Of a DNA stretch of 46,193 nt, positions 1-46,193 are shown one piece after another. Numbering within the stretch: position 1 is the stretch's first letter; each line of letters begins with the position of its first letter. The position numbers and the translations under genes were made by a program. Source of the DNA: Bacteroidales bacterium (GTDB lineage Bacteria > Bacteroidota > Bacteroidia > Bacteroidales > PXBB01); contig PXBB01000098.1 of the NCBI GenBank assembly GCA_003565735.1, positions 1 through 46,193 on the forward strand. The letters are read 5' to 3'. The notes beneath the pieces were generated by a model. That model had not been told where the DNA came from and ran no database searches. It was given only the letters and a program-made list of their open reading frames with translations.

Positions 1-210
1 GACACCCCCACCCCAACCGCCTTACTTCCCAGCAAATATGGCTGTTGTAAGATCTATGAGTAATGCAAGCACTACAGGACAGAGCAATCGTGGCGCCTAC
101 GTGCACACTTGGGGTTTAAGCTTGCGCTGTGTGCGGGATTAGTTTATGCATAAAGCATAAGATGGTTTCAATGGCTTTTACTGCAAAGTTCTGAGCTTAT
201 GAAAGGCGTT
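1..210. other. Left-edge non-coding stretch
   Basis: No gene is supported here. One plus-strand frame is open from base 2 to a TAG at 140-142, and another is open from base 1 to a TAA at 61-63, but neither shows a recognisable family. In many Bacteroidota truB follows uppP directly. Here the DNA downstream of uppP contains no start of such a gene. Confidence 0.5.
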
Positions 211-1017
211 TTATGCTCCCCACAGACCAAAAGCAATAGCAGTTAATCCGGCTATAAGGCAGTAAATAGAGAAGTAGGATATGTTTCCTTTTCTTACTAT
301 TGCAATCATCCAGCGACAAGCAGCCAGGCCAGCAATAAAAGCAGCAATGGTACCAACAATCAGGGGCAGCGTATCAATGGTAGCTGTATGGGCTTGTACT
401 TCTTCTGACATGCGTAGGATTTTAAGGAAGTTTGCCCCAAAAATAGGTATCAACACCATTAAAAATGAGAACCTAACAGCCTTGGCTTTTTCAACGCCCA
501 TATACAAGGCGGCACTAATGGTTGCACCGCTCCGGCTTATTCCGGGCATAACAGCAATGGTTTGTGCAATACCTATCAGCAAAGCTTTCTTGACATCAAG
601 GTCTTTGTTGCCTGTGGGCGCCAAGCGCGTTAAAAAAAGAATAAGGGCCGTTACCAGTAGCATGCAGCCAACCAAAACTATGCGTCCTGAAAAGAAAGCT
701 TCTATTTGCTCTTCAAAGAGCAAGCCCACAACAGCAACAGGAATAGCCGACACCAAAAGTAAAACCACAAAGCGCATGTCAGCATCCCACCGGAAGCGCA
801 GCACAGCTTGTATCAACTGCAAAATATCTTTATGAAAAACAAATACGACGCTTAAAAAGGTAGCGCCATGCACCATAACATTAAAAGTAAAAAAGGCATC
901 GGGGTCCTGTAAACCAAAAATGGCACCACCCAACTCCAGATGTCCACTACTACTTACCGGAATAAACTCTGTCAAACCTTGTAATATCCCCAGCAATAAG
1001 GCTTCTAACCACGTCAT
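211..1017 (-). CDS. uppP: Undecaprenyl-diphosphatase (UppP/BacA)
   Basis: Integral membrane phosphatase that removes a phosphate from undecaprenyl diphosphate, recycling the lipid carrier for peptidoglycan and surface glycans. The 268-residue length is normal for the family. Two signature motifs are visible: QGLTEFIPVSSSGH at residues 13-26, containing the catalytic Glu17, and PGISRSG at 158-164. The rest is a series of hydrophobic helices. The ATG at 1017 lies one base from the stop of the upstream DUF3098 gene, so the two are translationally linked and belong to an ftsX-DUF3098-uppP unit. This pairs a divisome protein with a cell-wall carrier enzyme. Family identity is secure from the motifs; the operon is inferred from spacing. 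Confidence 0.95.
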   Translation of the reverse strand: MTWLEALLLGILQGLTEFIPVSSSGHLELGGAIFGLQDPDAFFTFNVMVHGATFLSVVFVFHKDILQLIQAVLRFRWDADMRFVVLLLVSAIPVAVVGLLFEEQIEAFFSGRIVLVGCMLLVTALILFLTRLAPTGNKDLDVKKALLIGIAQTIAVMPGISRSGATISAALYMGVEKAKAVRFSFLMVLIPIFGANFLKILRMSEEVQAHTATIDTLPLIVGTIAAFIAGLAACRWMIAIVRKGNISYFSIYCLIAGLTAIAFGLWGA

Positions 1018-1018
1018 A

Positions 1019-1381
1019 CTAATCGTTTTTTTCCTCGTTTAAAACAGCGTCTTTTGGTTTGTCGTTTTTATCGGTTTTCATAATGGCGTATATTTCTATG
1101 GCAAACCCCAACAAAACAAGAATAGGTGCTAAAGTGATACGCCTGTCACTGAATATTTCTTCGCTGAACTTATAAGGGTCATCACTGCCCCCGCCAACCA
1201 TTAATAAAAAGCCCAGAATGATAAAACCCAGACCCACCAACATGATGATATACTTTTCTTTATTGAAAACAAAATGGTAGTTTTGAGCCTTTTTCTTCTT
1301 CAGTATATGAGGCGTCGTTGGATTTTTTGTAGCAGTTGTTTTCTTAGGTACAATATGCGTTTTTTTTCGTTTTTTAACCAT
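1019..1381 (-). CDS. DUF3098 family small membrane protein
   Basis: A 120-residue protein with a very basic N-terminus (residues 1-43) and two membrane segments at about 45-62 and 83-101. Between them is the pattern GGGSDDP followed by F and a RRI-LAP stretch, which I recognise from DUF3098, a family of unknown function found in Bacteroidota. It sits between ftsX (15 bases upstream) and uppP (one base downstream), the same order as in other Bacteroidota. Context suggests a role in envelope biogenesis or division, but no activity can be assigned. Confidence 0.85.
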   Translation of the reverse strand: MVKKRKKTHIVPKKTTATKNPTTPHILKKKKAQNYHFVFNKEKYIIMLVGLGFIILGFLLMVGGGSDDPYKFSEEIFSDRRITLAPILVLLGFAIEIYAIMKTDKNDKPKDAVLNEEKND

Positions 1382-1395
1382 GGCTTTATTATTTT

Positions 1396-2274
1396 TTAAT
1401 AAAAATAGAGGTAGTCGGTTTTAATTTTTAAATATTTTCTTACGGCAAAATAAGTAGAAATCCAAGCGATAATCATCCCTAATAACAATACAAAACCAAA
1501 GAGCAGCAAGTACAAATCAATGTTTTGCACATCGACCAGCTCGGGTATTGTTTTTTGTGACCAGTATAGTGTTAAAGCAAGCAAAACAATGGTTAATATA
1601 GCTGCAATAACCCCCTGTACAACTCCCTTAGCAATAAAAGGACGCCTGATAAAAGACTGGGTAGCACCTACCAGTTGCATGCTTTTAATAATAAATCGTT
1701 TAGAATATACAGCCAGCCTTATGGTGTTATTAATCAAGGCGATGGCAATGAAAAGGAACAAAACACTTACGGCCAGCAGTATAAGACCTACACGTTTAAT
1801 ATTTTCATTAACCAGATGCACTAAAGATTTTTGATAGTCAACTTCTTTGATATTTTGATTTTCAAGCAGTTGATTTTTGATAACTTCAAGGCTGTCGTTG
1901 TTAGCATACTGGGCATTAAGCTTAACTTCAATAGAAGGCAAAAGCGGGTTGTAGCCGAGGAAAGAGATAAAATCTTCACCGAGATCCTCCATCAATTCAT
2001 TAGCTGCTTGTTCCGGCGTAATATATTCGGTCTGTTTGACATATGATGTCGCATCAAGTGTTTTCTGTAACATGAATATATCAGCCTCTTTAACATCATC
2101 ATTCATGATGATAGAAAAACCAATATTCTCTTTCACATAATCAGATATTTTTTTGGCATGCAAAATAACCAGACCCAAAACACCCATCATATACAACACC
2201 AATGTAATACCTATGACTGTTGACAAATAAGAGGTTTGCAAACGACGCCGGTTGTACTTTAATTCTTTTGCCAT
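1396..2274 (-). CDS. ftsX: Cell division protein FtsX
   Basis: Membrane component of the FtsEX complex, which links ATP hydrolysis by FtsE to activation of septal peptidoglycan hydrolases. The 292 residues show the family layout: a cytoplasmic N-terminus, a first membrane helix near 20-42, an extracellular domain of about 120 residues, then three further helices in a FtsX/MacB-type permease domain (about 165-285). ftsE is not adjacent, which is usual in Bacteroidota. It is the first gene of a minus-strand unit with DUF3098 and uppP and is divergent from the J-domain gene. The length and the helix-domain-three-helix pattern support FtsX over a lipoprotein-release permease. Confidence 0.88.
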   Translation of the reverse strand: MAKELKYNRRRLQTSYLSTVIGITLVLYMMGVLGLVILHAKKISDYVKENIGFSIIMNDDVKEADIFMLQKTLDATSYVKQTEYITPEQAANELMEDLGEDFISFLGYNPLLPSIEVKLNAQYANNDSLEVIKNQLLENQNIKEVDYQKSLVHLVNENIKRVGLILLAVSVLFLFIAIALINNTIRLAVYSKRFIIKSMQLVGATQSFIRRPFIAKGVVQGVIAAILTIVLLALTLYWSQKTIPELVDVQNIDLYLLLFGFVLLLGMIIAWISTYFAVRKYLKIKTDYLYFY

Positions 2275-2514
2275 ACGTTTTTTTTTCGAGCCGCTAAGTT
2301 AATAATAAATAATGAAATTAGAATAATTATGATTATTTTTGATATATTTGTTTGTCTGAGGTCTTTTGCTTATGTGCACATCAATACTGCGCCTGCATTT
2401 TTTCAAAAAAGCAAAACGCATGTGTGACTGTATCTTATCAGTATGCGGCAAAAAACCTTGTTTCTGTTTTTGGTAACAAAACACAACGCCTGTGGAAAAA
2501 TATTTTGAAAAAAC

Positions 2515-3036
2515 ATGCTTATAAACTACTATTATATATTAGGTGTTTCGCATACTGCCACATATGCAGATATTAAAAGGGCTTACCGCAGCAGAGCTAA
2601 GCTGTGGCATCCGGATGTCAACAGAAGCAGCAATGCCAAACTACAATTTCAGCTCCTCAACGAAGCCTACCATATACTTATAGATTCAGAAAAGAGGCAA
2701 ATTTACGACCATAAATGGAAAACCCGTTATGGTATTTCATTTATCAATAGAAAACAATCAGGAGAAAGCCATCGTAAACATTACTATAAAGCATACACCA
2801 GTCCCAGGTACAAAACCAAAAAAGATGAAACTATTATTGAGCGGACAAATATCGACTTTATGCTCTATATAACACTACTCATCATAGGGGGGATAACGCT
2901 GGTTATGAGCATTTTCCGTTTGTTTTACGAAGAATGGGAAGGTATTGATAGCGTAAGTGGTGTATTGATGGGTGTTTGGATGCTTTTTTTACTCGTTTAT
3001 GGCTGGAAATTTATTGTGAAGGCTAACAAGAAGTAA
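2515..3036 (+). CDS. Membrane-anchored J-domain (DnaJ-like) protein
   Basis: A 173-residue protein with an N-terminal J domain (residues about 4-67) carrying the diagnostic HPD tripeptide at 32-34, so it should stimulate the ATPase of an Hsp70 (DnaK). It lacks the Gly/Phe region, zinc fingers and C-terminal substrate-binding domains of true DnaJ. Instead it ends with two hydrophobic helices at about 112-131 and 143-165, so it probably recruits DnaK to the inner membrane. The linker (about 75-105) is basic and hydrophilic. The client is unknown. It is a single gene, divergent from ftsX and about 100 bases upstream of folA. Confidence 0.85.
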   Translation: MLINYYYILGVSHTATYADIKRAYRSRAKLWHPDVNRSSNAKLQFQLLNEAYHILIDSEKRQIYDHKWKTRYGISFINRKQSGESHRKHYYKAYTSPRYKTKKDETIIERTNIDFMLYITLLIIGGITLVMSIFRLFYEEWEGIDSVSGVLMGVWMLFLLVYGWKFIVKANKK

Positions 3037-3087
3037 ACTAAGCAGTCTCTTATGCAAGCTTTTTTTCTATTATCGTCAAAAACATTA

Positions 3088-3095
3088 TAATTTTG
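3088..3095 (+). promoter_or_regulatory. Bacteroidota -7 element upstream of folA
   Basis: TAATTTTG matches TAnnTTTG and lies 41 bases before the folA ATG. A -33 element is not clear. Confidence 0.5.
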
Positions 3096-3136
3096 CCTCT
3101 GAAAAGTATCAAAAAAATCATTAAAAAAAAATACAA

Positions 3137-3622
3137 ATGCAACTATCTGTTATAGCAGCTATAGCTAAAAACAATGTCATAGGAAAGGACAACCGGCTCA
3201 TATGGCACTTGCCGGCTGATTTAAAACACTTTAAAAAAGTCACTATGGGTGCACCAATTATTATGGGTCGTAAGACTTATGAATCTATCGGACGGGCTTT
3301 ACCCGGCAGAACCTCGGTGGTAATCACACGCCAAAAGAATTATTCAGCACCGTCCTGTATTGTTGTCGATTCACTCGATAAGGCCATGCAACTGCTTAAA
3401 GAAGAAGCGCAGGTCTTTGTAATTGGCGGTGCCGAAATATACAAACAAGCTTTGCCTAAAGCTGATAAGCTTTTTATCACGAAAATTGATGCAAGCTTTG
3501 AGGGCGACACTTTTTTTCCGGAAATCGATTATGATGCATGGACACTTGTTGAGAAACAAGAAAGACTTCCTGATGAGAAAAATAAATTCCACTGCACCTT
3601 TTTAACATATACTAAAAAATAG
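3137..3622 (+). CDS. folA: Dihydrofolate reductase
   Basis: Reduces dihydrofolate to tetrahydrofolate with NADPH for thymidylate and one-carbon metabolism. The 161 residues match bacterial DHFR length. The N-terminal strand is followed by the Met20-type loop and W23; the catalytic acid is D28 in the LPADLKHF segment, and the MGRKTYES motif (about 43-50) contacts NADPH. A second glycine-rich nucleotide motif, FVIGGAEIY, lies near 95-103. thyA, a frequent partner, is not in the window. The next gene, DUF502, begins four bases after the stop, so the two are probably co-transcribed. Confidence 0.96.
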   Translation: MQLSVIAAIAKNNVIGKDNRLIWHLPADLKHFKKVTMGAPIIMGRKTYESIGRALPGRTSVVITRQKNYSAPSCIVVDSLDKAMQLLKEEAQVFVIGGAEIYKQALPKADKLFITKIDASFEGDTFFPEIDYDAWTLVEKQERLPDEKNKFHCTFLTYTKK

Positions 3623-3626
3623 GACA

Positions 3627-4271
3627 ATGAAAAAATTAAAGAATGACCTTCCCGAAATGAAGCAGGATTTTAAAAAGATGTTAAGAAAAATTGTCGCTTT
3701 GTTTTTTCAAGGCCTTCTGTACATAGGTCCGATTTTTATCATTTCTTTCCTGTTGTATAGGTTCTTTTTGCTTGTAGATGGTCTTTTACCCTTTGAAATT
3801 CCGGGCCTGGGTTTTGTTGTTATTTTTGCTTTTATAACCTTAGCAGGATTCCTTGGCAACACCATACTGATACGCCCCTTGTACAAATACTTAAAAAAAA
3901 TGGTTGATAAAATACCTTTATTAAAAACCATTTACGAATCTGTAACTGAGCTTCTATCGGCCTTCGTTGGCAATAAAAAAAAGTTCAACGAACCGGTGAT
4001 GGTAAAAATGAATATGGAGGCGGAAGTTTACAAACTGGGCTTTCTAACCCAAAAAGACCTCTCCATGCTCCCGACAAGAAAGGGCCTGGTAGCTGTTTAT
4101 TTACCACATTCCTACAACTTTTCCGGCAATATGTTTATAGTGCCCACCGAAAATGTGACACCCATAAACCTCCCCTCTTCTGACGTCATGAAATTTATTG
4201 TATCGGGAGGCGTTGTTGATATAGAAACACTTGTCAAAAAAGGTGAAAGCACCGAAAATGGTGCCACTTAG
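3627..4271 (+). CDS. DUF502 family membrane protein
   Basis: A 214-residue membrane protein with two helices near 22-45 and 55-78, followed by a soluble domain. The segments IPLLKTIYESVTEL and the later PTRKGLVAVYLP and SGGVV stretches are typical of DUF502, a widespread family without a defined role. The ATG lies four bases after folA, suggesting co-transcription, although no functional link to folate is known. A new promoter follows before surE. Confidence 0.85.
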   Translation: MKKLKNDLPEMKQDFKKMLRKIVALFFQGLLYIGPIFIISFLLYRFFLLVDGLLPFEIPGLGFVVIFAFITLAGFLGNTILIRPLYKYLKKMVDKIPLLKTIYESVTELLSAFVGNKKKFNEPVMVKMNMEAEVYKLGFLTQKDLSMLPTRKGLVAVYLPHSYNFSGNMFIVPTENVTPINLPSSDVMKFIVSGGVVDIETLVKKGESTENGAT

Positions 4272-4315
4272 CAAGCCTGCATTATTACATAAAAGCATGA
4301 ACAATACAGACAAGA

Positions 4316-4346
4316 TTTATTAAGCTGTAATTTTTTTCTATTTTTG
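4316..4346 (+). promoter_or_regulatory. Bacteroidota promoter for surE-lpxB
   Basis: TTTA at 4316-4319 and TATTTTTG at 4339-4346 are separated by 19 bases, the normal spacing for the -33/-7 promoter of this phylum. The surE ATG follows 13 bases later, so the leader is very short. Confidence 0.7.
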
Positions 4347-4359
4347 CCATAAAAAAAAC

Positions 4360-5133
4360 ATGAATCATAAACCCTTACTATTAATAACCAATGATGACGG
4401 CTATGATGCGCCCGGCATAAGGCATCTGATAGACTTTGTAAAAGAAATGGGCGATTTGATAGTGGTGGCACCTGAATATCCCCAGTCGGGCATGGGTCAT
4501 GCCGTAACTATTGCTACCCCCCTCCGCATTCGACCCATAGTAGAAGAAAACGGTTATTCTGAATATGCGTGCAACGGCACTCCGGTAGATGCTGTTAAGT
4601 TGGCTCTCGACAAAGTATGTCCCCGCAAACCCGATATACTGCTAAGCGGCATCAATCACGGCACAAATTTCTCTATAAACGTCATATATTCCGGCACCAT
4701 GGGAGCTGCTATTGAAGGGGCACTGGCTAACATCCCTTCCATAGGATTTTCGCTTAACGACTTTTCGCGCTACGCCGATTTTTTCCCTGCTAAAAAATAC
4801 ATACAAGCCATCGTTGATAATATTCTGAAAAATCCAAAACCCGATAATTTGTGCCTCAACGTTAATATTCCGGCTGTTGGCGAAAATGAAATCAAAGGCA
4901 TTAAAGTGTGCCGGCAATCTATTGCTAACTGGATTGAAGAATATGAAGAGCGTGACGACCCGCATAAAAGAAAGTACTTTTGGCTGACAGGCACATTCAA
5001 TAACACTGATAATAATAGTGACACGGATGCATTTGCTTTAGAGCACAACTATATCAGTGTGGTACCTGTCACCATAGACTTCACAAACCATAACCAACTG
5101 CAAGCATTAAAGAAACGCACATTCCATGTTTAA
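4360..5133 (+). CDS. surE: 5'/3'-nucleotidase SurE
   Basis: Metal-dependent phosphatase acting on nucleoside monophosphates and some polyphosphates. The 257 residues show the family signature: NDDG with the metal-binding pair D12-D13, S43 in PQSGMGHA, and N99 in SGINHGTN, which complete the divalent-metal site. The motif NVIYSGTMGAA follows. The gene overlaps the next small membrane gene by eight bases, which in turn lies just before lpxB. This surE-small protein-lpxB order is familiar in Bacteroidota and suggests co-expression with lipid A synthesis. Its physiological substrate here is not known. Confidence 0.95.
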   Translation: MNHKPLLLITNDDGYDAPGIRHLIDFVKEMGDLIVVAPEYPQSGMGHAVTIATPLRIRPIVEENGYSEYACNGTPVDAVKLALDKVCPRKPDILLSGINHGTNFSINVIYSGTMGAAIEGALANIPSIGFSLNDFSRYADFFPAKKYIQAIVDNILKNPKPDNLCLNVNIPAVGENEIKGIKVCRQSIANWIEEYEERDDPHKRKYFWLTGTFNNTDNNSDTDAFALEHNYISVVPVTIDFTNHNQLQALKKRTFHV

Positions 5134-5392
5134 AAAAGACCATATCCTCCTGGGTGTCCTTGTTGGTGCTATAGCTCCCTTTTTGGTAGCCATAGCAGTC
5201 AATTTTGTCAATATTTTATTCCTCGACAAGCCCGGCTACGACATCATGCAGTCCAAGCCCGCGCTTATGGGTTGCCTGGCACTTAATGTGATTTTGTTTA
5301 GGATTTTCATGATAAATCTAAAAAAGTATGCCATAGGCAAAGGAGTACTATTAGCAACTCTGGTTTTTGCTTTTTTAATCATAATACAATAA
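5126..5392 (+). CDS. Small membrane protein between surE and lpxB
   Basis: An 88-residue protein with three predicted hydrophobic helices (about 7-30, 47-63 and 70-87) joined by short charged loops. Its start lies inside the end of surE, an eight-base overlap, and its stop is three bases before lpxB, so it is translated as part of that operon. I do not recognise a named family. The context suggests an inner-membrane accessory to lipid A biosynthesis, but that is inference only. Confidence 0.75.
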   Translation: MFKKDHILLGVLVGAIAPFLVAIAVNFVNILFLDKPGYDIMQSKPALMGCLALNVILFRIFMINLKKYAIGKGVLLATLVFAFLIIIQ

Positions 5393-5395
5393 ACT

Positions 5396-6511
5396 ATGCG
5401 CTATTATATTGTTGCCGGCGAAGCTTCAGGCGATCTTCATGCCTCTAATCTTATGAAAGCTATAAAAAAGCTCGACAATCAGGCCGATTTCAGATGCTGG
5501 GGGGGGCACAAAATGGAAGCACAAGGATGCACGCTCGTTAAACATTATAAAGACCTTGCTTTCATGGGCTTTTGGCAAGTTATTACCAACATTAGAACCA
5601 TTGTCAAAAACCTGCGGTTTTGCCAAGACGATATTTCCGGCTATAAACCTGACGCACTCATTCTAATAGACTATCCGGGCTTCAACCTGCGTATTGCAAA
5701 ATTTGCCCGTAAGCATAACATCAAAGTATATTATTATATTTCGCCACAGGTGTGGGCATGGAAAAAGTCGCGTGTACATCTCATCAAAAAAACCGTTGAT
5801 AAGATGTTGGTTATATTACCCTTTGAAAAAGACTTTTATGCACAATTTGATTACGAGGTTGATTTTGTAGGGCATCCATTGCTGGATGCCATTGCTGAAG
5901 AGCAAGAGCAAACAAAAAGCACAAACCATAGTGAGGACAAACCCACTGTAGCGATACTTCCGGGCAGCCGTAAACAAGAAATAGAAAAAATGCTGCCCGT
6001 TATGCTCAAAGTAACCGCACGTTTTCCCGAATACCGCTTTGTTGTGTGTGCTGTAAGCTCCGTAGGAAGCTCCATATACGATGCCAACATCAAAAACAAA
6101 GACGTTCAAATTGTTTATGACCAAACTTACGATGTTTTAGCTGAAGCTTATGCCGCATTGGTAACATCCGGCACAGCCACACTCGAAACAGCCCTGTTCA
6201 AAGTGCCTCAGGTAGTATGTTACAAAGCTGATCCCTTTTCATATATCATCGCCAAAAAACTTATCAAGTTGAAATACATTTCACTTGTCAACCTTATTAT
6301 GGATCAAAAAGTGCTCACAGAACTCATTCAAAAAGATTTTAACGAAGCCCGTCTCTGCAATTCACTAAAAAAAATAACACAGGACAAACAATCCAGGCAA
6401 GATGTTTTAGACGCCTATGAAGCTTTAAGCCGGATTCTTGGCGGCACCGGTGCTTCAAGCAAAGCAGCCTCTATCATATACCAAAACGCTTTGTCCACAA
6501 AGACTGACTGA
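5396..6511 (+). CDS. lpxB: Lipid-A-disaccharide synthase
   Basis: Peripheral membrane GT19 glycosyltransferase that joins UDP-2,3-diacylglucosamine and lipid X to form the beta-1,6 disaccharide of lipid A, so the organism makes lipopolysaccharide. Length (371 residues) and motifs fit: GEASGDLHASNL at residues 8-19, the conserved YYISPQVWAWK stretch near 112-122, FVGHPLLD near 157-164, LPGSRKQEI near 188-196, and SGTATLE near 258-264. It is the last gene of surE-small membrane protein-lpxB. The SRP RNA gene, with its own promoter, follows 79 bases later. Confidence 0.96.
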   Translation: MRYYIVAGEASGDLHASNLMKAIKKLDNQADFRCWGGHKMEAQGCTLVKHYKDLAFMGFWQVITNIRTIVKNLRFCQDDISGYKPDALILIDYPGFNLRIAKFARKHNIKVYYYISPQVWAWKKSRVHLIKKTVDKMLVILPFEKDFYAQFDYEVDFVGHPLLDAIAEEQEQTKSTNHSEDKPTVAILPGSRKQEIEKMLPVMLKVTARFPEYRFVVCAVSSVGSSIYDANIKNKDVQIVYDQTYDVLAEAYAALVTSGTATLETALFKVPQVVCYKADPFSYIIAKKLIKLKYISLVNLIMDQKVLTELIQKDFNEARLCNSLKKITQDKQSRQDVLDAYEALSRILGGTGASSKAASIIYQNALSTKTD

Positions 6512-6577
6512 CACACTACAACCGCTTATAGTTTTAAATGTTTATGAATTTATGAGTTCTATTTAAAAAAATTATAT

Positions 6578-6585
6578 TACTTTTG
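6578..6585 (+). promoter_or_regulatory. -7 element of the SRP RNA gene
   Basis: TACTTTTG matches TAnnTTTG and sits five bases before the first base of the SRP RNA helix at 6591. No good -33 element is seen. Confidence 0.6.
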
Positions 6586-6590
6586 CATTT

Positions 6591-6687
6591 GGGTAAGTCT
6601 TATACGACCAGCTCCTGTTGAACTCCCCCAGGTTCGGAAGAAAGCAAGGGTAAGATGGTTGAGCGGTGCGATATAAGTAGCTTACCC
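6591..6687 (+). ncRNA. ffs: Small signal recognition particle RNA (4.5S type)
   Basis: About 97 bases fold end to end: GGGTAAG at 6591-6597 pairs with CTTACCC at 6681-6687. The apical part carries the conserved SRP domain IV core, GTTCGGAAGAAAGCA, near 6642-6656, a close match to the bacterial GTCCGGAAGGAAGCA with its GGAA tetraloop-like tip and asymmetric internal loop. This RNA binds Ffh and directs membrane proteins to SecYEG. The 3' end runs into TTTTT, consistent with termination. It lies between lpxB and a Sua5-family gene. Confidence 0.92.
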
Positions 6688-6718
6688 TTTTTATTTAGCT
6701 AACTAAAAAACAATAAAA

Positions 6719-7339
6719 ATGTTACTACGCATACACCCCGAAAACCCAGGTCAAAGGCACATCAATATGGTGGTTGAGTGCCTCAACGACGGCGGCATTA
6801 TCATATACCCAACAGATACTGTTTATGGTATGGGTTGCAGCATTTTTAAGCCTAAAAGTGTTGAAAAAATTGCTACCATCAAAGGTCTCAACTTAAAAAA
6901 GTCTAATTTCTCATTCATTTGTGCCGACCTCAAGCACATATCCGATTATACAAAACCCTTCGAAAACCATATCTACAGGCTCATGCGTAAAACACTACCC
7001 GGGCCTTACACCTTTATTCTAAACGCTAACAATAACGTACCCAAGCTGTTTCAGAGCAAAAAGAAAACAGTGGGTATAAGGGTACCCAAAAATAATATCG
7101 TCACTGAAATAGTTACCCAACTGGGCAATCCTATACTCACCACCTCGGTGCATGATGATGATGATGTTTTGGAATATACGACTGACCCTGAACTTATTTA
7201 CGAAAAATTCAAAAATCAAGTGGATATCGTTATCAACGGCGGCTATGGAGACAACGAAGCATCCACGGTTGTCGATTGTACCAGCGGTGAAATCATGGTA
7301 CTAAGACAGGGCAAAGGACAGATAGAAAACTATTTGTAA
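6719..7339 (+). CDS. Sua5/YciO/YrdC family protein
   Basis: A 206-residue YrdC-fold protein. The segment GGIIIYPTDTVYGMGCSIF near residues 23-41 is the family signature that binds ATP and threonine in threonylcarbamoyl-AMP synthases, which start formation of the universal t6A37 modification of ANN-decoding tRNAs. LPGPYTFIL near 92-100 and TTSVHDDDD near 141-149 (in place of the usual SAN motif) place it closer to the YciO branch. YciO-type proteins share the fold, but their activity in t6A synthesis is less certain. It has no C-terminal Sua5 domain. I therefore call the family with confidence but not the gene symbol. Confidence 0.85.
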   Translation: MLLRIHPENPGQRHINMVVECLNDGGIIIYPTDTVYGMGCSIFKPKSVEKIATIKGLNLKKSNFSFICADLKHISDYTKPFENHIYRLMRKTLPGPYTFILNANNNVPKLFQSKKKTVGIRVPKNNIVTEIVTQLGNPILTTSVHDDDDVLEYTTDPELIYEKFKNQVDIVINGGYGDNEASTVVDCTSGEIMVLRQGKGQIENYL

Positions 7340-7387
7340 TTCACCATTTTTTATTGAAGTCATAAGCTCACTCTTTTAATTTTTTCG

Positions 7388-7395
7388 TATTTTTG
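7388..7395 (+). promoter_or_regulatory. -7 element upstream of the TPR gene
   Basis: TATTTTTG fits TAnnTTTG and lies 14 bases before the ATG at 7410. The -33 region is weak. Confidence 0.5.
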
Positions 7396-7409
7396 TAAAA
7401 AACTATTGA

Positions 7410-8846
7410 ATGGAACACTTTAATGATTTTTTTGGTAATTCTGATGATGACAATGAAGAATACCCCGACTTCGAAAATTTGTACACTTTGGTAAGCGATA
7501 ATATTACCAGCAATGAATACAAATACATAGAAGCGCAAGAACTCGAGGAAGCCATTGACTATTTTATCATAGAAAACATTGATAAAGCGCTTAAAATCAA
7601 TGATTATGCCTTACAGATTTTTCCTGACAATGTCAATTTCCTTTTTACCAAAGCAGAGATACTGATTGACCTTAACAAAAATCCGGAAGCCAGAGAATTG
7701 TTGGACATTATTGAAGATAAAGAGCCATACAATGCTGATGCCTATCTTCTCAGGGTGTCCATGCATATTAATGAAGGTAAAATAGAGCAAGCCATAGCAG
7801 AATGCCACCGTGCGCTCATAAACGATATTGAGGACATATCCGACATATACACAGAGCTTGGCTACTGTTATAAGACCTTAAAAAAATACAAAGATGCGCT
7901 GAAGTGTTATCAAAAAAGTATTGAAATAGAAAAAAGCAACCCTGATCCTTATTACTCTATCACAGACATTTACATACAAACAGGGCAAATTTCGGAAGGG
8001 CTTTTTTATTTTGACAAGCTTATATTAGAAGACACCCATAATATCAATGCGCTGTTTGCCATGGGCAAACTGTTTGCTAAGAAAGGTATTTATAAAAGGG
8101 CTTTACAAACATACAATAAAGTCCTGCGTATTGACAACACCCATTTTGATGCCCTCTTTGAAAAGATAAGTATTTACAAAAAGCAAAACAACTACCAAAA
8201 AGTTATTGAGCTGTGTAATATCTACAAAGACGCATTTTTCCCGTTTTTCCTTTTTGAGTTGGCCAAAACATATAGCGAACTCGATTACAATGAAGAAGCT
8301 CTGGCTATCTATAAAGATTTATACCAAAACGACCCTGAAGATTTTGACAAGATTCAGATAATAACAGGAATTACCTACTGTTATATGCAAATGGGGATGT
8401 ATAACAAAGCAATCAGTTTTATTGAATCCGGCCTGATAAGTTTTCCGTACTCCAATGAAATTCTGATAGCTAAAGCAGCCGTACTTAATGCTTGTCAGCG
8501 AAGCACGGAAGCTATGGAAATTATCACGGCTGTTATCGAATGTTCCCGTCCGGAGATTTTTTCTGAAATCGAACTGAGTATTACGGAAATACTTATGGAA
8601 ATGGGGGCTTACAAAGATGCTCTTAACTATTTGGAAATGTTTAGCAAAAGCGACCCCTTTAATGCCACCATGTACTATTTAATGGCTGCTGCTTACTATC
8701 TGTCTTTTGAAAAAAATGAAGCTTACGATGCTTTTGAAAAAGCCCTCAACCTTTCCGGTAATGATTATGGCTTGTTTTTCGAAAAGTGTATGATTGCTCA
8801 TACTGACAACACTATTTACGAGCTGCTTGAAAAATACAGCTTATAA
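7410..8846 (+). CDS. Tetratricopeptide repeat protein
   Basis: A 478-residue, acidic, all-helical protein built mainly from tetratricopeptide repeats from about residue 60 to the C-terminus. Typical units such as YTELGYCYKTLKKYKDALKCY show the W/L-G-Y-A-P spacing. There is no signal peptide or membrane helix, so it is probably a cytoplasmic scaffold. It is monocistronic with its own -7 element and precedes the NtrC-like regulator by 150 bases. Close relatives are common as hypothetical proteins in Bacteroidota. The partner and role are unknown. Confidence 0.85.
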   Translation: MEHFNDFFGNSDDDNEEYPDFENLYTLVSDNITSNEYKYIEAQELEEAIDYFIIENIDKALKINDYALQIFPDNVNFLFTKAEILIDLNKNPEARELLDIIEDKEPYNADAYLLRVSMHINEGKIEQAIAECHRALINDIEDISDIYTELGYCYKTLKKYKDALKCYQKSIEIEKSNPDPYYSITDIYIQTGQISEGLFYFDKLILEDTHNINALFAMGKLFAKKGIYKRALQTYNKVLRIDNTHFDALFEKISIYKKQNNYQKVIELCNIYKDAFFPFFLFELAKTYSELDYNEEALAIYKDLYQNDPEDFDKIQIITGITYCYMQMGMYNKAISFIESGLISFPYSNEILIAKAAVLNACQRSTEAMEIITAVIECSRPEIFSEIELSITEILMEMGAYKDALNYLEMFSKSDPFNATMYYLMAAAYYLSFEKNEAYDAFEKALNLSGNDYGLFFEKCMIAHTDNTIYELLEKYSL

Positions 8847-8996
8847 CTTCAGTCATGATAAAATTCACGTTTAATACCCTTTCCAGGCTTTTTGTAATAA
8901 AGAAAATAAAGGGTGAAAAAAATAATTGTAATATTGCAATCCTTATTTTTAAAACTAAAGAGCAAACCGTAAAATTAAAACAGCATTAGAAAAGAT

Positions 8997-10163
8997 ATGG
9001 CACATATTTTAATAATCGATGACGAGAAGAGCATACGTGACACTTTAAAAGAAATACTCGAATATGAAAAGTTTAAAGTTGACTTAGCACAAGATGGTCT
9101 TGAAGGTATTGAAAAAATAAAACAAGCTGATTATGAGTTGGTGTTGTGCGACATCAAGATGCCAAAAGTAGATGGTCTTGAAGTTCTCGAAACAATATTA
9201 AGTGAAAAACCCGATACAACAGTTGTTATGATTACGGGACACGGCACTATCGAAACTGCTGTAGAATCTATTAAAAAAGGGGCTTACGATTTCATAGCCA
9301 AACCGCTGGACCTTAACAGGCTCATGATAACCGTCCGTAATGCACTTGACAAAAATGAACTGTTGCAGGAGACAAAAGTTTTAAAGAAGAAAGTCAGCAA
9401 AACCTATGACATGATAGGTGAGTCGGATGCCATAAAAAACATAAAAAAATTATTGGAGCGTGTAGCCCCAACGGATGCCAGGGTTTTTATAACAGGCGCC
9501 AATGGCACAGGGAAAGAGCTTGTAGCTCGCTGGTTGCACGAATTGAGCAACCGTAACAAAGGCCCTTTTATTGAGGTCAACTGCGCAGCTATTCCGGCAG
9601 AGCTTATCGAAAGCGAACTTTTTGGTCACGAAAAGGGGTCTTTTACCTCAGCAGTGAAGCAACGAAAAGGTAATTTTGAGTTGGCAAACGGCGGCACACT
9701 TTTTCTCGACGAAATTGGCGACATGAGCTTATCGGCACAAGCTAAGGTTTTACGTGTATTGCAAGAAAACAAGATTACAAGGGTCGGCGGCGAAAAAGAA
9801 ATACCCGTAAATGTAAGGGTGGTTGCTGCAACCAATAAGAACATTCAAAAAGAAATCGACAAAGGTGCTTTTCGTGAGGATTTGTACCACAGATTAAGTG
9901 TTATATTAATTCATGTGCCCTCGCTTAACGAGAGAACTGACGACATTCCACTTTTAGCAGAATACTTCCTGCAAAGAATTTGTGAAGACCACGGCATGGC
10001 ACAAAAAACATTTGATGACAAAGCCCTGTTGGCACTTCAAAAAATTACATGGACAGGCAATATACGAGAATTAAGAAATGTTGTTGAACGTTTAGCCATA
10101 ATGTGCGACAAACGCATCACCGAAGAAGATGTTAAAACATTTGCCCAACCTTTAAGCAAATAA
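8997..10163 (+). CDS. NtrC-like sigma-54 response regulator lacking the Fis DNA-binding domain
   Basis: A two-component response regulator with a receiver domain (residues 1-118; acidic pair D8-D9, phospho-acceptor D52, switch T80, K102) and an AAA+ sigma-54 interaction domain (about 138-370). The AAA+ part has Walker A GANGTGK at 167-173, Walker B LFLDE ending at D238-E239, and an arginine-finger region near FREDLYHRL. The sigma-54 contact loop reads GSFTSA (214-219) instead of the consensus GAFTGA. The protein stops at 388, right after the RITEEDV segment, without a Fis-type helix-turn-helix. It may therefore act from solution or through a partner. No histidine kinase lies next to it. It converges on uspA with only two bases between stops. 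Confidence 0.92.
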   Translation: MAHILIIDDEKSIRDTLKEILEYEKFKVDLAQDGLEGIEKIKQADYELVLCDIKMPKVDGLEVLETILSEKPDTTVVMITGHGTIETAVESIKKGAYDFIAKPLDLNRLMITVRNALDKNELLQETKVLKKKVSKTYDMIGESDAIKNIKKLLERVAPTDARVFITGANGTGKELVARWLHELSNRNKGPFIEVNCAAIPAELIESELFGHEKGSFTSAVKQRKGNFELANGGTLFLDEIGDMSLSAQAKVLRVLQENKITRVGGEKEIPVNVRVVAATNKNIQKEIDKGAFREDLYHRLSVILIHVPSLNERTDDIPLLAEYFLQRICEDHGMAQKTFDDKALLALQKITWTGNIRELRNVVERLAIMCDKRITEEDVKTFAQPLSK

Positions 10164-10165
10164 AA

Positions 10166-11068
10166 TTACTTTGATTTTTTACTTTTGGCTCCTGCACAAA
10201 TAGGAGAAAGAGATAGTACAGGAATGCTTGACTTTATGACTATTTCCTGAGCTGTTGATCCCACAAAAGACTCAACCCAATCCATCTCCTGTTGCGTCAT
10301 AATCATTATCAAATCGGCATTCACTTCATGGGCATATTTCAGAATCATCTGCCCCAACGTATCTTTACCTTTTATACCAAGACGCACCTCGGCAGTACAT
10401 ACGATTTGGTTATCCATAATCTTCCGGCGTGCATTTTCTATCCTGTTTTTAAGATGCCCTACAATACGCTGATCAGCAGAAAGAATACTGGTAAATATTT
10501 TCACTTCGGCATTGTAAAAATGAGCCAGTTCGATGGCTCTTCGTACTTTTATTTTAATTTCTTTGGTCGGGTCAAGAGGGAGTAATATGGTACGGCAACC
10601 ATCAGTAAAATTTTTACCCTGAATAGTTACTACAGGCCTCTTGGTTTCTTTTAATACCCTTAAAGTATTAGAGCCAATAACCTTGCTTCTCTTTCTCTTA
10701 GGGTCGTATTCTTCCACACCCATCACAATATATTTAGCCTTTATTTTTTCAGATACTTCAATGATTTTGGCATAAACTTTACCCTGTTCTACCATGGGTT
10801 TGATTGGGACATCAGTCTTATGAGCCACCTTTTTTATTATATCATTCAATATGTTTAAACATTCGTTATGATATTTCTCTATCATTAACTTTGATTGTAC
10901 CCTGGAAAAAAATGGAATATAAAAAGCACTTGTATTTCCGGGCATAACGTATAAAAGAGTTATTGAAGCATTATTTAAACGTGCCAGATTGAATGTCTGT
11001 TCAAGCAACACATGAGAATGCTCTGAAAAGCTAACAGGTACCAAAATAGTATTTTTACATGCAGACAT
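10166..11068 (-). CDS. Tandem universal stress protein (UspA family)
   Basis: A 300-residue protein made of two Usp folds (about 1-150 and 155-295). The first repeat contains an ATP-binding pattern of the G-x2-G-x9-GS type, visible as MGVEEYDP followed by VIGSNTLRVL. The second has a related FVGSTAQEIV segment near the end. Usp proteins bind ATP or AMP and modulate stress survival, but the target is not predictable from sequence. It is a single gene transcribed toward the regulator at 8997-10163. The convergent arrangement leaves almost no room for a terminator, so transcripts may overlap. Confidence 0.9.
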   Translation of the reverse strand: MSACKNTILVPVSFSEHSHVLLEQTFNLARLNNASITLLYVMPGNTSAFYIPFFSRVQSKLMIEKYHNECLNILNDIIKKVAHKTDVPIKPMVEQGKVYAKIIEVSEKIKAKYIVMGVEEYDPKRKRSKVIGSNTLRVLKETKRPVVTIQGKNFTDGCRTILLPLDPTKEIKIKVRRAIELAHFYNAEVKIFTSILSADQRIVGHLKNRIENARRKIMDNQIVCTAEVRLGIKGKDTLGQMILKYAHEVNADLIMIMTQQEMDWVESFVGSTAQEIVIKSSIPVLSLSPICAGAKSKKSK

Positions 11069-11138
11069 ATGATTGATTTTAAAAATGATAAAATTACATA
11101 AAAAACACCTTCCTGCAAAATCTGATTTTTTTGTGCTT

Positions 11139-12101
11139 TTAATTATTGTTCTTTAGCCACTCTTGTATTTTTTCGGCTATTACAAGAGCCATTTTTTCAT
11201 GCGATTCTACAGTCCACCCTGCAACATGGGGAGTCATCAAAACCTTATCGCTACGACACAAAAAGTCGAATACGTCATGCGTACTTTTTTCAAGCTTCTC
11301 AAAGGAAGCGCTTTCGTATTCAATAACGTCGAGCGCAGTAGCAATGACTTTTCCACTCTTTAAAGCATTAACAAGGTCCTGGGTACACACGACCTGACCT
11401 CTGGCAGTGTTAACAAGGATGATATTTTTTTTAAAACGATTAAAAAAAGATTTGTCCGCCATGTAAAATGTTTCTTGCGTAAGAGGCACATGTAAACTCA
11501 CGATATCAGACTTCTCAAAAAGTTCCGCCATTGAGGACTCTCTTACATAATCGTCTGTATATTCTTTTTTATATTTATCATAAGCAATAACATGAGCACC
11601 GAAGCCGCTTATGCATTTGGCAAAAGCCCCTCCCATGTTACCGTAGCCAATGATACCGATTGTTTTTCCGCAGAGTTCAACACCTCTGTTGGCTTCTCTC
11701 AGGCGTATTCCTTTTTTCACTTGGTTGTCAGCTACAGAAATTTTGTGCAGCAAGTTTAAAATCATAGCGGTAGTATGTTCGCCAACAGCTGTTCTGTTTC
11801 CTTCCGGAGCATTGAAGCAAACAATGTTACGGGAAGCGGCATAAGCTTCGTCAATGCCTTCCATACCGGCACCCACACGAGCTATAAAACGCAGGTCAGC
11901 AGATTTGTCAATGATGCTTTTGTCTATCTTAAATTTACTTCTAACAATAATGCCATCAAAGCCTTCTTTCAGAACTTTGTATAGCTCTTCAATAGCCGTT
12001 CCGTTAAAAAAATGACAACTGAAACCCATTTGTTCGAGCCTTTGCTTAAGAGCAGGATGTGTTTTGTCAATAAAAAGTATTTTCATAGCCTTATTCATCA
12101 T
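11139..12101 (-). CDS. D-isomer-specific 2-hydroxyacid dehydrogenase (SerA-like)
   Basis: An NAD-dependent dehydrogenase of the formate/glycerate family, 320 residues. The Rossmann motif is GYGNMG at 152-157. The catalytic residues are R234 in NTARG, the glutamate in DVIEYE (about 261) and H292 in TPHVAGWT. It has no C-terminal ACT domain, so it is not a classical regulated SerA. In Bacteroidota, proteins of this length are often annotated as 3-phosphoglycerate dehydrogenase, but serC is not nearby. The start could be M1, M2 or M6; the ATG before KILFIDK gives the tightest N-terminus. The oppC-like gene lies 49 bases upstream on the same strand. Confidence 0.85.
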   Translation of the reverse strand: MMNKAMKILFIDKTHPALKQRLEQMGFSCHFFNGTAIEELYKVLKEGFDGIIVRSKFKIDKSIIDKSADLRFIARVGAGMEGIDEAYAASRNIVCFNAPEGNRTAVGEHTTAMILNLLHKISVADNQVKKGIRLREANRGVELCGKTIGIIGYGNMGGAFAKCISGFGAHVIAYDKYKKEYTDDYVRESSMAELFEKSDIVSLHVPLTQETFYMADKSFFNRFKKNIILVNTARGQVVCTQDLVNALKSGKVIATALDVIEYESASFEKLEKSTHDVFDFLCRSDKVLMTPHVAGWTVESHEKMALVIAEKIQEWLKNNN

Positions 12102-12150
12102 GCGGTTCTCATTATGTTAAATCCTGTATTCCTGTAATTTACCAATATTA

Positions 12151-13389
12151 TTATTTACCGAGACTGACGGTTTTTACATCAAGCGCATCGCGCAAGCCAT
12201 TGCCAATAATCATAAATGCCATAACCATTGACATAATAGCCAAGCCCGGCAAAATGGCCAAATAAGCTTTGTCCAGGATTATATAGCTGTAATGCTCTTT
12301 TATCATGGTACCCCACGATGGCATAGGCGGTTGCACGCCAATACCAAGAAAACTCAATCCGGCTTCGATGAGAATAGCTGAGGCAAAGTTAGCAGCAGAG
12401 ATAACAATCACGGGGCTGATAACATTGGGCAAAATATGTCTGAAGATTATCCTAAAACTGCCATAACCCAATGCTTTGGTGGCTTCAACATATTCTTTTT
12501 CGCGCACACTCAACACCTGGCCTCTTACTACACGTGCTACTTCTACCCACATGGTCAGCCCGACAGCCACAAAAATTTGCCAAAAGCCCTTGCCCAGCGC
12601 AAATGTTATTGCAATAACCAGCAGCAGTGTCGGTATTGACCACACCACATTGATAAGCCAAACGATAACAGTATCGACCCAGCCTTTAAAATAACCACTA
12701 ACAGCACCTAAAGTGATACCAATGAGCAGCGAAATAAAAACAGCAATAAAACCAACAGACAAGGAAACCCTGGCACCAATTATCAACTGGCTGAGGACAT
12801 CTCTGCCAAAACGATCGGTACCCAAAAGAAATCGCTTTGTGGTTAAATGATAATTTTCAACTTTCTTTTTAAGATCGCTTAGTTCAATGCTGTGTGCTTG
12901 TTCATCAATATCAACAAAAGAGACATACCCACCATCAAAATCATAACGGCTGTCTGTAATTGACAACGGATATACCACATCTGCCATCCTGAAGCGCCGG
13001 GGGACAATGATGTCTTTATCCTCATCAATAATAACCTTTAGCACTATATAATCCTCATCGTAGTGATAGCTATCAAAGGGGATAGGTGTATAGGGGTTTC
13101 TTTGTCCGAAAAACATTCTTCTAAAAAAATGCACCCTTGGCGTGTGTTCATTTTTATGCACATTGAGAATAGAAGCCCTGAAGCCCGGTTTTTGAGCCGT
13201 AAATTCCAAAAACTGCTCATTGGCATAAGGTGTGGAGTCCGGTGTAATAACATAACCCAAAACAGCTATGAAAGCTGTAAAAGAAACGACAGCAAGGAAA
13301 CTCATCGCCAGCTTATTTTTTTTAAAACGCAGCCATGCCAAATAATTGGGTGAGGCGCCTCCCTGATATGTTTTTTTTCTGAAAAACAA
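12151..13389 (-). CDS. ABC transporter permease, OppC/DppC type
   Basis: Inner-membrane permease of a peptide/nickel-type ABC importer. The C-terminal 200 residues carry the standard module: LLGTDRFGRDVLSQLI near 187-202 introduces five or six helices. The EAA loop for ATPase contact is EYVEATKALGYG...ILPN near 300-320, and FLGIGVQPPMPSWG follows near 347-360. At 412 residues it is longer than OppC, because about 130 extra periplasmic residues lie between the first helix (about 28-48) and the permease domain. No second permease, ATPase or binding protein is adjacent, so the partners are encoded elsewhere. Substrate unknown. Confidence 0.88.
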   Translation of the reverse strand: MFFRKKTYQGGASPNYLAWLRFKKNKLAMSFLAVVSFTAFIAVLGYVITPDSTPYANEQFLEFTAQKPGFRASILNVHKNEHTPRVHFFRRMFFGQRNPYTPIPFDSYHYDEDYIVLKVIIDEDKDIIVPRRFRMADVVYPLSITDSRYDFDGGYVSFVDIDEQAHSIELSDLKKKVENYHLTTKRFLLGTDRFGRDVLSQLIIGARVSLSVGFIAVFISLLIGITLGAVSGYFKGWVDTVIVWLINVVWSIPTLLLVIAITFALGKGFWQIFVAVGLTMWVEVARVVRGQVLSVREKEYVEATKALGYGSFRIIFRHILPNVISPVIVISAANFASAILIEAGLSFLGIGVQPPMPSWGTMIKEHYSYIILDKAYLAILPGLAIMSMVMAFMIIGNGLRDALDVKTVSLGK

Positions 13390-13475
13390 AATATATTACT
13401 TTAGAATCAGTTATTTAATAAAATTGTATGAAGCGCAACAAACTTACAAAAAAAACCATTAATACTCCATAAATT

Positions 13476-14327
13476 ATGACATATAAGTCTGCCCCCTTTT
13501 TAATCATATCAACTTTTGTAATCAGTCTGTTTGCAAATGCTCAGGTAGAAATGGCCACCCCCCGGGAAGTCAACCAGTTTTTCAACACCCAAACATTAAT
13601 AGTAAAGCATGGCAGACCTTTTTCATTTTTCAACACCTATATAGAAAATGCCGCTCAAAAGAGCTGGCAGATAACCCCCTACCGCATTATCGAGGCTTCT
13701 GCATTCAATGAAAAACGTCAAAACAGTGCGTATTCATTTCTTATCATTTCAGATGCAAGCATAAGCATACGCCGTCAGGAAACGATAGTAGAAATGCTTA
13801 ACATCGTACTTGGAAAGCGGGGAAGAGACATCAATGATATGCCAGATCTGGGTTCGGTTCCTTTAGTTTACAAAGGTGACGATGAGGATAAATATTTACA
13901 TAAGCTGCCTGCTCTTCTCAGGTTTATTCAATACCAAATTCAAGTGATAGCTGATAATCAAATAAGTTCGCCCAGAGAGCTTATCAACGACCATAACAAC
14001 TTTACACATTTGGTTAAAACCAAGCAGTTATGGTTGACACCCGAAGATTTGTCTGACAATATTAAAACTGAAAATTCTATCAGACAAATATATGGCCATG
14101 ACTTCAAAATTGTTGACCGCGATAAACTTGAAAAGGCAATCGAAAATGCAGAGGACATTCTGTTTGTTCATACTGTTGCCCCCTACGAAAATAATTACAG
14201 AGGCAGGGTCTGGAAGTTTATCCTTTCGGCAAAAAGCGGTCAGGTTTATTATATGGATGAACATGTGGCCGGTGGCAAACACGAAACAGGTCTTAAACCG
14301 TCTGATTTTGAAGCCTTAGCCCAATAG
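13476..14327 (+). CDS. Exported protein of unknown function
   Basis: A 283-residue protein with a clear signal peptide (about residues 1-22, cleavage after FANAQ). I recognise no domain. The mature part is mixed alpha/beta and hydrophilic. It includes a central FIQYQIQVIADNQ helix and a C-terminal segment (about 232-262) with RGRVWKFILSAKSGQVYYMDE, which has the look of a small beta domain of the PepSY or nuclear-transport-factor size class, but this is too weak to name. It is divergent from the permease gene across 86 bases and stands alone. A periplasmic or outer-surface location is inferred from the signal peptide. Confidence 0.7.
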   Translation: MTYKSAPFLIISTFVISLFANAQVEMATPREVNQFFNTQTLIVKHGRPFSFFNTYIENAAQKSWQITPYRIIEASAFNEKRQNSAYSFLIISDASISIRRQETIVEMLNIVLGKRGRDINDMPDLGSVPLVYKGDDEDKYLHKLPALLRFIQYQIQVIADNQISSPRELINDHNNFTHLVKTKQLWLTPEDLSDNIKTENSIRQIYGHDFKIVDRDKLEKAIENAEDILFVHTVAPYENNYRGRVWKFILSAKSGQVYYMDEHVAGGKHETGLKPSDFEALAQ

Positions 14328-14405
14328 CAATTCCTTTTTTTCTCTTTCTTAAACCCACTACAGTCCGTTGTTTTGTATGTAATTCCTTTTTATTGGTAAG
14401 AACTT

Positions 14406-14436
14406 TTTGAAATTATTTTAATTTTTCATATATTTG
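14406..14436 (+). promoter_or_regulatory. Promoter P1 upstream of the T9SS cargo gene
   Basis: TTTG at 14406-14409 and TATATTTG at 14429-14436 are separated by exactly 19 bases, a full consensus match to the Bacteroidota promoter. The leader to the ATG is about 120 bases. Confidence 0.75.
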
Positions 14437-14473
14437 CATGAGGGTATGCGTTTAGCATATACTTTGGCGTTGG

Positions 14474-14503
14474 TTTGTGCTGCTGATTGCATGCATATAT
14501 TTG
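14474..14503 (+). promoter_or_regulatory. Possible promoter P2 upstream of the T9SS cargo gene
   Basis: TTTG at 14474-14477 and TATATTTG at 14496-14503 are separated by 18 bases, one short of the usual spacing. It lies 61 bases before the ATG and 67 bases after P1. Confidence 0.5.
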
Positions 14504-14564
14504 GTTTAAAAAGCTTATAATCAGTCTATATAAGGTCATTCAAATTCACTAAAAATATACAATT

Positions 14565-15215
14565 ATGAAAAAACGTGTTTTATCTTTCATTTTCATTTTT
14601 TTTATAGGTTTTTCAGCCTTATCTCTAAAGTCTCAAACAGTAAATCAATTATCCATTTCGCCGGCTGCTCCGATAGTAGGAGACACCATTTTGCTCATAG
14701 CAGATGTATTATTCCCGAACATGTCATGTGACATGATTCAATATGATATTAATGACACAATTACCCCCGGATTGATTGATGTTTTTGTATTTCATGAACA
14801 GGGCATGCTGCCTGCCATATGTAATTCTATAGATACCATAAGCCTTGGCGTTCTTGAAGCCGGTTCTTACAGATTGGATTACTATGTGGGTTATGCTACA
14901 GCACCTGCTACACCAAGCGATGATATATACTTTGATGTTCTGTTGGTAACGTCATCTCAAAAACAGCCCCAAAAGCAGGAAGCTGTCCAGATTTATCCTA
15001 ATCCGGCACAGAAAGCCTTTTACATTAAGCGCGCACAGACAAACAATAAGGCCCGTTTTATTTTGTATAATTGTCAGGGTGTAAAAATAAAAGCCTTTTA
15101 TAGTGACGCTTCTTCGGTAAAAATAAAACGCCGCAAGCTACCGGCCGGTATGTATTTCGTAGAAGTTATTGAAAATAAACAAGTCACGGGAAGATACAAA
15201 GTCGTATTTCAGTAA
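14565..15215 (+). CDS. Small T9SS-secreted protein with type A sorting domain
   Basis: A 216-residue exported protein: signal peptide 1-24, a beta-rich region of about 110 residues with two cysteines close together (MSCDM) and another near 96, then a type IX secretion C-terminal domain (about 142-216). The sorting domain shows the hallmarks IYPNPAQKAFYI, the LYNCQGVKIK strand, LPAGMYFVEV and a final RYKVVFQ. Proteins with this tail are carried across the outer membrane by the Por/Gld T9SS and anchored or released. The passenger is small and matches no enzyme I know, so an adhesive or structural role is possible. It implies a T9SS apparatus elsewhere in the genome. Confidence 0.88.
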   Translation: MKKRVLSFIFIFFIGFSALSLKSQTVNQLSISPAAPIVGDTILLIADVLFPNMSCDMIQYDINDTITPGLIDVFVFHEQGMLPAICNSIDTISLGVLEAGSYRLDYYVGYATAPATPSDDIYFDVLLVTSSQKQPQKQEAVQIYPNPAQKAFYIKRAQTNNKARFILYNCQGVKIKAFYSDASSVKIKRRKLPAGMYFVEVIENKQVTGRYKVVFQ

Positions 15216-15276
15216 TTGTTTTTAAACCATAGTTGTTAAGGGTTTTGCGGATTTTAGAATATACGAACAAACCGTA

Positions 15277-17229
15277 TCATACAGGCTCCATAACAAGAAC
15301 CACCTTATTAAAATCGGCTGCCGCATTGATAACTTTTCGAAAGTCTTCAAATTTCTCGACAGGGTATGACATTTGCTCATAAGCTTCGGAAATAAGTACC
15401 TTTAAGACATTATCTTCGATAGTATAGGATGATTTGAAGTAAAAAATTTCAGTACCATTTTCAACGGTAACAACATCAAAGATAATATCATCAAGGTTGG
15501 TAATGCTGTAATTATCTGGCATTTTCAGATTTATTTCGCGCAAGTAAGAGCGGTTGAAGGTATTTTCCACAGGCATTGTCCGCTCTTTATCGGCAAACAA
15601 TTCGCTTTGCCTGCCTATAAGGTCACCCAGCCTGAACAGTATCCTATCGCCTGCGGTTTCAATAAACTCGGAGGTTACAGCATCAGCTTCGATTATTACA
15701 GGGTCGTAGGTAAGCGGGTATTCAAGGGGCGTTTTTAGTTCAAGATTCTTTTCATCAGCATTTTTAATATAATACGTCAACACATCTTCTATGAGCTCTT
15801 CCTGTTCTTCTTTATCCATAAAAGGGTAGAAAGAGAAGCGCAAAATGGCTGTTTGTCCGCTAATTTCACTTTTAAGAGAAAGCTTATTGGCCATCATATC
15901 TTCGGTAAATGCAACATCAATGTAAAGGTTATGAGCATTTTCCGATGATGGTGCCGGTCTGATATAACGCACTTCACCTATGCCGGTTTCCATGTCGCCG
16001 ATTTTTATTTTTCTCACAAATAAGCCATGGTTATTTTCATATTCGTAGGGTATAAAACCATAACGTGTAATGGCATCGAAAGGAGCGATATACTTATCTG
16101 TTGATGGAAAATAAAACATCACATCAGAGAGGTAGTTCCATGTTTCAAAATCGGGATCGAAAAGCTTTTCTGAACGGTCTGTAGTATAAACGATTTCGCT
16201 TTCTATGCCTGCCGCTTCAAAAAGACCTGAATGAAGTCGCAAGTACCCATTGCGTGTTGTCATCTTCATATCAAGCGTGGATCTGATATCACTGTCTTCG
16301 AGTCTTGCGTTTATGTAATAATTATTACGGATATAAGTGTCTATCTTTATCAGTTTCTGATGTTCCGTATCATTTCTTGAAAAATTAGCATTTCTCAAAG
16401 CCCTGTTCAGCAGTCTTTTTTCAGAAGAATTAAAATCATAAATATTGCTAAAAATATTTTGAGCGGCCTCATTATAGGTAAACAATTTTTGTCTGCCGCG
16501 AACAGTATTGTATGAGAATCTGAATTCAACACGTTTTCTGAAAGCCGATCTAAAGGTAAAAGGTTCCGACAACAAAGCAGGAATATTGTCAGCGACAACA
16601 GTTAAGTAATTTCTATCGTTGATTACAGTATCAACAGGTTCCGGCAGACCATTGTAACTTTTAGCTTCAAATACCAGGTTCGACGGCGTTATAAAGGTAA
16701 AATATGCTTCCAGCATGGGTATTGAGTATTGCAGGAAAATACTCCCAAAGCGAAAGAAATTTCTTCTTACCACGTATATGTACTCTATTTCACCTCCTTC
16801 CTCTACGCCTTCGATAGCAAATATTTTATAATTAACTTCATCTTCATCCACAATCTCCCGAATATCGGACAAATCCATTTCTGTAATTAAACCGGAGGGA
16901 CTTATTGTGCGGGCTTTAAGCTTTAACACTTCTTCTCCGCTACCGACTGGAATATACACCCTGTTATAGTTGCTTATTTCGGCTGCCTGGTTTACCCTAT
17001 AAATTCTATGGTACATCATCCTTGTTTCGAGCTGTGTTTTTTCATCATCCAAATAGTTTGTTTCGATGATACTCTTTTGTAAAATCTTTATGGCCGGCTC
17101 TTCGAACTGAGCAGTGTCAAGCTCATAGAGAACTCTTTCGGTTTCCCAACTGTAGTTATCGATATCCCAAATTTGGGCATAAGAGGCCATGCCCGTTGCT
17201 AAAGCCAAAGTAAGTAATAGAATTTTCAT
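15277..17229 (-). CDS. DUF3857 protein with degenerate transglutaminase domain
   Basis: A 650-residue exported protein (signal peptide 1-18, ending SYAQ). The N-terminal half is the DUF3857 beta-sandwich (about 50-230), followed by a transglutaminase-like fold (about 280-400). The position where active members have GDCKD reads RNGYLRLHSGLFEAAGIES. The flanking LFEAAGIES helix is conserved but the catalytic cysteine is absent, so this is probably a non-enzymatic paralogue. The C-terminal part is a DUF2569/3858-like beta region. The start is 43 bases after the stop of the second DUF3857 gene, so they form one unit. Likely periplasmic; substrate or partner unknown. Confidence 0.82.
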   Translation of the reverse strand: MKILLLTLALATGMASYAQIWDIDNYSWETERVLYELDTAQFEEPAIKILQKSIIETNYLDDEKTQLETRMMYHRIYRVNQAAEISNYNRVYIPVGSGEEVLKLKARTISPSGLITEMDLSDIREIVDEDEVNYKIFAIEGVEEGGEIEYIYVVRRNFFRFGSIFLQYSIPMLEAYFTFITPSNLVFEAKSYNGLPEPVDTVINDRNYLTVVADNIPALLSEPFTFRSAFRKRVEFRFSYNTVRGRQKLFTYNEAAQNIFSNIYDFNSSEKRLLNRALRNANFSRNDTEHQKLIKIDTYIRNNYYINARLEDSDIRSTLDMKMTTRNGYLRLHSGLFEAAGIESEIVYTTDRSEKLFDPDFETWNYLSDVMFYFPSTDKYIAPFDAITRYGFIPYEYENNHGLFVRKIKIGDMETGIGEVRYIRPAPSSENAHNLYIDVAFTEDMMANKLSLKSEISGQTAILRFSFYPFMDKEEQEELIEDVLTYYIKNADEKNLELKTPLEYPLTYDPVIIEADAVTSEFIETAGDRILFRLGDLIGRQSELFADKERTMPVENTFNRSYLREINLKMPDNYSITNLDDIIFDVVTVENGTEIFYFKSSYTIEDNVLKVLISEAYEQMSYPVEKFEDFRKVINAAADFNKVVLVMEPV

Positions 17230-17272
17230 AATTTGTTGTTTTTATGGTTTTATATGCTATGATGCTCAAAAT

Positions 17273-19216
17273 TTATGGGATTTTTCGAAAAACGACACTT
17301 TCTCTGTAAGCGTTATTTAAAGACCTTATAAAATTGTTCCATTCTTCGAAATCATCAGGTTCAACCAACAGTGTATTCAGAAATATTTCTTTTGACATCA
17401 CGGCCTGGTCATTAAGTTTCTCGTATGTAATTTTAAAGCCGAACTTGTCGTTATGAAAGCTTCTGTTTTGCGGCAATTTATCAGGCATATAGCCCAAAGG
17501 GGGCTGAACCATAAAGTGTGATTTGTGCTTGTATTTGAAACTGTGTTCTACTGGTACTTGTCTTCTTTCCACATCAATAAAATCGTTTTGCAGTCTTCTT
17601 TCAAAATTCATATTTACAAACAAATTATCATCCGTTGCAGTTACATAATCTTCAATACGACAATCATACTTTATAATGAGCTCTTTTTTATTATCATCCA
17701 AGTGGCGTAAATGATAGTCATCAATATGGTACTTCCATCCACCTTTAGCGAGCAACCCTCTCACATAAGCATCCTGTCGGTTTTTACTTTTACCCAAAAG
17801 GCGTCGGGTGGCTGTTTGTTTAGGGTAGCCATGCATGCGTTTTATTCCACTGCCATGCAGATGCCTGTGGTTGTTTATAACAAAAGAAGCCGTATCTGTG
17901 GTGAGGTTCACATAGGGTTTTTCAACAGCAACCGTATCAATAACGAAGCGGTTTTCCCCCATAGTAATCAGCACTTCTTTGCCTTGCTGATTTCGGGGAT
18001 TAAGGCCATATACACCATGCACCTGAGTGGCATCAAGAAAAACAGTACGGCCCGGTTCAGGTTTATAGGCTACAATCATATGATTGTCGGTTATGGGCGT
18101 AGGTATTTGTGTGTATCTGTATGTTTTACTTCTTGTACCTATCAGAGCTAAATGGCTCTCTATTCCGGCATTGAAAAGCAGTGCATGCAGCAATACCGAC
18201 ATATCTTTACAATCGCCATAACGATTTCTGAGAACAGACAAGGGGTTGTCCGGAACAAAACCGCGCATACCATCGTTGATAGCTATGTATCTGATATTAC
18301 GCTGTACCCAGTCGTAAATATTTTGCACTTTTTGCTTTTCCGTATCCTCTTGGTGAATGATGGTTTTTAAGATATCTTCAAAAGCTTCATCTTCAATAAA
18401 GATTACATTTTCAAAAAGCGACCAATACCAGTTGTTGAGGCTGTTAAGATTTTTCAGAACCGGAACAGATGCGCCATCAATTTCATACGATTCGATGTAG
18501 TAGATTAAGTGAGGTGCATAAAAAGGTAAAGCCGGCGCATTGTTGTGTATAACCAAAGGTCTTACCTGATTTAGCTCCCAGGTGTGTATTTTGAACCGTC
18601 CTCTTTCTTCTGTTGTATGAATGATATCCCAGTTATCCGTGTTCAACAAAACGTGTTTTAATTGGACATTTTTATGGGCTTTGATACGCATGACAACTTT
18701 TTCGACAGGGAGATTACTTTGGAAATAGAAAGGAGACAATAGTCTGGGTTCTTTATATTCTTTCTGATAGGCTAAAACTGTTCTGACACCACGTCCTACA
18801 GCGGGATAAGTAAGCCGCCGCTCTTTAGAGTCGTGGTAAAAAACACCATCACGGTCGCTGGTGATGTCGCTGTAGTCGGTTACTTTTATTTTCCTATGTC
18901 CCATGCGCCGTGGCACAAGGGTGTAAGCATCCCAGTTTTTAAGAACAGAAAAGCCTGAATGGTAAACGGTATTTGAAGTAAACACCCTCGATTGTTCTGC
19001 CAGATGCAACATCTCATCATAATGGTCTTTTGTTATTTTCAAAGCGCCTCTTCTTATGTCGATAGTTACAGTTTGTTCTCTTAAAAGCCTCACTCCAAGG
19101 GCGCCGGGGTATTTTTCGGCGTAATAATTAAGCATTTCCTGAGCAGTAATATCTGATACACATAAGGCCAGAGAAAACAAAATTCCTGTCAGGTAAATAA
19201 TTGGTTTATTCTTCAT
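17273..19216 (-). CDS. DUF3857/transglutaminase-like exported protein (active-site residues intact)
   Basis: A 647-residue protein when started at 19216, where a clear signal peptide begins with MKNKPIIYLTGILF and ends near ITAQ. An upstream ATG at 19270 would add 18 residues of non-signal sequence. DUF3857 domain at about 30-260, then a transglutaminase-like cysteine-protease fold with catalytic Cys in RYGDCKDMSVLLHALL, His in DNHMIVAY and Asp in VFLDAT, all present. Such proteins probably cleave or cross-link amide bonds in the periplasm. The start overlaps the end of the MORN gene by about 11 bases, indicating translational coupling. Compared with its downstream neighbour, this copy keeps the enzyme residues. 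Confidence 0.85.
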   Translation of the reverse strand: MKNKPIIYLTGILFSLALCVSDITAQEMLNYYAEKYPGALGVRLLREQTVTIDIRRGALKITKDHYDEMLHLAEQSRVFTSNTVYHSGFSVLKNWDAYTLVPRRMGHRKIKVTDYSDITSDRDGVFYHDSKERRLTYPAVGRGVRTVLAYQKEYKEPRLLSPFYFQSNLPVEKVVMRIKAHKNVQLKHVLLNTDNWDIIHTTEERGRFKIHTWELNQVRPLVIHNNAPALPFYAPHLIYYIESYEIDGASVPVLKNLNSLNNWYWSLFENVIFIEDEAFEDILKTIIHQEDTEKQKVQNIYDWVQRNIRYIAINDGMRGFVPDNPLSVLRNRYGDCKDMSVLLHALLFNAGIESHLALIGTRSKTYRYTQIPTPITDNHMIVAYKPEPGRTVFLDATQVHGVYGLNPRNQQGKEVLITMGENRFVIDTVAVEKPYVNLTTDTASFVINNHRHLHGSGIKRMHGYPKQTATRRLLGKSKNRQDAYVRGLLAKGGWKYHIDDYHLRHLDDNKKELIIKYDCRIEDYVTATDDNLFVNMNFERRLQNDFIDVERRQVPVEHSFKYKHKSHFMVQPPLGYMPDKLPQNRSFHNDKFGFKITYEKLNDQAVMSKEIFLNTLLVEPDDFEEWNNFIRSLNNAYRESVVFRKIP

Positions 19217-22200
19217 ACTGATAATCATTCCAGTAAAATTCTTTCTTAACTTGATTATTATTTTCATCAAAGTGTGTTACCCAGCCGTTGAGATCGCCCA
19301 TCAGATACTCCATTGTTTTGAGTTGCGAACCATCGCGGCGGTAGTATTCGCATGTACCACTAAGCACACCATAATAGTAGTTGAGCACTGATTCGATTTG
19401 ACCATTATCGTAGTAGGTTTTAGCTGTTCCATGCCTTTGTCCGTTGACAAAGCTTATCTTGCTCATAAGATTACCGTTACTGTGATACATTATTTGATTG
19501 CCATGCCTGTAACCATCTCTGAAGTTTTCTTTTACCGACTTTTGCCCGTTACTGTAGTAAGCTTCAACTTGAATATTGCCGTAATGCGCTTCATATGGCT
19601 TGGTATAAGATTCGTCCATTTGCTTATACCTGTAGGACATTATGTCATCGTTTTCAAAAAGATATTCTACCATTAAAGCTCCGGTGTTATCATATAACCT
19701 GTAAGGACCTTGCCAGTTACCATCATGGTAAGTAATAGACATTCTTTTTTCATTATTTGGCCAGTACCAGTACCAAACACCTACTCTGTCATCCTGCTCA
19801 TAAACACCTTTGCGACTTATCTGATCACTGTGTTCTTCAAAATAGAAATGCCACGCGCCATGCTGCAGGCCATTTTTATATTGACCTTTGGACCTCATGT
19901 CACCATTTTTATAATAAGAAACATAAGGCCCCTCCCTTTGACCATGAAAGAAATTAAATTTGCTTTCTGTACTACCATCATTAAAAAACCATTCAGCCTC
20001 ACCTTCAAAATTTCCGCATTCTATGTTAACGCTAAAGCGTTTATTACCGTTAGGATAATTAATCCGTAGTTGCCCGTTGCCGTCTTCAAAAGTATTAGAA
20101 GAAATTGTGCGGCCTGTTGTGTCATAATAAGTAATGTTGTAAACCTTACCATCGCGCGAATCAAAGATGTTGGAAAGCAGACCGGTGGGGGAATAATTTC
20201 TTGAAGGACCATACACCTGATTATCTATGTAAAACATCTTATCTTTAAGCGAACCATCAGGATAATAAAACTTCCAGAGGCCATGCCTTTGACCGTTTTC
20301 GTACCAGCCCTCAGAAGATAAATAACCATTTCGGAACCATGTTTTAAAATACCCGTGCTTTTGACCATCCTTAAAAGGCCCTTTTTTGTATAATAGACCA
20401 AAAATGTAATAATCTTTCATAAGCCCATTTTCTTTATTATTGAGAAAGTGGTGCTTTGTTTCCTTTACGCCGTTTTTAAAATAATAGGTCCATTTTCCTG
20501 TTCTCTTACCGGAAATGATGGTGCCTTCAAAACGCTTCTCTCCGGTAGGCAGGTATCCTGTCACATTATTTGTACCACTTGATGTACGGTAGTTGGCTAT
20601 TTCCTGACCTTGTTTGTCATAGTAAATAATTCTGTTAAAAGTTTCATCACTTCCATATTCCAGATAATTCCACAATAAGCCATCATGGTCGTAAATTTTT
20701 TCCCACAAAAGTGTTCCGTTATTATACTTTCTTTCATTGGTAAGCACACTGTCCTTATCAAAAGTAAGTGTTTTACCATGCAAATCACCTTTATCGTTAA
20801 AATTTTCAATTTTATTAAGTTTTCCATCGTTAAAGAAGTAGCGCCATTCACCAACAGCAGCATTTTCTTTGGTAGTTCCTTGAGTCACAATTAAGCCTTC
20901 ATTATTAAACTCCTTATATGTGCCGTTATGCATCCCATTTTCAAAAAAAGCTCTGCTTTTGATGACGCCGTTATTGTGATAAGTAACCAAGCTGCCTTCC
21001 GGCTGCCCGTCTTTATAAAAACCTTTCTCAATAAGAGTATCTTTGTATGAAAAGTTCTTAGATACGCCATCAAGAGCACCATCTTTCACGAAAGACTTTT
21101 GATTGCGCGCACCACAATAATAATAAAACATGACATCTCCGTTATAGTTGCCATTTTCGAACTCAATTTCGGAATACACCTGTCCATTGTCGTAGAAGCT
21201 TACCACTTTACCGTGTAAAAGCCCCTCCTCATTATACTGTTCAATAATATCAATCTGGCCGTATTCATTGTACACTTTCCATTCGCCTTCGCTTTTATGA
21301 TTCTCGTTATATCTGCCTTCGAGATTCAGATTGCCATTGTTATAATAATAAATTTGCCAATAGCCTATTCTTTTATTGGGATCGTCATCAACGGCATTAC
21401 CTAAAGCTACTAAGCGCCCATCATAATACCATACCTTAAGTGCCATCTCTTCACCATCAATTTCAACAGTTCGCAGTGCTCTGTTTTTCTCAATATAGGC
21501 ATCCGTTTTATCAACAAATTCATTGATGCGGTTTTGATTGCGTATCCTTCTTTTCCATTTGTTGACCTCATCAATATGCGCTGAATTTAAGATATAATAT
21601 ACCAGAGGTTCATAAAAATTGTTTTCTTTGATAACCTGAAAGAAAGGACCGTAAAAATTCATCCAGAAATCATTATCAGATTCTTCATATTCAAATTTTT
21701 CGAGCATCAACTTTATTTGTTTAACCAGAGCGGCATCAACTTTTACAGGCGTTCTGTAGTTGGGGTTTAAGGCCACTTTAGAGTTGATAATGAAATCCAG
21801 TTCGCTGAAACTGTTTGGGGTCAGGTTTTTCGGGCCATCCCATGTTAAATCCATGGTTAAAGAGCCTTCACAGAGCCTTTCGAGCTGCAGCAGAATGTTT
21901 CTGGAAACATTTCCCTGGGGTCTGATAAGCAAATAGGTTGTCCAGCTCATCATGGCATGAGTCACATGTCCTTGTGAGGCTGCTATTTTGCCAAGCAAGT
22001 TGTGCGAATTTAAATGATAAGGGTCGAGAGCTAGTGTTTTCTTAATATAATCCAGTGATTTTTCATGTTTGTTCATGCGATAATAGGTGAGCCCTAAATT
22101 ATAGTGGAGCAAATGATTGTGCGGATACTTTTCAAGACCTTTTTTAAAGATTTTAACAGCTTTCTCAGCAAAACCCATATCATCATAGCTGCTGCCTAAT

Positions 22201-22526
22201 GCTGTATATACAAAAAAACCAAAATGCGGCTGTTTGTTCATCACTTTTTCAAAGTAGCTTATAGCTTTCTCATAATTTTGCATCTGATAATAAGTTAAAC
22301 CGGCCTCATAAAGCATCAGCAAATAATTGGTATCTGCCATATCAACCTTATAATAATACTTAAGAGCCTCTTCGTACTGCTCTTTGCCATGCATATCAAT
22401 GCCACGTCTAATCAATTCGTCACTTCTCATGAATCGCTCCTGAGCTATAGATTCAAAACATACAAATAATGTTAGTGCCAAAAGTATCTTTAAAAAATCA
22501 GTCATTGGTATTAAATTTTTAAACAT
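19206..22526 (-). CDS. Very large exported TPR + MORN-variant repeat protein
   Basis: An 1,106-residue protein with a signal peptide; cleavage is near ESIAQ. The ATG at 22505, giving MTDFLKILL, is an alternative start. Residues about 30-190 are tetratricopeptide repeats (GLTYYQMQNYEKAISYF and similar). From about 365 to the C-terminus there are roughly 30 MORN-variant repeats of about 23 residues with the pattern G-x-W-x-x-Y-x-x-NG-x, the family often labelled YwqK-like antitoxin. That label is misleading here, because there is no toxin gene and the protein is exported. It heads an operon with two DUF3857 proteins and has its own promoter. A surface or periplasmic scaffold role is inferred. 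Confidence 0.85.
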   Translation of the reverse strand: MFKNLIPMTDFLKILLALTLFVCFESIAQERFMRSDELIRRGIDMHGKEQYEEALKYYYKVDMADTNYLLMLYEAGLTYYQMQNYEKAISYFEKVMNKQPHFGFFVYTALGSSYDDMGFAEKAVKIFKKGLEKYPHNHLLHYNLGLTYYRMNKHEKSLDYIKKTLALDPYHLNSHNLLGKIAASQGHVTHAMMSWTTYLLIRPQGNVSRNILLQLERLCEGSLTMDLTWDGPKNLTPNSFSELDFIINSKVALNPNYRTPVKVDAALVKQIKLMLEKFEYEESDNDFWMNFYGPFFQVIKENNFYEPLVYYILNSAHIDEVNKWKRRIRNQNRINEFVDKTDAYIEKNRALRTVEIDGEEMALKVWYYDGRLVALGNAVDDDPNKRIGYWQIYYYNNGNLNLEGRYNENHKSEGEWKVYNEYGQIDIIEQYNEEGLLHGKVVSFYDNGQVYSEIEFENGNYNGDVMFYYYCGARNQKSFVKDGALDGVSKNFSYKDTLIEKGFYKDGQPEGSLVTYHNNGVIKSRAFFENGMHNGTYKEFNNEGLIVTQGTTKENAAVGEWRYFFNDGKLNKIENFNDKGDLHGKTLTFDKDSVLTNERKYNNGTLLWEKIYDHDGLLWNYLEYGSDETFNRIIYYDKQGQEIANYRTSSGTNNVTGYLPTGEKRFEGTIISGKRTGKWTYYFKNGVKETKHHFLNNKENGLMKDYYIFGLLYKKGPFKDGQKHGYFKTWFRNGYLSSEGWYENGQRHGLWKFYYPDGSLKDKMFYIDNQVYGPSRNYSPTGLLSNIFDSRDGKVYNITYYDTTGRTISSNTFEDGNGQLRINYPNGNKRFSVNIECGNFEGEAEWFFNDGSTESKFNFFHGQREGPYVSYYKNGDMRSKGQYKNGLQHGAWHFYFEEHSDQISRKGVYEQDDRVGVWYWYWPNNEKRMSITYHDGNWQGPYRLYDNTGALMVEYLFENDDIMSYRYKQMDESYTKPYEAHYGNIQVEAYYSNGQKSVKENFRDGYRHGNQIMYHSNGNLMSKISFVNGQRHGTAKTYYDNGQIESVLNYYYGVLSGTCEYYRRDGSQLKTMEYLMGDLNGWVTHFDENNNQVKKEFYWNDYQYEE

Positions 22527-22551
22527 TTCTTATGAATTAAACTACAAATAA

Positions 22552-22583
22552 CAAAACTATAAAAATATTTATCATTAAATAAA
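22552..22583 (-). promoter_or_regulatory. Promoter of the MORN-DUF3857 operon
   Basis: On the minus strand the -33 element TTTA (22580-22583) and the -7 element TAGTTTTG (22552-22559) are 20 bases apart. Transcription should begin around 22545, just before the first ATG at 22526. Confidence 0.65.
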
Positions 22584-22651
22584 ATAAATACATATAAACT
22601 ATTAAGCTTTTACTCTTAGTCTAAACTAAATAATCGGATAAAAAGTGGCAT

Positions 22652-23851
22652 TTATATATTTTCTATAAGCATACTTATCCCCTGCCCTACGCCAATACAC
22701 ATCGTACAAAGGGCCATCCCTTTTTCTTTTTCAATCAACTGATAAAAAGCAGTGGTTATAATACGTGTACCACTCATTCCGAGGGGGTGTCCCAATGCAA
22801 TAGCACCGCCTCTGGCATTTATTCGCTCATCGGTTTCCTTCAATCCTAATTCGCGGATACAAGCTATTGCCTGTGCAGCAAAAGCTTCGTTTATTTCAAT
22901 AATATCTACGCTGTCCAAACCGACACCCAGTTTTTGCAATAACTTATATGTAGCAGGCACCGGCCCCATACCCATGATACGTGGCAAAACGCCGGCTGCA
23001 GCCATGCCTTTCACTTCAACCCGTTTCTGTAAGCCGTATTTTTCGACAGCATCTTCAGACGCCAATAATACAGCGGCTGCACCATCATTTAGACCCGATG
23101 CATTGCCTGCTGTGATTGATCCTTCCGGCAACACAGGGTTGAGCGTTGAGAGTTTTTCTAATGAGGTCTCGCGCGGGTGTTCATCAGTATCAACAATAAT
23201 GGGAGCACCTTTTTTACTTGGTATTGTAACGGGCACAATCTCCTGTGCTAAGCGGCCATCCTGCTGCGCTTTCAATGCTTTTGTTTGACTATGCAGCGCA
23301 AAAACATCCTGTACCTTACGTGAAATGTTAAAATCTAAAGCTATATTCTCTGCTGTTTGAATCATGGCTTCCGTACCATACATGGCATCAAGTTTTTTAT
23401 TAACAAAACGCCAGCCCATAGTGGTATCATACATTTGCTGGTTACGTGCAAATGCTTTACCGGATTTGCCCACTACAAAAGGAGCACGTGACATGCTTTC
23501 GACGCCTCCGGCGATAATAATTTCCGCCTCGCCGGCTTTGATGGCTCTGGCAGCCTGTCCAACAGCCTCTATACCCGAACCACACAAGCGGTTGACAGTC
23601 GCGCCTGGCACAGTTTCAGGATAACCTGCCAAAAGCAAAGCCATACGTGCCACATTGCGGTTATCCTCTCCGGTCTGGTTGGCACAACCAAGAATCACAT
23701 CATCAATTGACTGGGGATCCAGACCCGAATTCCTTTCTAAAAGTGCCCGTAAAGGAACAGCAGCCAGATCGTCAGTCCTAACCGCCGATAAAACACCACC
23801 ATAACGACCAACAGGCGTTCGTACAGCATCGCAGATATAAACCTTTTTCAT
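22652..23851 (-). CDS. Thiolase, PcaF/PaaJ type (acetyl-CoA C-acyltransferase)
   Basis: Cleaves or forms 3-ketoacyl-CoA using the two-cysteine thiolase mechanism. The 399 residues show the acyl-enzyme Cys90 in NRLCGSG, His355 in GGAIALGHPLGMSG and the proton-transfer Cys385 in CTMCIGVGQG. The N-terminal stretch (about 8-75: RTPVGRYGG, SAVRTDDLAA, GCANQTGEDNRNVARM) closely resembles 3-oxoadipyl-CoA thiolases PcaF and PaaJ. No other aromatic-degradation or beta-oxidation gene is nearby, so use in general fatty acid or amino acid catabolism is equally possible. The gene is divergent from sucA, which would receive acetyl-CoA-derived carbon through the TCA cycle. Confidence 0.9.
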   Translation of the reverse strand: MKKVYICDAVRTPVGRYGGVLSAVRTDDLAAVPLRALLERNSGLDPQSIDDVILGCANQTGEDNRNVARMALLLAGYPETVPGATVNRLCGSGIEAVGQAARAIKAGEAEIIIAGGVESMSRAPFVVGKSGKAFARNQQMYDTTMGWRFVNKKLDAMYGTEAMIQTAENIALDFNISRKVQDVFALHSQTKALKAQQDGRLAQEIVPVTIPSKKGAPIIVDTDEHPRETSLEKLSTLNPVLPEGSITAGNASGLNDGAAAVLLASEDAVEKYGLQKRVEVKGMAAAGVLPRIMGMGPVPATYKLLQKLGVGLDSVDIIEINEAFAAQAIACIRELGLKETDERINARGGAIALGHPLGMSGTRIITTAFYQLIEKEKGMALCTMCIGVGQGISMLIENI

Positions 23852-24174
23852 AAATGATTGTTTTCGTTATATTTTAATTGTATTAACCTTTATTTATTTC
23901 AAAAAAAATTAGTAAGCCCCTGTAAACAATTATGCCATAAGAAATCTGAGCAGTCATTAATGCTTCAAAATCAAACATTTCATTTCAATGAATAAAACAT
24001 ACTGTGATATGCTTAATTCACAAAAAAGACAATTTACACAGAATTTCCGACTTCTATCATAAATTCTCACACATAATTAGGGTCAAATTATCTACCTACA
24101 AATATAAAAAACTTTATCATAAACCATAAGCCAAAATGCAAAGCTTTTTTATTAGAGCAACAACCGTAAATGTG
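23852..24174. other. Divergent intergenic region, thiolase / sucA
   Basis: About 320 AT-rich bases without a supported gene. On the minus strand a TATATTTG-type -7 element occurs at 24099-24106 and could serve the thiolase, but its -33 partner is poor and the leader would be about 240 bases. No convincing hairpin or known RNA motif was seen. Confidence 0.4.
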
Positions 24175-24182
24175 TATATTTG
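24175..24182 (+). promoter_or_regulatory. -7 element of sucA
   Basis: TATATTTG matches TAnnTTTG. It overlaps the potential TTG start at 24180, which argues that translation starts downstream at the ATG at 24210. Confidence 0.6.
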
Positions 24183-24209
24183 CATCATAATAATCTTAAC
24201 AAGTTTTTA

Positions 24210-26987
24210 ATGAAGAAGTTATCATATTTAAATACACTAAGCCACCATCAGATTGAAAACATGTATGCCAAGTACCGCACCGATCCTGATTCAGTAGAAA
24301 AAAGCTGGCGTCACTTTTTTGATGGTTTTGACATAGCTCTGACAAAATTTAATCCAACAGATGCAAAAGACTTTTCATCAAAAGAGTTTAAGGTAATTAA
24401 CTTAATTAATGCTTACCGCGAGCGTGGACATTTATTTACAAAAACCAATCCTGTAAGGCGCAGGCGCACATATACACCCGATTTAGACATGGCCAATTTT
24501 GGTCTTGAAGAAACAGACATTGACCAAACATTTGCTGCTGCTACAGAAATTGGTCTGCCACCTTCAAGCCTAAGAACCATCATACAACATCTGAAAGATA
24601 CCTATTGTCGCTCATTTGCTATAGAATACATGTACATTCGGGACCCGTACAAACTCAACTGGCTAAAGGAGCGCATGGAAAAGAGCAAGAACACTTTAAG
24701 CTTCGAGCCACAGGTACAGCTTAACATTTACAAATCCTTGTATAAAGCGGTTTCTTTTGAAAAGTTTATTCACAAGCGCTTCCCCGGTCAGAAGCGTTTT
24801 TCTCTGGAAGGTGCCGAGGCGCTTATTCCTGCTCTTGACGCTATTGTTTTAGAAGGCTCTGACAGTGGCAGTAAAGAATTTATTATTGGCATGGCGCACC
24901 GAGGCAGGCTTAATGTTCTGGCCAATATTTTAAAAAAACCTTACAGCAGTATTTTCAGCGAATTTGCCGGCAGTGCATACGCAGACCACACCTTGTTGGG
25001 CGATGTTAAATACCATCTGGGCTACACACATGAGTTTACCGCAAAAAACAATAAAGAAGTTAAAATCAGCCTTTGCCCTAACCCTTCGCATCTGGAAGCT
25101 GTAAATAGTGTTGTAGAAGGACTGGTGCGTGCCAATATAGATATCGACTATGAGGGCGATAACAGCCGTATTTTTCCAATTCTTATACATGGTGATGCCT
25201 CTATAGCAGCACAAGGCGTTGTGTACGAAGTCCTGCAAATGGCTCAGCTGAACGGTTATAAGACAGGCGGCACCATACACCTTATCATCAACAATCAACT
25301 CGGCTTTACAACCAACTATCTCGACGGACGCAGCAGTGTTTATTGCACCGATGTTGCCAAAACCATTCAGTCGCCCATTATTCACGTCAATGGAGATGAT
25401 GTGGAAGCCGTTATTTATGCCATATTTTTAGCTGTGGCATACCGCCAAAAATTTAAAACGGATGTTTTTATTGATCTGCTTTGCTATCGCAAATACGGCC
25501 ACAACGAAGGTGATGAGCCACGCTTTACACAACCTTTACTTTACAAAGCCATTGAAAAACACCCTGACCCGGCTACTATTTATCTGGATAAGCTCAACAG
25601 TCAAGGTCATAATCATAGCGAGAAAATAAAGGAAATAGAGGCTAAGGTTAAAGAAAAGTATGAAAGCTGTTTTAACACATCAAAAGATTTTAAAGAGGGC
25701 TTCATAACTAATTTTCTTGAGAAAAGGTGGCAAGGTTTTGATTACGATAAGTATAAAAATTTTGAACCCGACACCCGGGTTTCTGCTGAAAAACTCAAAA
25801 AGCTGGCTGAATCCCTATGCCAGACACCCGATGGCAAGAAACTCTTTCACAAGTCATTAAAGCTTCTTGGTGCACGTTACAATATGGTTTTTAAAGAAAA
25901 CAAAATGGACTGGGGTATGGTAGAAAACCTTTGTTATGCCACCTTGCTTGAAGAGGGTTATAATGTACGTATCAGTGGTCAGGACTGTGAGAGAGGGACT
26001 TTTTCGCACCGCCATGCTGTTTTCACCATTGAAGATGCTGAAGAAAAATACAGCCCTCTTAAAGCTATGGGTAAGCACAAAAGACAATTCCAAATATACA
26101 ATTCATTGTTATCTGAATATGGTGTTTTGGGCTTTGAGTATGGTTATGCCATGGGAAGCCCCGGCACATTAACTATTTGGGAGGCACAGTTTGGAGATTT
26201 CAGCAACGTTGCTCAGGTCATTTTTGACCAGTTTATTTTTACGGCTGAGGAAAAATGGCGTTTGATGAACGGTCTGGTTTTATTTTTGCCACATGCTTAT
26301 GAAGGTCAGGGGCCCGAACATTCGAGCGCACGTATTGAAAGGGTTCTTAACTATTGTGTTGACAAAAATATTATAGCAGCCAACCTGAGCACACCCTCAA
26401 ATATGTTTCATCTGCTCCGTTTGCAGATGCACAACAAATACCGTAAGCCCCTCATCGTTTTTACCCCCAAAAGCCTCTTGCGCCACCCTGATTGCACGGC
26501 CACGCTTGAAGATTTATCTGAAGGTTCTTTCCTTCCTGTAATATACGATAACAATGTAGATACGGATGCTGTGGAGCGTGTGATTTTTTGCAGTGGAAAA
26601 ATTTACTATGACCTTGAAGCATACCGTCAACAACATGCATATCACAGCACAACCATAGTACGTTTAGAGCAATTGTATCCTTTTCCCTATGCCGAAGTAA
26701 AAGCATCACTGGAAAATTTTAAAAAAGCCGGTGAGGTTCTTTGGGTACAAGAAGAACCCGAAAATATGGGCGCTTGGCATTATTTTTCTAATAAAATGAA
26801 CCATACCAAACTCAGGCTCGTGTCGCGACCTGCCAGTGCCAGCCCTGCAACAGGCGCCAGCAAATTTCATTTTATGCAACAAGAAAAAATAATGTCCAAA
26901 GCTTTTAATGGCTGTGATTGTGAAAATGTTTGCAGCAATTGCAAAATTCAATGTGTTACCAGGGAAATAAAAAAGTATTTTAATTAA
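24210..26987 (+). CDS. sucA: 2-oxoglutarate dehydrogenase E1 component
   Basis: Thiamine-diphosphate enzyme that decarboxylates 2-oxoglutarate and passes the succinyl group to the E2 lipoyl domain. About 925 residues from the ATG at 24210. A TTG ten codons upstream overlaps the promoter and is rejected. Family marks include the N-terminal E2-binding segment (YAKYRTDPDSVEKSWRHFFDGF), GMAHRGRLNVLANIL, HGDASIAAQGVVYE, NNQLGFTT, KYGHNEGDEP and SSARIERVL. The C-terminus is unusual. After the normal SRPASASPATG segment comes a tail with five cysteines (C-x-C-x3-C-x2-C-x3-C), which could bind a metal. sucB follows 91 bases later; the E3 gene is not in the window. Confidence 0.96.
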   Translation: MKKLSYLNTLSHHQIENMYAKYRTDPDSVEKSWRHFFDGFDIALTKFNPTDAKDFSSKEFKVINLINAYRERGHLFTKTNPVRRRRTYTPDLDMANFGLEETDIDQTFAAATEIGLPPSSLRTIIQHLKDTYCRSFAIEYMYIRDPYKLNWLKERMEKSKNTLSFEPQVQLNIYKSLYKAVSFEKFIHKRFPGQKRFSLEGAEALIPALDAIVLEGSDSGSKEFIIGMAHRGRLNVLANILKKPYSSIFSEFAGSAYADHTLLGDVKYHLGYTHEFTAKNNKEVKISLCPNPSHLEAVNSVVEGLVRANIDIDYEGDNSRIFPILIHGDASIAAQGVVYEVLQMAQLNGYKTGGTIHLIINNQLGFTTNYLDGRSSVYCTDVAKTIQSPIIHVNGDDVEAVIYAIFLAVAYRQKFKTDVFIDLLCYRKYGHNEGDEPRFTQPLLYKAIEKHPDPATIYLDKLNSQGHNHSEKIKEIEAKVKEKYESCFNTSKDFKEGFITNFLEKRWQGFDYDKYKNFEPDTRVSAEKLKKLAESLCQTPDGKKLFHKSLKLLGARYNMVFKENKMDWGMVENLCYATLLEEGYNVRISGQDCERGTFSHRHAVFTIEDAEEKYSPLKAMGKHKRQFQIYNSLLSEYGVLGFEYGYAMGSPGTLTIWEAQFGDFSNVAQVIFDQFIFTAEEKWRLMNGLVLFLPHAYEGQGPEHSSARIERVLNYCVDKNIIAANLSTPSNMFHLLRLQMHNKYRKPLIVFTPKSLLRHPDCTATLEDLSEGSFLPVIYDNNVDTDAVERVIFCSGKIYYDLEAYRQQHAYHSTTIVRLEQLYPFPYAEVKASLENFKKAGEVLWVQEEPENMGAWHYFSNKMNHTKLRLVSRPASASPATGASKFHFMQQEKIMSKAFNGCDCENVCSNCKIQCVTREIKKYFN

Positions 26988-27018
26988 GCAAGTGCATAAG
27001 CTGTTGCAATAAAAAATG

Positions 27019-27026
27019 TACATTTG
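27019..27026 (+). promoter_or_regulatory. Possible -7 element upstream of sucB
   Basis: TACATTTG fits TAnnTTTG, 52 bases before the sucB ATG. No clear -33 element, so sucB may also be read through from sucA. Confidence 0.4.
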
Positions 27027-27078
27027 TACTTCTAAATAAGTGTTATTTTTATTTTTTTTTAATTAAAAAACCATACCA

Positions 27079-28284
27079 ATGGGGATAAAAGTAAGCGTTC
27101 CATCTATTGGTGAGTCTGTTACAGAAGCAGAAATTTCACAGTGGCTTGTTGAGGATGGTCAATATGTAGAAAAGGATGATGAAATTGCAGAAATTGATTC
27201 TGAAAAAGCAACTATCAGTATCAGTGCAGATGCATCAGGTCGTATAAAAATTCTTGTCAAGGCAGGCGAAGTTGTTAAAATAGGTGCTGTTATTGCCGAA
27301 ATAGAAAGTGGCGAACAAAGCGTAGAGCCATCAAAAGCAAGCGAAGAAAAAGCTACCCATAAGCCGAAAGCTTCTGAAAAAGAAACCCCTCACGACCCTA
27401 AGCCTGATACTGAAACAAAAACAGAAAAACAGCTTCCTAAAGATTCTGTTAATGCCACACCCTTGGCAAAACAAATGATGGTATTAGAAAACATAGACCC
27501 ACAAAATATTAATAAGCAAGCTTCCGACAAGATAAAACGCAAAGAAGTTGAAAGCTATATCCAAAATCAAAAGATGCGCCAAAGCACGACCAGCAAGATG
27601 AGCATGTTGCGCCGCAAGTTATCAGAGCGCCTGGTAGCTGTTAAAAATCAAACGGCCATGCTCACTACTTTTAATGAGGTTGATATGTCGGCTATTGATG
27701 AGTTGCGTAACAAGCACCAGGACACTTTTAAAAGCAAGCACAATGTCAAACTGGGCTTTATGTCCTTTTTTGTGCGTGCTTCAACTTTGGCACTCAAAGA
27801 GTTCCCTCAGGTTAATGCTGCTATTGACGACAATAAGATCATAACATACGATTATGCAGACATTTCCATTGCAGTGAGCACCGACAAGGGACTTATGGTT
27901 CCTGTGATACGTAATGCCGAGTTGCTTTCATTAAGCGAGATAGAAAAAAAACTTTTAGAACTGTCAGAAAAAGCAAGAAATAATAGTATAAGCATAGACG
28001 ACATGACCGGTGGCACTTTCACCATAACAAATGGTGGTGTTTTTGGTTCCATGTTGTCAACGCCTATAATCAACCCGCCACAAAGCGCCATACTGGGTAT
28101 GCATACTATTAAAGACAGGGCTGTTGTCGTAAACGGACAAATCGTTGTCCGGCCTATGATGTACCTGGCCTTATCCTACGACCACCGCATTATTGACGGC
28201 AAAGAGTCCGTTGGTTTTATAGTAAGTGTTAAAAATTTACTTGAAACCCCATCCGAGATGCTACAGGATGGTGATTTAACTTAA
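27079..28284 (+). CDS. sucB: Dihydrolipoyllysine succinyltransferase (2-oxoglutarate dehydrogenase E2)
   Basis: Core acyltransferase of the 2-oxoglutarate dehydrogenase complex, 401 residues. An N-terminal lipoyl domain (1-77) has the lipoyl lysine K43 in [10 protein letters not shown] charged, Lys/Glu/Pro-rich linker (78-125) leads to a short E3-binding domain (about 127-165, starting NATPLAKQM). The catalytic domain (about 175-401) ends with [11 protein letters not shown], where H369 and D373 are the CoA-transfer residues. Placement directly after sucA and the SucB-like catalytic signature favour the succinyltransferase over pyruvate or branched-chain E2. The flippase gene begins 45 bases downstream but is functionally unrelated. 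Confidence 0.95.
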
Positions 28285-28329
28285 ACAAGATCATCAAAAA
28301 TCACATTTTTAGCAAATCCTGAAAAACAA

Positions 28330-29676
28330 ATGCAGAAAAGATTCCTAACCAACATCGGCTTGCTGCTCTTGCTTAACTTGCTCATAAAACCATTCTGGAT
28401 TTTTGGTATTGATAGAACAGTTCAAAACATCGTAGGTGCAGAAGCTTATGGTTTTTACTTTTCTTTACTCAACGTTTCATTTTTGTTTAATATTTTTCTT
28501 GATGCCGGCATTACAAATTTTAACAACCGCAACATAGCACAAAACAAGCAATTGCTCAACAAGCACTTTTCGTCTATTGTTATCATGAAGTTTTTGCTAT
28601 CGGTCGTTTACCTCATAATTACCCTCATTTTTGCCTATGCAGTATCCTATACGAAGCAACAGATTTTTATGCTTCTGATACTATGCGGCAATCAGTTTTT
28701 GGCTTCATTTGTACTTTACTTAAGGTCAAACATTACCGGCTTGCAACTCTTTCGAACCGACAGCTTGCTATCAGTCCTTGACAGGCTTCTTATGATAGGC
28801 ATCTGCAGTCTTTTGATCTGGGGAAATATTACCCGTCAGACTTTTCGTATTGAGTGGTTTGTATATGCCCAAACGGCATCATACCTGCTCACTTTTATAG
28901 CAGCAGCCTCTATAGTTATTTATAAGTCCGGCTTCAGGCGGGTGCGCTGGCATGTTCCATTTTTTCTAATGATATTTAAAAAAAGCTTGCCTTTTGCTTT
29001 GCTTATTTTACTTATGATGTTTTATTACCGTGTGGATGGTATCATGCTTGAACGCTTACTGGGGCCACATGATGCGGGCATTTATGCAGCGGCCTTCAGG
29101 CTGCTCGATGCTGCCGTTATGATGGCATACCTTTTCCCTGTTATTTTGCTGCCCACCTTTTCGCTTATGCTTAAAACAAAGGAAAATGTTGTCGGCCTTT
29201 TCAGGCTCTCTTTTTCAGCTATAATGCTATTTGCTGTCAGCTTCGGTTTTGGTGCTTTCTTTTATAAACATGACATAATGAACCTGCTGTATATTGACAA
29301 TGTGGTTTTCTCTGCTCCTGTCTTTGGCGTTCTTATGATATGTTTTGTTTTTATTGCCGCAGGCAACATATTCAGCACCCTCCTTACTGCCAATGGCAAC
29401 TTGAAATACCTCAACATACTTGCTTTGTCGGGTATGCTTATCAACATTGCACTAAACTTTATCCTCATTCCTGCTATGGGAGCTCTGGGCTCGGCTTATG
29501 CCAGCCTGGTCACCCAAACACTCATGTGTTTAATGCAATTATTCTTTGTTGTTAAAATTTTCAAATTTAAGATGAATTACACTTTCCTAATTTCTTTCTT
29601 CTCTTTTGTTTTCATTACCTTATTCTTGGCTTACTTCTCTCAATGGCTCCCCTTTTCATGGCCTATACGCCTGTAG
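28330..29676 (+). CDS. Polysaccharide/lipid-linked oligosaccharide flippase (MOP superfamily)
   Basis: A 448-residue integral membrane protein with about 12-14 hydrophobic helices and few polar loops, matching Wzx/RfbX-like flippases of the MOP exporter superfamily, which move undecaprenyl-linked glycans across the inner membrane. Useful marks are the N-terminal LLNLLIKPFWIFGIDRTVQN segment, VGAEAYGFYFSLLNVSFL near 36-53, YYRVDGIMLERLLG near 236-249 and the later NGNLKYLNILALSGMLINI. No glycosyltransferases are adjacent, so the substrate cannot be inferred. A polyprenyl diphosphate synthase follows about 250 bases later. Confidence 0.85.
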   Translation: MQKRFLTNIGLLLLLNLLIKPFWIFGIDRTVQNIVGAEAYGFYFSLLNVSFLFNIFLDAGITNFNNRNIAQNKQLLNKHFSSIVIMKFLLSVVYLIITLIFAYAVSYTKQQIFMLLILCGNQFLASFVLYLRSNITGLQLFRTDSLLSVLDRLLMIGICSLLIWGNITRQTFRIEWFVYAQTASYLLTFIAAASIVIYKSGFRRVRWHVPFFLMIFKKSLPFALLILLMMFYYRVDGIMLERLLGPHDAGIYAAAFRLLDAAVMMAYLFPVILLPTFSLMLKTKENVVGLFRLSFSAIMLFAVSFGFGAFFYKHDIMNLLYIDNVVFSAPVFGVLMICFVFIAAGNIFSTLLTANGNLKYLNILALSGMLINIALNFILIPAMGALGSAYASLVTQTLMCLMQLFFVVKIFKFKMNYTFLISFFSFVFITLFLAYFSQWLPFSWPIRL

Positions 29677-29929
29677 TTAATGTTGCTCTTTTCGATAAGC
29701 ACTGCCTTTTTGCTGAGAATAATCAACGTAAAAGCCTTGCTTAAAGAATTCCGCCTTAAGAGTTCATACCATTAACATACATCAGGCATACATCAGGTGA
29801 TAGCGTCGGCACCTACATGCACATTGTTTTATAAAATGCAATGCTGTCTGCTCCGGCAGCTTTTCAATTTTCAGGACATATCCCATTATTATCTCAAAAA
29901 AGTGTATTTTAGCAAATTAAAAAAAACGC
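29677..29929. other. Intergenic region with an 11-bp tandem repeat
   Basis: 253 bases with no supported gene. They contain two adjacent copies of CATACATCAGG at about 29778-29799 and a segment GGCACCTACATGCACA resembling GGCGCCTACGTGCACA near the left edge of the window. A TATTTTAG just before the next gene is a one-mismatch -7 candidate. Confidence 0.4.
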
Positions 29930-30898
29930 ATGTTACACATCATAAGAGAACCTATAGCCTCTGATTTAGACGCTTTTCAGAAGCATTTCCGGCGATCGAT
30001 AAAATCGAAGGTGCCGCTTCTTAATGTGATAACGGCTTATCTGTTAAAGTCCAAAGGCAAACAAATGCGCCCCATGCTTGTTTTTTTAACGGCATTGCTG
30101 ACGGGCCGCATCAATGATAAAACACATAGGGCTGCCGCTTTGATAGAACTTTTGCATACGGCCACCCTGGTACATGATGACGTTGTGGATGAAGCCGACA
30201 AGCGGCGTGGTTTTTTTTCTATCAATGCGTTATGGAAAAATAAAGCAGCTGTTCTGGTAGGCGACTACCTGCTTTCTAAAGGCATGTTAATAGCTCTGGA
30301 AAACAAAGATTTTGACATGCTCGAAATCATTTCCGGTGCTGTCGCTAAAATGAGTGAAGGTGAGCTTTTGCAAATGGAAAAAGCCCGCAAACTTAATATT
30401 GATGAAGAAACCTATATGACCATTATCAAAAACAAAACCGCTTCTTTGTTTTCAGCTTGCTGTGCTTGTGGTGCTGCTTCGGCCAGAGCCGATGAGAAAA
30501 CCATAAAAATAATGACCGCATTTGGTGAAAATCTCGGTATGGCTTTTCAAATGAAAGATGACCTTTTCGATTACCAAAAATTCAACAATACCGGAAAGCC
30601 CCACAGCAATGATATTAAAGAAAAAAAAATAACACTGCCTATCATCTATTTGCTTAAAAATGCCTCAGGGCTTGAAAAAAGAAAGTACATCAATATAATC
30701 AAAAATCATAACACACACCCAGCAAAAGTAGAGTTGCTCTTGTCGAAAGTTTATGAAAGCGGCGGCATACAGTATGCAGAAAATAAAATGAATGATTATG
30801 CCGTTAAAGCAATGACACTGCTGAATCATTTTGAAGATAATGATGCTTCAAAATCTTTAAAAAAACTGATCAAATTTACTATCGAAAGGAATAAATAG
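29930..30898 (+). CDS. Long-chain polyprenyl diphosphate synthase
   Basis: A trans-isoprenyl diphosphate synthase, 322 residues, that condenses farnesyl diphosphate with isopentenyl diphosphate units, probably to the side chain of menaquinone. The first aspartate-rich motif is DDVVD at 83-87, followed by KRRG. The second is DDLFD at 209-213. KGKQMRP near 42-48 binds diphosphate. The residues just before the first motif (LLHTATLVH) are small, the pattern of long-chain rather than farnesyl synthases. Bacteroidota of this type make menaquinone, so an octaprenyl or similar product is likely but not proven. The MORN gene starts two bases after its stop. Confidence 0.9.
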   Translation: MLHIIREPIASDLDAFQKHFRRSIKSKVPLLNVITAYLLKSKGKQMRPMLVFLTALLTGRINDKTHRAAALIELLHTATLVHDDVVDEADKRRGFFSINALWKNKAAVLVGDYLLSKGMLIALENKDFDMLEIISGAVAKMSEGELLQMEKARKLNIDEETYMTIIKNKTASLFSACCACGAASARADEKTIKIMTAFGENLGMAFQMKDDLFDYQKFNNTGKPHSNDIKEKKITLPIIYLLKNASGLEKRKYINIIKNHNTHPAKVELLLSKVYESGGIQYAENKMNDYAVKAMTLLNHFEDNDASKSLKKLIKFTIERNK

Positions 30899-30900
30899 CT

Positions 30901-32262
30901 ATGCATGTACACCGGAGATTCGTATCCTTTTTCAATAAAAGTGCTGTTTTGTTAACAGCAACATGGCTTTTAATGTCGCTAACGCTAAAGGCACAAGTAG
31001 TAACAAAATACTGGGAAAGCAACAACCAAAAGAAAAGCAAAGGCAGTATAGTTGAAGGCCAAAAAGATGGCTTATGGATCACATGGTATGAAAATGGTCA
31101 AAAGATGGCGGAGGGCTATTATAAGAACGGTGAGAAAACGGGCAAGTGGCTGTATTGGTATGATGATGGTTTAAAAAAGGGAAAAATCCATATTGAGAAC
31201 GGTCTTAACCAGTCGTGGTTTCCTAACGGACAACTTGAGAGACGTGGCCATGTTACAAACGGCAAGCCCGAAGGCGAGTGGAAAGTATGGTATCCCAGTG
31301 GTAAAACACGTGAAATTCAGAACTATAAAAATGGACAGTTGCATGGTACTGTTAAAGGTTTTTTCCGCAGTGGGCACAAAGAGTTTGTAAAAATATTTGA
31401 AAACGGTTTTAAGAATGGTTATGCTCAGTGGTGGTATGACGGAGGCCCCTTGGAAATGGAGGGCAAGCTGGTTGATGATCTCCAGGACAGTATCTGGATA
31501 TTCTACCACCGCAATGGTCAAAAAGGGAGTAAAGGTTTTTTTGTAAACGGCTTACAAGAAGGACACTGGGTTTACTGGTACGAAACCGGCGAGAAATGGC
31601 GGGAAGGGCCCTTTGAAAAAGGCAGAAGAAATGGCCTGTGGACAACCTATTTTGAGAGTGGCCGCAAATTTCATGAGGGGCATTTTGTAAATGGTAAAGA
31701 AGAAGGCCTCTGGACCTCATGGTACGAAAATGGCAATGTAAGAGACAAAGGCACTTATAAAAAAGGAGCTATGCATGGTAAGTGGACAGGTTTTTTTGAA
31801 GAAGGCAACAAAAGGTATGAAAACCATTTCAAGGATGGCGCGATGGATGGTGCTTCTACTTTGTGGTATCCTAACGGCCAGGTTATGCGTAAAGCTCATT
31901 ACAAAGGCGGTTTGCGCCACGGCCCATACGAAGAGTTTCTTGCTGATGGTACCGTAACGCAAAAAGGCAATTACGAAGGGCATGTAAAACACGGCAACTG
32001 GACCTTTTATGATGAAAGAGGCTTTAAAATTAATGAACAAAACTATGTGGAAGGACGCCCCGAAGGACGCTTTGTCAGATACTACCGTTTTAACAGAAAA
32101 CAAATGGAAGGTTACTACAGAAACGGCTTAAGACATAGAAAATGGACCTACTGGGATCAAAATGGCGAAATTTTATATCAGGCCGTTTTTAGAGATGGTT
32201 ACCTCAGACGCGAAATCGTTTCGCAAACAGACAAGAAAAATTTACCCTATGATTTCAGATAA
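30901..32262 (+). CDS. Exported MORN-variant repeat protein
   Basis: A 453-residue protein with a signal peptide (about 1-33, ending LKAQ). From residue 50 to the end it has about 16 MORN-variant repeats of about 23 residues, each following G-x-W-x-x-WYENGQ-x-x-x-G-x-Y-x-NG. Predicted all-beta, with regularly spaced Trp and Tyr. It is similar in repeat type to the 1,106-residue protein at 19206-22526 but lacks the TPR region. It begins two bases after the prenyl synthase stop. It carries the same YwqK antitoxin-like label in databases, but export and the absence of a toxin make a toxin-antitoxin role unlikely. Function unknown. Confidence 0.85.
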   Translation: MHVHRRFVSFFNKSAVLLTATWLLMSLTLKAQVVTKYWESNNQKKSKGSIVEGQKDGLWITWYENGQKMAEGYYKNGEKTGKWLYWYDDGLKKGKIHIENGLNQSWFPNGQLERRGHVTNGKPEGEWKVWYPSGKTREIQNYKNGQLHGTVKGFFRSGHKEFVKIFENGFKNGYAQWWYDGGPLEMEGKLVDDLQDSIWIFYHRNGQKGSKGFFVNGLQEGHWVYWYETGEKWREGPFEKGRRNGLWTTYFESGRKFHEGHFVNGKEEGLWTSWYENGNVRDKGTYKKGAMHGKWTGFFEEGNKRYENHFKDGAMDGASTLWYPNGQVMRKAHYKGGLRHGPYEEFLADGTVTQKGNYEGHVKHGNWTFYDERGFKINEQNYVEGRPEGRFVRYYRFNRKQMEGYYRNGLRHRKWTYWDQNGEILYQAVFRDGYLRREIVSQTDKKNLPYDFR

Positions 32263-32430
32263 AACCACACAGCTTACACGACAATAATTATGTTGAAAGT
32301 TTTTAAAACAAGTGCGTCTGACATCTATACCTAAGCCTAAGGGTGGGCAACAGTCCGCAAAACCAGTGAATAAAAGACGGCAGAAAAAGAAAGAAAACAT
32401 AAAATAAAAATACAGCATTAATTGCCTGAT

Positions 32431-32883
32431 ATGGAATACAGCAGCAAAATAAATATCAAGAACAAAAAAGCAGCCTTCGAATATTACTTACAGGAAACTT
32501 ATACAGCCGGCATCGTGCTTACAGGTACTGAAATAAAATCTATCAGGCAGGGCAAGGCTAATCTAGCGGACGCTTATTGTGCTTTTGAAGGCAAAGAACT
32601 CTTTGTCAAGAACATGCATATTGCCGAATACAGCAGGGGCAACCAATTCAATCATGAGCCTAAAAGAGACCGTAAGCTTTTACTTAACAAGAGAGAACTC
32701 AAAAAAATTGGCAACAAGCTCAAAGATGTAGGCATTACTTTGATACCCACACTTCTTTTTATAAGCGAAAACGGTTATGCAAAATTAGAAATAGCTATTG
32801 CCAAAGGGAAAAAAATGTATGACAAAAGAGATACGCTCAAAAAGAATGAAATGAAAAGAGAAATGGACCGCCGTAAATTTTAA
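32431..32883 (+). CDS. smpB: SsrA-binding protein SmpB
   Basis: Partner of tmRNA in trans-translation, which rescues stalled ribosomes. 150 residues from the ATG at 32431; a TTG three codons earlier is less likely. Family features include [12 protein letters not shown] and [23 protein letters not shown] near the N-terminus, the central [28 protein letters not shown], and the basic tail [13 protein letters not shown]...RRKF that enters the mRNA channel. The tmRNA gene itself is not in the adjacent gaps. Confidence 0.96.
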
Positions 32884-32916
32884 GCTGCTTTTTACACTTA
32901 TTGCAAATCGTGCACT

Positions 32917-34725
32917 TTAACGCTCAAACCATCTGCCATCGCTCTTAATAATATTTACAAGATAAGAGATGGCTTCATCAGGTTTAATATTTTTAGCGCG
33001 TACTTGCCGCCCCCTGTAGATATTCACCAGGCCTTTAGCATTGCCCACATAGCCGTAGTCGGCATCGGCCATTTCTCCGGGTCCGTTAACAATGCACCCC
33101 ATCACACCAATTTTAAGCCCTTTGAGATGCCCTGTTGCCTGAATCACATCTTTCAATGCTTTTTGAATATCAAAAACTGTTCGCCCGCAGGAAGGACAGG
33201 CTATAAACTCCGTTTTGCTTATACGCAAACGCGTGGCCTGCAGTATGCCAAAGCATGCAGAAATTAATTGCTTTTGAGCTGTAGCAGGCGCATGTATCAA
33301 AAAACCATCAAATTGTTGTGCTATTAACCCGCTGCCAAATTCAACGGTAGCCTGAATCAGCCATTTGTCAAAATCATTATCCGGGCCATTAAGTTCCAAC
33401 ACCATGCCATACGTAAATGGCATGGCACTCATTTTCTGTCTGAATACAGCGAGCTTATCAGGACTTACATCGCGTAGCACAAAAATGACATTATTATTTT
33501 TAATTTTTTTAAGATTTTCTAAATGAAAGCCTTTTTCTATGCCTGTAATATTTATAAACAGGCTAAGTCTCTCAGGTAGATGAAAAGTTGCTAAGGCTTT
33601 AACATCAATGACAAGGCTTATTTTTTCTTTAGGCAAATCTATGTCCAGGGTTTCAGCATCACTAAATTCACTTTCATTAAAGTGCTTGTAGCAGACCCCG
33701 TAGAAATCCGGTTTAGGAACATTTTTATCCTTATGCAACGCCAGTATATCTTTTATACTATTGGTTTTCAAGGCAATGACAGGATAGTTGGGACGTAGTT
33801 TTTTGCAAAAATTATGGGTAACTTCACTCAAAGGTTTTATGATTTCTCCGGCTGCTTGTGGCAAAGCAAGGGTTTTGGCTCCATAAAGTTCCACCATTTT
33901 TTTGGCAAAAGGTATTTCCTGTACCGGGCTCTCGGTTAGCGACACGCGTATGGTGTCGCCAATACCTTCTTTCAGCAGTGTGCCAATACCAAGAGCCGAC
34001 TTGATACGTCCATCTTCCCCCATTCCGGCTTCAGTAACACCCAGGTGCACCGGAAACAACAAGTCTTCCTTGAGCATCTGTTCCCACAACAAGCGGTTAG
34101 CTTCGATCATAACCAAAGGATTGCTTGCTTTCAGAGAAACCACCAGCTGCTTAAAACCTTCATGAGAAAAAATACGCAGAAACTCCATAGTCGCTTCGAC
34201 CATACCTTTAGCTGTGTCTCCATAACGATTCAAAATACGCTGAGACAATGAACCATGATTGGTACCTATACGTATGGCGGTACCATAAACCTTACATTTT
34301 TTTATCAGGGGCCTCAAGCGATGAGCTATACGTTCAAGCTCTTCATTATAGGCTTTTTCATCGTATGTTACTTTTGCATTACTAAATTTATCGGCATAAT
34401 TCCCGGGGTTTATACGCACTTTCTCGGCAAAACCGGCACAAAACTCGGCCACTTCGGGTCTGTAATGCACATCTGCTATCAGTGGTGTGTGGTACTTCTT
34501 TTGACGCAAGATGTTTTTAATATTCAAGAAATTTTCTGCCTCTCGCATACCCGGAGTAGCTATGCGCACATAGTCGCAACCGGCCTCTATGAGAGCTATA
34601 CACTGCTTAAGCGTAGCAGCAGTATCAAGCGTTGCGGTGTTGGTCATCGACTGTACCCTCACAGGCGAACACCCTCCTATAACAACACCCCCTATATCTA
34701 CCTCCCTGCTAAAAGTAAAAGACAT
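32917..34725 (-). CDS. ispG: 4-hydroxy-3-methylbut-2-enyl diphosphate synthase (long form IspG)
   Basis: Iron-sulfur enzyme of the MEP pathway that converts MEcPP to HMBPP. At 602 residues it is the long form found in Bacteroidota, Chlamydiae and plants, with an extra domain (about 270-490) inserted between the N-terminal TIM barrel and the C-terminal [4Fe-4S] domain. The cluster ligands are visible in FIACPSCGRT and GCIVNGPGE, where the final Glu is also a ligand in this family. PVRVQSMTNT near the start is the substrate-binding segment. It therefore supplies the precursors used by the prenyl synthase at 29930. A -7 element at 34751-34758 precedes it. Confidence 0.96.
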   Translation of the reverse strand: MSFTFSREVDIGGVVIGGCSPVRVQSMTNTATLDTAATLKQCIALIEAGCDYVRIATPGMREAENFLNIKNILRQKKYHTPLIADVHYRPEVAEFCAGFAEKVRINPGNYADKFSNAKVTYDEKAYNEELERIAHRLRPLIKKCKVYGTAIRIGTNHGSLSQRILNRYGDTAKGMVEATMEFLRIFSHEGFKQLVVSLKASNPLVMIEANRLLWEQMLKEDLLFPVHLGVTEAGMGEDGRIKSALGIGTLLKEGIGDTIRVSLTESPVQEIPFAKKMVELYGAKTLALPQAAGEIIKPLSEVTHNFCKKLRPNYPVIALKTNSIKDILALHKDKNVPKPDFYGVCYKHFNESEFSDAETLDIDLPKEKISLVIDVKALATFHLPERLSLFINITGIEKGFHLENLKKIKNNNVIFVLRDVSPDKLAVFRQKMSAMPFTYGMVLELNGPDNDFDKWLIQATVEFGSGLIAQQFDGFLIHAPATAQKQLISACFGILQATRLRISKTEFIACPSCGRTVFDIQKALKDVIQATGHLKGLKIGVMGCIVNGPGEMADADYGYVGNAKGLVNIYRGRQVRAKNIKPDEAISYLVNIIKSDGRWFER

Positions 34726-34750
34726 CTATCATGCTTTTTAATGTAAAGTA

Positions 34751-34758
34751 CAAAAATA
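34751..34758 (-). promoter_or_regulatory. -7 element of ispG
   Basis: TATTTTTG on the minus strand, 25 bases before the ispG ATG. No clear -33 element. Confidence 0.5.
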
Positions 34759-34836
34759 GAGAAAAACATTAAAACAGCTGAGTTTTATTATGTATGCCTT
34801 TAGCAATGAAAAAGCATTTAATTACTGAACAGAAAA

Positions 34837-34871
34837 GGGCGCCGAATGTATGTACCATACATTCGGCGCCC
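34837..34871 (-). terminator. Perfect 16-bp hairpin downstream of the TonB-C-like gene
   Basis: Arms at 34837-34852 and 34856-34871 are exact inverted repeats around a three-base loop, GC-rich at the base. On the minus strand the stem is followed by TTTTCTGTT, consistent with a Rho-independent terminator for the gene ending at 34902 and insulation of ispG. Confidence 0.75.
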
Positions 34872-34901
34872 GCTGGTGTTTAACTAAAAATGAAAAAGGG
34901 G

Positions 34902-35219
34902 TTATCCGATCTGAAAAATAAACTTCATATGACGTTCCTGATAAGTGCTGTCCTGGCGGTTAATAACCAGGTTTTTCAACCTGCTTAGAACATAGTCTCT
35001 CAAAAAGTCATTGCTGGCATTACTTTCCTCAATGTGAATTAATCCGCCACCGTCAACAAAAAAGCTGACCAAAACAACACCCTCAATTTTTTGTTCTTTG
35101 GCATAGTCAGGATACTTGATTTCATTTTTAATGATATCTGATAAAACGTCATTTGTATTTGCTTGTGCAAACCCCACTAATGAAAGGGAGAAGATAAAAA
35201 TTACTACTAATGTTTTCAT
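34902..35219 (-). CDS. Small periplasmic TonB-C-like protein
   Basis: A 105-residue protein when started at the ATG at 35219, which opens a standard signal peptide (MKTLVVIFIFSLSLVGFA, cleavage near QA). The longer frame to 35258 would add 13 non-signal residues. The mature region matches the TonB C-terminal fold in outline: YPDYAKEQKIEGVVLVSFFV, then DFLRDYVLSRLKNLVI. It has no membrane anchor or proline-rich spacer, so it is not a working TonB. Free TonB-C-like domains of this size are frequent in Bacteroidota. A role in periplasmic protein interaction is inferred. It ends at a strong hairpin terminator. Confidence 0.7.
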   Translation of the reverse strand: MKTLVVIFIFSLSLVGFAQANTNDVLSDIIKNEIKYPDYAKEQKIEGVVLVSFFVDGGGLIHIEESNASNDFLRDYVLSRLKNLVINRQDSTYQERHMKFIFQIG

Positions 35220-35452
35220 GGTTTTGATTTTTTTATGGTTAAAATTTTTTCTATGCATAAGACGTTTTGATTTTTTGAAAAGTTACAAGCTTACCAGAAT
35301 TTAACGATGCAAATTTCCGGTAAGGATTTAAATAAGGCTACCAAAAAAAGCTGAATACCGTTTTTTAGTCCTCAAATGCCTCTTTTTCCCATTTGGTCGG
35401 TATTGCCCATGCATCCTATTTTGTGTTAATTAGATTTATATATCTTTTTGCT

Positions 35453-35460
35453 TACTTTTG
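35453..35460 (+). promoter_or_regulatory. -7 element of the phosphoesterase gene
   Basis: TACTTTTG fits TAnnTTTG, 43 bases before the ATG at 35504. Confidence 0.45.
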
Positions 35461-35503
35461 TGAAGAATGTAGGTTAAAATAAAACAGCACTTTTACCATC
35501 CTA

Positions 35504-35995
35504 ATGAAAAAAATTGGTTTACTATCCGACACGCATGCTTATCTTCATAAACGTATTTTCCCCTTTTTCGACAGCTGCGACCAGATATGGCATGCAGGAG
35601 ATTTTGGCAGCATGAAAGTTGCCGAAGAACTTTCTTCATTCAAACCATTAGTTGGCGTTTACGGCAATATTGATGGTTACGAGCTGCGGAAAACATTTCC
35701 TTTGGATCAGCAGTTTCGTGTTGAAAGTTTAAATGTATGGCTTACGCACATTGGCGGGTATCCGGGGAGGTACGAAAAACGTATTAAAGAACAGCTTGAC
35801 AAAAAACCACCCGGCCTCTTTGTATGTGGGCACTCTCACATATTAAAGGTCATTTACGACAAAAAGTACAACATGCTGCATATCAACCCCGGAGCTGCCG
35901 GCAAATATGGCTTTCATAATGTAATCACAGCGATACGCTTCGACATTAACAAGGATCGTATTGAAAACCTCGAGGTGCTGGAGCTGCCTAAATAA
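35504..35995 (+). CDS. YfcE/MJ0936-type metallophosphoesterase
   Basis: A 163-residue calcineurin-like phosphodiesterase of the YfcE group. The two-metal site is complete: D9 and H11 in SDTHAYL, the HAGDFG motif (about 31-36), GNIDGYE near 55-61, the His in LTHIGGYPG, and CGHSH near 107-111. These enzymes hydrolyse phosphodiesters in vitro; the biological substrate is generally unknown. It is a single gene, divergent from the TonB-C-like gene and convergent with the outer-membrane protein at 36022. Confidence 0.9.
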   Translation: MKKIGLLSDTHAYLHKRIFPFFDSCDQIWHAGDFGSMKVAEELSSFKPLVGVYGNIDGYELRKTFPLDQQFRVESLNVWLTHIGGYPGRYEKRIKEQLDKKPPGLFVCGHSHILKVIYDKKYNMLHINPGAAGKYGFHNVITAIRFDINKDRIENLEVLELPK

Positions 35996-36021
35996 TGTGG
36001 TTTTTTTTACGAATATACAAC

Positions 36022-36942
36022 TTAAGGTAGTGGTCGCGTCTCTGCCGGTATATTTCCAAAAAGATTTTTGTAAACAATGCGCATGACTAAGGTCCAATTT
36101 TGACTCAAAGGCTCATCCGCTTCCTGCAGGGCTATTCTTTTCATACTGTAACTGCCTGCCAGTTGCAAAGCAAAATCCTTGTTAATATTAAAAAGAACAC
36201 CCTGGGTGATAAAAAAGCCCGCACCCAGTCCCCCTTCTTTCATTTGATACTGGGTACTTTGGAAATCTCTTATATCGTATGTAAAGGGTCCTATTTCGAC
36301 TTTATTCTCCTTGGACTTGCTGTCGTTAATGTTCAGTCCTATTTCCCAAAAAAGTTTTGTCCTGTTGGGAGCTCCAAAAAAACGCATATAACCAATATTA
36401 ATATTAACCCTTTCTTCGAGTCCCCATATCGTGCCAAATTCAAGTGTAGGTTCGGATGTCGTATTTGAAGGGTCGTCAATGGTAAGTGCAAAAAGATCGA
36501 GAGCCTTAAGGCGCGCAAATGAAAAATCCAACACGATGCCATTGTTCTGGTTGAAGAAATACTGCGCAAAAAAGTGCATGTTTAACGCAGGTTCATATCC
36601 CATATCTTGGGGTAAATTTTCAGTTTCTAACTCAAAGTCATGGTTAAAATACTCTTTAATATCATTGTAATTATAGCTGTAGTTAATGATGCGGTTTCTC
36701 AGATTGTTGTTACGAGTACCATCGTAATATGCTGCCGCTTCACTGCCGGGAAAATACACTCCAAAACCGAGCCCCAGCTGCCAGCCAAGGTTCAGGTTTA
36801 TAAGCTCCTCGTCACTGAGTTGTGCTATATGCTTATCGGTATATACAGCGCCATCACGCTGGCCATATCCATATGTCGCACAAAACAGCCAGACAGAAGC
36901 TATTAAACCATATATTTTTAGATACTTAAAAGCTGTTTTCAT
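36022..36942 (-). CDS. Predicted outer-membrane beta-barrel protein
   Basis: A 306-residue exported protein with a signal peptide (about 1-27, ending YGYGQ). The mature sequence has alternating hydrophobic and polar strands with aromatic residues near strand ends (GWQLGLGFGVYF, NGIVLDFSFARL, RVNINIGYMRFF, KLFWEIGLNI, LQLAGSYSM, LVMRIVYKNLF), the pattern of a small OmpA/OmpX-like beta barrel. The strands carry no family name I can support. No operon partner. Likely an outer-membrane structural or transport protein. Confidence 0.65.
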   Translation of the reverse strand: MKTAFKYLKIYGLIASVWLFCATYGYGQRDGAVYTDKHIAQLSDEELINLNLGWQLGLGFGVYFPGSEAAAYYDGTRNNNLRNRIINYSYNYNDIKEYFNHDFELETENLPQDMGYEPALNMHFFAQYFFNQNNGIVLDFSFARLKALDLFALTIDDPSNTTSEPTLEFGTIWGLEERVNINIGYMRFFGAPNRTKLFWEIGLNINDSKSKENKVEIGPFTYDIRDFQSTQYQMKEGGLGAGFFITQGVLFNINKDFALQLAGSYSMKRIALQEADEPLSQNWTLVMRIVYKNLFGNIPAETRPLP

Positions 36943-37006
36943 AAAATATTAAAAAATAACAAAAACGAAATTAATTAAAATGTGCGACATCTGATAAAAA
37001 AAATGC

Positions 37007-37014
37007 TATTTTTG
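37007..37014 (+). promoter_or_regulatory. -7 element of the LKR-like gene
   Basis: TATTTTTG fits TAnnTTTG. It lies five bases before a TTG at 37019, which would be at the transcription start, so the ATG at 37049 or 37052 is the likely translation start. Confidence 0.55.
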
Positions 37015-37048
37015 GCTCTTGTACGTTTTGTTAAATATTAAATGTGTT

Positions 37049-38377
37049 ATGATGGTAAAAAAAGTAGGTATCAGGCGTGAGGATAAGTATTTAATGGAAA
37101 GGAGATGCGCTGTTACGCCCGCACTTGTTAAAAAATTATCAACAGCGCATCCTGAAGTTCAATTTGAAGTTGAGAAATCGTCAAAAAGGATATTCGGTGG
37201 TGAGGCTTATGAGGCCGCCGGTGCTAAAATTGTTGACAGTGCCGCACACTGCGACGTGGTTTTCGGTGTTAAAGAAATGCCTGAAGATTATTTCGAACAT
37301 GCCGGAACTTATGTCTTTTTTGCACATGTCATCAAAGGGCAACCCTATAATATGCCCATGCTTAAAGCCATGATGAAAAAATCGTGTCAGCTGATAGATT
37401 ACGAAAAAATTGAAGATGACAAAGGCCGCCGGCTCATCTTTTTCGGTCGTTATGCAGGGCTGGCCGGCATGATAAACTCGCTGTGGTCTTTAGGGCAAAG
37501 GCTTAAAGAAATGGGGCACCCCAACTGCTTCGAGAAAGTACAACAAGCCTGCACATACAACTCCCTCAATGAAGCGATGGCAGATGTTAAAGAAGTTGGC
37601 AAAGCGATACGCCAAACCGGGCTGCCCGATTTTTTATGTCCTCTGGTAACCGGATTTACCGGCTATGGCAATGTGTCCGGCGGTGCTCAGGAACTTTACG
37701 ACCTTTTACCGGTCAGAGAAATAACTCCCGATGAGCTTCTGAAAGGTAAAACCACGGAGGATAATAACAAAAACTGTGTTTTTAAAGTGGTTTTTAAAGA
37801 AAAGGATTTGGTGAAGCCTCTAAAAAGCGGATCGGCTTTTGATTTACAAGATTACTACAGCAATCCCCAAAAATATATTAACGATTTCGAAAAGTATGTA
37901 CCACAACTCACCATGCTTATGAATTGCATGTACTGGGATGCCAGCTACCCACGTATCCTTACCAAAAGCTATTTAAAAAAACTTTTTGAAACCTACAGCA
38001 CACCAAAACTTATTGTTATCGGCGACATTACTTGCGACCCTGATGGCTCTATAGAGGCGACACACCAACCAACAACCATCGAGGAACCCGTATTTGTTTA
38101 CGACCCCATTACGGCTGCGCCTCATACAGGTTTTAAAGGTTCCGGCGTATTGATTATGGCTGTGGACATACTGCCCAGCGAACTGCCTAAAGAATCTTCG
38201 GAGTCTTTCAGTCAAGCCCTCGAAAATTTTGTGGTACCCATTGCTACAGCCGATTATAGTAAAAATTTCGACGATATAAAGCTGCCCGAATCCATAAAAA
38301 AAGCTTTAATTTTACATAAAGGTCAACTTACGCCCAACTATTCATACATCAAAAAATATTTGAACCCACATTTATAA
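37049..38377 (+). CDS. Lysine-ketoglutarate reductase-like (saccharopine/alanine dehydrogenase superfamily) protein
   Basis: About 442 residues from ATG 37049 (37052 also possible). The N-terminus, VGIRREDKYLMERRCAVTP, is the AlaDH/PNT-type substrate domain seen in lysine-oxoglutarate reductases, and VVFGVKEMPEDYF, YVFFAHVIKGQPYNMPML, LIDYEKIEDDKGRRLIFFGRYAG and VTGFTGYGNVSGGAQELYDLLP are strong matches to the LOR/LKR half of the eukaryotic bifunctional enzyme. That activity joins lysine and 2-oxoglutarate to saccharopine with NADPH. The matching saccharopine dehydrogenase is not adjacent. The direction of lysine flow is therefore open. It lies just upstream of the selenium locus, with no known link to it. 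Confidence 0.8.
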   Translation: MMVKKVGIRREDKYLMERRCAVTPALVKKLSTAHPEVQFEVEKSSKRIFGGEAYEAAGAKIVDSAAHCDVVFGVKEMPEDYFEHAGTYVFFAHVIKGQPYNMPMLKAMMKKSCQLIDYEKIEDDKGRRLIFFGRYAGLAGMINSLWSLGQRLKEMGHPNCFEKVQQACTYNSLNEAMADVKEVGKAIRQTGLPDFLCPLVTGFTGYGNVSGGAQELYDLLPVREITPDELLKGKTTEDNNKNCVFKVVFKEKDLVKPLKSGSAFDLQDYYSNPQKYINDFEKYVPQLTMLMNCMYWDASYPRILTKSYLKKLFETYSTPKLIVIGDITCDPDGSIEATHQPTTIEEPVFVYDPITAAPHTGFKGSGVLIMAVDILPSELPKESSESFSQALENFVVPIATADYSKNFDDIKLPESIKKALILHKGQLTPNYSYIKKYLNPHL

Positions 38378-38388
38378 ACTTTTTTTTA

Positions 38389-38396
38389 TAGTTTTG
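38389..38396 (+). promoter_or_regulatory. Candidate -7 element for the selenium operon
   Basis: TAGTTTTG fits TAnnTTTG, 12 bases after the stop of the LKR-like gene. Transcription from here would give a leader of about 125 bases before tRNA-Sec. A short inverted repeat (TTTAGT-AAA-ACTAAA) lies in that leader at about 38445-38459. No -33 element is clear. Confidence 0.35.
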
Positions 38397-38527
38397 TATA
38401 AGATTTATAAATAGTGCATCCGGGGGCTTTTATGTATTTACGAATTTAGTAAAACTAAAGCCGCCGAGTGTCAGGTTTTTATGGCAGCAGTAAGCTGGTA
38501 CAGCATAAAGAAATTATAAATACAAAA

Positions 38528-38619
38528 AGAGAGAATGGTGCTGGTGTGCCGGCCGGTCTTCAAAACCGGTAGCAGGTGGATAACACCAACTGTGGCAGGT
38601 TCGATTCCTGCTCTCTCTG
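38528..38619 (+). tRNA. selC: tRNA-Sec (UCA)
   Basis: Selenocysteine tRNA that reads UGA. The 92-base gene has a D stem GGTGC/GTGCC (38537-38541 with 38546-38550) closing a 4-base loop, an anticodon stem CCGGT/ACCGG, and a 7-base loop with anticodon TCA at 38560-38562. A long variable arm (38571-38594) and a 5-bp T stem GCAGG/CCTGC with loop TTCGATT follow. The acceptor stem has 7 clean pairs (38528-38534 with 38612-38618) and discriminator G at 38619, the base SerRS needs. The CCA is not encoded. The small D loop and long variable arm exclude a UGA suppressor of tRNA-Trp. selA follows 40 bases later. Confidence 0.95.
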
Positions 38620-38659
38620 CTAAAAAAAACAAGATGAAGTTGTATTATAAACACTTGTT

Positions 38660-40063
38660 ATGAAATCAAAACAGGAGGTTCTCAAAAACCTTCCCGCTGT
38701 TGATAAGTTGCTCGCATTACCCCAAATCAGCGAGCTTACAGCCGGTTACGGTAAAGCCCTGGTGGCTCATGCAATCCGCCAGTCTTTAAGTTATTACAGA
38801 GCCCGAATTATTAAAGGAGCTCCTGCCCCCGAAGTATGCGATATTGTTAAAAACATCAATGCGGTTTTGAAAAAGCTGCAGGCCAAAAGTTTGAAAAAAA
38901 CCATTAATGCCACAGGCATCATAATACATACAAACCTGGGGCGTGCTCCTTTTGGAGAAGCGTTCCTTAAAAACAGTTACGAAGTCCTTGACAACTATTG
39001 CAACCTCGAATTTGACCTTGAAAAAGGTCAAAGAGGCAGCCGCAACAGACATGTAGCTGAGATGATAAAGCTGATGACTGCGGCTGAAGACGTCCTTATT
39101 GTCAATAATGCTGCCGCTGCCGTTATGCTTATCCTGCGTACTTTTGCCAAAAACAAAGAGGTGCTGGTATCGCGCGGCGAGTTAATAGAAATTGGCGGTT
39201 CCTTTCGTATTCCGGATATTATGGAAGCCTCTGATTGCATCATGCGGGAAGTAGGCACCACCAATAAAACTAAAAAGAGCGACTATGAAAAAGCCATAAC
39301 AGCACATACGGCCCTTCTTTTTAAGGCACACAAATCTAACTACGTTATAAAAGGTTTTACAGAGGAAGTAAGCCTGGACGATCTGGTCGCTTTAGGCCAA
39401 ACACACCACCTGCCCGTTGTATTCGATTTAGGCTCCGGACTGCTTTACAAAATCAACCACCCTGCACTGAAAGACGAACCCAATGTAAAGGAAACACTGG
39501 CTAAAGGTATCGACCTGGTTTGTTTCAGCGGCGACAAACTGCTGGGCGGGCCACAGGCCGGCATCATTGCAGGACGACAGCAGTTTATTGATCTCTTGAA
39601 AAAAGAACCCATGCTCAGAGCATTAAGGGTCTGCAAAACCACACTTGCTTTACTGGAAAATGCGTGCAGGTATTATCTTGATGGTGAAACTTTTAAAGAG
39701 CAGATTCTTTTTCATAAACTACTGAACACCAAACCTGTTGATGTTAAAAGAAGAGCCGAAAAGCTTAAAAAAATACTGGATAAATCGCATATCCAATCTA
39801 CCATTGAAGCATCTGAAGGACAGCCCGGCGGGGGTACTTTGCCCGACACTTACTTAAAAAGTTATGCTGTTGTACTCACCAAAAAAGCGGCTAACAAGCA
39901 ACGCGAAGCTTTTGCCGAAAACATGTACCATGAACTTTTGAAACAGCCGATACCTGTTCTTGCAGTACTTAAAAGAGGCCACATATTTTTGGATATGCTT
40001 ACGGTAGCAGATAGCGAAATTGAAAGTATAGCATCGGCTGTAAAAAATATTTTAAAACCATAA
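38660..40063 (+). CDS. selA: L-seryl-tRNA(Sec) selenium transferase
   Basis: PLP enzyme that converts Ser-tRNA(Sec) to Sec-tRNA(Sec) using selenophosphate. The 467-residue length matches bacterial SelA. The N-terminal tRNA-binding domain is about 1-70, followed by NATGIIIHTNLGRAPF (83-98), RGSRNRHVAEM near 125-135, and the PLP lysine K293 in CFSGDKLLGGPQAG. The order tRNA-Sec, selA, selB is the classical arrangement. There is no selenocysteine codon inside the gene. selB begins 34 bases downstream. Confidence 0.97.
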   Translation: MKSKQEVLKNLPAVDKLLALPQISELTAGYGKALVAHAIRQSLSYYRARIIKGAPAPEVCDIVKNINAVLKKLQAKSLKKTINATGIIIHTNLGRAPFGEAFLKNSYEVLDNYCNLEFDLEKGQRGSRNRHVAEMIKLMTAAEDVLIVNNAAAAVMLILRTFAKNKEVLVSRGELIEIGGSFRIPDIMEASDCIMREVGTTNKTKKSDYEKAITAHTALLFKAHKSNYVIKGFTEEVSLDDLVALGQTHHLPVVFDLGSGLLYKINHPALKDEPNVKETLAKGIDLVCFSGDKLLGGPQAGIIAGRQQFIDLLKKEPMLRALRVCKTTLALLENACRYYLDGETFKEQILFHKLLNTKPVDVKRRAEKLKKILDKSHIQSTIEASEGQPGGGTLPDTYLKSYAVVLTKKAANKQREAFAENMYHELLKQPIPVLAVLKRGHIFLDMLTVADSEIESIASAVKNILKP

Positions 40064-40097
40064 TATTACAACACATTTCAAACATAGCAGCAAAAGA

Positions 40098-42080
40098 ATG
40101 TCACATGTTATAATAGGAACAGCCGGCCACGTTGACCATGGCAAAACAACATTGGTAAAAGCCTTGACGAATATAGACTGCGATACGCATAAAGAAGAAA
40201 AAGAAAGGGGCATCACCATCAATCTGGGTTTTTCACACCTGGAGTTGCCGGGAGGTCTTTCTGCCGGTATTGTGGACGTGCCGGGCCATAAGGATTTTAT
40301 CAATACCATGGTGTCGGGGGCTTGCGGCATACATATGGTGCTCTTTGTCATAGCTGCCGACAGTGGCATTATGCCGCAAACCAAAGAACATGGTCATATT
40401 ATTACGGCTTTGGGCATTGAAAATGGTATAGTAGCACTTACCAAAACAGACCTGGTAGATGAAGAGCTGGTTGAAATAGCCAAACTGGAAATCATGGAGT
40501 TTTTGGAGGGCACCTCCCTCAAAGAGACAGAAATAGTAGCCGTATCGTCTCATACAGGAGCCGGTATTGACAAGCTCACCAAAGCCATAGAAAAAAAATT
40601 ACTAAAGATAAACCATGCAGAAAAAAGCCCGGTTTTTCGCATGTATATTGACAGGATTTTTACGGTAAAAGGTTTTGGAAGCGTTGTTACAGGATCAGTG
40701 CTGGGAGGCGAAGTCAGCACCGGCAGTGAGTTGCTGCTACTCCCCTGCAGCAATCAAAGATTAAGAGTGCGTGCATTGGAAAGGCATGGCCAAGCCGTTC
40801 AAAAAATTGAGGCCGGCGACAGAGCCGCTATAAACCTTATTGGCCTTAAAAAAGAAGATTTTCAGAGAGGCATGTTGCTGTCCGATAAAAATTTAGAGCC
40901 TACCCTTATGGTTGATGCAGTCATTAAACTCTTTGAAGATGCCCCGCCCCTCTCAGTCTGGTCGCACCTCACTTTTATTTCCGGCACTTTTGAGTGTCAG
41001 GCACGCATGCACTGCCTCGACAAAGACAACATATACCCCGGCGAAAGTGCTATTGTTCAACTGCACCTGCACAAAGCTGCTGTTCTTCTCAACAAAGACA
41101 AGTTTATCATCAGGTCTTCCTCCGCCGACCTTAGTCTGGGTGGTGGCACCATCATTGACGCCCGTCCCCTGCATCATAGAAAAAGAACTGAAAAACTGCT
41201 TAAACATCTTAAAAGCTTAGCACAAAACACCCTGCAGCAGGATAATATGGCCGGACTAATCAGTGTAGAATTAAAAAAAGACTTCCGCCCTTTCAGCATA
41301 CAGGAAATAGCCGAAAAATTAAACACCACCACCGGTAAAATCTATGATATTATTGGCAGCAACGCACAAGATTTTGCCAGCTGCCAAACTGCTGACACCA
41401 CACTCCTTACCGACAGCTCTTATGAAGAAGCATTGAAAAAAAAGCTGCTTAAAATTATTGATGCCCACCACAAAGCACATCCCATACTGCCAAAAGGCTT
41501 AAATACTGCTGAAATGACCGGAAAAATGACTTTTGCAAGCTTTAGATATGCCAAAAACTATACAGGCTACCTGTTAAAAAATCTGGAAGCTGAAAACTTG
41601 ATAAAAAACCAGAATGACAGCTGGATGCTAAACAGCTTTAAGCCGGCTCTGGATAAAAAAAGACAGGAAGCAGTCAGCTGGCTGGAAAGTACGCTTAAAA
41701 GCTACGACAAAGAAAAGCCTGTCTGGACAGAAATTGCAGAAGCGGCAGCACACAAACACATAACCCAAAGCGATCTTAGAATGTATTTCGACTATCTGGC
41801 TGCCAGTGGTAAAATACGTTATGTACAAAATGATTTTATGCACACAGACATTATCAATAAGTATAAAAGTATTTTTCTTGAACAACTTATTTCAATGCCT
41901 GATGGTATGAGCATTTCAACTTATAAAGAGCTGCTTGACGGCACCAAGCGTTTTCGTTCGCTGCTGGCAGAAATACTGGAGGCTGCCGGCCTTATCAAAG
42001 CCCATCGCAGTCCCGAAACAGAAACAATATATTATATAACAGAAAAAGGCAAAAATAATATCCATGACAGTTTACCTTGA
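40098..42080 (+). CDS. selB: Selenocysteine-specific elongation factor SelB
   Basis: GTPase that delivers Sec-tRNA(Sec) to UGA codons followed by a SECIS hairpin. 660 residues: EF-Tu-like G domain (1-175) with GHVDHGKT at 10-17, ERGITINLGF (switch region), DVPGHKDF near 56-63 and TKTD near 115-118. Domains II and III run to about 350. Four winged-helix units (about 370-655) bind the SECIS RNA, the last ending in LLAEILEAAGLI...YYITEKG. The C-terminal units are what separate SelB from EF-Tu and SelB-like archaeal factors. The end overlaps the next gene by 17 bases, so translation is coupled. Confidence 0.97.
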   Translation: MSHVIIGTAGHVDHGKTTLVKALTNIDCDTHKEEKERGITINLGFSHLELPGGLSAGIVDVPGHKDFINTMVSGACGIHMVLFVIAADSGIMPQTKEHGHIITALGIENGIVALTKTDLVDEELVEIAKLEIMEFLEGTSLKETEIVAVSSHTGAGIDKLTKAIEKKLLKINHAEKSPVFRMYIDRIFTVKGFGSVVTGSVLGGEVSTGSELLLLPCSNQRLRVRALERHGQAVQKIEAGDRAAINLIGLKKEDFQRGMLLSDKNLEPTLMVDAVIKLFEDAPPLSVWSHLTFISGTFECQARMHCLDKDNIYPGESAIVQLHLHKAAVLLNKDKFIIRSSSADLSLGGGTIIDARPLHHRKRTEKLLKHLKSLAQNTLQQDNMAGLISVELKKDFRPFSIQEIAEKLNTTTGKIYDIIGSNAQDFASCQTADTTLLTDSSYEEALKKKLLKIIDAHHKAHPILPKGLNTAEMTGKMTFASFRYAKNYTGYLLKNLEAENLIKNQNDSWMLNSFKPALDKKRQEAVSWLESTLKSYDKEKPVWTEIAEAAAHKHITQSDLRMYFDYLAASGKIRYVQNDFMHTDIINKYKSIFLEQLISMPDGMSISTYKELLDGTKRFRSLLAEILEAAGLIKAHRSPETETIYYITEKGKNNIHDSLP

Positions 42081-43218
42081 CAATGCCACCACTTCATGGC
42101 CAAAGCCTTTAGTTGTTGTTGAAGCCATGAGCAAAGCACTGAACGATTTCCCGGGCAATGCCGGCAGATCGGCGCACAGCATGTCGCTGCATGCAGCCCG
42201 CTTGCTGTTTGAAACACGCGAATACTTGGCAGAAATGTTTCATGTGCCTCAATCCGATAATGTCATTTTTACCGCCAATGCAACATACGCCGCAAATTTT
42301 GCCTTGTACGGGATGCTCAAAAAAGGGGACCATGTGATAACGACAAGCCTTGAACACAATGCTGTCATGCGTCCTCTTAAAGATTTGGAAAGTAAGCGTA
42401 CCATCGGGCTCACTGTCTTACCACTTAGCGCTGATAAGCCCCTCTGCTTGCCACTTTTAAAAGAGGCCATCACGCCACAAACGCGCATGTTGTGCATGAC
42501 CCATGGCTCCAATGTCAACGGCACTTTGTTGTCTTTGAAAGAAGCCGGCAAGCTGTGCCATCAAAACAACATACTCTTTTTTGTTGATGCCTCTCAAACC
42601 GCAGGTATTGTGCCCATAAACATGAACGATATGCATATAGACCTTATGGTCTTTTCGGGACATAAGAAAATGATGGGCCCCTCCGGCATTGGTGTTCTGT
42701 GTATTAATGGAAAGCACCCGCTAAGGCCTCTTATACGTGGTGGTACAGGAAGCCTGTCTGAACATTTTGCGCAGCCCGATTTTCTCCCCGACGCGCTAGA
42801 GGCAGGCACGCCTAACATACCCGGCATTGCCGGACTCTATGCCGCAGCAAAATACATTATGCAGACAGGTATCAAAAACATTTATGCCAAAACCAAACAA
42901 TTGGCTGACCACCTCATAAGTCAGCTGCAGCACATGGAAGAGCTTACAATATACGAACCTCTATGGGCCGGCAGTCATTTACCTATAGTAGCCTTTAACA
43001 TAAAAAATATGACATGCAGTTATGTCGCAGAGCAACTCGACCAAAACTTCGGTATCATGTGCCGCTCTGGTCTGCATTGTGCACCACAGGCTCACAAAGC
43101 ACTGGGGAGCTTCCCCCAGGGATCTGTCAGATGCAGCCCCGGGATGTTCAACACTTTTGAAGATATTACTTACACTATAAACGCATTAAAAACTATTATT
43201 CATAATGAAAACCATTGA
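42064..43218 (+). CDS. Class-V aminotransferase: cysteine desulfurase / selenocysteine lyase-like
   Basis: PLP enzyme of 384 residues belonging to the short-N-terminus subgroup that begins YLDNATTSWPKP (about 4-15). The PLP lysine is K201 in SGHKKMMGPSG; H98 lies in SLEHNAVM. The active-site cysteine loop is CRSGLHCAPQAH, with C339 at the position of the catalytic Cys of SufS/CsdB and an extra C333. Such enzymes release sulfur from cysteine or selenium from selenocysteine. It overlaps selB by 17 bases and yedF by 14 bases, inside the selenium operon. A role in mobilising selenium for SelD is therefore likely, but the substrate preference cannot be read from sequence. Confidence 0.88.
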   Translation: MTVYLDNATTSWPKPLVVVEAMSKALNDFPGNAGRSAHSMSLHAARLLFETREYLAEMFHVPQSDNVIFTANATYAANFALYGMLKKGDHVITTSLEHNAVMRPLKDLESKRTIGLTVLPLSADKPLCLPLLKEAITPQTRMLCMTHGSNVNGTLLSLKEAGKLCHQNNILFFVDASQTAGIVPINMNDMHIDLMVFSGHKKMMGPSGIGVLCINGKHPLRPLIRGGTGSLSEHFAQPDFLPDALEAGTPNIPGIAGLYAAAKYIMQTGIKNIYAKTKQLADHLISQLQHMEELTIYEPLWAGSHLPIVAFNIKNMTCSYVAEQLDQNFGIMCRSGLHCAPQAHKALGSFPQGSVRCSPGMFNTFEDITYTINALKTIIHNENH

Positions 43219-43813
43219 TGCCAGAGGGCAAATATGTCCCAAACCCCTGATAATGACAAAAAAAGCTTTGAAAAATGCCAGGCAAAACGAATCCCTGCAA
43301 ATCATCCTCGATAATGAAACAGCTGTTCAGAATGTCACGCGCTTTCTGCAGGATAACGGGCAGGAGGTATCAGTACATAAGAAAGACCATTTACACTATA
43401 TTGCCGTCAACGCTAAGGAAGAGCTGCCCGACGGTATAGAAGCTGAAGCTTATTGCGACACAGGAACAACAAAAAATGAAAGCCCTGTCATGCTTTTTAA
43501 GCAAAATAAAATGGGGCATGGCCCCGAAGCGCTTGGCACAATACTTATGACTGCTTTTATCAACACTTTGCCCGAAATCACACTAAAGCCACAAAAACTC
43601 ATTTTTGTCAATTCCGGTATTTTTTTAACACTAACAGACAGTGACACACTGGAGGCTCTTAAAACACTTGAAAAAAGTGGCACGGACATATTGGTCTGCG
43701 GTACCTGCCTTGACTTTTTCAATAAAAAAAACCAACTGGCCGTAGGCAAAGTATCTAATATGCATGACATCTTAGAGTATTTGACTTTGGCGGCAAAAGT
43801 CATATATCCCTGA
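43205..43813 (+). CDS. yedF: YedF, selenium metabolism protein (TusA + DsrE-like domains)
   Basis: A 202-residue two-domain protein. The N-terminal TusA/SirA-type domain (1-70) has the CPKP motif at 11-14, where C11 is the sulfur- or selenium-carrying cysteine of the family. The C-terminal DsrE/DsrF-like domain (about 93-200) has a second cysteine pair, C165 and C168, in VCGTCLDFF. This architecture is the one named selenium metabolism protein YedF and co-occurs with selD. It overlaps the desulfurase gene by 14 bases. It probably accepts Se as a perselenide and passes it on. That role is inferred from family and context. Confidence 0.88.
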   Translation: MKTIDARGQICPKPLIMTKKALKNARQNESLQIILDNETAVQNVTRFLQDNGQEVSVHKKDHLHYIAVNAKEELPDGIEAEAYCDTGTTKNESPVMLFKQNKMGHGPEALGTILMTAFINTLPEITLKPQKLIFVNSGIFLTLTDSDTLEALKTLEKSGTDILVCGTCLDFFNKKNQLAVGKVSNMHDILEYLTLAAKVIYP

Positions 43814-43857
43814 TCAGCTTATACCCCTTCAACAAAATCAATATTTAGTTAACATAT

Positions 43858-44106
43858 ATGAGCAACCAAAACAAAATACTGTTTTCATATTTTATCTTTC
43901 CTTCAATTCATACTGTTTTAAAAGCAGAAAAGCTGCTGAAAAGCCATGCCGTCAGTCATACTATTGTACCTGTACCAAAGGCCATCAGCAGCAACTGCGG
44001 TGTCGCTGTCAGAGTTCAACCTGACGAAGCTATTGTGTTGCAGGCCACAGCTCTTTTAGATAAACATCAATTAAAATACAAACACTACCAAAATATTAAG
44101 GCATGA
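43858..44106 (+). CDS. DUF3343 (putative Se/S carrier-like) protein
   Basis: An 82-residue soluble protein with a ferredoxin-like beta-alpha-beta pattern, no signal peptide and one conserved cysteine, C47, in ISSNCGVAVR. This is the DUF3343 pattern, described in Pfam as a putative Se/S carrier-like family, often encoded next to yedF and selD. Its stop overlaps the selD start by four bases (ATGA), so the two are translationally coupled. With yedF immediately upstream, a handover of selenium or sulfur between the two and SelD is a reasonable hypothesis. No experimental role can be claimed from sequence. Confidence 0.85.
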   Translation: MSNQNKILFSYFIFPSIHTVLKAEKLLKSHAVSHTIVPVPKAISSNCGVAVRVQPDEAIVLQATALLDKHQLKYKHYQNIKA

Positions 44107-45140
44107 AAACCTTTGATTTACTCAGCACAACAGCCACCGGAGGATGTGCAGCCAAGCTGCCTGCAAAAGCTCTTAATGAAGCTTTATCCGAGGTGCCTAA
44201 AATCCGTGACTCCCGCATACTGGTTGACATAGAAAACCATGATGATGCCGGCGTTTATAAGCTAAACGAGACCACGGCCCTGATACATACGACTGATTTT
44301 TTTCCGCCGGTTTGTTCAGACCCTTACAGCTATGGCGCCATAGCTGCCGCCAATGCCATGAGCGATGTATATGCCATGGGTGGCGAAGTGCTTAACGTTT
44401 TGAATATTGTTGCTTTCCCTGCTCAATTGCCTCTAAGCATCCTCAAGGATATCTTAAAAGGTGGTATTGAGAAAGTTATGGAGGCCGGCGCTGTTGTTAT
44501 GGGCGGGCATACCATAGAGGACAACACCATCAAGTACGGCATGGCAGTAACCGGCAGCGTACATCCCAATAAAATTATTACCAATACCGCCGCACAGCCC
44601 TCAGATGTGCTGTTGCTTACCAAACCCTTAGGGACCGGTATTATCATGGCAGGTCACAAAATTGGTGAAGCCGGTGAATCTCAACTTCAGAATGTTATTG
44701 ACAGCATGACACAATTGAACAAAGGAGCAGCGGAAGCCATGCAGAAATACCACGTCAAATCAGCCACCGATGTTACAGGCTTCGGCTTGTTGGGCCATGC
44801 ACTTAAAATGGCTATAGGGAGTGGTGTGACCATGGAAATACAAGCCCACAAAATACCTTTCTTTGAAGGCTGTTTGCAGTTAAGCGAATTAGGCTGCTTG
44901 CCCGGTGCTTGTTTTCGCAATTCAGATTATGTAAAACCTGATTGCCATTACGAAAAAAACATAGCTTACGAAATGAAAATGCTGCTCAACGATGCACAAA
45001 CCTCTGGAGGAATGCTTATCAGCAGCCCCCCCGAAGCAGTATATGAGCTTATCAGAGAACTCATAAATGCCGGCTACCCACACACCACTCCTATTGGCAA
45101 AGTTATCAGAAAAAAAACCACACCATTAATAATAACCTAA
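44103..45140 (+). CDS. selD: Selenide, water dikinase (selenophosphate synthetase)
   Basis: Makes selenophosphate, the Se donor for SelA, from selenide and ATP. 345 residues. The catalytic cysteine and lysine are C15 and K18 in TGGCAAKLPAKAL, so this SelD uses Cys, not Sec, at the active position. The ATP/Mg part shows HDDAGVYKL near 41-49, TDFFPPVCSDPYSYGAIAAA near 64-83, a glycine-rich MGGHTIEDN near 148-156 and TDVTGFGLLGHAL near 220-232. It ends the selenium operon. A hairpin terminator follows at 45199. Confidence 0.97.
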   Translation: MKTFDLLSTTATGGCAAKLPAKALNEALSEVPKIRDSRILVDIENHDDAGVYKLNETTALIHTTDFFPPVCSDPYSYGAIAAANAMSDVYAMGGEVLNVLNIVAFPAQLPLSILKDILKGGIEKVMEAGAVVMGGHTIEDNTIKYGMAVTGSVHPNKIITNTAAQPSDVLLLTKPLGTGIIMAGHKIGEAGESQLQNVIDSMTQLNKGAAEAMQKYHVKSATDVTGFGLLGHALKMAIGSGVTMEIQAHKIPFFEGCLQLSELGCLPGACFRNSDYVKPDCHYEKNIAYEMKMLLNDAQTSGGMLISSPPEAVYELIRELINAGYPHTTPIGKVIRKKTTPLIIT

Positions 45141-45198
45141 AACTAAAAGGAGCCAATAGCCAAAAGCTAATAACCAATAGCTTCCCCCCAAAAAAAAA

Positions 45199-45215
45199 CG
45201 GCCCTTTACAGGCCG
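45199..45215. terminator. Bidirectional terminator between selD and hsp20
   Basis: CGGCC and GGCCG pair around a 7-base loop. On the minus strand it is followed by a run of nine T, ideal for ending hsp20. On the plus strand the tail is CCTTTCTCT, weaker but usable for selD. Confidence 0.7.
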
Positions 45216-45254
45216 CCTTTCTCTAATGTTGTGCGCTAACTAAGCCAACCAATG

Positions 45255-45683
45255 CTATTTGATTTCAATCTGACGCATGGGTTTTTCTTTGGCTTCTTCT
45301 TTTTTTGGAATCACCACATTCAAGATGCCGTTACTGTGTTTCGCTTTGATATTATCCGAATCAACCGTTTGTGGTAACCCAAAACTGCGTTTAAAAGCAC
45401 AGTAGTTAAACTCACGACGCATGTAGCGTTCTTCATTAGCCTCCTGCTTTTCCTGTTTCTCTGAAGAAATGGTCAGCAGGTTGTTTTTAACCTCGATTCT
45501 GAAGTCTTTTTTATCCAGGCCGGGAGCTGCTACTTCTATCCTGAAACTATCAGCATCTTCGCTGATATTAACAGCCGGCATACTCATACTTGACTTTTGA
45601 CCCAGAAAGTTGGAGAAAAAATCATTGTCAAAAAAATCCTCACTTAAACCTGGAAATAACTTGTTTCTTAATACTAATGACAT
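45255..45683 (-). CDS. Small heat-shock protein (Hsp20/alpha-crystallin)
   Basis: An ATP-independent holdase, 142 residues. The alpha-crystallin domain (about 35-130) contains PAVNISEDADSFRIEVAAPGLDKKDF, LLTISSEKQEKQ, RREFNYCAFKRSFGLP and the closing HSNGILNVVIPKK. The short N-terminal arm (LFPGLSEDFFDNDFF) is rich in Phe, as expected for oligomer and client contacts, and the tail EKPMRQIEIK carries the usual I-x-I motif. The ATG is preceded by GAGGGTTTAGTT on the minus strand, a purine-rich but weak ribosome site. Single gene ending at the bidirectional terminator. Confidence 0.94.
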   Translation of the reverse strand: MSLVLRNKLFPGLSEDFFDNDFFSNFLGQKSSMSMPAVNISEDADSFRIEVAAPGLDKKDFRIEVKNNLLTISSEKQEKQEANEERYMRREFNYCAFKRSFGLPQTVDSDNIKAKHSNGILNVVIPKKEEAKEKPMRQIEIK

Positions 45684-46121
45684 AACTAAACCCTCCTATA
45701 TTTTTTTTGTTAAACTTTAATTTTATTGTTTTTTTAATTCTGTATTTCTATTTTCAATTTTTATACCAAATACTTTTTTGAATAAAAATACGCCATTATG
45801 TCATACAATTGGGAAAATAAGCGCCATTATGTCCTGTTTGTTGTTTTTTATATTAACGTCAAATGCATGCACCAAAGCTTAAGAAACGCTTTCCCCAGCA
45901 TCGTCCTGATTTCGCCAAAAGCTAAAGGCCAAACAGCCAGAAACTTCTTGCAGCCGAAACGGCTTTGGTTGCGACCGTAATGAAAACTGACGTTTATAGC
46001 AAGTCAGGGCGGAGCCTTGACTTTTGCGTACGACTTCAAGCGCGTTCATAAATCTTTTTACTTTTACTTTTTTGTCACCCATACAAAAAAGCAACAAAAA
46101 AAATCTCCGTTGAACAAAAAT
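45684..46121. other. Non-coding region with two hairpins
   Basis: About 440 bases without a supported gene; a 60-codon frame at 45798-45980 has no coding signal. A 10-bp stem (one G-T pair) lies at 46001-46023 with loop GGA. A 9-bp A/T stem lies at 46067-46091 (CTTTTTTGT/ACAAAAAAG). The second could end the leftward gene at 46122. The interval 45900-46060 is locally richer in G+C than its surroundings. Confidence 0.5.
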
Positions 46122-46193
46122 TTACTGTATGTAACGCTTAATTTTTGCCTGCGTATCCAAAGCCGTAGCAATGATACGGCTTTCGCTGTAGTA
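46122..46193 (-). CDS. 3' end of a leftward gene (partial, unknown)
   Basis: The last 72 bases are open on the minus strand and encode 23 residues ending in ALDTQAKIKRYIQ before a TAA at 46122-46124. The rest lies beyond the window. The helical, charge-balanced composition and the A/T hairpin downstream at 46067-46091 suggest a genuine C-terminus. No family can be named from this fragment. Confidence 0.5.
   Translation of the reverse strand, partial: YYSESRIIATALDTQAKIKRYIQ

Follow-up and report, generated by a model that had tools for sequence, protein, structure and literature searches.

A lineage-specific, probably metal-binding four-cysteine tail on the 2-oxoglutarate dehydrogenase E1 of Bacteroidales

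The E1 subunit of 2-oxoglutarate dehydrogenase (SucA) encoded in the window—the whole stretch of 46,193 nucleotides that was analysed—continues past the end of the conserved E1 protein into a short cysteine-rich tail. This tail is a real feature, neither chance nor a frameshift, since 26 of the 27 SucA-bearing relatives (own genome included) have the cysteines in frame. From its conservation among related genomes it appears to be a lineage-specific four-cysteine module, probably metal-binding, on a core enzyme. The four cysteines may well form a compact four-thiolate site for iron–sulfur or zinc, a reading to which we give rather more credence than doubt; that the E1 of Bacteroidales bears a minimal [2Fe-2S] cluster of its own at its C-terminal end is a more tentative proposal, and less likely than not. 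Because the family models in use stop just before the four cysteines, annotation misses the module, and the literature that we searched, which included few subscription papers and no bioRxiv preprints, yielded, among the hits listed, no paper on a cysteine tail or metal site of 2-oxoglutarate dehydrogenase. Throughout, "the order" is the window's own order, Bacteroidales in a broad sense, a name inferred from the named carriers described below and from the SRP RNA.

Results

The sucA gene and its C-terminal tail

The following features of the gene and its tail are given in window positions:

24210..26987, + strand: sucA, 2-oxoglutarate dehydrogenase E1, 925 aa (open reading frame, Pfam/NCBIfam domains, matches to solved structures)
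26859..26909, + strand: last conserved E1 helix, residues 884-900, and end of the family models (alignments; AlphaFold2 helix 884-900)
26910..26984, + strand: C-terminal tail, residues 901-925, four-cysteine knuckle and terminal helix (sequence, alignment, AlphaFold2)
26913..26921, + strand: C902-x-C904, first core pair (108/116 order genomes read; C-x2-C in 4/108)
26931..26933, + strand: C908, a fifth, lineage-specific cysteine (6/108 tail-bearing genomes)
26940..26954, + strand: C911-x3-C915, second core pair (alignment of 108 tails)

The reading frame starts with ATG at 24210 and stops with TAA at 26985-26987, and the protein ends in ...SRPASASPATGASKFHFMQQEKIMSKAFNGCDCENVCSNCKIQCVTREIKKYFN. 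Four Pfam domains (2-oxogl_dehyd_N, E1_dh, Transket_pyr, and OxoGdeHyase_C) together make up a full-length E1, and the identification as SucA is borne out by an equivalog score of 1179 bits against NF006914 (cut-off 764); the top solved relative is E. coli SucA (2jgd). Gene context supports the same assignment, as sucB adjoins sucA and the E3 component is present in the window's own genome (G000; TIGR01350, 568.6 bits, cut-off 408.8). The window also holds a Bacteroidales SRP RNA.

Matching to Pfam PF16870 and to NCBIfam NF006914, NF008907, and TIGR00239 stops at residue 898-900, and the alignments of solved E1 chains stop at 899-900, the exception being 8i0k, whose best stretch runs to 723. 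Past this end the window SucA reads GCDCENVCSNCKIQCVTREIKKYFN, that is, C902-x-C904-x3-C908-x2-C911-x3-C915, with cysteine codons starting at 26913, 26919, 26931, 26940, and 26952. These codon positions confirm the five-cysteine spacing reported in a first-pass annotation of the window. The interval given there, 26890-26987, does hold the tail, but its start falls within the last normal helix and the extension proper occupies 26910-26984.

Structure prediction was run on the C-terminal region (AlphaFold2, 108 sequences; mean pLDDT 87.6, with 69 and 77 for the two blocks spanning most of the tail) and on the full-length E1 (31 sequences; mean pLDDT 80.9, tail 61-73). The two runs agree on a helix, which spans 884-900 in the full-length model, then some 13 residues of knuckle, and then a terminal helix at 914-924; the CxC pair comes after the first helix and the CxxxC pair leads into the second. 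Confidence in the knuckle is moderate. A Foldseek search with the C-terminal region returned, among the 50 matches listed, E1 proteins of the 2-oxoglutarate dehydrogenase family throughout, the region superposing on solved chains (TM 0.74-0.76, E 2e-10 to 2e-9).

Conservation within the order

Among 60 relatives, the window's own genome included, 28 gave a match and 27 of these read as SucA, the other (L028) being a distant E1-like match at 27% identity. The cysteines were found in 26 of the 27. A frameshift near 26890 is thereby excluded, and the idea that the same cysteines might occur in no relatives did not hold. A wider survey covered 393 order genomes and gave a match in 157, of which 149 run through the cysteines and 8 stop before them. 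Reading 116 order genomes letter by letter, we found all four core cysteines in 108 genomes from 49 families and the set absent in 8; the 108 consist of 106 of the 149 plus two from the relatives set, and the remaining 43 of the 149 were judged by match end alone.

As the 108 were picked with a pattern demanding four cysteines, the invariance of those residues among them is by selection. We checked for this circularity and found that the sole order loci failing the four-cysteine pattern are the 8 tail-less ones; the only partial set among the order genomes read is the CTC remnant in one of these 8 (L093). The signature is C-x-C-x6-C-x3-C in 104 of the 108 and C-x2-C-x6-C-x3-C in the other 4, all of which belong to a single family (f151). 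Thus the five-cysteine cluster first noted is present in the window, but the order-wide signature has four: C908 occurs in only 6 of the 108, in families f1 (the window's own), f32, and f13. Positions between the cysteines vary, with an entropy of 2.2-3.4 bits over the 108 aligned tails except at residue 913 (1.4 bits), where 99 of the 108 have Met or Leu and the window has Ile. In 23 full-length tail-bearing SucA sequences, the four core cysteines are the only invariant cysteine columns, and the next best column reaches 22/23.

In the 108 tail-bearing genomes, between 2 and 32 residues follow the fourth core cysteine. Hence the basic helix, which had been described as part of the feature, lies outside the conserved unit, although AlphaFold2 does place a helix at this point; with some SucA proteins ending just two residues past the fourth cysteine, the conserved part is the cysteine unit itself. 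A profile of the tail searched against the proteins of 21 genomes found nothing beyond SucA, all 7 matches with E < 0.01 being SucA. Weaker matches in the same search, with E-values from 0.03 upward, are probably fortuitous.

A scan of named genomes with profile A4 confirmed 127 loci, and among the best 80, which were kept, 79 have an intact tail; the one other (L211) was not resolved by the tail pattern. An earlier scan of named genomes with a single protein as query confirmed no locus. Because the scan pattern was built from the tail, the list tells us who carries the tail and not how common it is. The named carriers are mostly uncultured—Bacteroidales, Bacteroidetes/Bacteroidota, Bacteroides sp., Marinilabiliales, and Salinivirgaceae—and the cultured ones are Saccharicrinis aurantiacus HQYD1 (L195), Ancylomarina salipaludis (L215), A. 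euxinus (L229), and Ancylomarina sp. DW003 (L236). Two carriers have unexpected labels: L185, labelled Chlorobiota, groups among tail-bearing sequences in the quick tree described below, and L181, a MAG labelled Chitinophaga pinensis, carries the tail and stands outside the tree placement. We suspect that both are mislabelled bins.

That the tail is missing in some lineages could be read as the mark of a non-functional quirk or an assembly artefact; given conservation across the order and the agreement of isolates and MAGs among the named loci, we regard this as very improbable.

Absence, losses, and origin

Outside the order the tail was absent from all 29 loci read, which were the best-scoring in a survey of 392 genomes of the phylum, 321 of which, counting the window's own, gave a match. 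The expectation that E1 normally has no such cluster therefore holds for the loci read outside the order but fails inside it. The other genomes of the phylum survey were judged by match ends among the matches listed (about half of the rows); the non-order matches listed that reach the last cysteine position run through stop codons, except one (G435), and that one, read directly (L036), has no cysteines at the tail position.

Of the eight tail-less order genomes with SucA, five belong to family f127, while f13, f16, and f20 contribute one genome apiece; no tail remnant was seen 3' of the stop codon in their sucA genes. These genomes manage without the tail, from which we conclude that catalysis does not depend on it. 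In a quick maximum-likelihood tree of 69 sequences, the tail-less order sequences fall at four positions, and parsimony on this tree gives 4 changes for the tail label, of which well-supported branches force at least 2. The order itself splits into two groups beside the class-level outgroup at an unresolved fork, and the deep forks are weakly supported. With those weak deep forks, the simplest reading would be one gain near the base of the order followed by several losses.

A candidate metal site

The first-pass annotation had proposed a metal or redox switch, or a contact site, an interpretation that is borne out in part: a redox switch is conceivable, and the hints of a contact site are indirect. 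Of these, a metal site is the one suggested by the conservation of the cysteines as a unit amid variable neighbours and by the exchange of CxC for CxxC. We infer metal ligands because the four cysteines are kept while their surroundings vary, are gained or lost as a set, and tolerate a shift of one residue in the first spacing; the change from CxC to CxxC in family f151 is one that metal ligands could accommodate.

As drawn from the models, C902 and C904 would follow the last E1 helix and C911 and C915 would lead into the short terminal helix, and the four core cysteines together may hold one metal centre that pins the C-terminal end of SucA. Likely consequences would be that the centre stabilises or modulates the C-terminal domain of E1 and that E1 activity or assembly then responds to oxygen or iron.

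Which metal such a site would hold is a matter of finer judgement. No significant match to a zinc or Fe-S family was found by Pfam on 32 tails or by the tail profile against the PDB; the non-E1 Pfam family with the lowest E-value on the tails is DUF1619_N (0.0044, 2/32 members). The site could be a structural zinc knuckle, in which four cysteines bind one Zn(II) that caps the C-terminal helix and takes no part in redox chemistry. Four-cysteine sites of cytosolic bacterial proteins frequently hold zinc, and the conservation and the CxC/CxxC exchange suit zinc equally. The sole PDB match of the tail profile is a zinc finger protein (2ma7), at a non-significant E = 0.36, and a weak MYND match (E = 0.021) appears in 1 of the 32 members. 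Zinc ribbons and knuckles mostly use CxxC, however, and a pairing of CxC with CxxxC is unusual for them; together with the lack of a significant zinc family match in either search, this leaves zinc as a possible but somewhat doubtful part of the metal-site reading. We lean slightly towards Fe-S over zinc because the CxC...CxxxC layout is nearer to CDGSH proteins and to the order's own ferrochelatase insertions (see the comparison below) than to the usual zinc knuckles.

To our knowledge, no metal beyond that of thiamine diphosphate is known in the E1 of 2-oxoglutarate dehydrogenase, and a cluster here, if real, would be the first Fe-S centre on the E1 of any 2-oxoacid dehydrogenase complex that we know of. 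Such a cluster would provide an oxygen- or iron-responsive handle on TCA flux in an order that has both oxygen-respiring and apparently non-respiring members. More broadly, a core and much-studied enzyme would seem to be built or controlled differently across a large, mostly uncultured group of Bacteroidota.

Partner subunits and respiration

The neighbouring E2 gene is also unusual, and two further features lie in it:

27079..28284, + strand: sucB, E2 succinyltransferase, the gene after sucA (lipoyl and catalytic domains, but no recognised E3-binding domain)
27451..27570, + strand: E2 region for peripheral-subunit (E3-)binding, degenerate and lacking the GTGxxGR loop (alignment, domain search)

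The GTGxxGR loop occurs in none of the order E2 sequences listed (one, L074, is incomplete) and in 19 of 22 outside the order. Likewise, PF02817 was found in 14 of 38 order E2 sequences, chosen from 104, with a best E-value of 2.3e-05, and in all 22 of those from outside the order, where the best E-value was 4.5e-15. This altered region raises the alternative that the tail is a docking site, contacting E2, E3, or a regulator and having co-evolved with the E3-binding region of the order's E2, in which the loop is gone and PF02817 is weak or missing. There is precedent for protein docking on this E1, since OdhI does so in actinobacteria, although the contacts described in the cited part of that source lie at OdhA residues 480-805 and not at the C-terminal end (PMC10415282). 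All eight tail-less order genomes also have the altered E2, so that the E2 change and the SucA tail are not tightly linked and the notion of the tail as compensation for the altered E2 is weakened. The tail is, moreover, variable apart from its cysteines, and we consider a docking role unlikely.

For lipoamide dehydrogenase and COX1, 71 hand-chosen order genomes were searched (44 tail-bearing, 8 tail-less, and 19 without SucA). A missing E3 was considered as an explanation of the tail and rejected, as lipoamide dehydrogenase scores over the cut-off in all 52 SucA-bearing genomes; the 2-oxoglutarate dehydrogenase complex is, by the same result, presumably complete. Among the tail-bearing genomes, 29 of 44 have a COX1 that passes the cut-off, as do 5 of the 8 tail-less genomes and 3 of the 19 that lack SucA; none was found over the cut-off in the window's own genome, which is 84% complete. 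Aerobic respiration as an explanation of the tail was accordingly rejected: COX1 goes with having SucA and not with having the tail.

These counts also bear on a metal-free thiol switch, in which the two cysteine pairs would form disulfides when oxidised and so inhibit or protect E1. CxC and CxxxC pairs are able to form disulfides, 2-oxoglutarate dehydrogenase is a known oxidant target, and oxygen reductases are present in many carriers (the same 29 of 44 with COX1). Yet 15 of the 44 carriers yielded no COX1 and retain the tail all the same, and one pair would usually be enough for a switch, whereas here all four cysteines are kept and lost together; we think a thiol switch quite unlikely. A metal site is our preferred reading.

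Comparison with known systems

With the known E1 of 2-oxoglutarate dehydrogenase (SucA/OdhA/KGD; 2jgd and 6vef from E. coli, 2xta from M. smegmatis), the window protein shares the fold, the domain order, and sucB as the next gene. The models and chains of these proteins reach residue 900 at most, however, and the cysteine tail has no counterpart in them.

Zinc knuckles and treble clefs resemble the tail in having four cysteines within a short stretch, but the tail pairs CxC with CxxxC and has no significant family match. The best of the zinc finger families in Pfam is MYND, and we do not assign the tail to any of them.

The CDGSH/mitoNEET family (PF09360) offers a closer arrangement. Its consensus CxC-x8-C-x3-H, in full CxC-x2-(S/T)-x3-P-hydrophobic-C-D-G-(S/T/A)-H, binds [2Fe-2S], and a cysteine replacing the histidine may still bind the cluster, according to the cited portion of PMC3174974. 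Like these proteins, the tail has CxC followed by Cys-x3-ligand within about 15 residues. It differs in having x6 rather than x8 and Cys rather than His as the fourth ligand, and in lacking the conserved S/T, P, D, and G and the beta-sandwich; PF09360 is not among the families matching the 32 tails, and the tail is not a member of this family. An aromatic residue before the third cysteine adds to the likeness, yet only 52 of the 108 tails have Tyr at this position (residue 910), and the window has Asn.

Ferrochelatase provides the other comparison, and one from the same order. Its [2Fe-2S] motifs lie either in a C-terminal extension or in an insertion, a form seen mainly in Bacteroidetes, and the insertion type was confirmed experimentally for M. 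xanthus; the same source, in the part cited, describes CXC groupings as part of other [2Fe-2S] clusters and gives the role of the ferrochelatase cluster as still unknown (PMC8529089). We found hemH in 6 of 14 order genomes examined. Two of the six insertions (L255 and L257) read CxC-x10-[FL]C-x4-C, one (L260) reads C-x4-C-x10-C-x4-C, and CxC-x10-C with no close fourth cysteine is found in the remaining three; L255, one of the two best layout matches, comes from a tail-less genome (G638). The CxC-x6-C-x3-C of SucA looks like a compressed version of this arrangement, and ferrochelatase is a good precedent for a cluster acquired by a housekeeping enzyme yet absent from many lineages. The tail differs from these motifs in being terminal and on another enzyme, where the HemH motif here is an internal insertion, and in having x6 rather than x10. 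No sequence homology is shown, and with its cysteines on SucA the tail is not a ferrochelatase-type insertion, the layout alone being alike. What the two have in common is a set of cysteines added to a housekeeping enzyme, present in some lineages and missing from others.

Other features of SucA and E2

26493-26495, residue C762 of the window SucA, within HPxCxSxLxDL
27451-27570, E3/peripheral-subunit-binding region of E2 (sucB)

An additional cysteine of SucA, C762, is retained in 20 of the 23 tail-bearing proteins (those with the four-cysteine C-terminal extension) and may be unrelated to the tail. Among the E2 proteins examined from Bacteroidales in the broad sense, including that encoded by the window sucB, the canonical GTGxxGR loop is missing from the E3/peripheral-subunit-binding region, in tail-bearing and tail-less genomes alike. 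E2 proteins from outside the order carried the loop in 19 of 22 cases, and all 22 matched the E3-binding domain family (PF02817).

Other features of the window

6584-6691, Bacteroidales small SRP RNA (Rfam RF04183, 95 bits)
19206-22526 and 30901-32262, two large repeat-rich ORFs, judged by eye
38525-45140, selenocysteine gene cluster (tRNA-Sec and ORFs assigned by reading the sequence)

The SRP RNA is consistent with the order of the window. Both repeat-rich ORFs contain many repeated 'G.W..YY..NG' type segments, MORN-like in appearance, the first beginning with TPR-like repeats. In the selenocysteine cluster, tRNA-Sec is followed by putative selA and selB genes, ORFs that read as a class V aminotransferase and as a TusA/YedF-like protein, and a putative selD, the last with Cys instead of Sec close to its N-terminus.

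Ferrochelatase insertions

Three ferrochelatases (hemH loci L255, L257, and L260, from genomes G638, G041, and G007, respectively) bear an insertion with four clustered cysteines, arranged as CxC-x10-C-x4-C in the first two and C-x4-C-x10-C-x4-C in the third. The remaining three hemH seen retain CxC-x10-C and lack the close fourth cysteine; their ligation may therefore be different.
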